A stretch of DNA of 38,027 bases, taken from positions 1 through 38,027 of the IMG/VR virus record IMGVR_UViG_3300005910_000015, one strand, 5' to 3'. This DNA comes from a virus. Under the pieces are notes generated by a model, which saw only the letters and a program-made list of their open reading frames with translations, was not told where the DNA came from and searched no databases. The translations under genes were made by a program, and so were the position numbers. Shown here piece by piece: positions 1 to 38,027 of the stretch (within the stretch, counting starts at the first letter, position 1; the number at the start of each line of letters is the position of its first letter).

Positions 1-1
1 T

Positions 2-175
2 CTTTTTGTTTTATTAATTATTCCAGGTATAAACATTATAATTGCAATAATAACATTACTTATAGTTTTAGATAATTATTCATATTTTTCAAAAATAATA
101 AATAATATAGGTGATTGGTTAGATGAGTTTCAAGAACATATATTTAAAAATAAAAAAGATGGAACAGATAATTAA
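2..175 (+). CDS. 3' end of a membrane protein (partial)
   Basis: An open frame runs from the window edge to a TAA at 173-175. The visible part starts with about 22 hydrophobic residues rich in Ile and Leu, a likely membrane segment, followed by a charged tail ending KKDGTDN. The start lies outside the window. It overlaps the next gene by 17 bases, a spacing common in this operon. Function unknown. Confidence 0.6.
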   Translation, partial: LFVLLIIPGINIIIAIITLLIVLDNYSYFSKIINNIGDWLDEFQEHIFKNKKDGTDN

Positions 176-1331
176 TAGCATATTAGATAATGATTTATAC
201 AAGTTTACAATGCAAATGGCAGTTATACAAAAATTTCCACTTGCAAAAGTTAGATATGCTTTTATCAATCGAGGAGAAACTGAATTTCCAGAAGGATTTG
301 ATGTTGAATTAAGAAAGCAAATAAAATTAATGGAAATTCTTGGGTTATCTAAAAAACAAAAAAGATGGATTAAAGAAAAATGTATTTTTTTTACACCTAC
401 TTATATTGATTTTCTTGAAGGATATAGATTTGATTCTTCAGAAATTGGAATTATACAAACAGGTGGGAAATTAGAAATTTCAATAAGTGGGTTTTGGTAT
501 AGAACTATTTTATGGGAAGTCCCGTTAATGGCTCTTATATCTGAATTGTTTTTTAAAATGACTGATCAAAATCCATGGAATGAAACTAAACGTGAAGAAA
601 ATAATGATAAAAAATTCTCGTTATTTAAATTAAATGGAATTCATTTTGCAGGATTTGCTACTCGTCGAAGATTTTCATATGAAATTCAAGCAGAGTTTAT
701 AAAACAGGCAAGTTCAAGAATAGGTTTTAACAACTTTGTAGGTACTTCTAATGTACACTTAGCTTATTTAAATAATATTATACCTATTGGAACTCACGCA
801 CATGAATGGTTTATGTTCCATGCTGCTAAGTATGGATATAAAATGGCTAATCATCTAGCAATGGAAAATTGGGTAGATGTATTCAGGGGGGATTTAGGTA
901 TAGCCTTATCTGACACATTTACAACTGAAGTTTTTTTTAAATCATTTGATAAAAAGTTTGCAAAATTATATGATGGAATAAGACATGATAGTGGAGATCC
1001 AATAGAATTTGCAGATAAAGCAATCGCCCACTATAAAAAATTAGGTATTGATCCAAGAACAAAGGTTATTATTTTTTCAGATGGGTTAAATCCACAAAAA
1101 GCGGCTGGAATAAAAGATTATTGCAGAGGAAGTATAATGTGTTCATTTGGAATTGGGACTAATTTTAGTAATGATGTTGGTGTAACTCCCTTAAATATGG
1201 TTATCAAAATCATTGCTGCTAAACCTGAAGGAGAAGATTGGTTGCATACAATCAAATTATCAGATTCAATTGGTAAACATACAGGTGATAAAAAGGAAAT
1301 TGAAATTGCTAAATATGTATTAAAAATATAA
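159..1331 (+). CDS. pncB: Nicotinate phosphoribosyltransferase
   Basis: Converts nicotinate and PRPP to nicotinate mononucleotide in the Preiss-Handler NAD salvage route, in the cytoplasm. The 390-residue product has the family N-terminus (DNDLYKFTMQ at 10-19, then FINRGE), the GTHAHEW block at 211-217 that holds the phosphorylated His, and RHDSGDP at 275-281 for phosphoribosyl binding, followed by FSDGLN and GIGT. Length equals the bacterial family. An in-frame ATG at 123 would add 12 residues with no family match, so 159 is preferred. The gene shares an operon with a NadR-like gene at 5541, which argues for a joint role in raising NAD. The product would still need host enzymes to reach NAD. 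Phage-encoded NAD restoration is known as an answer to NAD-depleting defences; that role here is inference. Confidence 0.93.
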   Translation: MEQIINSILDNDLYKFTMQMAVIQKFPLAKVRYAFINRGETEFPEGFDVELRKQIKLMEILGLSKKQKRWIKEKCIFFTPTYIDFLEGYRFDSSEIGIIQTGGKLEISISGFWYRTILWEVPLMALISELFFKMTDQNPWNETKREENNDKKFSLFKLNGIHFAGFATRRRFSYEIQAEFIKQASSRIGFNNFVGTSNVHLAYLNNIIPIGTHAHEWFMFHAAKYGYKMANHLAMENWVDVFRGDLGIALSDTFTTEVFFKSFDKKFAKLYDGIRHDSGDPIEFADKAIAHYKKLGIDPRTKVIIFSDGLNPQKAAGIKDYCRGSIMCSFGIGTNFSNDVGVTPLNMVIKIIAAKPEGEDWLHTIKLSDSIGKHTGDKKEIEIAKYVLKI

Positions 1332-1335
1332 AATT

Positions 1336-1674
1336 ATGTCATCATTTAAAAATCAACATTTTGTTGCATTAATTTTTGCATTAATTATTATTATAATGAT
1401 TTATGTTCTATCTTTACCTGAAAAAAATATCAAAAAACCTAAGAAAATTTTTAATTCTACAATAAATTCTTCTGAAAATAATAATAATTTATCTGGCGAT
1501 TCTTATTGGTTTATAGTTTATCGATCTAAAGATGGTACTAAAGAAATAAATGGATTTGTTTGTCAAAAGCATTTATATTTTTCTTACATCGAATTTAAAA
1601 ATGAGTGTAATGATGGTTTTTTATTAAATTTACAAAAAATATCGAAAAACACTTTTTATTATAACAATAAATAA
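1336..1674 (+). CDS. Small single-span membrane protein
   Basis: The 112-residue product has one hydrophobic segment at about residues 9-27 (ALIFALIIIIMIYVL) and a polar C-terminal part with FVCQKHLYFSY. The orientation is likely N-in with the C-terminal domain in the periplasm. It starts 4 bases after pncB and is followed directly by the next ATG (TAA then ATG). I do not recognise the family. Confidence 0.65.
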   Translation: MSSFKNQHFVALIFALIIIIMIYVLSLPEKNIKKPKKIFNSTINSSENNNNLSGDSYWFIVYRSKDGTKEINGFVCQKHLYFSYIEFKNECNDGFLLNLQKISKNTFYYNNK

Positions 1675-1917
1675 ATGGATTTTATAAACAATTGGGAAAA
1701 TAAACAACTTATTAATATAATTAAATTAAATTATACTAAAATTGATGATGTTGTTGTTTCAAATATTAATGCACTTGATTATCCCAATTTTTTTGATGCA
1801 TATATTAAATCAGCTAGTTATAATAATAGAAAAATGAATAAACCAGAATTAAAAGCTTTAAATAAAGATAAAGCTTTTATTTATAATGTAATAGTAGAAA
1901 ATATTTATAGTATTTAG
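1675..1917 (+). CDS. Small protein, first of a tandem paralogous pair
   Basis: Unrecognised 80-residue protein. Its C-terminal half (SASYNNRKMNKPELKALN) matches the gene immediately downstream (SASYLNRKLNKMELKVIN), so the two come from a duplication. The upstream halves differ. The start codon abuts the previous stop. Ends in TAG, which shows that TAG is a working stop here. Confidence 0.7.
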   Translation: MDFINNWENKQLINIIKLNYTKIDDVVVSNINALDYPNFFDAYIKSASYNNRKMNKPELKALNKDKAFIYNVIVENIYSI

Positions 1918-1918
1918 T

Positions 1919-2215
1919 ATGGAACTAATTAAAAACATAATAGAATTTTGGGAAATTAATCAATATGGTAAATTGTTTCCTATAAGATATGATGAGATTC
2001 GATCTATATCATTCAGTGGTGCAGATTTAACAAAGACTAATTTTGATAATGTATATGTTTCATCTGCATCTTATTTAAATAGAAAACTAAATAAGATGGA
2101 ATTAAAAGTAATAAATCAAAACAGAACTTATATAAATAACAAATTAGAAAAACTAAAATATAATCATCGTATAGAAACACGAAATAGTTATAAATTAAAA
2201 TCATGGGTAATGTAA
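1919..2215 (+). CDS. Small protein, second of a tandem paralogous pair
   Basis: Unrecognised 98-residue protein. Residues around 55-75 repeat the SASY-x-NRK-x-NK-x-ELK-x2-N block of the preceding gene, and it also has a short GADLTKTNFDN stretch resembling a pentapeptide-repeat turn. The tail after the shared block is basic. It overlaps the Pth2 gene by 13 bases. Confidence 0.7.
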   Translation: MELIKNIIEFWEINQYGKLFPIRYDEIRSISFSGADLTKTNFDNVYVSSASYLNRKLNKMELKVINQNRTYINNKLEKLKYNHRIETRNSYKLKSWVM

Positions 2216-2598
2216 AACAAGTAATAATAATGCGTAAGGATCTTAATATGAGAAAAGGCAAAATGATTGCTCAAGGATCACATGCATCTTTAGGTGTTAT
2301 TTTAAATATGATGAAGAAAAAACAATTTTTTTACGATACTGTTTTATCTTTACATATAAATAAAGATACACCTATAGAAAAATGGATGAATGGTTCTTTT
2401 ACTAAAATTTCATTAAGTGTTAATAGCGAAGAAGAATTAATGGAAATCTATGAAAAGGCTAAAGATTTGCCCAGAATTCTAATTGAAGATAAAGGCTTAA
2501 CTGAATTTAATGGAGTTGTAACAAAAACTTGTATAGCTATTGGTCCAGCATTATCAAGTGATATTGATAAAATAACAGGAAATTTAAAATTATTATAA
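2203..2598 (+). CDS. pth2: Peptidyl-tRNA hydrolase, Pth2 family
   Basis: Releases tRNA from stalled peptidyl-tRNA in the cytoplasm. The 131-residue length and the motifs fit the Pth2 (PTH2, archaeal/eukaryotic-type) family: an N-terminal strand VKQVIIMRKDLNMRKGKMIAQ, the catalytic-region GSHAS, a middle IEDKGLTEFNGVVTKTCIAIGP and the terminal DKITGNLKLL, which is the standard family ending. Bacterial hosts normally use the unrelated Pth1, so this is a foreign form of the enzyme. It fits with the tRNAs, release-factor domain protein and deformylase elsewhere in the window. Confidence 0.92.
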   Translation: MGNVKQVIIMRKDLNMRKGKMIAQGSHASLGVILNMMKKKQFFYDTVLSLHINKDTPIEKWMNGSFTKISLSVNSEEELMEIYEKAKDLPRILIEDKGLTEFNGVVTKTCIAIGPALSSDIDKITGNLKLL

Positions 2599-2599
2599 T

Positions 2600-2911
2600 A
2601 TGGTTATAAATGAACATGGTAATTTAGTAGATAAAGAATCTGCAGGAAATGGATATCATGGTAGATGCGAGTATTGTAAAATAGCTTTAGTTACTGATTT
2701 AGGTTATTGCAGTTGGGATGGTGTAAAATGTATTGATAGAGAAATTCAATATGAAAATGAAATACCTAAAGAAATAAAATCTTATGCTAAATTTAAATCT
2801 TTATTATGGGATAGAAAGAAAAAAATATTTGTAAAACCATACACAAATGATGAATATACTCTTGATCAAATAAATGAAATAGTTAAACAATTAAATGAAA
2901 AAAGTAATTAA
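2600..2911 (+). CDS. Small protein with Cys pair
   Basis: Unrecognised 103-residue protein. CEYC near residues 24-27 and further Cys at CSW and KCID suggest a possible metal site, but the spacing fits no family I can name. The C-terminal third is helical and charged. It starts two bases after pth2 ends and stops 10 bases before the receptor gene. Confidence 0.6.
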   Translation: MVINEHGNLVDKESAGNGYHGRCEYCKIALVTDLGYCSWDGVKCIDREIQYENEIPKEIKSYAKFKSLLWDRKKKIFVKPYTNDEYTLDQINEIVKQLNEKSN

Positions 2912-2921
2912 ACTTAAAATC

Positions 2922-4886
2922 ATGAAAAAATTAAAATTCTTATTATTAATTATTATAGCATTTAGCGCTATATCAGTATTTTCTCAAACTTTTTATGAGA
3001 AAGAAAACATTACAAAAGATACTGTTATTTTAAATGAAGCTACTGTTACAGCATCATATAAAGCAACAAAGTTTATACCATTTTCTTTTAAAAATATTGA
3101 ATCAAAAACTTTAGATTTAATTGGAAGGGAGGTTGAACCTGCAGGTTTATTACAATATACTCCATCTGTAACTTATAATACTGATAATGGATTGTTTACA
3201 GGATATTCTTATTATAGAATAAGAGGTATCGATCAAACTAGAATAAATGTAACATTAAATGGGGTTCCTATGAATGAACCAGAAGATCAAGGAATTTATT
3301 TTAATAATTATGGTAATTTTTTACAAACTATATCAGATGTTCAAATAATTAGAGGTGCTGGTGTATCAAAATCAGGAGTTTCGTCATATGGTGGAAGTAT
3401 AAATTTTGATACAAATGAACCAGATAAAACTAAATCTGAATTTTTAGTTTCGTATGGTTCTTATAATACAGTAAATATATCATATAACGTAAATTTAAAG
3501 AAAGGGTGGATTAGAGCATCATTTTTACAATCAGATGGATATAAATATAATTCTAGTAATAAATCTAATTCAATATTTTATGGTTTTAATTTAGCACCAA
3601 ATATTAAATTATATGGATTTATAGGAAAACAACTTAATGAAATGTCATGGGTTGGTTCTTCTAAAGAATCAATAAAAAATAATAGAAGAATTAATGCTAA
3701 TAAATCTTGGGAAGAAGATGACTTTCTTTATATACATAATCAAATACATTATAATAAAAATAATATAAATTTAGTTTTTTATCATACATATTTAAATGGT
3801 TGGTATAATATGGATTTTGGTCATTTTGATGGAAATTTTAAACAAACAATTTATAAATTAGCATTAGAATCAAATTGGTTTGGCAGTAATTTTAATTATA
3901 ATTTTAAAAATGATAAATGGAATACTAATTTAGGAGTCAGTTTATACACATATTATCGAGATCATAATAATTTATTAGGATTTCCATTTGACTATGAATC
4001 GTATAATAAAAATAAAGGAATTAGAAACGAATTATCCCCTTATTTTAAAACAACTTATAATTATAATGGAGTAAAAATATATGGAGATGTTCAATATAGA
4101 ATAACATCGTTTAATTATAACGATCCATTTAAAAAATTGAATCATAATTGGGATTTTTTAAATTGGTCTATTGGCGCAACTCATAATTTATCTAATCATT
4201 TACATACATATGTTGGAATAGGAAAAACACATCGTGAACCTACTCGAACAGATTTATTTGGAGGTAATGATGAATATATAGAAATCGATTATAATAATAT
4301 AATTCCTGAAGAAGTAATTGATTATGAAGTAGGATTTAAAATATATCATCCAAATTTATTTGTAAATTTTAATTATTATTTCATGGATTTTACTAATGAA
4401 ATAGTTTTAAATGGACAATACGGGCCTAATTCAAATGTTATTCATTCAAATGTTGCAAAAAGTTATAGAACAGGTCTTGAATTAGATATACAATATAAGT
4501 ACAATGATATAGAATTTAAAAATGTGATGAATCTTTCTCGAAACAAAATAACTCAAGATAACACCACTATAACACAAGTACTTTCCCCTTCATTTGTTTC
4601 AGTTTCAGATATAATCTATCATTGGAAAAATAATAGCATTGGGTTGTCTCTAAGATGTAATGGCGAATCATTTATAGATTTTAAAAATAAAAATAAATTA
4701 CCTGGCTATTGTATTTTAAATTTATATTCTAACATAAATTTTGATAGTTTTGTCATGGGTATTAAAATTAATAATATATTTGATAAATTATATTACGCAA
4801 ATGGTGTAATTGGGTTTGATGGAAATCCTGGATATTTTCAACAAGCTGGTTTTAATTTTTTAATTTCAATGAAATATAAAATATGA
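2922..4886 (+). CDS. TonB-dependent outer-membrane receptor
   Basis: Imports a scarce ligand (iron chelate, cobalamin or similar; not identifiable here) across the outer membrane using TonB energy. The 654-residue product has a signal peptide (basic start, hydrophobic core, cleavage near residue 21 at VFSQ), a TonB-box-like segment DTVILNEATVTA at about 33-44, a plug domain (QYTPSV, YRIRGIDQTRINVTLNGVPMN, VQIIRGAGVSKSGVSSYGGSINF) and a long beta-barrel of alternating aromatic strands with IIPEEVIDYEVGFK and DKLYYANG motifs. It lacks the carboxypeptidase-like N-terminal domain of SusC. The ATG at 2922 follows the upstream stop and gives the best signal peptide; an upstream in-frame ATG at 2895 overlaps the previous gene. 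Its base composition matches its neighbours and the downstream start overlaps its stop (ATGA), so it belongs to the phage operon. Such a receptor is highly unusual in a phage. Confidence 0.93.
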   Translation: MKKLKFLLLIIIAFSAISVFSQTFYEKENITKDTVILNEATVTASYKATKFIPFSFKNIESKTLDLIGREVEPAGLLQYTPSVTYNTDNGLFTGYSYYRIRGIDQTRINVTLNGVPMNEPEDQGIYFNNYGNFLQTISDVQIIRGAGVSKSGVSSYGGSINFDTNEPDKTKSEFLVSYGSYNTVNISYNVNLKKGWIRASFLQSDGYKYNSSNKSNSIFYGFNLAPNIKLYGFIGKQLNEMSWVGSSKESIKNNRRINANKSWEEDDFLYIHNQIHYNKNNINLVFYHTYLNGWYNMDFGHFDGNFKQTIYKLALESNWFGSNFNYNFKNDKWNTNLGVSLYTYYRDHNNLLGFPFDYESYNKNKGIRNELSPYFKTTYNYNGVKIYGDVQYRITSFNYNDPFKKLNHNWDFLNWSIGATHNLSNHLHTYVGIGKTHREPTRTDLFGGNDEYIEIDYNNIIPEEVIDYEVGFKIYHPNLFVNFNYYFMDFTNEIVLNGQYGPNSNVIHSNVAKSYRTGLELDIQYKYNDIEFKNVMNLSRNKITQDNTTITQVLSPSFVSVSDIIYHWKNNSIGLSLRCNGESFIDFKNKNKLPGYCILNLYSNINFDSFVMGIKINNIFDKLYYANGVIGFDGNPGYFQQAGFNFLISMKYKI

Positions 4887-5278
4887 CCTATTTTTTAACA
4901 GACATAGAATCTAATGTTCTTCAAAAAGATATTGATAATATATTAGATAATAAACCTAATAGTTTAAAATTATTAGGTTTATTTGATAAATTTTTACATG
5001 ATAAGTCTGAAGCTGATGAAGCTAGTCCTATACAAATAGGAGATGTTGTAATTTATGTTCCAATTCATGCTAACAAAAATATTAATCATAAAGATTGTAA
5101 TTATGGAATAGTTATAAACTTTAATAGTAAATTTGTATTTGTTAAATACGCTAATAAATATGGACGAATAGAATCGACTGCAAAATCAACTAGTCCGTGT
5201 GATCTTTATTTATGTAAAGTTGATGATTATTTAGTTAATGTTAATAAAATATTTAATATAATAAAAGAAAATGAGTAA
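4883..5278 (+). CDS. Unknown protein coupled to the receptor gene
   Basis: Unrecognised 131-residue protein. A segment IQIGDVVIYVPIHANKN followed by GIVINFNSKFVFVKY looks like a small SH3-like beta barrel; the N-terminal 45 residues are helical. The start overlaps the receptor stop in an ATGA, implying translational coupling. No signal peptide, so it probably acts in the cytoplasm. Confidence 0.65.
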   Translation: MTYFLTDIESNVLQKDIDNILDNKPNSLKLLGLFDKFLHDKSEADEASPIQIGDVVIYVPIHANKNINHKDCNYGIVINFNSKFVFVKYANKYGRIESTAKSTSPCDLYLCKVDDYLVNVNKIFNIIKENE

Positions 5279-5537
5279 TCAAACATTTCCTAGATTTTGG
5301 TATGAATCTAACGCTTGTTGGGGTTGGGTTGAATCAATAGATGATTTAATTGAAAAATGTAATTTGCAAACTGATCCTAAATTTGGTGGTTTAAAAAATT
5401 TAGATGAATTTTTAGATAAAAGTGTAAATTGTAAAAATGGAACATTTGGAACAAGAAGAGAACATACAGGTAAAAAAACTTTACGCAAATTTTTAAATGA
5501 ACATAATGTTGATATTTCAATTAAATTAAAAAGATAA
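5271..5537 (+). CDS. Unknown small protein rich in Trp and Cys
   Basis: Unrecognised 88-residue protein with an aromatic N-terminus (FPRFWYESNACWGWVESI) and a basic C-terminus (KKTLRKFLNEHNVDISIKLKR). It overlaps the previous gene by 8 bases and ends 3 bases before the NadR-like gene. Confidence 0.62.
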   Translation: MSNQTFPRFWYESNACWGWVESIDDLIEKCNLQTDPKFGGLKNLDEFLDKSVNCKNGTFGTRREHTGKKTLRKFLNEHNVDISIKLKR

Positions 5538-5540
5538 ATT

Positions 5541-6566
5541 ATGATAAAAGGATTTATAACAGGCTCATTTAGACCCTTTCATAAAGGTCACGAAGCATTG
5601 ATTGATTATGCAAAGACCAATTGTGATGAATTAACTATTTTTATTACAACATTACCAGATGAAACAATCCCTTACAAATATCGCCTTAAATGGGTTTTAA
5701 GCACATATCTTGATGATCCTAAGGTAACTATTGTATCTGATACAATAAATGAACCCAACTTAACAGGTGACGCCCTATCTATTTGGTGGGGTTTTTATAT
5801 TAAAAATAAATACGGGAATTTTGATAGAGTATTTACATCAGAAAATTATGGATATGTATTTGCAGAATCAATGGGTGCAACACATTATTCATTTAATTTT
5901 GATCGAACAAACATTCCTATAAGTGCTACTAAAATAAGAAAAAAACCAATAACAAATTGGGATTATTTAAATAACTTTGCTAAAGACTTTTTTGTGAAAA
6001 AAATTGCTATAATAGGAACTGAATCAACAGGTAAAACAGTATTATGTAAACATTTAGCTAAACATTATAATACTTCATGGGCACCTGAAGCTGGAGATGA
6101 AATTGTCTCTAATACTAATGATGCAAAAGATATTGATATTATTAGATTAATAGGAAAAGAGCATGCTAAAAATATTATTAAACATACTCGCCAAGCCAAT
6201 AAAGTATTATTTGTTGATACTGATATGAATATTACGAAATCATACGCTAAATTTTTATGTGATGAAGATGTTGAATTTGAACCATGGATTAATAAAGCAA
6301 ACGAAATTGATTTATACATTCATTTAGATTCAAGCGCTCCTTTTGTTCAAAATGGAAGAAGATTAGAAAATAATCAACGTTTAGAATTAGAAAAATTTCA
6401 TCTAAAACAATTTGAATTAGCTAATATAGAATTTAAAACATTTTCATTTAAACCAGTAACTATAAAACCAAGACCTAAACATTATGCTGATATTGTAAAT
6501 CGTCATTACAATGAAAGAACAGACAATATTATTAATTACATTGATTTATTTTTATCTAAATACTAA
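5541..6566 (+). CDS. nadR: NadR-like NMN adenylyltransferase / ribosylnicotinamide kinase
   Basis: A two-domain NAD salvage enzyme of 341 residues. The N-terminal nucleotidyltransferase has the GSFRPFHKGH start with the HxGH motif at 14-17 and ISATKIR at 127-133, the two ATP-binding signatures of NMN adenylyltransferases. The C-terminal domain has a P-loop GTESTGKT at 159-166 followed by a HLAKHY helix and LFVDTDMNITKSYAKFL, as in the ribosylnicotinamide kinase half of NadR. The helix-turn-helix repressor domain of enterobacterial NadR is absent, so it is an enzyme only. With pncB upstream it forms a split NAD salvage module. Whether the first domain accepts NaMN, made by PncB, or only NMN cannot be read from sequence. 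Confidence 0.93.
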   Translation: MIKGFITGSFRPFHKGHEALIDYAKTNCDELTIFITTLPDETIPYKYRLKWVLSTYLDDPKVTIVSDTINEPNLTGDALSIWWGFYIKNKYGNFDRVFTSENYGYVFAESMGATHYSFNFDRTNIPISATKIRKKPITNWDYLNNFAKDFFVKKIAIIGTESTGKTVLCKHLAKHYNTSWAPEAGDEIVSNTNDAKDIDIIRLIGKEHAKNIIKHTRQANKVLFVDTDMNITKSYAKFLCDEDVEFEPWINKANEIDLYIHLDSSAPFVQNGRRLENNQRLELEKFHLKQFELANIEFKTFSFKPVTIKPRPKHYADIVNRHYNERTDNIINYIDLFLSKY

Positions 6567-6940
6567 TGTATACAATATTAAAACCAAAATCAGATTTAGT
6601 AATTCAAGAACAATTACAAATAAAATATAAAGATTTTGTTGAATTTTGTGATTTTAAACCGAATGAAATAGTTAAAATTAAACTTGATATTTATAATTAT
6701 AAATATTATAATAAAAAAGATTGGGAACATGATTTTATGCTACAATATAAAATCATGTTAACTGATTGGACGGATATTTTAAAAACTGCATATACTGTTA
6801 CTGTAATAATGGAAGGGAGTATAGAACATGTATTAGAATGGCTAATTACATATTATAATTTTGGGCCTTTTATTTATGTTAAAAACAAATTTGATAATTT
6901 ATTGTATAAAAAAAAATTATTTAGATATATTATTAATTAA
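6566..6940 (+). CDS. Unknown protein
   Basis: Unrecognised 124-residue protein. Its ATG overlaps the last base of the NadR-like stop codon (TAATG). Mixed alpha/beta appearance with many aromatic residues (WEHDFMLQYK, WLITYYNFGPFIY). No signal peptide or membrane span. A 30-base AT-rich gap follows. Confidence 0.62.
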   Translation: MYTILKPKSDLVIQEQLQIKYKDFVEFCDFKPNEIVKIKLDIYNYKYYNKKDWEHDFMLQYKIMLTDWTDILKTAYTVTVIMEGSIEHVLEWLITYYNFGPFIYVKNKFDNLLYKKKLFRYIIN

Positions 6941-6970
6941 TTTTTTTAGATATATAAATTAAAAAATATT

Positions 6971-7192
6971 ATGTTTAAAAAATTTTATCCATCAGTTGAA
7001 AATAAAAAGTTAAACGAAATTTATAGTAGTGAATGGATTAATTTAAATGCTGATGACCGCCTTTCACCTTATTTAAAACAACAGTTTCGTAAAATTATTA
7101 AACTTATTGATGTAGAATTAAAAGATGAAAATTTTACCGAAGTAGAAATTGAAGATTATTTAAAATATATAATAGAGAAAGAAATTATTTAA
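6971..7192 (+). CDS. Unknown small acidic protein
   Basis: Unrecognised 73-residue helical protein with an acidic C-terminal half (VELKDENFTEVEIEDYLKYIIEKEII). It ends in TAATG, sharing a base with the next start, which suggests coupled translation. Confidence 0.58.
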   Translation: MFKKFYPSVENKKLNEIYSSEWINLNADDRLSPYLKQQFRKIIKLIDVELKDENFTEVEIEDYLKYIIEKEII

Positions 7193-7839
7193 TGACATGT
7201 TTCAAACCAAAATCTGAAAAAGAATTAATATCTAATTTTAAACAAGAATTTTATCAAGAAGCCCATGATGAAATTTCTTCTATATATACATATATAAATA
7301 AAATCAATTTTCGTATTCTTAATGTTCCTACTGAAACAATAACATCTACATTTTATAAATTATCTTTCACATTTAAAGATATAAAAAATAATAATATTTA
7401 TTCAATTTATTATTTAGTTTCTATAAAATTAGTAGCCAGAGTTTATATTAGTTTAATAAGTCCTATTATTCCATACACTAGTGAATTAATGTTAACTGAA
7501 TATTACGCTGGAAGAAGAACTATTCGTAGTTATATACAATTTTTCGAACAACTTTATGAAGTGAATTTATTAGATATAAAAACAAAACAAAATATAATAA
7601 TATATTTAACTGGCGGATTGGATATTTTTAATTATACTTTAAGAAGCTTTTCTATAATTAATGATACAAATACTGTTACAGATGCACATGGGTTTAAAAA
7701 TTTAGTAATAGCCTTTACAAATTTAAACCCAAATTTACTAAATTCTTATATATTATATTTGTTAGATTATTATTCAATTAAAAGTCTATCTTTTGTAATG
7801 AATAAAATTCAATCCAATTTTTCTTTCAAAATAAAATAA
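7192..7839 (+). CDS. Unknown 215-residue protein
   Basis: Not recognised. Hydrophobic stretches (IYSIYYLVSIKLVARVYISLISPIIPY) alternate with polar regions, and YYAGRRTIRSYIQFF is a possible nucleotide- or RNA-facing helix. It closes the operon that starts before pncB; a 52-base gap with no coding follows. Confidence 0.6.
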   Translation: MTCFKPKSEKELISNFKQEFYQEAHDEISSIYTYINKINFRILNVPTETITSTFYKLSFTFKDIKNNNIYSIYYLVSIKLVARVYISLISPIIPYTSELMLTEYYAGRRTIRSYIQFFEQLYEVNLLDIKTKQNIIIYLTGGLDIFNYTLRSFSIINDTNTVTDAHGFKNLVIAFTNLNPNLLNSYILYLLDYYSIKSLSFVMNKIQSNFSFKIK

Positions 7840-7891
7840 ACTTTCCAAAACTTTTTACCTTATTATTATATAATAAATAAATTATAAAATA

Positions 7892-8101
7892 ATGAGTGAT
7901 TTTTTTAAAGGTTTTAATTTAAAACGTGGTTTTTCTTCTACAGGTTTTTCTAAAAATACATTAACTAGTAATCGAACAGTTTGTGTAAAACATAAAGATG
8001 GAAGAATAACTGAATACGATAATATTACAAATCCTTGGAAATATATCGCTAAAGTAAAAAAGAATATGAACGTTATTGATGCGTGGATAAAAGAAGACTA
8101 A
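7892..8101 (+). CDS. Small basic protein, WI-terminal type (1 of 3)
   Basis: Unrecognised 69-residue basic protein. The second half has the pattern VKHKDGRITEYDNI followed 20 residues later by AWIKED. The two following genes show similar spacing (a short basic beta-hairpin, then WI plus polar residues), so the three may be diverged paralogs; the similarity is weak. Confidence 0.55.
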   Translation: MSDFFKGFNLKRGFSSTGFSKNTLTSNRTVCVKHKDGRITEYDNITNPWKYIAKVKKNMNVIDAWIKED

Positions 8102-8105
8102 TTTT

Positions 8106-8294
8106 ATGAATAATACTTTTACTTCAGTACTTTTTAAACCAGATAAATATAAAACATATATAGTAAAAACTAAAAAAGGGAATTTTGATTTTTCTAAATA
8201 TGATAGAACTGGATGGAATTTAAGTAATATAACTAATGAAATTCCAGAATTTTGGATAAATCAAAATTCTTATCAATTAATAATAAATTTTTAA
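8106..8294 (+). CDS. Small basic protein, WI-terminal type (2 of 3)
   Basis: Unrecognised 62-residue protein. Pattern VKTKKGNFDFSKYDRT then FWINQN aligns loosely with its neighbours. It starts 4 bases after the preceding stop. Confidence 0.5.
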   Translation: MNNTFTSVLFKPDKYKTYIVKTKKGNFDFSKYDRTGWNLSNITNEIPEFWINQNSYQLIINF

Positions 8295-8297
8295 CAC

Positions 8298-8567
8298 ATG
8301 AAAGAAACAACAGAAGGAACAACAAAAGGAACAAAAGCAATTGATATAAATGTAATGCCAAGAAGTTCAAGAATAAATCCCTTGAGTTTAATATCAGGCG
8401 GCGAGGTGATTGGAATTAGATATATTAATGGTTATATTAAATATGCGCCAAATATACATGATGTTAAAGCTTATAAAGGAAATGCAAATAGAAATAAAAA
8501 AATAAAAAATATATGGATTGAAAATAATCCTTTAATATTAGAACATGATAAAATAATAAATTATTAA
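8298..8567 (+). CDS. Small basic protein, WI-terminal type (3 of 3)
   Basis: Unrecognised 89-residue protein. A low-complexity Thr/Gly/Lys start is followed by IRYINGYIKYAPNIHDV and IWIENN, the pattern shared loosely with the two genes upstream. It is the last gene before the first tRNA region. Confidence 0.52.
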   Translation: MKETTEGTTKGTKAIDINVMPRSSRINPLSLISGGEVIGIRYINGYIKYAPNIHDVKAYKGNANRNKKIKNIWIENNPLILEHDKIINY

Positions 8568-8582
8568 AAATATCATAAAAAG

Positions 8583-8613
8583 TTTTTTTATTAAAAATAA
8601 AGTTGTATATTTG
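8583..8613 (+). promoter_or_regulatory. Promoter of the first tRNA array leader
   Basis: A T-run ending in A (8583-8590) lies 23 bases before TATATTTG (8606-8613), which matches the Bacteroidota -7 element TAnnTTTG. The same T-run-to-box distance recurs at five other sites in the window. The transcript would begin near 8618 and carry the leader ORF at 8694. Confidence 0.7.
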
Positions 8614-8693
8614 CAATCTTAATAAATAATTATTTACATTTAGTTAAAACTTTTAGAAAAAAATTCATAATATATAATAAAAATAAAAACACG

Positions 8694-8789
8694 ATGAAAA
8701 ACAGAAAAAATATAGCAAATTGGATGGTAGCGGATAATGCTGGCAGAGGAGATAAGCTATGTCCTGTTGATCCTTATATAAAAATTTAG
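8694..8789 (+). CDS. Leader peptide of the first tRNA array (31 aa)
   Basis: An ATG-started 31-codon ORF between the promoter and an intrinsic terminator. Its codons cover every amino acid of the recognised tRNAs in the array below: Lys 4, Asn 4, Ala 3, Asp 3, Gly 2, Val 2, Trp 1, and Met besides the start. It uses codons that are otherwise scarce here (GCG, GGC, AAG, CTA). Bases 8762-8771, inside the Cys-Pro-Val-Asp codons, can pair with 8810-8819, which includes the 5' arm of the terminator. This is the layout of an attenuator leader. Function is inferred. Confidence 0.6.
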   Translation: MKNRKNIANWMVADNAGRGDKLCPVDPYIKI

Positions 8790-8812
8790 TAAATTTTTAA
8801 TAATATAAAATC

Positions 8813-8846
8813 AACGGGAAATCTTAAAAAGTTTTCCCGTTTTTTA
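8813..8846 (+). terminator. Intrinsic terminator / attenuator of tRNA array 1
   Basis: Stem ACGGGAAA with TTTCCCGT, about 11-base loop, followed by a T-run. It sits between the leader ORF and the first tRNA, so readthrough must be regulated for the array to be expressed. Confidence 0.8.
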
Positions 8847-8855
8847 TTTAATAAC

Positions 8856-8877
8856 AAATAGTTCATTGACATCTTGA
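8856..8877 (+). promoter_or_regulatory. boxA-like element before tRNA array 1
   Basis: TAGTTCATTGACATCTTGA, preceded by AA. The same element, with two differences, stands 8 bases before the tRNA-His at 18649. It resembles the boxA-like sequence in front of rRNA genes (GTTCWTTGA core). It lies 10 bases after the terminator and 7 bases before tRNA-Lys. Confidence 0.6.
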
Positions 8878-8884
8878 CATAAAT

Positions 8885-8955
8885 AACCTCGTAGCAAAAC
8901 GGCCATGCTCCGCCCTTTTAAGGCGGTTAAGTGAGTTCGACTCTCACCGGGGTTA
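8885..8955 (+). tRNA. tRNA-Lys(TTT)
   Basis: Acceptor AACCTCG with CGGGGTT, D-stem GCA/TGC, anticodon arm CCGCC-CTTTTAA-GGCGG, T-arm GTGAG-TTCGACT-CTCAC, discriminator A. First tRNA of the array. Confidence 0.92.
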
Positions 8956-9000
8956 CAATGCACCAAACTTATAATGAATATATAAAATAAAGGGTTTTAA

Positions 9001-9333
9001 ATGAAAAATTGTAAATGGTGTAATAAAGAATATGATAATGGATTAAAATTAGCAGGTCATCAAACATGATGTGTTAAAAATCCTAATATATCAAAAACTA
9101 AAGCAAAAATATCAATCAATAGTAAAAAATTAAAGCATATTCAAGAAACTAAAGATAAAATTTCAAAAATTAGAAAAAAATATTTAATGTTAAATTCTAA
9201 TATAGATTTTTCTAAATTTGGTTGGGTTAAACAAGTATCATTTATTATAAATATACATTCATCAAAGGTATCTCAATTTATGAAAAAATATATGTTTGAT
9301 TTTTATATTAATAATTGTTTTAGACGCAAATAA
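9001..9333 (+). pseudogene. Zinc-finger phage protein interrupted by TGA
   Basis: A 110-codon frame from ATG 9001 to TAA 9331 carries one in-frame TGA at 9067-9069. Before it stands CKWCNKEYDNGLKLAGHQT, after it CVKNPN, which together form a C2HC zinc finger; Trp (TGG) would fit the interrupted position. The remainder is basic and ends FGWVKQV...FYINNCFRRK, a tail I associate with phage DNA-binding proteins near homing genes. A single G-to-A change explains the break. No tRNA with anticodon TCA is seen. Confidence 0.65.
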
Positions 9334-9386
9334 ATTAAAACAGGGGTTTTTTCATTTCCTTTAAATTGAAGTCAAAAAATGAAAAC

Positions 9387-9460
9387 GCAGGTAACGCATA
9401 AATGGTGGTGCGCTAGCCTTCCAAGCTGGAATAGACTCGGTTCGATCCCGTGTACCTGCT
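9387..9460 (+). tRNA. tRNA-Gly(TCC)
   Basis: Acceptor GCAGGTA with TACCTGC, anticodon arm CTAGC-CTTCCAA-GCTGG, T-loop TTCGATC with one mismatch in the T-stem, discriminator T. Confidence 0.88.
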
Positions 9461-9465
9461 CAAAA

Positions 9466-9560
9466 TCGTAGTAACGGAAAGAGATACTTCGTGCTTTTGT
9501 AAGCAATTTGAATTCCAATCAAACTTCGCGGTTAGAATCCGCCTGTTAACCTCTTCTATT
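9466..9560 (+). other. Degenerate tRNA-Gly(TCC)-like element
   Basis: Contains a perfect anticodon arm TTTGA-ATTCCAA-TCAAA (9508-9524), a D-like stem TGC/GCA without the GG pair, and a T-arm GCGG-TTAGAAT-CCGC whose loop has A in place of C56. No convincing acceptor stem is present. Its 5' part carries the AGTAAC...TACTTCGT hairpin repeat also found at 10704. Probably a decayed tRNA. Confidence 0.5.
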
Positions 9561-9576
9561 TTTCTCGATTTTAATT

Positions 9577-9651
9577 GGTGTCGCATCATATTTGGTGCAT
9601 GCTGCCACCTTGTCACGGTGGAAATTGCGGGTTCGAATCCCGTCGGCACCG
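9577..9651 (+). tRNA. tRNA-Asp(GTC)
   Basis: Acceptor GGTGTCG with CGGCACC, anticodon arm CCACC-TTGTCAC-GGTGG, T-arm GCGGG-TTCGAAT-CCCGT, discriminator G as expected for Asp. Confidence 0.92.
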
Positions 9652-9701
9652 CATTATATTCAGTAAAGCCTCTTTCTTTTGAAACGTAACTGAATAAATT
9701 T

Positions 9702-9779
9702 GGTTCTATGTGCTCGACTGGCGAACGGGATTTAGACTGTCACTATACAAAAACGAGGGTTCGAATCCCTCTAGAACCG
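9702..9779 (+). tRNA. tRNA with Tyr-like body, anticodon uncertain (GTC?)
   Basis: Acceptor GGTTCTA/TAGAACC and T-arm GAGGG-TTCGAAT-CCCTC are perfect, and the D-arm CTCG-ACTGGCGAA-CGGG resembles tRNA-Tyr. The loop CTGTCAC would give GTC, but its stem has two mismatches. Possibly a decaying tRNA-Tyr. Confidence 0.6.
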
Positions 9780-9827
9780 CTAGATATGATCATTAAGATT
9801 CGTTCTATTGAAATAATATCAAAGGTT

Positions 9828-9852
9828 TTATTGTTTTCCAGGAAAACAATAA
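9828..9852 (+). other. Perfect hairpin before tRNA-Val
   Basis: TTATTGTTTT pairs with AAAACAATAA around a CCAGG loop, two bases before the tRNA. There is no T-run after it, so it is more likely an RNA-processing structure than a terminator. Confidence 0.55.
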
Positions 9853-9854
9853 CT

Positions 9855-9929
9855 GGTCCCTTGGCTCAGCTGGTTTAGAGTGATTGTTTTACATGCAATA
9901 GATCGATGGTTCGACTCCATCAGGGATCA
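9855..9929 (+). tRNA. tRNA-Val(TAC)
   Basis: Acceptor GGTCCCT with AGGGATC (one G-U), D-arm GCTCAGCTGGTTTAGAGT, anticodon arm ATTGT-TTTACAT-GCAAT, T-arm GATGG-TTCGACT-CCATC, discriminator A. Confidence 0.92.
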
Positions 9930-9931
9930 CA

Positions 9932-10012
9932 ATAACAATGTTAAACTTAACACTCTAGTTGGTTGTACTAAGGTAATCCTTATATACAACAGGACAGTAT
10001 GGTCATTGTTAT
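9932..10012 (+). other. Structured RNA element between tRNA-Val and tRNA-Trp
   Basis: An outer 9-bp stem ATAACAATG (9932-9940) with CATTGTTAT (10004-10012) encloses GTTGTA/TACAAC (9962-9967/9985-9990), which holds an inner TAAGG-TAAT-CCTTA hairpin. The size is that of a tRNA, but there is no T-arm or anticodon arm. Identity unknown. Confidence 0.5.
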
Positions 10013-10016
10013 AATT

Positions 10017-10089
10017 AGGTCATTGGTGTAATTGGCAACATAACGGTTTCCAAAACCGCAGAGTGGGGGTTCGATTCCCTCATGGCCTG
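10017..10089 (+). tRNA. tRNA-Trp(CCA)
   Basis: Acceptor AGGTCAT with ATGGCCT, anticodon loop TTCCAAA on an ACGGT/ACCGC stem, T-arm GGGGG-TTCGATT-CCCTC, discriminator G. Confidence 0.92.
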
Positions 10090-10096
10090 CCAAATT

Positions 10097-10171
10097 GGCC
10101 CCTTAGCTCAGATTGGCTAGAGCACCACATTTGCATTGTGGGAGTCATCGGTTCGAGTCCGATAGGGACCA
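10097..10171 (+). tRNA. tRNA-Ala(TGC)
   Basis: Anticodon arm CCACA-TTTGCAT-TGTGG, D-arm GCTC...GAGC, T-arm ATCGG-TTCGAGT-CCGAT, discriminator A. The acceptor GGCCCCT/AGGGACC has a C-A mismatch where tRNA-Ala normally has G3-U70. Confidence 0.85.
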
Positions 10172-10191
10172 CTCGAGAATAAATTAATAAA

Positions 10192-10249
10192 CGGTCTTAA
10201 ATATAACCATGGTTGGAAGTATCCCAGGTTCGAATCCTGGTGGGACCGC
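10192..10249 (+). other. Truncated tRNA-like element (acceptor and T-arm only)
   Basis: Acceptor CGGTCTT with GGGACCG (two G-U) and a perfect T-arm CCAGG-TTCGAAT-CCTGG, but only about 24 bases between them, too few for both D- and anticodon arms. No 7-base anticodon loop can be formed. Confidence 0.5.
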
Positions 10250-10255
10250 TAAACG

Positions 10256-10316
10256 TAGTGAGATAAGAGTTTCATCGATGGTTTATCATAGGTTCGAATC
10301 CTATTATTTCTGCTTA
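10256..10316 (+). other. Second truncated tRNA-like element
   Basis: Perfect T-arm ATAGG-TTCGAAT-CCTAT and a partly paired acceptor (GAGATA with TATTTC), with about 22 bases between. Begins with CGTAGTGAGATAAGAG, related to the hairpin repeat at 9468 and 10702. Not a complete tRNA. Confidence 0.45.
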
Positions 10317-10370
10317 AGAAGTATTATATTAAACTCTTTTCATTTTTTCTCGTTTTATTTTTAAAAATAT

Positions 10371-10401
10371 TTTTTATTTTAATTAAAATATATTATATTA
10401 G
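10371..10401 (+). promoter_or_regulatory. Promoter with near-leaderless start
   Basis: TTTTTA at 10371-10376 lies 23 bases before TATATTAG (10394-10401). The ATG at 10406 is at about the expected transcription start, so the mRNA may be leaderless. Confidence 0.5.
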
Positions 10402-10405
10402 CTAA

Positions 10406-10615
10406 ATGAAAATTAAATCTTTTTTATCTAAATGGGTTTTTACAAAAACATTTTTAAAAGAATGTTTAATTATATTAGTCACTGCATTATGTTGGTCTGG
10501 TATAATATTATTCTTAAAAAATGTATTTCCATTATTTTATTATTTAACAGATGAAAGTAAAATATTATTAATATTAGTTGGTTATTTTACAGCTTTAATT
10601 ATTAATAAAAAATAA
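10406..10615 (+). CDS. Small two-span membrane protein
   Basis: Unrecognised 69-residue protein with two hydrophobic segments (about 18-38, CLIILVTALCWSGIILFL, and 50-66, KILLILVGYFTALII). It lies inside the tRNA array, 5 bases after a promoter and 5 bases before tRNA-Asn, so its transcript would run into the tRNAs. Confidence 0.65.
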   Translation: MKIKSFLSKWVFTKTFLKECLIILVTALCWSGIILFLKNVFPLFYYLTDESKILLILVGYFTALIINKK

Positions 10616-10620
10616 AATTC

Positions 10621-10694
10621 GCCTCAGTAGCTCAGTTGGCCAGAGCAGTAGACTGTTAATCTATTGGTCGAAGGTTCGAATCCTTCTTGAGGCG
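10621..10694 (+). tRNA. tRNA-Asn(GTT)
   Basis: Acceptor GCCTCAG with TTGAGGC, anticodon arm GTAGA-CTGTTAA-TCTAT, T-arm GAAGG-TTCGAAT-CCTTC, discriminator G. All arms are canonical. Confidence 0.94.
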
Positions 10695-10701
10695 CAAAAC
10701 T

Positions 10702-10812
10702 GTAGTAACATAAAGAGTTACTTCGTAGCAATCCAAGCCGGAAAGTTTAGGTTAAATTCCTAGAATCCCCTTCCAAAATATATAGGGGATTAGTGTAAGT
10801 AACACGCCGTAG
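10702..10812 (+). other. tRNA-like element in permuted order
   Basis: After hairpin AGTAAC-ATAAAGA-GTTACT (10704-10722) comes a T-arm TTAGG-TTAAATT-CCTAG (10747-10763), then an acceptor-like 3' strand and CCA (10773-10775), an 8-base linker, a matching 5' strand AGGGGAT (10784-10790), TA, and a D-like stem GTGT/ACAC. This is the 3'-half-then-5'-half order of permuted tRNA genes. I cannot find a convincing anticodon stem, so it may be a relic. Confidence 0.4.
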
Positions 10813-10869
10813 AAAAAATGCTCTAATGAATTTTCTCAGTTTTTTAATATAAATTCTATTAAGTAACAA

Positions 10870-11088
10870 ATGGAAGAAGAAAAAAGATTAAAACCATTAA
10901 ATCATTTATCTAAAGAAGATAATAAAGTTTTATGTAGAATGTTTAATACACATGAAATTATTGATTTTGTAAATTGGCATTTAAAAGTACATAAAATTGA
11001 TGATCGATTTAATTTAGAAAATTTAGAATTAATTAAAAGTTTTTTAAATAAAAAATCACTCGAAGAATGGGATGATCATATGAAATAA
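10870..11088 (+). CDS. Small helical protein
   Basis: Unrecognised 72-residue charged protein, all helical in appearance (LSKEDNKVLCRMFNTHEIIDFVNWHLKV). It stands alone between tRNA genes, 2 bases before tRNA-Ala. No signal or membrane segment. Confidence 0.6.
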   Translation: MEEEKRLKPLNHLSKEDNKVLCRMFNTHEIIDFVNWHLKVHKIDDRFNLENLELIKSFLNKKSLEEWDDHMK

Positions 11089-11090
11089 TT

Positions 11091-11165
11091 GGGAACGCAT
11101 GTACCAATGGCAGGCGATATTGGTTTGCAACCAACATGTGGAGGGTTCGATTCCCTTCGTTTCCA
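11091..11165 (+). tRNA. tRNA-Ala(TGC), second copy
   Basis: Acceptor GGGAACG with CGTTTCC, including the G3-U70 pair that marks tRNA-Ala. Anticodon loop TTTGCAA on TTGG/CCAA, T-arm GAGGG-TTCGATT-CCCTT, discriminator A. The D-arm is irregular. Confidence 0.82.
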
Positions 11166-11224
11166 CTTTATTAAAACTTTTAGTATAATACATAATATAA
11201 ATATTATAAATGATTAAAAAATAT

Positions 11225-11332
11225 ACGGAAATAGCTCAGGGTAGAGCACCAATATCAAAGACTAGTTAATATACATGTTAAAACCTAGTTTGCAGTGAGG
11301 GAGTCGGTAGGTTAAAGTCCTATCTTTCCGTA
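11225..11332 (+). tRNA. tRNA-like with 35-nt insertion, anticodon probably TGC
   Basis: Acceptor ACGGAAA/TTTCCGT and D-arm GCTC-AGGGTA-GAGC are canonical. A roughly 35-base insertion, itself able to form ACTAG...CTAGT, precedes an anticodon arm CCTAG-TTTGCAG-TGAGG with one mismatch. The T-loop is TTAAAGT, with A for C56, on a 6-bp stem. Could be an interrupted or decaying tRNA. Confidence 0.5.
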
Positions 11333-11339
11333 CCAATAT

Positions 11340-11414
<75 letters not shown>

Positions 11415-11415
11415 A

Positions 11416-11480
11416 AAAGAGATGTTCTAAATAAGTAAGTTGCAAATCATCCGCAAGGAATACAGTAACACATCTTTTTA
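11416..11480 (+). other. Hairpin element between the two CAT tRNAs
   Basis: AGATGT with the preceding A/G bases pairs with ACATCTTTTT over about 10 bp, enclosing TTGC-AAATCATCC-GCAA. It has tRNA-like size but no T-arm. It ends in a short T-run and could be a weak terminator or a tRNA relic. Confidence 0.4.
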
Positions 11481-11487
11481 AAAATAT

Positions 11488-11556
11488 TGCGGGGAGTTCA
11501 GGTGAACCTTTAGGCTCATAACCTAAATTAGGAGGGATCGTTACCTTCCCCCGCTA
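11488..11556 (+). tRNA. tRNA-Met(CAT)-like with aberrant D and T loops
   Basis: The acceptor TGCGGGG/CCCCGCT equals that of the initiator tRNA upstream, including the T-T first pair. Anticodon arm TTAGG-CTCATAA-CCTAA. The D-loop is only 4 bases and the T-loop is ATCGTTA. It looks like a diverged copy of the initiator; CCA is not encoded. Confidence 0.6.
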
Positions 11557-11567
11557 CTAAGTTATAT

Positions 11568-11750
11568 CTCGGAATAATATATAACGTTGACATTTGTCTG
11601 TTTAACTTATATAAATGATATTGGGAGAATATTAGAAATTTATATATATATATTTATTAGCTAAATATATAAAAAAATTTTATTCTAAATAAATTATGAA
11701 ATGGCAATAAAATTTCAAATTGAATGGTGGTTCGATTCCATCTTCCGAGA
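11568..11750 (+). other. Interrupted tRNA-like element
   Basis: Acceptor strands CTCGGAA (11568-11574) and TTCCGAG (11743-11749) are perfectly complementary and a canonical T-arm GGTGG-TTCGATT-CCATC precedes the latter. Between them are about 150 very AT-rich bases, with a D-loop-like AATGGCAATAA near 11699-11710. No anticodon arm can be assigned. Either an insertion in a tRNA or two separate relics. Confidence 0.4.
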
Positions 11751-11799
11751 CAATTATTAATCATATTGGTTAATATAAATTAAAGTAAATTAAAGTAAA

Positions 11800-11991
11800 A
11801 TGCAAAGAGGAAAAGTAAAATTTTTTAATGAAACTAAAGGTTTTGGATTTATTAAAGATAATGATTCTGCTAGTGAATATTTTGTTCATGTAACAGGATT
11901 AATTGATCAAATTAAAGAAGATGATGAAGTAAGTTATGATTTAAAGGAAGGTCGTAAAGATCTTAATGCTGTGAATGTAAAATTAGTTTAA
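11800..11991 (+). CDS. Cold-shock domain protein
   Basis: A 63-residue single cold-shock domain that binds single-stranded RNA or DNA as a chaperone. It starts GKVKFFNETKGFGFI with RNP1 at 13-18, has RNP2-like YFVHVT at 27-32 and the closing pattern EVSYDLKEGRKDLNAVNVKL. Length equals bacterial CspA-type proteins. Placed among tRNA genes, it could help keep phage transcripts open, which is inference. Confidence 0.93.
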   Translation: MQRGKVKFFNETKGFGFIKDNDSASEYFVHVTGLIDQIKEDDEVSYDLKEGRKDLNAVNVKLV

Positions 11992-12005
11992 AAAATATTC
12001 TTTAA

Positions 12006-12027
12006 ATGGAGATTTAACTATCTCCAT
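12006..12027 (+). other. Perfect hairpin before tRNA-Lys
   Basis: ATGGAGAT pairs with ATCTCCAT around a 6-base loop, 2 bases before the tRNA, with no T-run after it. It has the same placement as the hairpin before tRNA-Val (9828-9852), so it may be a processing signal. Confidence 0.5.
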
Positions 12028-12029
12028 CT

Positions 12030-12105
12030 GGTTTCTTAGCTCAGCAGGCAGAGCAACGCCCTTTTAAGGCGTGGGTCCAGGGTTCGAATCCCTGAGGGAC
12101 CACCA
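12030..12105 (+). tRNA. tRNA-Lys(TTT), second copy, with encoded CCA
   Basis: Acceptor GGTTTCT with AGGGACC (two G-U), D-arm GCTC...GAGC, anticodon arm ACGCC-CTTTTAA-GGCGT, T-arm CCAGG-GTTCGAA region canonical, discriminator A followed by CCA. Confidence 0.92.
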
Positions 12106-12198
12106 AATAATTTCAATTTATATCCTTATCCAAATAACGCAAATAACGAAGGAGCAAAAGAAATTGAGTATGAATTAAATAGTATAGAAAAACAATAA
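12106..12198 (+). pseudogene. Possible C-terminal remnant of a gene
   Basis: The stretch reads in one frame as about 30 polar residues ending EYELNSIEKQ and a TAA, but has no start codon and runs back into the tRNA. It may be the tail of a gene whose front was lost when the tRNA was inserted. Weak evidence. Confidence 0.25.
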
Positions 12199-12202
12199 GT
12201 GA

Positions 12203-12886
12203 ATGGAGAATAACAAACAACAACAATTAAAAATAGTATTTTGTTTGCCAGGAAATAATTTTTCTGGAAATTTTTTAGATTGTTGGTCTGATTTTTTACA
12301 TAATTGTATACTATATAATATTCAATATTATATTTCTAGAAAAGAATCAAACAATATTTACTATGTAAGAAATATGTGCTTAGGTGGATCTGTTGTAGGA
12401 GGAAAAAATCAAAAACCATTTAACAATATTGATTATGATTATATGATGTGGATTGATAGTGATCAAATATTTAATTTTGAACAATTTCATACATTATTAG
12501 TTAAAGCACTAGAAGATGACTCTATTGATATACTGTCAGGTATGTATCTTATGTCAAATGGCATACAATTAGCAACAGTAAAAAATTGGGATATAGAATA
12601 TTTTAAAAAGAATAAAACATTTAAATTTTTAAAACTTAAAGATATTAAAGATAAAAAAGAATTAATAAAAGTAGATTATACTGGATTAGGTTTTACTTTA
12701 GTAAAAAAAGGAGTATTTGAATCCATGGAATATCCATGGTTTTATCCAATGAAACAAGAAATAGATAATATGGTTGATTTTAGTATGGATGATGTTTCAT
12801 TTTGTTTAAGAGCAAAAAAATTAGGATATAAAACATTAGTTGATCCTACTATAATAGTAGGACATGAAAAAAAACTTATTTTATAG
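12203..12886 (+). CDS. GT-A type glycosyltransferase
   Basis: Likely transfers a sugar from a nucleotide sugar, either to phage DNA or capsid or to a host polymer. The 227-residue product has the phage GT-A layout: N-terminal Rossmann strand IVFCLPG, a mid-protein DYDYMMWIDSDQIF with the metal-binding DxD at 85-87, and DYTGLGFTLVKKGVFE then DDVSFCLRAKKLGYKTLVDPTIIVGHE near the end, typical of GT2-like enzymes. Ends in TAG directly before the next ATG. The acceptor is unknown. Confidence 0.82.
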   Translation: MENNKQQQLKIVFCLPGNNFSGNFLDCWSDFLHNCILYNIQYYISRKESNNIYYVRNMCLGGSVVGGKNQKPFNNIDYDYMMWIDSDQIFNFEQFHTLLVKALEDDSIDILSGMYLMSNGIQLATVKNWDIEYFKKNKTFKFLKLKDIKDKKELIKVDYTGLGFTLVKKGVFESMEYPWFYPMKQEIDNMVDFSMDDVSFCLRAKKLGYKTLVDPTIIVGHEKKLIL

Positions 12887-13333
12887 ATGAAGCAAACAAG
12901 AGAATTGGCTAGATTTATTTTTGAAAAATCTGAATATTTTGTTTCAGTTGATTTAGAAACTACAAATTTTGGTATAATTGTTTTTCCCGCTTTTGGTATA
13001 ACAACTAAAACATCTAAACGAAAACATGGCAAAAAATTAGATGATAAATTTGATGTTCACTATAATCTGATTAAAGTTAATAATGTTCATACATTATATA
13101 AAAAAATATTTAGAATATTCGATGATTTTTTAAAGGATTATGATTTTGTTGCAATAAGTGCTAATAAAAATGCTCAGGCACAAAGAGAACGAATTTATGT
13201 AACAGCACTCGAAAAAATGGGATTTAAAACTACATATATTGAAGATTTTATTGAGGGAAATGAATATTTTATGAGTAAAAAACCAATTAAAAAGAAATTA
13301 CTTATTAAATACTATTTGCAATATGAATCATAA
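12887..13333 (+). CDS. Unknown conserved-looking phage protein
   Basis: A 148-residue protein with an N-terminal domain (VSVDLETTNFGIIVFPAFG) and a C-terminal block FVAISANKNAQAQRERIYVTALEKMGFKTTY that resembles the R-x-x-Y-x(3)-L-x(2)-GF helix common in phage acyltransferase-like proteins. No catalytic residues can be assigned. It starts on the base after the glycosyltransferase stop. Confidence 0.6.
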   Translation: MKQTRELARFIFEKSEYFVSVDLETTNFGIIVFPAFGITTKTSKRKHGKKLDDKFDVHYNLIKVNNVHTLYKKIFRIFDDFLKDYDFVAISANKNAQAQRERIYVTALEKMGFKTTYIEDFIEGNEYFMSKKPIKKKLLIKYYLQYES

Positions 13334-13637
13334 TTTATATTTCTTAGATAGAACTTTATTTGCTACAGGATATGAACGAATTGTTCATGGTGGAAAGGGT
13401 GACTATATAGAATTAAAAAAAGAACAAATAAAAGTTAAATTAAAATCTCGTTTTAATCAACAATTACCTGATACTTTATCAAATGAAACTTTTTATTATT
13501 ATTGGTTAGAAGTAGAAAATAGAAATGAAAAAATATACTGGCAATGTAATCTAGTAAATTATGCTGATTATAAGAGAAATTTTTATTATATTAGCCCTAG
13601 TTTATTATTAAATTTTAATAACATTGAATTATTTTAA
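13323..13637 (+). CDS. Unknown phage protein
   Basis: A 104-residue protein with TGYERIVHGGKGDYIELKKEQI near the start and an aromatic C-terminal half (FYYYWLEVENRNEKIYWQ). The first block looks like a family seen widely in phages, but I know no function. Overlaps the previous gene by 11 bases. Confidence 0.62.
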   Translation: MNHNLYFLDRTLFATGYERIVHGGKGDYIELKKEQIKVKLKSRFNQQLPDTLSNETFYYYWLEVENRNEKIYWQCNLVNYADYKRNFYYISPSLLLNFNNIELF

Positions 13638-13665
13638 TAAATAAAATAAAATAATAATATAAGTA

Positions 13666-14025
13666 ATGAATGTAGATGATTTAAATATTAGTTATACACG
13701 TGGTTCTGGACCAGGTGGCCAACATAAAAACAAAGTTGAAACATGTGTTGTTATAGTCCATGTACCTACTAATACTAAGGAAAGATGTCAAGATACTCGT
13801 AGTAGAGCTAGAAATTTATCAATTGCATTAGATCGGTTAAAAAAAAAGCTTGAGAAAAAACAAAATGAACAACTTAAAAAATTAAAGGCTGAACAACGTA
13901 TAGACCTTATTAAACATCAAACAGTAACTAGAACATATAATTATACTAGAAATGAAGTATATGATCACAGGACAAAAACTAAACATGATTTAAAAAAATT
14001 CATGAAAGGAGAAATCGATATATGA
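13666..14025 (+). CDS. Release-factor GGQ domain protein
   Basis: A 119-residue protein consisting only of the peptidyl-hydrolase domain of class I release factors. The catalytic loop TRGSGPGGQHKNKVET has GGQ at 17-19, and the C-terminus TRTYNYTRNEVYDHRT matches the end of the RF1/RF2 catalytic domain. The stop-codon-reading domain is missing, so it would act without codon choice, as in ribosome rescue. It lacks the extended basic tail that ArfB inserts into the mRNA channel, though a Lys-rich middle helix is present. The following gene overlaps in an ATGA. It forms a cluster with ribosomal protein bS21. Confidence 0.9.
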   Translation: MNVDDLNISYTRGSGPGGQHKNKVETCVVIVHVPTNTKERCQDTRSRARNLSIALDRLKKKLEKKQNEQLKKLKAEQRIDLIKHQTVTRTYNYTRNEVYDHRTKTKHDLKKFMKGEIDI

Positions 14026-14213
14026 CAACAGCAGTAGATAAAAACAGATTACAAGGCGAAGTTATTGTGGATGATAAAAAATTAATTGAATTTGGAAATT
14101 CTTATGTTTTTTATGAGATTAAAGATAATGATCTTTATGTCCATATACAAGAACTTGATGATAAAAACGTCATACAAAAAGATGTTAAACTTTATATAAA
14201 AAAACCATGTTAA
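14022..14213 (+). CDS. Unknown small protein
   Basis: Unrecognised 63-residue protein, beta-rich in appearance (EVIVDDKKLIEFGNSYVFYEIKDNDLYVHI). It overlaps both neighbours (ATGA with the release-factor gene, 7 bases with bS21), so it sits in a translational operon. Confidence 0.6.
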   Translation: MTTAVDKNRLQGEVIVDDKKLIEFGNSYVFYEIKDNDLYVHIQELDDKNVIQKDVKLYIKKPC

Positions 14214-14398
14214 AAGTAAAAGTAAGAAATGGAGAAATTGAAAAAGCTCTAAAGCAAATTAAAAGAAAGTTTATTGCAACAAAAGTTGTTAGAGAAGTAA
14301 GAGAGCGGTCTCAATTTACTAAAAAATCTACATTACGTAGAGATGAAGTAAAAAAAGCAAGATATATTCAGAAATTAAGAGACATAGAAAGAGATTAA
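14207..14398 (+). CDS. rpsU: Ribosomal protein bS21
   Basis: A 63-residue basic protein matching the Bacteroidota form of bS21: LKVKVRNGE-IEKALKQIKRKF, then TKVVREVRERSQFTKKS and YIQKLRDIERD. bS21 sits on the 30S platform beside the 3' end of 16S rRNA, and in Bacteroidota it takes part in hiding the anti-Shine-Dalgarno sequence. No Shine-Dalgarno sequence precedes this ORF, unlike the host rpsU where one is known to be conserved. A phage bS21 could replace the host copy and bias initiation to phage mRNA, as proposed for other large phages. Confidence 0.9.
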   Translation: MLKVKVRNGEIEKALKQIKRKFIATKVVREVRERSQFTKKSTLRRDEVKKARYIQKLRDIERD

Positions 14399-14406
14399 TA
14401 AATAAT

Positions 14407-14481
14407 GCCCCGGTAGCTCAATTGGATAGTAGCAACAGATTTCTAATCTGTAGGTTTTGGGTTCGAGTCCCAATTGGGGTA
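14407..14481 (+). tRNA. tRNA-Arg(TCT)
   Basis: Acceptor GCCCCGG with TTGGGGT (several G-U), anticodon arm ACAGA-TTTCTAA-TCTGT, T-arm TTGGG-TTCGAGT-CCCAA, D-loop with GGAT as in Arg tRNAs, discriminator A. Confidence 0.92.
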
Positions 14482-14493
14482 CTAAAAATCAAT

Positions 14494-14565
14494 GCGAATG
14501 TAGCTCAGCGGTAGAGCATTACGTTGCCAACGTAGAGGTCGTGGGTTCGAATCCCATCACTCGCT
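14494..14565 (+). tRNA. tRNA-Gly(GCC)
   Basis: Acceptor GCGAATG with CACTCGC (one mismatch), D-arm GCTCAGCGGTAGAGC, anticodon arm TTACG-TTGCCAA-CGTAG, T-arm GTGGG-TTCGAAT-CCCAT, discriminator T. Confidence 0.92.
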
Positions 14566-14580
14566 CAAAATTTTATTATT

Positions 14581-14808
14581 ATGAAAAATTTATTTATTAA
14601 ATTTAGTTTGTTATTAATATTAATAACATTTATTAATTATTTAATATTTGCTTGGGTTGGATTAATATCATGTATATTTGGGGCTGATTCACTTTATTTT
14701 TGTGGAAAATATTGTTGTTTTGTAAAAATATTTGCTTCTATTACATATTTAGGTTGGCTTATATTTTTTATAAAAAAAATAATAAATAAACGAAAAGAAA
14801 AACAATAA
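14581..14808 (+). CDS. Small two-span membrane protein with Cys cluster
   Basis: Unrecognised 75-residue protein with hydrophobic segments at about 8-33 and 45-65 and Cys residues between them (SCIFGADSLYFCGKYCCF). Basic tail KKIINKRKEKQ suggests the C-terminus stays in the cytoplasm. It lies between two tRNA genes. Confidence 0.62.
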   Translation: MKNLFIKFSLLLILITFINYLIFAWVGLISCIFGADSLYFCGKYCCFVKIFASITYLGWLIFFIKKIINKRKEKQ

Positions 14809-14813
14809 TATAT

Positions 14814-14896
14814 TGCGACGTGACAGAGAGGCCAATTGTGCTCGGCTCATATCCGAGTTCCGCAAGGTATCGCCGGTTCGACTCCGGTCGTCGCAA
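14814..14896 (+). tRNA. Class II tRNA with CAT anticodon and Ser-like body
   Basis: Acceptor TGCGACG/CGTCGCA, D-arm ACAGAGAGGCCAATTGT as in tRNA-Ser, anticodon arm CTCGG-CTCATAT-CCGAG giving CAT, and a 14-base variable arm containing CC-GCAA-GG. T-arm GCCGG-TTCGACT-CCGGT, discriminator A. The body and the anticodon point to different amino acids. Confidence 0.75.
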
Positions 14897-14931
14897 CTAA
14901 AAGTATTTTAAATTAGGTTAAATAATAAAAT

Positions 14932-15516
14932 ATGGATCCCTTTATTAAATATAATTATATTTTAGAAAAATATCTAAAAAAAGAAATTATTCCATTTATT
15001 AATGCTGGATGGAACGAACCTCACCGAGTATATCATAATGTCACACATTTAAATAATATTTTAACTTATATAGAATCAAAACATTTTGACTTAAATCCCA
15101 TAGATTATGAAACATTAGTATTAGCTGCTTTTTTTCATGATGTTTATTATAATACAAGAGATTTTAAAAACAATGAAGATGAATCTGTCAAACGATTTAT
15201 GGCTTCTTATGATTATGAAAATAATAATGTTAGAACTGGGGTAGTTTTAATGATTGAAACTACTAAATACAGAAAACGACCAACCAATCATCGTTTATTA
15301 ACACTTTTTTGGGATGCCGATAATGCAGGTTTTTATAAAGATTATAATTATCAATTAGCAACTGAAGCAAAAATAAGAAGAGAGTATATTCACATACCTA
15401 ATAAAATTTATCAAAAAAGTAGAATTAAATTTTTAGAATCAAATCTAGGATTGTTTAGTAAAAAAGTAGATGATAATATAAATCAATTAATTAAATATAT
15501 CCAAAAAATTTATTAA
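14932..15516 (+). CDS. HD-domain metal-dependent phosphohydrolase
   Basis: The 194-residue product has the HD signature spread over PHRVYHNVTHLNN (His 35 and 39) and LAAFFHDVYYN (H69, D70), followed by NEDESVKRF and a later WDADNAGF, as in the small HD phosphohydrolases of the COG4339 type. Likely hydrolyses a nucleotide or phosphate ester with a bound metal in the cytoplasm. Substrate unknown; nucleotide-signal degradation in anti-defence is one possibility without direct support. Confidence 0.8.
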   Translation: MDPFIKYNYILEKYLKKEIIPFINAGWNEPHRVYHNVTHLNNILTYIESKHFDLNPIDYETLVLAAFFHDVYYNTRDFKNNEDESVKRFMASYDYENNNVRTGVVLMIETTKYRKRPTNHRLLTLFWDADNAGFYKDYNYQLATEAKIRREYIHIPNKIYQKSRIKFLESNLGLFSKKVDDNINQLIKYIQKIY

Positions 15517-15538
15517 TATATAAAATAAAATATTAATA

Positions 15539-16036
15539 ATGAAACATATTAAATTAGTTCCAGAAAAATTAAACGAAGATTCTAGTAAAACTAGTATTAA
15601 ATATGCTGATTTTGCAGCTAAAGAAAGATAAAAAAAATATTTAATGTATGCCCATATGTTAAATAATTATACAAGCGAATTTTATAAACTTAAATATTTA
15701 ATGGAAAAGGCCAAAGAAGCAAAAGATTGGTCAGAAGTTAAACATGAAATAGAACGATCTAATGGATCATTAGAAACATTTAAGGGATTTAAAACATTAA
15801 ATGGAAGAATTGCTTATTTAGCAACTATAGTATCTAATAAAAATGAAGTATATTCTATATTTAACTTAATTGAGAAAAATAAGAAAAATATGGAAACAGT
15901 TGGTTTTGATCCAATTAAATATCTTCAAATGGATTCCAATAATTGGAAAATTATAGAAATAATGAAACAACATAATAAAGAATGGTTATCTCATGAAAAA
16001 GAAACTGAAGAAGTTGAGCCAACTCCAGATTTTTAA
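15539..16036 (+). pseudogene. Repeat-type phage protein interrupted by TAA
   Basis: An ATG at 15539 opens a frame starting MKHIKLVPEKLNE, which matches the start of the next gene (MKFIPESLNE). An in-frame TAA at 15629-15631 interrupts it after 30 residues and the same frame then continues to 16036. Translation could restart at ATG 15644, giving 130 residues. The helical repeats in that part resemble the ankyrin-like proteins nearby. One base change (CAA to TAA) would explain the break. Confidence 0.55.
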
Positions 16037-16051
16037 AATAATTAATAAATA

Positions 16052-16507
16052 ATGAAATTTATACCAGAAAGCTTAAATGAAATAGCAAAATATTATTCAA
16101 CAAGTGAACGTGATGAGCGTTTAAAACTAGAAAGATTATTAAGTGAAAGAAATTTAGATATTAATAATTTAAAGGCTGCATTAACTACTGCAATTAGAAA
16201 CGATTATATTGATATTGTATATGAATTAGTTAAATCAGATTTAGTGGATGATGCAACTAAACAATTCAATTTTGGAATTGCAACTCACTACGGTTCCCCC
16301 GAAATAGTAAGAATTTTTATTGATCATGTAAATATAGAAGGTTTTGCTGGAGGACCCTTAAAATGGGCTATTAAATCTGGTAATATTGATAAAGTCAAAA
16401 TGTTATTAGATGCAGGTGCTAGTGTAGGAGATAATAACGATGCATTAAGAATGGCTTTAGTTAATAAACAAAACGAAATTGCCAAATTAATAAAGAATTA
16501 TTATTAA
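16052..16507 (+). CDS. Ankyrin-repeat-like protein
   Basis: A 151-residue protein with about four ankyrin-type units: ALTTAIRNDYIDIVYELVKS, FGIATHYGSPEIVRIFIDH, LKWAIKSGNIDKVKMLLDAGA and LRMALVNKQNEIAKLI. Such repeats bind other proteins. The N-terminal MKFIPESLNE is shared with the interrupted gene upstream. Related repeat proteins lie at 20291 and 29568. Target unknown. Confidence 0.72.
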   Translation: MKFIPESLNEIAKYYSTSERDERLKLERLLSERNLDINNLKAALTTAIRNDYIDIVYELVKSDLVDDATKQFNFGIATHYGSPEIVRIFIDHVNIEGFAGGPLKWAIKSGNIDKVKMLLDAGASVGDNNDALRMALVNKQNEIAKLIKNYY

Positions 16508-16640
16508 TTCATTTTAAATTAAAACTTTTTATTATAATATTAATACTAAAGAAAAAAAATTCCATTTAACTAATTTAATGCATCCAGATTACATTAAATC
16601 AAAAAAATGGAGTAATTCAAATTGGAATTTTAATTTTAAT

Positions 16641-17468
16641 TTATTTTTTTACGATCCCAATTTTAATTAAATAATTTTGTGCAATTTTTTTATTAATAGG
16701 ACAGTTTACATCACTAAAACAATATAATACAGTATTTTTAGAATTAGTAGTAAATGATATTCTATGATTTGGATGTCCAGGCAAAATATTATAATCCCAA
16801 ACAACATATTGAGAATAATTATCATTATAAATGTAATCATCCCAATAATTCTTATATTTTAAACACCAAGCTACTTTTGATAATTGTCTAAAAAATGAAC
16901 ATTTTTTAACTTTCATTATAATTAGCTTCTTTTTATTGTATAATATTTCACAATTATGAAAACTTTTAATTTTTGTTTTAAACAATTTAAATTGTTCATT
17001 AGTATTATCAACATATTCAGTTCCAAGAATTTTACAATATTTTTTAACCTGAATAATTGTTTCGGATTTACGAATAGGTTTATTTTTTTTATCAGCATAA
17101 ATAGATAAAAGTTTTTTCTTACTTTCAATATTAAGTTGTTTAAATAATTCTTTTGGAAAAAATTTATATCCATCTTTTATATTCCATACCATATCATCCA
17201 TTATTCCAATTAACTTTGAATCTTTATATAATTCGTCAAAAACTTTATATTGAATAGGTAATTTAGGAAGAATAGATATATAATGTTTATTATAAATTAA
17301 CACTTGATATACATTGTATAATTTTCTAGTATAGTTAATTGCTAATTGTCGTCCCTTAAAATTTTCTTTATCTATAAAAAATTTATAAAATAATTTATAA
17401 TATCCGGGGTGTTTTTTAATTGTAAAACCAAAAAGACCATTAAATTCTTTAATATATTTAGCTTTCAT
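16641..17468 (-). CDS. Unknown protein, minus-strand paralog pair member A
   Basis: A 275-residue protein, clearly paralogous to the neighbour at 17489-18310. Shared blocks include YYKLF-x-KF, LPKLP-x-QYK-x-FDELY, FFPK-x-LFK, KLFK-x-KIK-x-F, and near the C-terminus WCLK...YW-x-DY, NSQY or YSQY, HRISFTT and YCF. The WC...W-x2-Y then QY-x-V order is one I associate with phage proteins of unknown function. Only this pair and the endonuclease at 31473 are on the minus strand, which marks the pair as a separate cargo unit. Confidence 0.68.
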   Translation of the reverse strand: MKAKYIKEFNGLFGFTIKKHPGYYKLFYKFFIDKENFKGRQLAINYTRKLYNVYQVLIYNKHYISILPKLPIQYKVFDELYKDSKLIGIMDDMVWNIKDGYKFFPKELFKQLNIESKKKLLSIYADKKNKPIRKSETIIQVKKYCKILGTEYVDNTNEQFKLFKTKIKSFHNCEILYNKKKLIIMKVKKCSFFRQLSKVAWCLKYKNYWDDYIYNDNYSQYVVWDYNILPGHPNHRISFTTNSKNTVLYCFSDVNCPINKKIAQNYLIKIGIVKK

Positions 17469-17488
17469 ATAATTAATTTTTATAATTT

Positions 17489-18310
17489 TTATATTTTATC
17501 ATAATATTTTTGACCAATCGTATCACTAAGAGGTATATTATTATTATTAAAACAATAAGTTACATCATTATTCCAAGTTGTAAATGATATACGATGTTCG
17601 GCATGATTTTGAATTATATCAAAATTAAATACTATATATTGAGAATTTTTATTATGACCAACATAATCTTCCCAATAACGTTCATTTTTTAAACACCATC
17701 TAATTTTCGGCAATTGTTTAAAAAAGTGATAATCATGTATTTTAATTATAATTAATTTATTTTTTTTATACACTATTTTACAATCAACAAATGTTTTTAT
17801 TTTTTTCTTAAATAACTTATAATCTTTACTACTATTATCAGTATATTTAATATTAAGTTGTTTAAAAAAATCTTTAATGTGAGAAATTCTTTTTATATTA
17901 AAATTTCTTTTCATTCTATTTTTTCTTTCAATGTAAACATCTAATAAACATATTTTAGTTTTAATATCAAAATCCTTAAATAAACTTTTTGGGAAAAAAC
18001 TATTATGTCGTTCGCTATTTATAGATTTTAGCATAAGTTTCATATGCTTAATCCTAGAAATATCATTATATAATTCATCAAATTTTTTATATTGAACTGG
18101 TAATTTGGGAAGAACATATAAATATTGTTTATTTCTAATTAAAAAGTCATATGCTATGTGTAATTTCCTTGCATATGCATTTGGTGAATCAATTCTTTTA
18201 AATTCAACTGATTTAATTTCATAAAATTTTTTGAATAATTTATAATAACTAGGGTTTTTCCCTGCAATACCTATAAACCAATCATTAAATACATCAAATT
18301 TTTCATTCAT
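17489..18310 (-). CDS. Unknown protein, minus-strand paralog pair member B
   Basis: A 273-residue protein sharing the whole block order with its neighbour (LPKLPVQYKKFDELYND, FFPKSLFK, WCLKNERYWEDY, NSQYIVF, HRISFTT). It would be transcribed first. The two genes are 20 bases apart and end just before the ankyrin-like gene, convergent with it. No signal peptide or membrane segment. I cannot assign a function. Confidence 0.68.
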   Translation of the reverse strand: MNEKFDVFNDWFIGIAGKNPSYYKLFKKFYEIKSVEFKRIDSPNAYARKLHIAYDFLIRNKQYLYVLPKLPVQYKKFDELYNDISRIKHMKLMLKSINSERHNSFFPKSLFKDFDIKTKICLLDVYIERKNRMKRNFNIKRISHIKDFFKQLNIKYTDNSSKDYKLFKKKIKTFVDCKIVYKKNKLIIIKIHDYHFFKQLPKIRWCLKNERYWEDYVGHNKNSQYIVFNFDIIQNHAEHRISFTTWNNDVTYCFNNNNIPLSDTIGQKYYDKI

Positions 18311-18399
18311 TTTTAAATAAATTTAATTTAATAAAAAGCTAATATAAAAAAATAATATATGATGTATGATTAAAAAATGTTAAAAATAAGTTAAAATAA

Positions 18400-18430
18400 T
18401 TTTTTATATCAAAACTTTTATATATATTTG
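18400..18430 (+). promoter_or_regulatory. Promoter of the second tRNA array leader
   Basis: TTTTTTA at 18400-18406 lies 23 bases before TATATTTG (18423-18430), followed by C, as at 8606. It drives the leader ORF at 18486 and the tRNA array from 18649. Confidence 0.7.
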
Positions 18431-18485
18431 CTATATAATTTAAGAAAAAGAAAAAATTAAAAATAAATCTTTAATAAATAATAAA

Positions 18486-18542
18486 ATGAAACGTACAATT
18501 ATACATATTAGTAGCTCGATTATATCACATAAATGTGGGTGA
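18486..18542 (+). CDS. Leader peptide of the second tRNA array (18 aa)
   Basis: The product MKRTIIHISSSIISHKCG has 5 Ile, 4 Ser, 2 His, 1 Thr and 1 Arg among its 17 residues after Met. The array downstream carries three Ile, three Ser, one His, one Thr and one Arg tRNA. Codons ATT, ATA, CAT, AGT, AGC, TCG and TCA are all read by those tRNAs. The stop codon lies inside TGACTTTCT (18540-18548), which can pair with GGAAAGTCG (18583-18591) and so break the terminator. This fits an attenuator leader. Confidence 0.68.
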   Translation: MKRTIIHISSSIISHKCG

Positions 18543-18576
18543 CTTTCTAATGTATAAATTTTAAATAAGAAATTTT

Positions 18577-18609
18577 AAAAAGGGAAAGTCGAAAGATTTT
18601 CCCTTTTTT
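18577..18609 (+). terminator. Intrinsic terminator / attenuator of tRNA array 2
   Basis: AAAGGGAAA pairs with TTTCCCTTT around a loop of about 10 bases, followed by a T-run. It lies between the leader ORF and the boxA-like element, as in array 1. Confidence 0.8.
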
Positions 18610-18618
18610 GTTTTAATT

Positions 18619-18640
18619 AAATAGTTCATTGATATATTGA
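18619..18640 (+). promoter_or_regulatory. boxA-like element before tRNA array 2
   Basis: TAGTTCATTGATATATTGA preceded by AA, 20 of 22 bases equal to the element at 8856-8877. It is 10 bases after the terminator and 8 bases before tRNA-His, the same spacing as in array 1. Confidence 0.6.
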
Positions 18641-18648
18641 AAATAAAT

Positions 18649-18722
18649 GGTGATTATAGCTCAATTGGTGGAGCGCCAGAGTGTGGTTCTGGAGGTTGCG
18701 AGTTCGAACCTCGTTTTTCACC
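18649..18722 (+). tRNA. tRNA-His(GTG)
   Basis: Anticodon arm CCAGA-GTGTGGT-TCTGG, D-arm GCTCAATTGGTGGAGC, T-arm GCGAG-TTCGAAC-CTCGT. The extra 5' G faces C73, the His identity pair. Two T-T mismatches occur in the acceptor stem. Confidence 0.88.
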
Positions 18723-18764
18723 CGTGTACTTTTGGTATAAGATATATAAAATAAAATATATTTT

Positions 18765-19421
18765 ATGCCAAGAAAGCAAAAACAATATCATTTTATTTAT
18801 AAAACGACTTGTTTAATAACAAATAAGTATTATATTGGAATGCACTCAACAAATAATTTAAATGATGGTTATTTAGGAAGTGGTAAACGATTAAAATATT
18901 CTATTAATAAATATGGGAAAAAAAACCATAATAGAAAAATAATAGAATATTTAGAATCTAGGGAAAAATTAAAAGATAGAGAATTTGAAATAATAACTGA
19001 AGATTTATTAAATGATTTTTATTGTATGAATTTAACATATGGTGGTAATGGAAATTGGGATTATTTAAATAAAAATAGTAATATTCAAAGAGCAAAGGGA
19101 TTAAAGGGAAATATTAAAATGAAATGGCTTAGGGAAAATGATTTAAATTGGAAAAAAACAAATTATAAAAATTTATCAAATGGTCAATTAAAAACTTATA
19201 AAAATGGAAGAATTCCTAATACACCAAATTGGTTAGGAATGACACATTCTGAAGAAACAAAGAAAAAAATTGGGTTTGCAAATTCAATAAGTCAAAAGGG
19301 AAACAAAAATTCTCAATATGGAACTTGTTGGATAACAAATGGAAAAGAAAGTAAAAAAATAAATAAGGGAGATCTAGTTCCAAATGGTTGGAGATTAGGT
19401 AGAAAAATAATAAAATGGTAA
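18765..19421 (+). CDS. GIY-YIG homing endonuclease
   Basis: A 218-residue protein with the GIY-YIG core: HFIYKTTCLITNKYYIGMHS (FIY at 10-12, YIG at 23-25), YLGSGKRLKYSINKYG and the later ESREKLKDREFEII. The C-terminal part has LGMTHSEETKKKIGFANS and GTCWITNGKESKKINKGDLVPNGWRLGRK, the NUMOD-type DNA-binding units of Seg-like enzymes. T4 also keeps a Seg endonuclease in its tRNA region. Its stop codon lies inside the acceptor stem of the following tRNA-Ser, so the gene is fused tightly to the array. Confidence 0.92.
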   Translation: MPRKQKQYHFIYKTTCLITNKYYIGMHSTNNLNDGYLGSGKRLKYSINKYGKKNHNRKIIEYLESREKLKDREFEIITEDLLNDFYCMNLTYGGNGNWDYLNKNSNIQRAKGLKGNIKMKWLRENDLNWKKTNYKNLSNGQLKTYKNGRIPNTPNWLGMTHSEETKKKIGFANSISQKGNKNSQYGTCWITNGKESKKINKGDLVPNGWRLGRKIIKW

Positions 19422-19506
19422 GTGTAGCAGCTACATGGAGTAGCGACTGGCGTTGAATACCAGACAGCGGGTTATGCCGCTCGGGGGTCGGGTCCTCCTC
19501 TTACCT
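19417..19506 (+). tRNA. tRNA-Ser(TGA)
   Basis: Class II: variable arm AGCGG-GTTATG-CCGCT. Anticodon loop GTTGAAT on CTGG/CCAG. Acceptor GGTAAG/CTTACC. D-arm GCTAC-ATGGA-GTAGC and the T-arm are atypical. Its first bases contain the TAA stop of the GIY-YIG gene. Confidence 0.8.
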
Positions 19507-19510
19507 CTAT

Positions 19511-19582
19511 GGTCTTTTAGTTTAATAGGTAAAACATATCTCTGGTACAGATAAGCATCCAGTTCGATTCTGGAATTGACCT
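19511..19582 (+). tRNA. tRNA-Thr(GGT)
   Basis: Anticodon arm TATCT-CTGGTAC-AGATA, D-arm GTTT-AATAGGTA-AAAC, T-arm TCCAG-TTCGATT-CTGGA. Acceptor GGTCTTT/ATTGACC has two mismatches. Confidence 0.87.
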
Positions 19583-19588
19583 CAAAAT

Positions 19589-19662
19589 AGTAATATAGCT
19601 CAATTGGTTGGAGCGCGAAGCTTATATCTTCGAGGTCGTGGGTTCGAATCCCACTATTACTA
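19589..19662 (+). tRNA. tRNA-Ile(TAT)
   Basis: Acceptor AGTAATA/TATTACT, D-arm GCTC-AATTGGTTG-GAGC, anticodon arm CGAAG-CTTATAT-CTTCG, T-arm GTGGG-TTCGAAT-CCCAC, discriminator A. Reads ATA without needing lysidine. Confidence 0.94.
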
Positions 19663-19667
19663 CAATT

Positions 19668-19744
19668 CGGTACATATACCCTCCGGCTGATATCCGGTTG
19701 AAAGGTTATTTGGTTACAGGATGGTTCGACTCCATCTGTACCGA
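19668..19744 (+). tRNA. Rearranged tRNA-Ile(GAT)-like gene
   Basis: Acceptor CGGTACA/TGTACCG and T-arm GATGG-TTCGACT-CCATC are perfect, and the anticodon arm CCGG-CTGATAT-CCGG gives GAT. Only 7 bases separate acceptor and anticodon arm, so there is no D-arm there, while 21 bases follow the anticodon arm and contain a D-loop-like TATTTGGTTA. The tRNA-Arg at 20746 has the same layout. Confidence 0.7.
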
Positions 19745-19748
19745 CTAC

Positions 19749-19831
19749 GGAAGAGTGGCGCAGCGGTAACGCAGCAGTTTGCTAAACTGTACAAGGTAAC
19801 ACTTGCGAGGGTTCGAATCCCTTTTCTTCCT
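19749..19831 (+). tRNA. tRNA-Ser(GCT)
   Basis: Class II: variable arm CAAG-GTAACA-CTTG. Acceptor GGAAGAG/TTCTTCC, D-arm GCG...CGC, anticodon arm GCAGT-TTGCTAA-ACTGT, T-arm GAGGG-TTCGAAT-CCCTT. Confidence 0.92.
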
Positions 19832-19860
19832 CTATAAATAAACAAAAAGTAAAACAAAAC

Positions 19861-19968
19861 ATGAAAAAACTATTAGCTGATCAAAAATTAGTAAGATCTT
19901 ATTTAAGAAAAGAAATTACATTAGCTGAATTAGAAAAAAATGGTATTAAACTAAAAATGCCTATTTAA
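19861..19968 (+). CDS. Small 35-residue protein
   Basis: MKKLLADQKLVRSYLRKEI and a short helical remainder, ending in PI. A TATAAATA at 19833-19840, the T4 late promoter consensus, lies 20 bases upstream. Too short to assign, but it starts with ATG and sits between a tRNA and the HNH gene. Confidence 0.5.
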   Translation: MKKLLADQKLVRSYLRKEITLAELEKNGIKLKMPI

Positions 19969-19973
19969 AAATT

Positions 19974-20267
19974 ATGGTAAAAAGTAAAATAATATGTGAG
20001 TTATGTGGTACTAAAAATATTTGTACCTTTCATCATTTAATTCCAAGATGTTTACATACAAATAAATGGTTTAGAAGGAATTTTACAAGAGAACAAATGA
20101 ACGAAGGTATTATGGTATGCAAATATACATGCCACAGAGAAATACATAATTTAGAAAATAATAAAAATTTAGGTAAATATTATAATACAAAAAAATTATT
20201 ATTATCACACTTTTTAATTAACAAATATATTAAATGGAAAAATAGTCAAGCAGTACGATGTACATAA
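19974..20267 (+). CDS. HNH endonuclease
   Basis: A 97-residue HNH nuclease with CELC (C8, C11), TFHHLIPR (H20, H21) and CKYTCHREIH (C49, C53, H54, H58), giving two metal-binding Cys pairs around the beta-beta-alpha fold. This small form with HHLIPR...W...M is common as a free-standing homing enzyme in phages. Placed inside the tRNA array as a second likely mobile gene. Confidence 0.87.
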   Translation: MVKSKIICELCGTKNICTFHHLIPRCLHTNKWFRRNFTREQMNEGIMVCKYTCHREIHNLENNKNLGKYYNTKKLLLSHFLINKYIKWKNSQAVRCT

Positions 20268-20290
20268 ATATATAAATAAAAATGTATATA

Positions 20291-20740
20291 ATGAAAGCTA
20301 AAAAAATATTTGAAAATTTAAATGATATGTTAAAACCTAAAGAATTATCTTCTACTGAAATTGATAACTGGAATAATATAAACTTTCAGAAAGAATTATA
20401 TAATGCCATCGAAACAACAGGAGAAGATTATTGGGAATGTCATCCTAGAACAGAGGGAGATATTAATATAAACGAAATAGAGCATATTCTATCATTAGGA
20501 ATAACTGTTATAAATGATCATATAGAAATAGCATGTATGTTTTTTATTCCAGATGTTATTGAAACATTATTAAATTCAAATAATATAGAACATATTAATA
20601 CAAGTGAATGTATTAGTATTATAACAAGAAATTATAATAATTTAATAAATAATGTAGATTATGGAGAATATGAATGGGATCAAATAACAAATGATAAAGA
20701 TAATTCTATAAATCTTCTTGTTAATCATATTCAAAAATAA
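20291..20740 (+). CDS. Unknown ankyrin-like protein
   Basis: A 149-residue acidic protein. The start MKAKKIFENLNDMLKPKE resembles MKLSDILKPKS of the gene at 29568, and HILSLGITVINDHIEIACMFFIPDVIETLLNS looks like an ankyrin-type helix pair. An ATG at 20282 would add three residues; I prefer 20291 by similarity. Confidence 0.6.
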   Translation: MKAKKIFENLNDMLKPKELSSTEIDNWNNINFQKELYNAIETTGEDYWECHPRTEGDININEIEHILSLGITVINDHIEIACMFFIPDVIETLLNSNNIEHINTSECISIITRNYNNLINNVDYGEYEWDQITNDKDNSINLLVNHIQK

Positions 20741-20745
20741 AAAAT

Positions 20746-20822
20746 GCCTGAGTATTGGCCTGGTCTTCGGAACCAGAGACGCATAATGGATGAAAATGTG
20801 GGTTCGACCCCCACCTCAGGTT
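20746..20822 (+). tRNA. Rearranged tRNA-Arg(TCG)-like gene
   Basis: Acceptor GCCTGAG/CTCAGGT, anticodon arm CTGGT-CTTCGGA-ACCAG and T-arm GTGGG-TTCGACC-CCCAC are sound. As in the gene at 19668, only 7 bases lie before the anticodon arm and 21 after it, the latter with CAT-AATGG-ATG, which resembles an Arg D-loop (GGA). Confidence 0.72.
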
Positions 20823-20827
20823 CATCA

Positions 20828-20913
20828 GGAAGATTGCCAGAGTGGTCTATTGGAACGGCTTGGAAAGCCGTGGTCGTTAACACGGCCCGTTGGTTCGAAT
20901 CCTACATCTTCCT
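20828..20913 (+). tRNA. tRNA-Ser(GGA)
   Basis: Class II tRNA with acceptor GGAAGAT/ATCTTCC, anticodon arm ACGGC-TTGGAAA-GCCGT, a long variable arm around TTAA, and T-arm GTTGG-TTCGAAT-CCTAC with one mismatch. Confidence 0.92.
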
Positions 20914-20928
20914 CTAAAAATATTACAT

Positions 20929-21002
20929 GGACAAGTAGCTCAATTGGTTAGAGCATCTGACTGATATTCAGAAGGTTGAAGGTTCGATTCCTTTTTTGTC
21001 CA
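20929..21002 (+). tRNA. tRNA-Ile(GAT), normal order
   Basis: Acceptor GGACAAG/TTTGTCC, D-arm GCTC-AATTGGTTA-GAGC, anticodon arm TCTGA-CTGATAT-TCAGA, T-arm GAAGG-TTCGATT-CCTTT, discriminator A. Last tRNA of the array. Confidence 0.94.
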
Positions 21003-21020
21003 CTTTTTAACATTTTTTTT

Positions 21021-21052
21021 AAACTCAAAATTTTTAGTTTTGGGTTTTTTTT
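21021..21052 (+). terminator. Terminator closing the tRNA array
   Basis: AAACTCAAAA pairs with TTTTGGGTTT (one G-U) around TTTTTAG, followed by eight T. The T-run in its loop doubles as the upstream part of the next promoter. Confidence 0.82.
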
Positions 21053-21062
21053 ATTATATTTG
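21031..21062 (+). promoter_or_regulatory. Promoter overlapping the array terminator
   Basis: TTTTTA (21031-21036, the terminator loop) lies 24 bases before TATATTTG (21055-21062). The first ATG is at 21071, so the leader is only a few bases long. Confidence 0.65.
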
Positions 21063-21070
21063 TAAAAATT

Positions 21071-21202
21071 ATGATAGAGAAATATAAAAATCTTAGATCT
21101 TATAAACAATTATTTTTAATAATTAAATTAAAAAAAGATCTAACAAAACAATTTGAATTATATAAATATAAAATAAAATTAAAAAATTATGGGCAGGTTT
21201 AA
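21071..21202 (+). CDS. Small basic helical protein (43 aa)
   Basis: A Lys- and Leu-rich 43-residue product (YKNLRSYKQLFLIIKLKKDL). It follows a promoter by 8 bases and overlaps the next ORF by 14 bases. Unrecognised, but placement supports translation. Confidence 0.5.
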   Translation: MIEKYKNLRSYKQLFLIIKLKKDLTKQFELYKYKIKLKNYGQV

Positions 21203-21323
21203 ATTAAATAACAAGATTCGTAAAATGAATCAAAGAATCAAAAAAAATAAAAATAACCTTAAAATGGTTAGTGAAATTAAAGGAAAAATTGAATCATTAA
21301 AAGGTAGAAAAGATGATAATTGA
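21189..21323 (+). CDS. Small highly basic protein (44 aa)
   Basis: A 44-residue protein with many Lys and Arg (NNKIRKMNQRIKKNKNN), possibly nucleic-acid binding. It overlaps its neighbours on both sides, the next ATG lying 10 bases before its stop. Confidence 0.5.
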   Translation: MGRFKLNNKIRKMNQRIKKNKNNLKMVSEIKGKIESLKGRKDDN

Positions 21324-21798
21324 TAAAATTTCTTATTTTTTTCAACATTTTAGTGGATATGCATGGGGTTGGTGGAATCAAGCAGCTATTGATGGTGGAG
21401 GAGTTGAAAAATATTTTGATTTTATATCATGGATATGGTTAATTACTGTATTAGTATATATTGTAGCTAATGTTATATATTTTTTGGGTAGTGTCGAATA
21501 TTCATTAAGAATATGGATTGTTATACCGTTGTATATAATGTTTAATGTTTTATGTATAACTATAATATCTTTAATAGGATTAACAATTGGTTTTGGCATA
21601 GGTTTTGGTGTATTATTAGCTATATATGTTATATTAACTTTTATAATGCTTATGCAACATAATGATGGTGGAGATGATATAGGTTTCTTTGGATTATTAG
21701 AATATACCGAAACATATTTAAATGATTATGGTGAATGGAATAAAAAAATTAAAAATTGGAAATCACAATATTTAAAAATCACAAACCAAAAAATATGA
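21313..21798 (+). CDS. Multi-span membrane protein
   Basis: A 161-residue protein with three hydrophobic segments (about 37-58, 65-85 and 87-115: WIWLITVLVYIVANVIYFL, IWIVIPLYIMFNVLCITII, GFGIGFGVLLAIYVILTFIML) and a polar C-terminus. Likely in the inner membrane. Family not recognised. The next gene starts 4 bases before its stop. Confidence 0.68.
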   Translation: MIIDKISYFFQHFSGYAWGWWNQAAIDGGGVEKYFDFISWIWLITVLVYIVANVIYFLGSVEYSLRIWIVIPLYIMFNVLCITIISLIGLTIGFGIGFGVLLAIYVILTFIMLMQHNDGGDDIGFFGLLEYTETYLNDYGEWNKKIKNWKSQYLKITNQKI

Positions 21799-22535
21799 AT
21801 ACAAAAATAATTGATGAAGTTCATTTTGAATTTAATATAGCAGTAAACGAATTAAAACAATTATCTAAAAAACAACCAATCAATCCAGATTGTGTTCGTT
21901 TATCGTCAAATATTTATGAAAATGGATTATTTTTAGATTCTATTGGATTTAAAAATATTAAATCTGCTGTTGAAGCAAAAAAACAAACTGAGATTATTTC
22001 TAATAATGGTTCTAATAATAAAAATTTAATATTAAACTCTGAACAAATACGAAAAAGTATTAACAGATATAATAAATCGTTTCCATCTAATAAATTTATA
22101 TTATATTATCAAGTATTAAATATATTAAAAAAATATAATTTATTTTTAGGCCATTCTAATATATTTAATGGCAATATGCCACAAAAAAATATTTTAGAAA
22201 TAAAAGATTTTTGTAAAATAGAGGGCTCTAATTCTGATATAACTGGTGTTGATATTGAATCACCGTTATGTATGCATAATGGAAGCATGTTAAATCAATA
22301 TCATGCTATTCCAAATTTTTATATTTGTGCGCCAAAAAGTAATTTTCTTTTAAACAACACTGTTATTATTGGTAATGAAATTGTAATGAATAATTCATTT
22401 ACAAAAACTAAATTAACTGAAAAACTTAAATATAGTAACGAACTTCAAAATCCAATTATATTAGCCCCTGTACCAACAACTATAGGTACAGTTGGATTTA
22501 TTATTGTTACAAAATGTTATGAAAAAACAACATAA
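21795..22535 (+). CDS. Unknown 246-residue protein
   Basis: Not recognised. Residues 1-40 look helical (DEVHFEFNIAVNELKQLSKKQP); the C-terminal half is rich in beta-prone segments (NFYICAPKS, NTVIIGNEIVMNN, PIILAPVPTTIGTVGFIIVTK). The in-frame ATG at 21756 would place 13 residues inside the preceding gene, so 21795 is preferred. Confidence 0.65.
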   Translation: MNTKIIDEVHFEFNIAVNELKQLSKKQPINPDCVRLSSNIYENGLFLDSIGFKNIKSAVEAKKQTEIISNNGSNNKNLILNSEQIRKSINRYNKSFPSNKFILYYQVLNILKKYNLFLGHSNIFNGNMPQKNILEIKDFCKIEGSNSDITGVDIESPLCMHNGSMLNQYHAIPNFYICAPKSNFLLNNTVIIGNEIVMNNSFTKTKLTEKLKYSNELQNPIILAPVPTTIGTVGFIIVTKCYEKTT

Positions 22536-22541
22536 TTAAAT

Positions 22542-23210
22542 ATGGAAGAAAAAACAACTATAGAAGAAGTATATAAAGTTGATTGCGGATATGATATTAG
22601 TACATCTAATTCTAATTGTTTTTATTTACTAAATAAAAACAATAAACATAATATAATTCCTAAAAAAGGTGATGATATTATTATTTATACTATTAATGGA
22701 AGTACTATAAGAGGAATAACAATTAATAATATAAAGGTTTTTTATGATAGTGATTTAAAAATTAATAAAAATCATCAAAAGGCAGTATTAAAAATAAAAA
22801 AAGACAGAGATGATTCATTTAATAAAAATAAACATAAATTAGATGAACAATACAATAATCTTCCTAAGTGTTTTCAAGAAAGAATCGATACATTTAGAAA
22901 GAATAATGAAAAATTTAGAGTTGAATATGAAAGTTATGAATTATTTTGTTGTTCTGAAGCAGTTATAATTGCAGATACATTAAAAACATTAGAAAAAATT
23001 GAAGATTTTTCTATAAATAATAATAAATGGGAAAAAGTTCCAAATCTTGATAAAGGGCATTCAGGAAATACTTTGGGCTGTTCAACTCGATTAGCTTATT
23101 GGTATTTAAAACATCCTGATTCAATTAAACAAATTTCAGGTGCATTATCACCATTAGTCGGAAGTAAAGAATATGAAGAAAAAAATAAACGGAAAAAATT
23201 AAAAAAATAA
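22542..23210 (+). CDS. Unknown 222-residue protein
   Basis: Not recognised. N-terminal part beta-like (DIIIYTINGSTIRGITINNIKVFYD), then a charged helix, then FRVEYESYELFCCSEAVIIADTL and WYLKHPDSIKQI. Ends with a Lys-rich tail and TAATG overlap with the next gene. Confidence 0.65.
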   Translation: MEEKTTIEEVYKVDCGYDISTSNSNCFYLLNKNNKHNIIPKKGDDIIIYTINGSTIRGITINNIKVFYDSDLKINKNHQKAVLKIKKDRDDSFNKNKHKLDEQYNNLPKCFQERIDTFRKNNEKFRVEYESYELFCCSEAVIIADTLKTLEKIEDFSINNNKWEKVPNLDKGHSGNTLGCSTRLAYWYLKHPDSIKQISGALSPLVGSKEYEEKNKRKKLKK

Positions 23211-23419
23211 TGGAAGGCTGGGAATATATTGAGCATGAATTAAAAAAAGGAAGAACATTTAGTCAATATCAAGGAAATGAATATAATACTCATTATAGAT
23301 GGGATGATACTTATGATGAAATTAAACTTGGATTTATTGTATCATTAATTCATAGAAAAATAATCAACTGGAACGACATCAAAATATCTAATGAAATAAT
23401 TGAAAATGAAAAAAAATAA
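23210..23419 (+). CDS. Unknown small protein
   Basis: A 69-residue protein with aromatic and charged residues (TFSQYQGNEYNTHYRWDDTYDEIKLGF). It shares a base with the previous stop and overlaps the first ITNSS-family gene by 14 bases. Confidence 0.6.
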   Translation: MEGWEYIEHELKKGRTFSQYQGNEYNTHYRWDDTYDEIKLGFIVSLIHRKIINWNDIKISNEIIENEKK

Positions 23420-23792
23420 ATTTATAATATCAATACATTCTTTTATAGATATTATAACTAATTCAAGTACAGAACTTTTTGTAGTTGATGAAGAAAAAAC
23501 ATTAGAATTAGTTCGTAATGTTGTTAATCAAGCATTAATTGATTTTCCATCATCATATGGAATTGATTGTTGTAGTGTAAATTTAGAAGATGCTACATAT
23601 TATTTAGATTATGTTATTGATAATAGTGAAGATGCAATTACATATTTAAAGGACCGTGGATATAAAATAGAGGCCCCTGAAAAGGAAAAAGAACCTCAAT
23701 CAATAGTTATATCATGGGAAAGAGGAACTATGTCTAATGAATTTATAACATTTATTGGAGATACATTTGGAACAGAATTAATTGATTATTAA
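23406..23792 (+). CDS. ITNSS-family protein 1
   Basis: First of four related proteins in this window. The 128-residue product opens with IISIHSFIDIITNSSTELFVVD, the block HS-x2-D-x-ITNSS[TS]-x-[EI]-[LI]F common to all four, then an acidic domain (DEEKTLELVRNVVNQAL...) that differs between members. No signal peptide or membrane span. The function of this phage family is unknown to me. ATG 23406 is chosen over the earlier TTG at 23400. Confidence 0.7.
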   Translation: MKKNKFIISIHSFIDIITNSSTELFVVDEEKTLELVRNVVNQALIDFPSSYGIDCCSVNLEDATYYLDYVIDNSEDAITYLKDRGYKIEAPEKEKEPQSIVISWERGTMSNEFITFIGDTFGTELIDY

Positions 23793-23804
23793 ATTATAAA
23801 TTAA

Positions 23805-24251
23805 ATGTTAGATACATCAAGATCAGAATTATTAAAGGATGTTGATTTTTTTGTTGAAGCTGATGCTTTTGCTAAATATTCATTATGGAATAGGTATTAT
23901 GGAACTCCAGTAAAAGAAGAAAAACCATTTATGAGATGGGAGAATTTACAAAATTTTTCCATTGTAATAGATTATTTTAGGGGTATAAATATTTCTTTTC
24001 CAATAGTTTTACAATTTGAACTTTCTTATTTAAATGATACTTTAGTTGCTTTTTATTATTGTTGTTCTCAAATATCTAATCAACAAATAATAAAAAATTT
24101 TATTAATTTAAACTATCCACAAAGAAGAACATCAACTAACATTAATAAACCAACTATTTCATTAAGTATAAATGCAATGAATTTTCGTCAATGTTATGAT
24201 TATTGTATGAAAGAACGAAATAAAAGAATTATATTAGAAAAAATAAAATAA
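23805..24251 (+). CDS. Unknown 148-residue protein
   Basis: Not recognised. Contains DVDFFVEADAFAKYSLWNRYYG near the start and a central beta-like part (FSIVIDYFRGINISFPIVLQFELSYL) with several Cys and Tyr. It ends in TAATG, overlapping the broken ORF downstream. Confidence 0.62.
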   Translation: MLDTSRSELLKDVDFFVEADAFAKYSLWNRYYGTPVKEEKPFMRWENLQNFSIVIDYFRGINISFPIVLQFELSYLNDTLVAFYYCCSQISNQQIIKNFINLNYPQRRTSTNINKPTISLSINAMNFRQCYDYCMKERNKRIILEKIK

Positions 24252-24488
24252 TGGAAGATCATTTATACGCATTTTTTGGAACAGTTCTTTAGCATATTGT
24301 TTATATTTATGTTATAAAGGCTATTTCACGAAATAAAACAGAATTAGCTACTATAATGAATATGATAGCATGGGTTTTATTTGCTAAAATTACAATAGGA
24401 TTTGTAGAAAATAATTGGTTATTAATTAGTTCTATGGCAGGAGCTGGAGTAGGAACATATATAACTATGAAATTTTTTAAAGATGTAA
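24252..24488 (+). pseudogene. Small membrane protein interrupted by TAG
   Basis: From ATG 24252 the frame reads 13 residues (EDHLYAFFGTVL), then a TAG at 24291-24293, then HIVYIYVIKAISRNKTELA and two hydrophobic segments to a TAA at 24486. Gln (CAG) would fit the interrupted position. Translation could restart at ATG 24357, leaving 43 residues. No tRNA with a CTA anticodon is seen in the window. Confidence 0.55.
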
Positions 24489-24566
24489 AAATATCAAAAA
24501 ATAAAAAAGAAACTTAAAACTATTTAATTATAAATTTATATAATTAAAAATAAAAATAAAATATAA

Positions 24567-25049
24567 ATGCATAAAAGAATTATAATAAGTGGACCTACTG
24601 CGTCAGGTAAAACTTTATTAAAAAAACGTTTTGAAAATAAAAATTTTAAGTTTGATATTTCATATACATCAAGGTCAAAAAGACCAAACGAAACAGATGG
24701 TGTTGATTATGTATTTTTAACTAAAAAAGATTTTAAAGAAAAAATAAAAAATGATTTTTTCTATGAATGGGTAGAATATAATGGTTATTTTTATGGTACT
24801 GGATTAGAAGAATGGAATACATCAGACGGTTTTGTAATGGAAACAGATGGAATTAAAAATATAAAACCTGAAGATAGAAAAAATTGTTTTATTATGTATT
24901 TAAATATTTCATATCAAATAAGATTAGATAGAATGCAAACAGAACGAAATTGGGATTTAGAACGAGCAATAAAAAGGCAACGTACTGATTTTAAAAAGTT
25001 CGATTATTTTACTGATTATGACATGGTTATAACTAATCCCAATTTTTAA
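24567..25049 (+). CDS. gmk: Guanylate kinase
   Basis: Phosphorylates GMP or dGMP to the diphosphate, feeding nucleotide supply for phage replication. The 160-residue product has the P-loop SGPTASGKT (9-16), the GMP-binding SYTSRSKRPNETDGVDYVFL and FYEWVEYNGYFYGT. It is about 30-40 residues shorter than cellular enzymes at the C-terminus, but the core and the lid region (RLDRMQTERNWDLERAIKRQ) are present. It overlaps the deformylase start by one base (TAATG). Confidence 0.92.
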   Translation: MHKRIIISGPTASGKTLLKKRFENKNFKFDISYTSRSKRPNETDGVDYVFLTKKDFKEKIKNDFFYEWVEYNGYFYGTGLEEWNTSDGFVMETDGIKNIKPEDRKNCFIMYLNISYQIRLDRMQTERNWDLERAIKRQRTDFKKFDYFTDYDMVITNPNF

Positions 25050-25582
25050 TGATACATCCAATATTATTATACGGAGATCCGATGTTAGAAAAAATATCAG
25101 AATCTGTTCCAGAAAAATTTCCTAAATTATTGGAAATTGTAAAAGATATGTATGAAATTATGCATAAAGCTAATGGTATAGGATTATCTGCTATACAAAT
25201 TGGAATACCATTACAAATTTTTGTTATAGATGCAAATATAGAAAAACAAAATTTTCATTTTAAAAAAACTTTTATTAATCCATTAATAAAAGAATTAAAA
25301 GGGACAAAAATAAAACAATATGAAGGTTGTTTATCAGTTCCACAAATTGTATCATTAGTTGAAAGAAATTCTGAAATTGTTTTGGAATATTACGATGAGA
25401 AAATGGAATATCATAAAGAAACATTTGAAGGTTATAAAGCACAAATTATACAACATGAATATGACCATTTACATGGAGTTTTGTTTGTTGATAGAGTAGA
25501 TAATTTATGGAAAAGCATTAATAAAATCCCTTTACAATTAATTAAAGATCGTAAAATAAATGTTCCATATTTAACAAAATAA
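25049..25582 (+). CDS. def: Peptide deformylase
   Basis: Removes the formyl group from nascent N-terminal Met, a metalloenzyme acting at the ribosome exit. All three motifs are present in 177 residues: GIGLSAIQ at 43-50, EGCLS at 92-96 and QHEYDHLHG with HEYDH at 136-140, supplying the Cys and two His metal ligands. Starts with the usual HPILLYGDPML. The phage also encodes an initiator tRNA (11340), so both the charging target and the later processing step are covered. Confidence 0.95.
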   Translation: MIHPILLYGDPMLEKISESVPEKFPKLLEIVKDMYEIMHKANGIGLSAIQIGIPLQIFVIDANIEKQNFHFKKTFINPLIKELKGTKIKQYEGCLSVPQIVSLVERNSEIVLEYYDEKMEYHKETFEGYKAQIIQHEYDHLHGVLFVDRVDNLWKSINKIPLQLIKDRKINVPYLTK

Positions 25583-25597
25583 AAATAAAAATAAATT

Positions 25598-25795
25598 ATG
25601 GCAAGTTCAAGCTCAAGTTCAAGTGGAGTAGGTTTTTTTGGCCTATTAACAATAGTATTTATAATATTAAAATTAACTGAAGTTATTACATGGTCATGGT
25701 GGTGGGTTTTATGTCCTTTATGGGGAGGTATTGCTATAATAGCTTTTTTTGTAATTTTATCTATTTTAATTATTTTTATAGGAAACAGAAAATGA
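25598..25795 (+). CDS. Small Ser-rich two-span membrane protein
   Basis: A 65-residue protein with MASSSSSSSG, then GFFGLLTIVFIILKLTEVITWSW and a second hydrophobic segment ending in GNRK. This resembles a small membrane family found in many large phages (sometimes labelled transmembrane Fragile-X-F protein). Function unknown. Its TGA stop overlaps the next ATG. Confidence 0.7.
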   Translation: MASSSSSSSGVGFFGLLTIVFIILKLTEVITWSWWWVLCPLWGGIAIIAFFVILSILIIFIGNRK

Positions 25796-26261
25796 AAAAA
25801 CTTCTTTTTAATGTAAATTCGCATTCTATTTTAGATGTAATAACAAATAGTTCATCAGAATTATTTGTTATTGATGGAGATAAAACAGTTGAAACAGTAA
25901 CTGAAATACTTCATGAATTGTTAGATGAATGGAATAAAAAGGCTAGTAATGGAGAATATGGTTCTCATTGGGTTACTAATGATAGAACTTTATTAGGTCC
26001 TAACCCAGTAAAGGGGCCAATTAAAGAATTTCATGAAGTGTTCGGTAATATTTATATTTATTGCAATGATTTATATGAAAATGATATTATCGAAGATAAG
26101 GAAGAAGAAACTATGTATAGTTATAGTTCATTGTGGGGTATGAAACAAAAGAAAATGTTGGCTCTGTTATGATTGAAAATGAAAATGATAATTCAGTTCC
26201 ATGGGAATTAATAGAATCAATTGAAAATATATTTAATTGTACTAGATATCATTTAGGATAA
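25792..26261 (+). pseudogene. ITNSS-family protein 2, frameshifted
   Basis: The frame from ATG 25792 opens with LFNVNSHSILDVITNSSSELFVID and runs to TGA 26170. The ending LWGMKQKKMLALL looks out of frame. If one base is added in the GGGG run near 26137-26140, the reading continues as YETKENVGSV and then ENDNSVPWELIESIENIF to TAA 26259. So the gene has probably lost one base, through mutation or assembly error; a programmed shift is less likely because no strong slippery site is present. Confidence 0.6.
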
Positions 26262-26298
26262 AAAATAAAAACATATAACATAATAAAAAATAATAAAT

Positions 26299-26772
26299 AT
26301 GAAAAAAACAATTGCTATTCCGTTACATTCTATAACGGATTTAATTACAAATTCATCTACTACTATTTTTACTTGGAGTGGTTCATCAGAAGGTGCTCTT
26401 ATTGAGATGATAAATGAATTATTTAATTCATTTGGGATTGATAAAAAATGTGAAGATGTTTTTGATTTAGTACTTCTTTGTGATGATGATTATCATTATA
26501 CTGAGTGGCTAGATAAAAAGGATGCAGATGAATTACCAGAAGGACTTACTCCTGAAACTGATATTGAACAATTAGTTAAAGATGTAAAAGAATGTAAAAT
26601 TCCTAAACCTGATTGGTTTAACAGTGTTGAAGATTCCGAAAATGAATGGAATTATTTCACTCCTGACACAACTTTGTATATAACTGCAAAGGAAGAAAAA
26701 TACAATAAATTAGCTAAATTAATTTCAAACTTTTTATATTCAACAGATCATGATGGAACACGCGATGGTTAA
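26299..26772 (+). CDS. ITNSS-family protein 3
   Basis: A 157-residue acidic protein starting IAIPLHSITDLITNSSTTIFTW. Beyond the common block it shares with member 4 the pattern LI-x-ELFNSFG...EDVFD and a late YNKLAKLISNFLYS...DG ending, so these two are the closest pair. Unknown function. Confidence 0.7.
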   Translation: MKKTIAIPLHSITDLITNSSTTIFTWSGSSEGALIEMINELFNSFGIDKKCEDVFDLVLLCDDDYHYTEWLDKKDADELPEGLTPETDIEQLVKDVKECKIPKPDWFNSVEDSENEWNYFTPDTTLYITAKEEKYNKLAKLISNFLYSTDHDGTRDG

Positions 26773-27232
26773 ACTAAACATACATTCAGTTATAGATTTA
26801 ATAACTAATTCTTCTACTGAAATTTTTATAAATTGTAGTAATTCAATTGAACCAACTAAAGAACTTTTAACTGAATTACTAACTCTCTTTGGATCTGAAA
26901 AAAATACTCTCGAAGAAGTGTTTGATATTTATACTGAATATGATAAAGAATCTGCTTCAGATTTTATACAATATAGTGCTGAATATGAAGATTCAGGACT
27001 TTATAATAAACTTAATATTGGTGAAAATTTATCAAATAAAGATGAACGAATATTAATTGAAAAATATGTTGATGAAATTAATAATGGTAACAAACCTGTG
27101 CCTAAAACATTTAGTTATAATGTACAAATATTTCTTAAGATAGTATCAAAGGAACCTAAATTTGATAAGTTTATTGTTTTATTAGATAAATTTTTTAATT
27201 CAGCAGAATATTATGAATATGGTGATGGTTAA
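26765..27232 (+). CDS. ITNSS-family protein 4
   Basis: A 155-residue acidic protein starting VKLNIHSVIDLITNSSTEIFIN, with TELLTLFGSEKNTLEEVFDIY and a late FDKFIVLLDKFFNS...GDG ending that match member 3. The ATG at 26765 overlaps the end of member 3 by 8 bases and places the shared block at the same distance from the start as in the others; 26750 would add five residues. Confidence 0.7.
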   Translation: MVKLNIHSVIDLITNSSTEIFINCSNSIEPTKELLTELLTLFGSEKNTLEEVFDIYTEYDKESASDFIQYSAEYEDSGLYNKLNIGENLSNKDERILIEKYVDEINNGNKPVPKTFSYNVQIFLKIVSKEPKFDKFIVLLDKFFNSAEYYEYGDG

Positions 27233-27251
27233 TAATTATTTTTAACTTTTT

Positions 27252-27284
27252 AAATCTCTAATTTTTTTAAGTCAGAGATTTTTG
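27252..27284 (+). terminator. Terminator after the ITNSS genes
   Basis: AAATCTCT pairs with AGAGATTT around a loop of about 14 bases containing a T-run, followed by TTTT. As at 21021, the next promoter uses the loop T-run. Confidence 0.75.
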
Positions 27285-27293
27285 TTATATTTG
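27262..27293 (+). promoter_or_regulatory. Promoter overlapping the ITNSS terminator
   Basis: TTTTTTTA (27262-27269) lies 24 bases before TATATTTG (27286-27293). The next ATG is at 27326. Confidence 0.65.
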
Positions 27294-27325
27294 TAATTAT
27301 TATTAAAAATAATTAGTAAAATAAT

Positions 27326-27724
27326 ATGAAAAATTTAGCTGGAGTTCAAAGTTGTGATGATGATATTATATTAGAACTTAAAGAAGCTGATGTTAAAATT
27401 ATAACAATTGATCCAAACAAAAATGAATCAACTGAAGTTCCATATTCAATTATTGGTAAAAAAGGCAATTTTGTTTTTACAAGAGCTTGGAATTATTGGA
27501 TAGCTCGTGCTGATATTGGTAAAGGATTATCAATTGAAGTAGCATCAAAATTACATGAGAAAAAAAATGGCCAATATATATTTGGTGATGAAATACGAGT
27601 TGCTGGACATTGTGGAGCTCCACATCCTAAAGATGATAATCATATATGGGCTGATGGAGAAACTATTAATGTGTATCATATAGATACACAATTAGGTTTT
27701 AATGAATTTTCAAAAATATTATAA
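27326..27724 (+). CDS. Unknown 132-residue protein
   Basis: Not recognised. It has WNYWIARADIGKGLSIEVASKLHEK and IRVAGHCGAPHPKDDNHIWADGETINVYHIDTQLG; the His/Cys/Asp cluster could bind metal, but no family fits. First gene after a promoter. Confidence 0.65.
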   Translation: MKNLAGVQSCDDDIILELKEADVKIITIDPNKNESTEVPYSIIGKKGNFVFTRAWNYWIARADIGKGLSIEVASKLHEKKNGQYIFGDEIRVAGHCGAPHPKDDNHIWADGETINVYHIDTQLGFNEFSKIL

Positions 27725-27725
27725 T

Positions 27726-27959
27726 ATGAATGATGCACAAATCATTTTACAACTTATTTTAATTTTTATACAAACAATTTTATTTGGTTTATCTTTACTT
27801 TATACAACTATATTATTTAGAGAAATTTGGTGTTTAACAAATTCTATAATAACTAATACATATTATGCAATTAACAAACATACAACTATATTACCATTTA
27901 TATTATGGGCCGCATTTTATTTTATAACAAAACTTAATTTTATAATTCAATTAATATGA
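27726..27959 (+). CDS. Small membrane protein
   Basis: A 77-residue protein with two hydrophobic segments (about 4-30, IILQLILIFIQTILFGLSLLY, and 55-70). ATG 27726 directly follows the previous stop; an upstream in-frame ATG at 27702 lies inside that gene. Overlaps the radical SAM gene by 4 bases (ATGA). Confidence 0.6.
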   Translation: MNDAQIILQLILIFIQTILFGLSLLYTTILFREIWCLTNSIITNTYYAINKHTTILPFILWAAFYFITKLNFIIQLI

Positions 27960-28834
27960 TTAAAACTAGAATTTTTCCTGAACATAATTACAAAGGAATT
28001 CACCTTAACGGTAAAACTATTCGAATAGCATTAAATCCAAAAAAACCTATAACTGAATTACTTTATCCTGAATTTTATGATGTAAAAGTAACATCTTTTT
28101 GTAAAGGTAATTGCCCATATTGTTATCAAAGCAGTATTGAAAGTGTTCCTCATCCTGAAAATATTATTGAAAAATTTAAAGAATTTTTTGAACCAATGAA
28201 TGAAAATCAAACGCCATTCCAAATTGCATTTGGTGGTGGTGAACCAACTTCTCATCCTGATTTTGCTGAATTAATGAAAGTTTCATATGATATGGGAATT
28301 GTTCCAAATTATACAACTAATGGTATGTGGGTTGATTCAGATGCTAAAATAAGAAATGAAATTATGAAGGCAACTGTTGATTATTGTGGAGGCGTTGCAG
28401 TATCAACACATCCTCACTTAGATAGACAATGGAGACGATCAACTGATGCTTATATTGATAATAATGTTTTTACAAATCTTCATATTATAATTGGAGATAA
28501 AACAACTATTGATAATTTCTTAGAAGTTTATGAAGAATATAAAGGAAAAATAAAATATTTTGTTCTTTTACCTCTTACTGCACAAGGAAGAGCAACTGAA
28601 TCATTTGTTGATTGGGAATATTTTAAAACTAAAGTTGCTGGAAGTCCTGCTGATATTGCTTTTGGTGCTAATTTTTATCCTTATCTTTGTCAAGATCCAT
28701 CAAGATTTAATGTATCATTATATGAACCAGAGATTATGAGTGCATATTTATCTTTAGAAGATATGAAAGTTTGTAAATCAAGTTTTAGTGATGAAGAAAA
28801 AATAATTGGAAAGCCAAATGAAACAAAAATTTAA
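27956..28834 (+). CDS. Radical SAM protein
   Basis: A 292-residue member of the radical SAM superfamily, which uses a 4Fe-4S cluster to cut SAM. The cluster motif is SFCKGNCPYCYQ (Cys 49, 53 and 56, the CxxxCxxC spacing), followed by FGGGEPTSHPD (93-97 and on) for SAM binding and VPNYTTNGMW. Two later Cys (YLCQDP and MKVCKSS) could hold an extra cluster or substrate. It lacks viperin-specific features that I can see. The substrate is unknown; modification of a peptide, tRNA or nucleotide are the options. It overlaps small ORFs on both sides. Confidence 0.88.
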   Translation: MIKTRIFPEHNYKGIHLNGKTIRIALNPKKPITELLYPEFYDVKVTSFCKGNCPYCYQSSIESVPHPENIIEKFKEFFEPMNENQTPFQIAFGGGEPTSHPDFAELMKVSYDMGIVPNYTTNGMWVDSDAKIRNEIMKATVDYCGGVAVSTHPHLDRQWRRSTDAYIDNNVFTNLHIIIGDKTTIDNFLEVYEEYKGKIKYFVLLPLTAQGRATESFVDWEYFKTKVAGSPADIAFGANFYPYLCQDPSRFNVSLYEPEIMSAYLSLEDMKVCKSSFSDEEKIIGKPNETKI

Positions 28835-28958
28835 AAATAATTATTATAATAATTATTATGGTATTAGTAAAATGTTAGTTGATGCAAGAAAAAAACAATT
28901 ATTTATTATGCAATGGGAAATTTCTCAGGAATATAATATTAATAAAATTTATTCATGA
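28818..28958 (+). CDS. Small protein with KKQ-W-E-QE helix (1)
   Basis: A 46-residue protein with a Tyr/Asn-rich start and then ARKKQLFIMQWEISQEYNI. The helix pattern KKQ-x(4-5)-WE-x2-QE returns in the next ORF and near the start of the gene at 29107. Overlaps the radical SAM gene and the next ORF (ATGA). Confidence 0.5.
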   Translation: MKQKFKNNYYNNYYGISKMLVDARKKQLFIMQWEISQEYNINKIYS

Positions 28959-29122
28959 CTAATAATGAGATAATTAACATATCAAATAAATTGATATTAA
29001 AATATTCTTTTTTGAAGAAAAAACAAAAATTAATTAAAGATTGGGAACGTCGACAAGAATTATTAATTACATTAGATTTTTATTTAAATTTTTACATACA
29101 AAAAAAATGGAACAAAAATTAA
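28955..29122 (+). CDS. Small protein with KKQ-W-E-QE helix (2)
   Basis: A 55-residue protein with LKKKQKLIKDWERRQELLI, resembling its neighbours. Starts in an ATGA overlap and ends 15 bases inside the next gene. Possibly a duplicated N-terminal piece of the 29107 gene. Confidence 0.5.
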   Translation: MTNNEIINISNKLILKYSFLKKKQKLIKDWERRQELLITLDFYLNFYIQKKWNKN

Positions 29123-29571
29123 CTTCTCAAGAAATGATAATTGATTGGGAAATAAAACAAAAACAAGATTTAGATATATGTCCAGCAATAATTTTAAATA
29201 GAATTAAAACTCCTGATGGAACGATTTTAACATCTCGTTTTCGCCATGATTATGTTACACATATAGATAAAAATGGATTAGAGTATATGGTAGATGGCGG
29301 TTTTGATTATATAAGAAGAAATGTTCATTCTGCACAACCATATATAGAATTATCTGTTACTAGTAATGCGCCTTTTATTCAAATAAGAGAATCTTTATAT
29401 TGGGGTTCTTTTGGAAAATCTGGTAAAGATCCTTTAAAATATCTTACAATTTCTGAAATGGAAGATGATCATTTAAAGGCTGTTATTAAATTAAAAATGG
29501 GTGCGCAATTTATTAGAGATTATATGGAAAGAGAATTAATTTTTAGAAAGAATCAAAAATTAAAAAAATGA
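29107..29571 (+). CDS. Unknown phage protein
   Basis: A 154-residue protein. After a helix (MIIDWEIKQKQDLD) comes TPDGTILTSRFRHDYVTHIDKNGLEYMVDGGFDYIRRN, a beta-rich segment I associate with a common phage family of unknown function, and a charged C-terminal helix. ATG 29107 is preferred; a TTG at 29041 would overlap the preceding ORF extensively. Confidence 0.65.
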   Translation: MEQKLTSQEMIIDWEIKQKQDLDICPAIILNRIKTPDGTILTSRFRHDYVTHIDKNGLEYMVDGGFDYIRRNVHSAQPYIELSVTSNAPFIQIRESLYWGSFGKSGKDPLKYLTISEMEDDHLKAVIKLKMGAQFIRDYMERELIFRKNQKLKK

Positions 29572-30023
29572 AATTAAGTGATATACTAAAACCTAAGTCT
29601 ATTTATACTATGGCTGAGGAATTACGTAATACTTCTCAATTTTCATTAATTTCTACAATAACTAATTTAATGAAAAGATATGATAAAAATAAAGAATTAT
29701 TAATTTTTCTTTTTACATCTGATGTTAAATATTGTATGTGGTCAGATAATAAACTTTTTGATACGGCATGTAAATTAGGTTTATTAGAATTAGTTAAAAT
29801 TATGATAAAAAATAATTCTAATTTAGATATTTCATCTTTTAATAATCGACCTCTTAGATTAGCATATCACCAGAATCGACATGATGTTTGTTTTTATTTA
29901 ATTAAATTTAAAGAAGTTAAAGATAAATTAAAACCAAATGATATAAAAAAAATATATGATAGAGAGAAATGGTTAAATAAATTTTCAAATGATATTACTA
30001 ATTCAATTATAAAACATGAATAA
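29568..30023 (+). CDS. Ankyrin-like protein
   Basis: A 151-residue protein starting MKLSDILKPKS, with at least two ankyrin-type units (LFDTACKLGLLELVKIMIKNN and PLRLAYHQNRHDVCFYLIKF). Related in layout to the proteins at 16052 and 20291. Starts in an ATGA overlap and overlaps the next gene by 8 bases. Confidence 0.65.
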   Translation: MKLSDILKPKSIYTMAEELRNTSQFSLISTITNLMKRYDKNKELLIFLFTSDVKYCMWSDNKLFDTACKLGLLELVKIMIKNNSNLDISSFNNRPLRLAYHQNRHDVCFYLIKFKEVKDKLKPNDIKKIYDREKWLNKFSNDITNSIIKHE

Positions 30024-30309
30024 AATAGAAGAATTAACAAAAAATAAATTTGATCAAATAGAACATGGTCAAATTTTTGCTGAAGGAGTGTTACCTAATT
30101 CACCCGAGGGGATCTTTATGACAAGAGATGGTGGAAAGTTGCGATGGATAACTAAAAAGGGTTATGGAAATGATTGGGCAATATATTGTCATTGGGATTA
30201 TAATTCAATAGAATGGATTGAAAAACACGGAGACAAAATTCATAATGAATCTCATATTAAATTATGTATTCCTTGTACTAATGAAGTATTTAAATTATAT
30301 AGACTTTAA
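30016..30309 (+). CDS. Unknown conserved phage protein
   Basis: A 97-residue protein with FDQIEHGQIFAEGVLPNSPEGIFMT, a central LRWITKKGYGNDWAIYCHW, and IKLCIPCTNEVFKLYRL at the end. I recognise the pattern (HG-x-IFA, DWAIY-x-HW, CVPC) from other large phages, but no function is known to me. Confidence 0.65.
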   Translation: MNKIEELTKNKFDQIEHGQIFAEGVLPNSPEGIFMTRDGGKLRWITKKGYGNDWAIYCHWDYNSIEWIEKHGDKIHNESHIKLCIPCTNEVFKLYRL

Positions 30310-30319
30310 TTTAATTAAA

Positions 30320-30679
30320 ATGGGATTTGATTATGGATATACATGTCCAAATATTGATAGAAGCATAAAACAATTTAAATTAGATATAGAAACACATTTA
30401 ATTGATTTAATTGATGAATGTTGTCCATTACTTGAAGGTCAACAAAAACAGCTTTTTATTAATAATTATGTTAATTATTTATATGATTCATTTGAATATA
30501 ATTTTGAAGATGTTCGTAAATGTAATGAAGATATGAGAAAAGAAGCTGAAAATCAAATAGATTTAATTAATAGTGAATTTGAAAATGCTCAATCAGATGT
30601 CAGAGATAAAAATATAATTATAACTGATTTAGAAAAACAAATTAAAGAACTTGAATTTGAATTAAATTTAATAAATTAA
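30320..30679 (+). CDS. Coiled-coil protein with CP motifs
   Basis: A 119-residue protein: MGFDYGYTCPNIDRSIKQF, DECCPLLEGQQK, then a long C-terminal coiled coil (residues about 75-119, ENQIDLINSEFENAQSD...). Last gene of this operon. ATG 30320 gives the MGFDYGYTCP start seen in large-phage relatives; the earlier in-frame ATG at 30218 lies within the preceding gene. Confidence 0.65.
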   Translation: MGFDYGYTCPNIDRSIKQFKLDIETHLIDLIDECCPLLEGQQKQLFINNYVNYLYDSFEYNFEDVRKCNEDMRKEAENQIDLINSEFENAQSDVRDKNIIITDLEKQIKELEFELNLIN

Positions 30680-30685
30680 TTTTTA

Positions 30686-30717
30686 TTTTTTTATTAAAGA
30701 ATTTTTTATTATATTTG
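30686..30717 (+). promoter_or_regulatory. Promoter of clpP
   Basis: TTTTTTTA (30686-30693) lies 24 bases before TATATTTG (30710-30717); ATTAAA follows the T-run, as at 8583. The ATG of clpP is at 30766. Confidence 0.7.
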
Positions 30718-30765
30718 TATTCACAATTAATTAATAATAATTATACAACAACAAAAAATTATTTT

Positions 30766-31437
30766 ATGGAAACAAATGAATTTAGAAAATTTGCAATGAA
30801 AGAAAGAGGTATTTCAAGTTTAACACTTGATCAATTTTCTTCTGTTCATGGTAATTACATTTCTCCTACAATTATTGAAGAACGCCAGATGAATGTCGCA
30901 TCAATGGATGTATTTTCGCGATTGATGATGGACCGAATTATCTTTTTAGGTGTTCCTATTAATGATTATGTAGCAAACATCATCCAGGCACAATTACTTT
31001 TCTTAGAATCTACAGATCCATCAAAAGATATTCAAATTTATTTGAATACTCCAGGAGGTTCTGTTTATGCTGGTCTTGGTATTTACGATACAATGCAATA
31101 TATTTCTGCCAATGTTGCAACAATTTGTACTGGTATGGCCGCTTCAATGGGAGCTGTTCTTTTATGTGCTGGTGAAAAAGGTAAACGTACTGCATTAAAA
31201 CATTCTCGTGTTTTAATTCACCAACCAATGGGAGGAGCTCAAGGACAAGCTTCTGATATCGAAATTACTGCTCGTGAAATTCAGAAATTAAAAAAAGAAC
31301 TTTATACTATTATTTCAGATCAATCTGGCCAAACTTACAAAAAGATTTGGAAAGATTCAGATCGCGATTACTGGATGACTTCTGAAGAAGCTCTGGCATA
31401 TGGTATGATTGACGAAATCTTGATTAAAAGCGTTTAA
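30766..31437 (+). CDS. clpP: ATP-dependent Clp protease proteolytic subunit
   Basis: Serine protease ring that degrades proteins delivered by ClpX-type unfoldases. The 223-residue product has the complete family: SRLMMDRIIFLG, YLNTPGGSVYAGLGIYDTM, CTGMAASMGAVLLCAGEKGKR with nucleophile S127, HSRVLIHQPMGGAQGQASDIEI with H152, and DRDYWMTSEEALAYGMIDEI at the end. The sequence and base use are closer to cellular Bacteroidota clpP genes than to neighbouring phage genes, which suggests fairly recent capture from a host. It stands just before the head genes and has its own promoter and terminator. It may work with host ClpX or with a phage unfoldase outside the window. Confidence 0.96.
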   Translation: METNEFRKFAMKERGISSLTLDQFSSVHGNYISPTIIEERQMNVASMDVFSRLMMDRIIFLGVPINDYVANIIQAQLLFLESTDPSKDIQIYLNTPGGSVYAGLGIYDTMQYISANVATICTGMAASMGAVLLCAGEKGKRTALKHSRVLIHQPMGGAQGQASDIEITAREIQKLKKELYTIISDQSGQTYKKIWKDSDRDYWMTSEEALAYGMIDEILIKSV

Positions 31438-31459
31438 TTTTTTATTACTATTTTAATTT

Positions 31460-31490
31460 AAAAGGCCAATATTTATATTGGCCTTTTTTT
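31460..31490 (+). terminator. Terminator after clpP, shared with the converging gene
   Basis: AAAAGGCCAATA pairs with TATTGGCCTTTT around TTTA, followed by seven T. It overlaps the last codons of the minus-strand endonuclease and can act in both directions. Confidence 0.88.
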
Positions 31491-33257
31491 ATATTCATAT
31501 TTTAAATTACCAGCACCATAAAGTTTATAATATTTGTTCTCACACATTATTTCAGATTCTGTTTTATTTTTATCAAACCCCTCTTTAACTAATTTATGCT
31601 TCATAAAATTACTTCTGTGATATTTTATATTATTTTTAACCCACCAATAATTTATGCCGGTATGTCCAATTTTTTTAAATCCTAATATTTCGTATAAACT
31701 ACCATTACTTATATCGCAATTAGCATATGAAATAATTTGATTTGGATTGTATTCTTTAAGAAAATATTTAAATAATTTAGAAGCTCCTCCAACAACTGAA
31801 TAATTTATTTTATTACAAAATCTTAATAATTCATATTGAGATTTTCCACTTATTTTTCTTGATCCAAATGTCATTAAAGAAACTAATTTATTTTCGTAAT
31901 AAAGTCCTAAATTTATTGATGACACACAATTATTTTGTAAATGATTTTCATTTAAAAATTGTTTAGCATCTTTAAAAATAACATCTTTAATAATACATTT
32001 TCTAGCATAAATTTTATTAGATAATTTTAATTTATTTAATAAAATAGATTTTATAATATCTTTTTTATTAACCCAATCATCTTCCCATATAGATATTAAT
32101 TGAATATTATTGTTTTCACACATTATCATTTTTTCATAATGATAACTATTATTTTTTAATGAATGCCAATACAACCCGTTAAATTCTATAGCTAAATTTA
32201 AATCTGGTATATAAATATCTAATTCTTTTCCAAATTGTCTAGTATTTAAAATCAATTCATTTTTTATATATGTAGATATAAAGTTTTTAATTTCAGTTTC
32301 ATATTTAGATGTAAATACATTAAATTTATGTTTTTCACAATTAGTATTATATCGTTGATTACTTTTACTAAATGTCGTAAAATTATTGCATAGCAAACAT
32401 TTAGGTCGTTGAAATCCATGTCTAATAAAATATTTAATTTCATTAAATTTTATAATATTATATTTTTTTCTATTATTATCTAATAATTTCCAAATAAATG
32501 GATATCTTAATTTTGTTTGTTCTTCAGTTAAAAGTTTATATAATTCCCAATTATTATTAAAATTATTTAAATATAATTCTTCATCCATATTACTAATAAA
32601 ATCTGGAGATAAAACCCCATATTTTTTTAAATGATGTACTAAATATTTTTTAATTTTTATTATTCCTTTACTTGTATTAATTATTAAATATTTTGTTGTA
32701 ATAGAAAAATCTGGATTTTTTATGTTAAAATTTTCTATTAATATATCATTCCATAATTTTCGACTGCTTATATCTAATGCTTTTTTTACTGCTTTGCTTC
32801 TATTACATTTTTCACATTGTTTTTTAAAAATATTTTTTTTCGTATCAAATGCAATATTATTTCCGCAGACACATTTTGGAATTATAAATATATTATTTAT
32901 ATACATATAAACTTTTTGATTCCAACTATTTGCTTGTATACCATTAATTTTTTTATATAAAAATGGGTACCATAAAAATAATTTTTCCTTAGATATTTTA
33001 TTTCTTGGATTTTTTAAAATATTAATTGCTCTGTTATTATCAAATGTATTTTCTATATTATTGGTTTGTTTTTGTGCTTCTTCTGCACATTTTAAACATA
33101 AATTTCTTTTATCTTCATAAATAAAAACTTTAGTGGTAGTAAATAAATCTCCATGTTTACAATAATCAAAAATAGTTATATCCATTTTTGATTCTTTAAT
33201 ATAATTATATTCTGTATAATTTAGTTTTTTTATGTGTATTTTTTTCATAGTTATCAA
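31473..33257 (-). CDS. Vsr-like (Hef-type) homing endonuclease
   Basis: A 594-residue free-standing homing endonuclease. The N-terminal half holds several Cys-pair zinc-ribbon units (CLKCAEEA, CVCGNN...CEKC, CLLCNN) that probably read DNA. The nuclease domain has the Vsr/EDxHD-like core FGKELDIYIPDLNLAIEFNGLYWHS followed by LISIWEDDW. The C-terminal part (FLNENHLQNN, YENKLVSLMTFGSRK, YANCDISNGSLYEILGF) is the acetyltransferase-like domain usual in this phage group. It lies on the opposite strand between clpP and the head genes, consistent with insertion as a mobile gene. Confidence 0.88.
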   Translation of the reverse strand: MITMKKIHIKKLNYTEYNYIKESKMDITIFDYCKHGDLFTTTKVFIYEDKRNLCLKCAEEAQKQTNNIENTFDNNRAINILKNPRNKISKEKLFLWYPFLYKKINGIQANSWNQKVYMYINNIFIIPKCVCGNNIAFDTKKNIFKKQCEKCNRSKAVKKALDISSRKLWNDILIENFNIKNPDFSITTKYLIINTSKGIIKIKKYLVHHLKKYGVLSPDFISNMDEELYLNNFNNNWELYKLLTEEQTKLRYPFIWKLLDNNRKKYNIIKFNEIKYFIRHGFQRPKCLLCNNFTTFSKSNQRYNTNCEKHKFNVFTSKYETEIKNFISTYIKNELILNTRQFGKELDIYIPDLNLAIEFNGLYWHSLKNNSYHYEKMIMCENNNIQLISIWEDDWVNKKDIIKSILLNKLKLSNKIYARKCIIKDVIFKDAKQFLNENHLQNNCVSSINLGLYYENKLVSLMTFGSRKISGKSQYELLRFCNKINYSVVGGASKLFKYFLKEYNPNQIISYANCDISNGSLYEILGFKKIGHTGINYWWVKNNIKYHRSNFMKHKLVKEGFDKNKTESEIMCENKYYKLYGAGNLKYEYKKRPI

Positions 33258-33362
33258 ATAATATGTGTTAAAAATAATAACATCATAATTGATGAAGATT
33301 ATTTTTATTTATATATCTAAAAAGCACACAAGTTTTTGCCATTAACATAACTAACTATCTAT

Positions 33363-33370
33363 TATAAATA
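33363..33370 (+). promoter_or_regulatory. T4-type late promoter candidate
   Basis: TATAAATA, the exact T4 late promoter consensus, followed by CTTATATATAAAATAA and the ATG of the prohead protease 33 bases on. No TATATTTG box is seen in this gap. Confidence 0.5.
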
Positions 33371-33402
33371 CTTATATATAAAATAAATAATATTTAAAAG
33401 GC

Positions 33403-35733
33403 ATGAAAAATGTATTAATACTTGAAAGATCAAGTAAAAACCTGAAAAAGATAAGTGAAAAAGGAAAAACTATCTTAGAAGGTGTATTTGCTGAATTTGG
33501 TGTCGAAAATCGAAATGGACGTATTTATGAAGAAAGAGAATATCTTCCCCATTTAGAATATCTTAAAAAAGATATTACAAGTGGTAATCTTTTAGGTGAA
33601 CTTGATCACCCAGAAAGATTTGAAGTAGCTCTTAGAGATGTATCTCACCGTGTTTCTGAATTATGGTATGATCAAAATTCAAGACAGATTAAAGGACGTA
33701 TTGAAATTTTAGAAGGAACTCCTAAAGGACAGATTGCAAAATCTCTTCTTGATGCTGGAATTCCTCTTTCTATTTCTTCACGTGCAGCAGGTACAGTTAA
33801 TGAAGACAAAACAGTTTCTATTCAACAAATTTATACTTATGATTTAGTTGCAAAACCTGGCTTTGAACAAGCCCAGTTACAAGCAGTTAATGAAAGTGTA
33901 AAAGCTAGAATTGAAAATCAAATGAGTCAACTTAACGAATCTTATACTAAATTTAAACAGGACCATAATGATTTGACTCCCGAATTAGGTATTTTAAATG
34001 AAAACGTTTCTATTTATGATTTAACAGATAAATATCCATCTTTAGATCTTAGAGAAGAAGCAATACTTGTTAAAAATAAAAGCGAGAAAACAATGGAAAA
34101 AAACATGAATGAAGAAACAGTTCAACAATGGACAGTTTTTATTAAAAATGAACTTAGCAAACAAAGTGCTAGATTAGATTCGATTGAGAATGTTATTCTT
34201 GAAGGTAAAACTAATAAAGTTGTTGAAGGTTATGTTGAAGAACTTCGAAAACTTAATGAAAAACATCTAAATTGGACTAGTGATATTGCTAAAGGTGTTA
34301 ATAAATTAGCTTCTCATTCTCAATCCTTAGCTGATAAAAGTAACCAGCATTATAATTTAACAAAAAAAATTACTGAAACTGTTGATTATAATGCAAAAGT
34401 TATTAATCACACTCAAGACTGGGTTGGAAATAATGCTAATGTTACTAATGCGATTGCTGAAACAGTAGATTTCAATGCAACAATGTTAAATGGAATTAAT
34501 GAATGGAACGGTCAAATTTCTAAAGGAGTTAACGCTCTTCATGAATGGGGCGCAGAAAAAGCTAAAGCCATTAATGAAATGCATGATTGGACATCAACTA
34601 TTGCTCAACAATCAAATGTTACAGCTAATTGGGCTGAGGACATGTTTGGAAGAGCAATGACAAAGGGAGATGCTAAGAAACTTATTGAATATATTGAATT
34701 AGTTTCTGAATCTAAAGCAAATCCTAAATTAAAAGAAAATCTTATTAAAATGTTAGACACACATGGAATTACTAAGAAGCCTCTTAATGAATCAGATCTT
34801 CTTGGAATTAAAGGCGTACCTGGTTTAGGAATTATAACCAATGTTAAAACTACTGGTAATTCTAAAGTAGCTACTGATACAAGAAAAGATAGTGGTGTTG
34901 AATTTGATTCAAAAACAAAAACAATTATTTCAAAACTTAGAAAAGGAAAAGCTCCGGGTAATAATAAACCTAAAGAATTAAAAACTCTTGATGGAAACAG
35001 ACCATCTCTAAAAATTGGAAAGAATTCTAAAATTAAGGGAATTATGACTCTTGATACACATAAAGCTGGAGTAAGACCAGTTGTTAAATTAACAGCTGAC
35101 GGACCTACTGCTAAAAATAAGAGTGATCAAAACCTAAAACTAAACACTAAACCAGTAGGAAAATTAAAAGAAGATTTTGATAAATCTAAGGGAGTTACTA
35201 AAAGACGCTCTAATTTAGATGAAAAATTAAGTAAAATTATCGATGGTCTCGAAAAAGAAAAAGAAATAGATAATAAACTTATTCAGAATCATCCTTTCTT
35301 AAATATCGTTACTGAATCTGAAAGAAGACAATTTGGAAATTTAACTCCAACTCAAAAACAAAAAGTTGAAAACGAATTATCTAAAAATCCAACAACTGAT
35401 GCAGGTGTTCTTAAATCATTATTCGAAAGTGCAATGAAATTAAACGAAGAAGTTGATGAAAATCCTTTATGGTTAAAAACAGCCCCTAAAAAGTATGTAA
35501 CTTTGTATGAAAATGCAAATGAATCACAAAAAGGAGCTATCAATGCAAGAGCAGAATTTTATGATTTAGACACTCAATATCAAATTAACAATTTCTGGGA
35601 AACTTCTGGACTAGATAACAAACCTTCATTTTTAAATGAAGTTGTTACTGCCAAAACTCCTGAAGAAGCAACGCAACAAATAGATTCTTATGTTTCTTCT
35701 ATTGGTGAATCAATGAAAAAATATAATAACTAA
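33403..35733 (+). CDS. Prohead protease fused to scaffold (gp21/gp22-like)
   Basis: A 776-residue protein. Residues 1-170 are a T4 gp21-type prohead protease: ILEGVFAEFGVENRNGRIY, LGELDHPER with catalytic His 69, and GIPLSISSRAAG with the nucleophile Ser at 125 or 126, then YDLVAKPG. The rest (about 180-776) is a charged coiled-coil region typical of scaffold core, with a repeat of about 35 residues (ITETVDYNAKVINHTQDW and IAETVDFNATMLNGINEW). In T4 these are two proteins, gp21 at 212 and gp22 at 269 residues, so this is a fusion. The next gene is the capsid protein it would process. Confidence 0.88.
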   Translation: MKNVLILERSSKNLKKISEKGKTILEGVFAEFGVENRNGRIYEEREYLPHLEYLKKDITSGNLLGELDHPERFEVALRDVSHRVSELWYDQNSRQIKGRIEILEGTPKGQIAKSLLDAGIPLSISSRAAGTVNEDKTVSIQQIYTYDLVAKPGFEQAQLQAVNESVKARIENQMSQLNESYTKFKQDHNDLTPELGILNENVSIYDLTDKYPSLDLREEAILVKNKSEKTMEKNMNEETVQQWTVFIKNELSKQSARLDSIENVILEGKTNKVVEGYVEELRKLNEKHLNWTSDIAKGVNKLASHSQSLADKSNQHYNLTKKITETVDYNAKVINHTQDWVGNNANVTNAIAETVDFNATMLNGINEWNGQISKGVNALHEWGAEKAKAINEMHDWTSTIAQQSNVTANWAEDMFGRAMTKGDAKKLIEYIELVSESKANPKLKENLIKMLDTHGITKKPLNESDLLGIKGVPGLGIITNVKTTGNSKVATDTRKDSGVEFDSKTKTIISKLRKGKAPGNNKPKELKTLDGNRPSLKIGKNSKIKGIMTLDTHKAGVRPVVKLTADGPTAKNKSDQNLKLNTKPVGKLKEDFDKSKGVTKRRSNLDEKLSKIIDGLEKEKEIDNKLIQNHPFLNIVTESERRQFGNLTPTQKQKVENELSKNPTTDAGVLKSLFESAMKLNEEVDENPLWLKTAPKKYVTLYENANESQKGAINARAEFYDLDTQYQINNFWETSGLDNKPSFLNEVVTAKTPEEATQQIDSYVSSIGESMKKYNN

Positions 35734-35741
35734 AATTATTC

Positions 35742-35762
35742 TGCATTAAGTTACTTTAATGC
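35742..35762 (+). other. Hairpin between scaffold and capsid genes
   Basis: GCATTAA pairs with TTAATGC around a GTTACT loop. No T-run follows, so it is not a terminator. It may stabilise or delimit the capsid mRNA. Confidence 0.45.
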
Positions 35763-35803
35763 TAAGTTAACAAAATAATAAATAAAATAAATAAAAATAT
35801 ATC

Positions 35804-37552
35804 ATGAAACAATTGAATGAACAACAAATTGAAGCAAAATGGTCTCCAATGGTAGAACAAGTTACTAATATTAAAGATAAAAGTAAATTATCATGGATTT
35901 CTAAATACGCTCACTATCATGCACTTAATGAAGCTGCAATGGGTGGTGTTAGTACTCCTTACGCTACGTTATATAACGTACCAGGTGTAGGTAACGCACA
36001 ACCAGCTACTACAGCTGCAACAACTGGTTCTCAATTCGGTGGAGCTGATGCTAAAGGTTCTGGTGATAAATGGCCTGCATTACTTCCTATGTCACTTCAA
36101 GTGGCGGCAAGAACTGTTGGATTTGATATCGTAAATGTAGTTCCTATGCCAGGTCCTACAGGAGTTATTTCTTATCTTGATTATGTTTATGCTGGTGGTA
36201 AACAACCTTACGGTGCACAACCTGCTCGTGACCCTTCAACAGGTAATCCTGCTACTGCTGGTTCTAATGATCCTGCATGGAAAGCTTATGAAGCTCCTCA
36301 CTCTTTTAAAATTAATATGTCTGATGCATCTACACTTAGAGCATCTCTTACTAATGGTGATGGTGTAACTTTCCAAAATGCTGCTGGTAGCGAAGTTGAT
36401 GCAACTTATATTGGTAAATCTCGTATTGATGCATTTGGAATGTTTAAAACAGGCGCATTTAGTACAGCTACTAATTTAGGAGAAGTTTTTGATGGAACTA
36501 CAGTTATTGTAGTTACTGATGCTTCTGCATATGGTGGAACAATCAGTGCTTATCCTTCATTAATATCAACTCTTGAAGATCAAGTACAAGGATTTACTGG
36601 AGCTGGTGCTCAAGATAATGCTGACTGGGATGGTACTTTCGTAGATGGTACTAAACTTTACGAACCAATGGAAAGAGGAGTTGGTGAAATGGTTTATCCA
36701 AGAGCTCTTGGTTTACAAGTTTTCACTAAATTTATCCAAGTTGGAACTTATCAAGTATCTGTATCTGTTACACAAGAACAAATACAAGATCTTAATAAAC
36801 AATGGGGAATCGATGTTATTGCAATGATTGAAAACGCTGGTATTAATGAGATTTCTCAATCTATCAATAAACATATTCTTTCTAGAGCATTTGGTCTAGG
36901 ATGGAAAAATCATATTAAAGCAAATGAAGTTGAAGGTATTAACTTTAACCTTAGAACAGATTCTTCTGTTGCAGGTACTTCTAATGCTTATGCTTATCCA
37001 GGTGAAGGTACCGATACTTCTGGTACTATGACTATTCCAGGATATACAGCTGTTCCTGTTGCTGCAACAACTTCATTTGAGAATGAAGATACTGCAATCA
37101 AGAGAATTATGGCACGTATAATGGGAGCTGGTAGTGTAGTTGCTCAAAGAGGTAGAAGAGGCCCTGCTAATTTTATTGTTACAAACATTAAAATGGCTAC
37201 AGCACTTCAATCTAATGCGCAATATGCATTTTCACCTATTGCTAATACTTTTAACCAAACTAATGGTTCTTTATATCCTTTAGGAACTATATCAGGAATG
37301 ACACTTTATGTTGATCCTAATATGATTTATGAAGATACTAGAGTATTAGTTGGAAGAAAAGGTGCGAGCGATGAACCAGGTGTTGTATTCTGTCCCTACC
37401 TTATGGCCGAGTCCGTCAAATTAATTACAGAGGGTACCGGAGCACCAAAAGTAATAATTAAGTCGAGGTATGCTCTTGTAGATGCTGGATGGCATCCTGA
37501 AACTCAATATTTAACTATTCAAATTAAGACTTCTACTGGAGCATTAATTTAA
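35804..37552 (+). CDS. Major capsid protein (gp23-like)
   Basis: Forms the hexamers of the head shell. The 582-residue product has the gp23 layout: a polar N-terminal propeptide (QQIEAKWSPMVEQV..., ending near NEAAMGG), then LLPMSLQVAARTVGFDIVNVVPMPGPTGVISYLDYVY, a variable insertion, EMVYPRALGLQVFTKFIQVGTYQVSVSVTQEQIQDLNKQWGIDVIAMIENAGINEISQSINKHIL in conserved core positions, and a C-terminal PYLMAESVKLITEG...KIIIKSRYALVDAG-like ending. The gene uses a richer, T-ending codon set than its neighbours, as expected for a highly made protein, except for a short patch at about 37370-37470. Confidence 0.94.
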   Translation: MKQLNEQQIEAKWSPMVEQVTNIKDKSKLSWISKYAHYHALNEAAMGGVSTPYATLYNVPGVGNAQPATTAATTGSQFGGADAKGSGDKWPALLPMSLQVAARTVGFDIVNVVPMPGPTGVISYLDYVYAGGKQPYGAQPARDPSTGNPATAGSNDPAWKAYEAPHSFKINMSDASTLRASLTNGDGVTFQNAAGSEVDATYIGKSRIDAFGMFKTGAFSTATNLGEVFDGTTVIVVTDASAYGGTISAYPSLISTLEDQVQGFTGAGAQDNADWDGTFVDGTKLYEPMERGVGEMVYPRALGLQVFTKFIQVGTYQVSVSVTQEQIQDLNKQWGIDVIAMIENAGINEISQSINKHILSRAFGLGWKNHIKANEVEGINFNLRTDSSVAGTSNAYAYPGEGTDTSGTMTIPGYTAVPVAATTSFENEDTAIKRIMARIMGAGSVVAQRGRRGPANFIVTNIKMATALQSNAQYAFSPIANTFNQTNGSLYPLGTISGMTLYVDPNMIYEDTRVLVGRKGASDEPGVVFCPYLMAESVKLITEGTGAPKVIIKSRYALVDAGWHPETQYLTIQIKTSTGALI

Positions 37553-37576
37553 GAATTAAATAATTAATTAATTTAA

Positions 37577-37605
37577 AAAGAGGGTATTAAATACCCTCTT
37601 TTTTT
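37577..37605 (+). terminator. Terminator after the capsid gene
   Basis: AAAGAGGGTATT pairs with AATACCCTCTTT, closed by a tight loop, followed by a run of T. The strongest hairpin in the window, fitting the end of the head operon. Confidence 0.9.
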
Positions 37606-37690
37606 ATTTTTATTTTCATTTTTTAATATTTCGAAACCCTTTGATGAATTTTTAATATAATATATAAAATGTAATACTTAAATCGTCAAA

Positions 37691-38027
37691 ATGAAAAAAT
37701 TAAATAAATTAGAATTAAAAAAATTAAAAGAATATGTTTATCCTGATGGAATGTATAAAAATACACGATCTAATTCTCAAACAATAAAAAAACATTTTCC
37801 TGAAATTTATAATAATATAAAAGATAATTATCAAATAAATTTATATATGTTATTAAATAATATTAAAGAAATTCCTGTATGTAAAAATACAAAATGTAAT
37901 AATATTGTTAAATTAAAAAATATTGGTGCTGGTTTTAGACAATTTTGTTGTAATAAATGTATATCTGAATTTCAAAAAACAGATATTAATTTTAAAAATA
38001 AAATAAGTAATTCTAAAAAAAATAATT
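37691..38027 (+). CDS. Homing endonuclease, N-terminal part (cut by window end)
   Basis: An open frame of 112 codons starting at ATG 37691 and reaching the window edge. It has LKEYVYPDGMYKNTRSNSQTI, then a zinc-knuckle block with CKNTKCNN and FCCNKCISEFQ like the N-terminal units of the Hef-type endonuclease at 31473. Likely another free-standing homing gene, placed directly after the capsid gene. The nuclease domain is outside the window, so the call rests on the N-terminal part only. Confidence 0.6.
   Translation, partial: MKKLNKLELKKLKEYVYPDGMYKNTRSNSQTIKKHFPEIYNNIKDNYQINLYMLLNNIKEIPVCKNTKCNNIVKLKNIGAGFRQFCCNKCISEFQKTDINFKNKISNSKKNN

Follow-up and report, generated by a model that had tools for sequence, protein, structure and literature searches.

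Candidate leader-peptide attenuators upstream of tRNA arrays in phages of Bacteroidota

Attenuation of amino-acid operons in enterobacteria (trp, his, ilvGMEDA, leu, thr, pheST) uses a leader ORF with control codons, a terminator, an antiterminator exclusive with it and a characteristic stalling geometry, all of which are shared by the phage loci described here. What sets the phage loci apart from the enterobacterial operons is that tRNA genes are the output, that the product feeds the sensor directly, and that up to about 12 amino acids are sampled per leader, and the sequence comparisons below strongly support a reading of these loci as ribosome-mediated attenuation in this new setting. Among open-licence full texts, the nearest prior report that we found describes putative leader-peptide attenuators in amino-acid biosynthesis operons of Flavobacterium psychrophilum (PMC9723704), which have the host phylum, promoter type and proposed mechanism in common with ours but are chromosomal biosynthesis operons, not phage tRNA arrays. 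T-box riboswitches also sense tRNA charging and control a terminator, as proposed here, but they bind the tRNA directly and have no ORF, and the window, the whole 38,027-nucleotide stretch of viral DNA that we analyzed, has no Rfam match to a T-box (stem I specifier loop, T-box antiterminator). Phage tRNAs have been proposed to restore pools depleted by tRNA-cleaving defences (PMC10264068, PMC11555353); the available parts of these two papers concern the tRNAs themselves, and the terms "attenuat" and "leader" are absent from the available text of PMC10264068. The earlier note on this DNA knew of no attenuator described for a phage tRNA array, and we likewise found none in the open-licence full texts.

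The window comes from a viral contig with a G+C content of about 25%, whose capsid protein shares 46% identity with its counterpart in Prevotella Lak megaphages. The second of its two tRNA arrays had been read in the earlier note as controlled by a leader-peptide attenuator tuned to its own tRNAs. The array 2 unit (18423-21053) runs in the order promoter, 18-codon leader, antiterminator strand, intrinsic terminator, boxA-like site, tRNAs:

18423 to 18430, plus strand: promoter box TATATTTG, a Bacteroidota-type -7 element upstream of leader 2, identified from sequence
18486 to 18542, plus strand: leader ORF 2, MKRTIIHISSSIISHKCG, from ATG to TGA, which fits array 2
18495 to 18530, plus strand: sensor codons of leader 2, T I I H I S S S I I S H, matching array 2 at 12/12 and array 1 at 0/12
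18540 to 18548, plus strand: antiterminator strand TGACTTTCT, overlapping the leader 2 stop codon and pairing with the terminator arm
18577 to 18608, plus strand: intrinsic terminator of array 2, -17.6 kcal/mol, followed by a T run; its 5' arm (18583-18591) is the antiterminator partner
18623 to 18640, plus strand: boxA-like element AGTTCATTGATATATTGA, which closely resembles AGTTCATTGACATATTGGA of Bacteroidota rRNA operon spacers
18650 to 21003, plus strand: tRNA array 2, with His, Thr, Ile, Ser, (Arg), Ser and Ile (ARAGORN, Rfam)
21022 to 21053, plus strand: likely terminator ending array 2, AACTCAAAA..TTTTGGGTTTTTTTT, identified from sequence

The core of the earlier description of this unit held. 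The 18-codon leader is present; I, S, H, T and R make up 13 of the 17 residues that follow its Met, and this ORF is the only one of the 224 ATG ORFs of 15-40 codons on both strands of the window to reach that value. The pairing claimed between the stop-codon region and the terminator is also there, with a duplex of TGACTTTCT and GGAAAGTCG (18583-18591) at -11.2 kcal/mol compared with -5.2 kcal/mol for dinucleotide shuffles (p=0.005), and the terminator placed before the array is the hairpin and T run listed above, with AGTTCATTGA lying between it and the tRNAs. A promoter before the leader had been claimed as well; it is not of E. coli sigma-70 type, and the TAnnTTTG box at 18423-18430, of Bacteroidota type, is the likely one. 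Consensus sigma-70 promoters were no more frequent than in shuffles. The tRNA content was confirmed in part. ARAGORN calls His(gtg), Thr(ggt), Ile(tat), Ser(gct), Ser(gga) and Ile(gat), and Rfam adds a further tRNA at 20746-20822, which by eye is Arg(tcg), but the "Ile 3, Ser 3" of the earlier note requires 19417-19505 (by eye Ser(tga)) and 19664-19744 (by eye Ile(gat)), which neither ARAGORN nor Rfam calls. Uncalled tRNA-like sequences, some with long variable arms, also occur at 9468-9555 and 11224-11331, and all four may be either odd-shaped real tRNAs or decayed ones. One codon of leader 2 fits poorly: ACA (Thr) is a codon that Thr(ggt), the threonine tRNA of array 2, would not decode. The array itself is broken up by a homing endonuclease gene and small ORFs.

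When the window was searched against itself with the array 2 element, 8790-8884 was found to be 73% identical to 18555-18648 and to lie directly before array 1. Array 1 (8606-12105), which had been overlooked in the first reading, has the same architecture with a wholly different leader:

8606 to 8613, plus strand: promoter box TATATTTG, upstream of leader 1, identified from sequence
8694 to 8789, plus strand: leader ORF 1, MKNRKNIANWMVADNAGRGDKLCPVDPYIKI, which fits array 1
8718 to 8753, plus strand: sensor codons of leader 1, N W M V A D N A G R G D (NWMVADNAGRGD), matching array 1 at 12/12 and array 2 at 1/12
8763 to 8771, plus strand: antiterminator strand CCTGTTGAT of leader 1, with its partner ATCAACGGG at 8810-8818
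8813 to 8841, plus strand: intrinsic terminator of array 1, within the 8790-8884 similarity to array 2
8860 to 8877, plus strand: boxA-like element AGTTCATTGACATCTTGA of array 1
8885 to 14897 (whole array), plus strand: tRNA array 1, first block Lys, Gly, Asp, Asp, Val, Trp, Ala, Asn, Ala, Met, Lys
within 8885 to 14897, plus strand: remainder of tRNA array 1, beyond an interruption by protein genes, Arg(tct), Gly(gcc), Met

The CCTGTTGAT/ATCAACGGG duplex has -15.2 kcal/mol compared with -7.3 kcal/mol for shuffles (p=0.005), and among the 224 like-sized ORFs of the window the value of each leader is reached by that leader only.

Other genes of the window are worth recording. A gene of the NAPRTase family (nicotinamide phosphoribosyltransferase, PHROG) at 123-1331 and a nicotinamide-nucleotide adenylyltransferase-like gene at 5541-6566, both upstream of array 1, are likely an NAD+ rebuilding pair; such pairs occur in phages that counter NAD+-depleting defence. 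Within array 1 there is a cold-shock domain protein gene (11800-11991), and proteins with this domain can act as antiterminators in E. coli. A TonB-dependent receptor gene with plug and barrel (2895-4886) is unusual for a phage contig. The gene adjoining array 2 had no relatives in the viral contigs searched, and the array region as a blastn query matched mostly tRNAs.

To obtain more loci, we screened viral contigs for T runs with a boxA-like site after them. A mechanical pipeline, blind to tRNA identities, then took the first tRNA of a cluster, the last terminator at most 400 nt upstream, and the longest ATG ORF of 10-70 codons ending at most 60 nt from the terminator, which yielded 46 dereplicated leader/array pairs. 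In these 46 loci the leaders match their own arrays at 0.566, compared with 0.390 for permuted arrays (z=12.4, 0/20000), and frames +1 and +2 of the same leader DNA have no match (z=-1.5 and -0.1). A held-out set of 16 further dereplicated loci, from a scan without the terminator requirement and with settings unchanged, gave z=4.7 (0/20000) with the other frames null; in that scan, a terminator and ORF were found at 32 of the 52 arrays with at least three tRNAs. The comparison of leader composition with tRNA content that the earlier note had proposed thus shows tracking in unrelated phages, and in no frame but the coding one. For Leu, Ser, Arg and Ile, the codon classes also track the isoacceptors of the array (128/187, with 0.531 expected; 0/3000). 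Three loci that passed the pipeline look false (L118, L461, L382); they were kept in the 46-locus match, pairing, codon-class and first position statistics and left out of the pooled analysis of 59 loci.

Individual leaders illustrate the match: MKNLMNINPQQHPQTLEWGFYA precedes a Pro3 His2 Gln3 array, MKNLLDILMVVLDAVLWAADEDRLCSVG precedes Asp2 Glu2 Val2 Leu Ala Trp, and MYSLNIHTTINNTICNKKQN... precedes Asn2 Thr3 Lys2 Ile Met. Related leaders keep their composition and scramble its order, as in LLDILMVVLDAVLWAADED and LLETLLVAMVADLLWLDAED before Asp/Glu/Val/Leu/Ala/Trp arrays. The leaders are not conserved as proteins, since tblastn against phage records returned only chance matches or Lightbulbvirus isolates whose own leaders were among the queries. 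For about one quarter of the sensor residues no corresponding tRNA was found in the array, which is due in part to arrays truncated at contig ends or to odd tRNAs that ARAGORN misses. With the Bacteroidota-type consensus of PMC9723704, 35 of the 59 loci have a promoter box TANNTTTG no more than 130 nt before the leader ATG, where 4.8 are expected. From the promoter type, the boxA and the cultured relatives we infer that the host phylum of the contigs, as a group and not contig by contig, is Bacteroidota.

In nearly all of the 46 loci, the terminator's 5' arm forms a predicted duplex with the 3' part of the leader, at a mean of -15.5 kcal/mol compared with -9.1 for shuffled sequences and -9.5 for the arms of other loci (z=-15.8 against the latter, 0/20000), and the pairing is individually significant (p<=0.05) in 37/46. 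The arms are highly variable (CCCGAAC, CCCCATTC, ACCGTTGG, GGGAAAGTC, ATCAACGGG), so the pairing is maintained through changes in both partners, and the compensatory change that the earlier note had looked to is thus present. The loci differ from trp in two ways: most of the antiterminator strand falls within the leader, and a protector (1:2) pause hairpin was not found (mean z -0.22, 59 loci), so an untranslated leader would be predicted to leave the array on. The protector hairpin is a feature of trp that is absent from some attenuators, so we do not count its absence against membership in the class.

The position of the matching codons is informative. In the 46 loci, codons -15 to -4, counted back from the antiterminator strand, match the array at 0.65-0.78. 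The value drops to 0.48 for codons -3 to -1 and is no better than chance in the strand and beyond it (0.41, 0.36 and 0.38, with 0.38 expected). Pooling of 59 loci gave z=14.8 in the sensor window and z=0.7 from codon -2 onward, in bins chosen after the 46-locus profile was known and with largely the same loci. Stalling predicts such a boundary, because any ribosome that halted less than about 12 nt away would cover the strand, and we know of no alternative explanation for a match boundary upstream of the antiterminator strand.

Phages with several arrays provide an internal control, and in them the array's own leader beats the other in 36 of 42 comparisons. The cultured Cellulophaga phages phi4:1 and phi38:1 (region 35283-38800 of NC_021796) each have three tandem units, with the amino acids split into three sets. 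In phi4:1, MKIQRLHLQELEQPIISGGTGV precedes Pro Glu Gln His Leu Leu Arg(acg), VQLTKTGITVIDKTKGARAYLGDTVIG, inside the annotated gp075, precedes Ala Lys Ile Gly Met Asp Thr Val Arg(tct) Met, and MKTNYCTYNNSNWSFSYDTGS... precedes Tyr Ser Asn Trp Phe and a Cys called by eye. Leader by segment, the matches out of 12 are 11/2/0, 2/10/1 and 0/1/11 in phi4:1, counting that Cys in the third set, and 10/1/1, 0/12/0 and 1/0/12 in phi38:1, where the second leader scores 9/12 without Tyr, Trp and Cys, which ARAGORN does not call. Although phi38:1 belongs to a different family, its three units have nearly the amino-acid sets of phi4:1 in a different order, as if the segments of L463 (phi4:1) and L636 (phi38:1) were moving as modules.

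The gp075 of phi4:1 (12990-13109 in L463, 87989-88108 in NC_021788.1) and its phi17:2 counterpart gp077 are both annotated as hypothetical proteins; most likely they are the attenuator leader, with the annotated start placed too far upstream, across the promoter box. Unlike phi4:1, phi17:2 (L618) has no tRNA-Lys gene, and the Lys codons are kept in its leader, so the tracking of array by leader is not immediate, and the two phages are a natural case of lag between array and leader. In Lak-A1 there are two likely units (L639, L640), where ORFs fitting their own tRNAs and long, weakly G+C terminators precede the arrays. Lak phages are said to use TAG as a sense codon, so a different code may be needed for Lak leaders. 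Six control arrays from beyond this group (crAss001, phage G, K5, ZC08, XbC2, T4) had no unit; crAss001, considered as a candidate, has no leader and has a promoter-like box directly before its first tRNA. No convincing unit was found in Tenacibaculum phage pT24 and no tRNA match in PTm1.

The boxA-like site resembles an element, AGTTCATTGACATATTGGA, that many rRNA operons of Bacteroidota have in the spacer from tRNA-Ala to 23S rRNA. This resemblance makes Nus-type antitermination of a long array reasonable to propose, and by this analogy the site probably recruits a Nus antitermination complex for the long untranslated array. It was not seen after the first terminator of phi4:1, so boxA is not universal, and its frequency in our loci is biased because all viral scans used the element.

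Could a real attenuator instead sense amino acid supply, that is, charging, during host starvation, which would make the arrays starvation-response genes? Leader-peptide attenuation classically reports charging, the amino-acid operons of F. psychrophilum show signs of it (PMC9723704), and an uncharged tRNA and a missing one look the same in sequence. On the other hand, extra tRNA genes do not cure a lack of amino acid, and the codon class tracks the isoacceptor of the array and not the amino acid alone, with CGT and AGA in phi4:1 leaders whose segments have Arg(acg) and Arg(tct); we consider this explanation unlikely. Stalling might also affect RNA stability or the processing of the tRNA precursor instead of termination, as the same geometry would allow other readouts, but the antiterminator opposes a hairpin and T run before non-coding genes, and tRNAs have no translation to regulate, which makes this quite improbable.

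The remaining explanations dispense with the attenuator. That the ORF is a small functional protein gene preceding the tRNAs by happenstance would agree with the annotation of one phi4:1 leader as a hypothetical protein (gp075); it is hardly credible given that leader order is scrambled while composition is kept and that the C-terminal part is set by RNA pairing. We give practically no weight to an ordinary terminator or processing site that follows a chance ORF in AT-rich DNA, with a match that is coincidental or reflects phage-wide composition: Ile, Ser, Lys and Asn codons do abound at about 25% G+C, but the permutation, frame, held-out and within-genome swap tests, and the 1/224 ORFs, contradict it.

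Our preferred explanation is that each array is one transcription unit under ribosome-mediated transcription attenuation, turned on by scarcity of a sampled tRNA, and on the comparative sequence tests, which support the attenuator reading of array 2 given in the earlier note, we consider this very probable. The loci combine in-frame control codons, an intervening terminator, a compensated and mutually exclusive antiterminator and a stall geometry, with translation of the leader predicted. At the level of sequence statistics, the matching of leader and array in frame, the matching of isoacceptor classes, the co-variation of antiterminator and terminator and the position of the sensor codons are shown. 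RNA polymerase would start at the TAnnTTTG promoter and a ribosome would enter the short leader. With an ample, charged supply of every sampled tRNA, it would translate to the leader end and cover the antiterminator strand (at the last codons or stop), so that the terminator hairpin forms and the array is off. If any one sampled tRNA is scarce, the ribosome would stall at its codon, at least 4 codons before the antiterminator strand, which would be free to pair with the 5' arm of the terminator and let the polymerase read into the tRNA genes. Since the product of the array feeds the sensor, negative feedback is implied, and the loop would close when the new tRNAs restore translation of the leader. 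The model supposes that a stall would turn the array on and that transcription and translation would be coupled, and gives boxA a putative role; the purpose may be to restore tRNAs lost to host defence or host shut-off, or to match supply to demand.

In some phages the amino acids are spread over three modules, and nearly the same sets recur across phage families. We lean towards a family of tRNA-shortage sensors in Bacteroidota phages, from marine Cellulophaga phages to Lak megaphages, whose modular leaders would act as OR gates over sets of amino acids, turning on replacement tRNAs whenever the pool is drained by the host or by host defences, and shutting themselves off once the supply is restored. 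The reason for phage tRNA arrays, codon supplement or counter-defence, has been debated for decades. If the model is true, the phage itself reveals which shortage an array answers, and when, and the question would be directly testable in the cultured phages phi38:1 and phi4:1. It would also provide a rule for finding hidden leader genes missed by annotation, extend attenuation to non-coding genes, and make these leaders a natural multi-input tRNA sensor.
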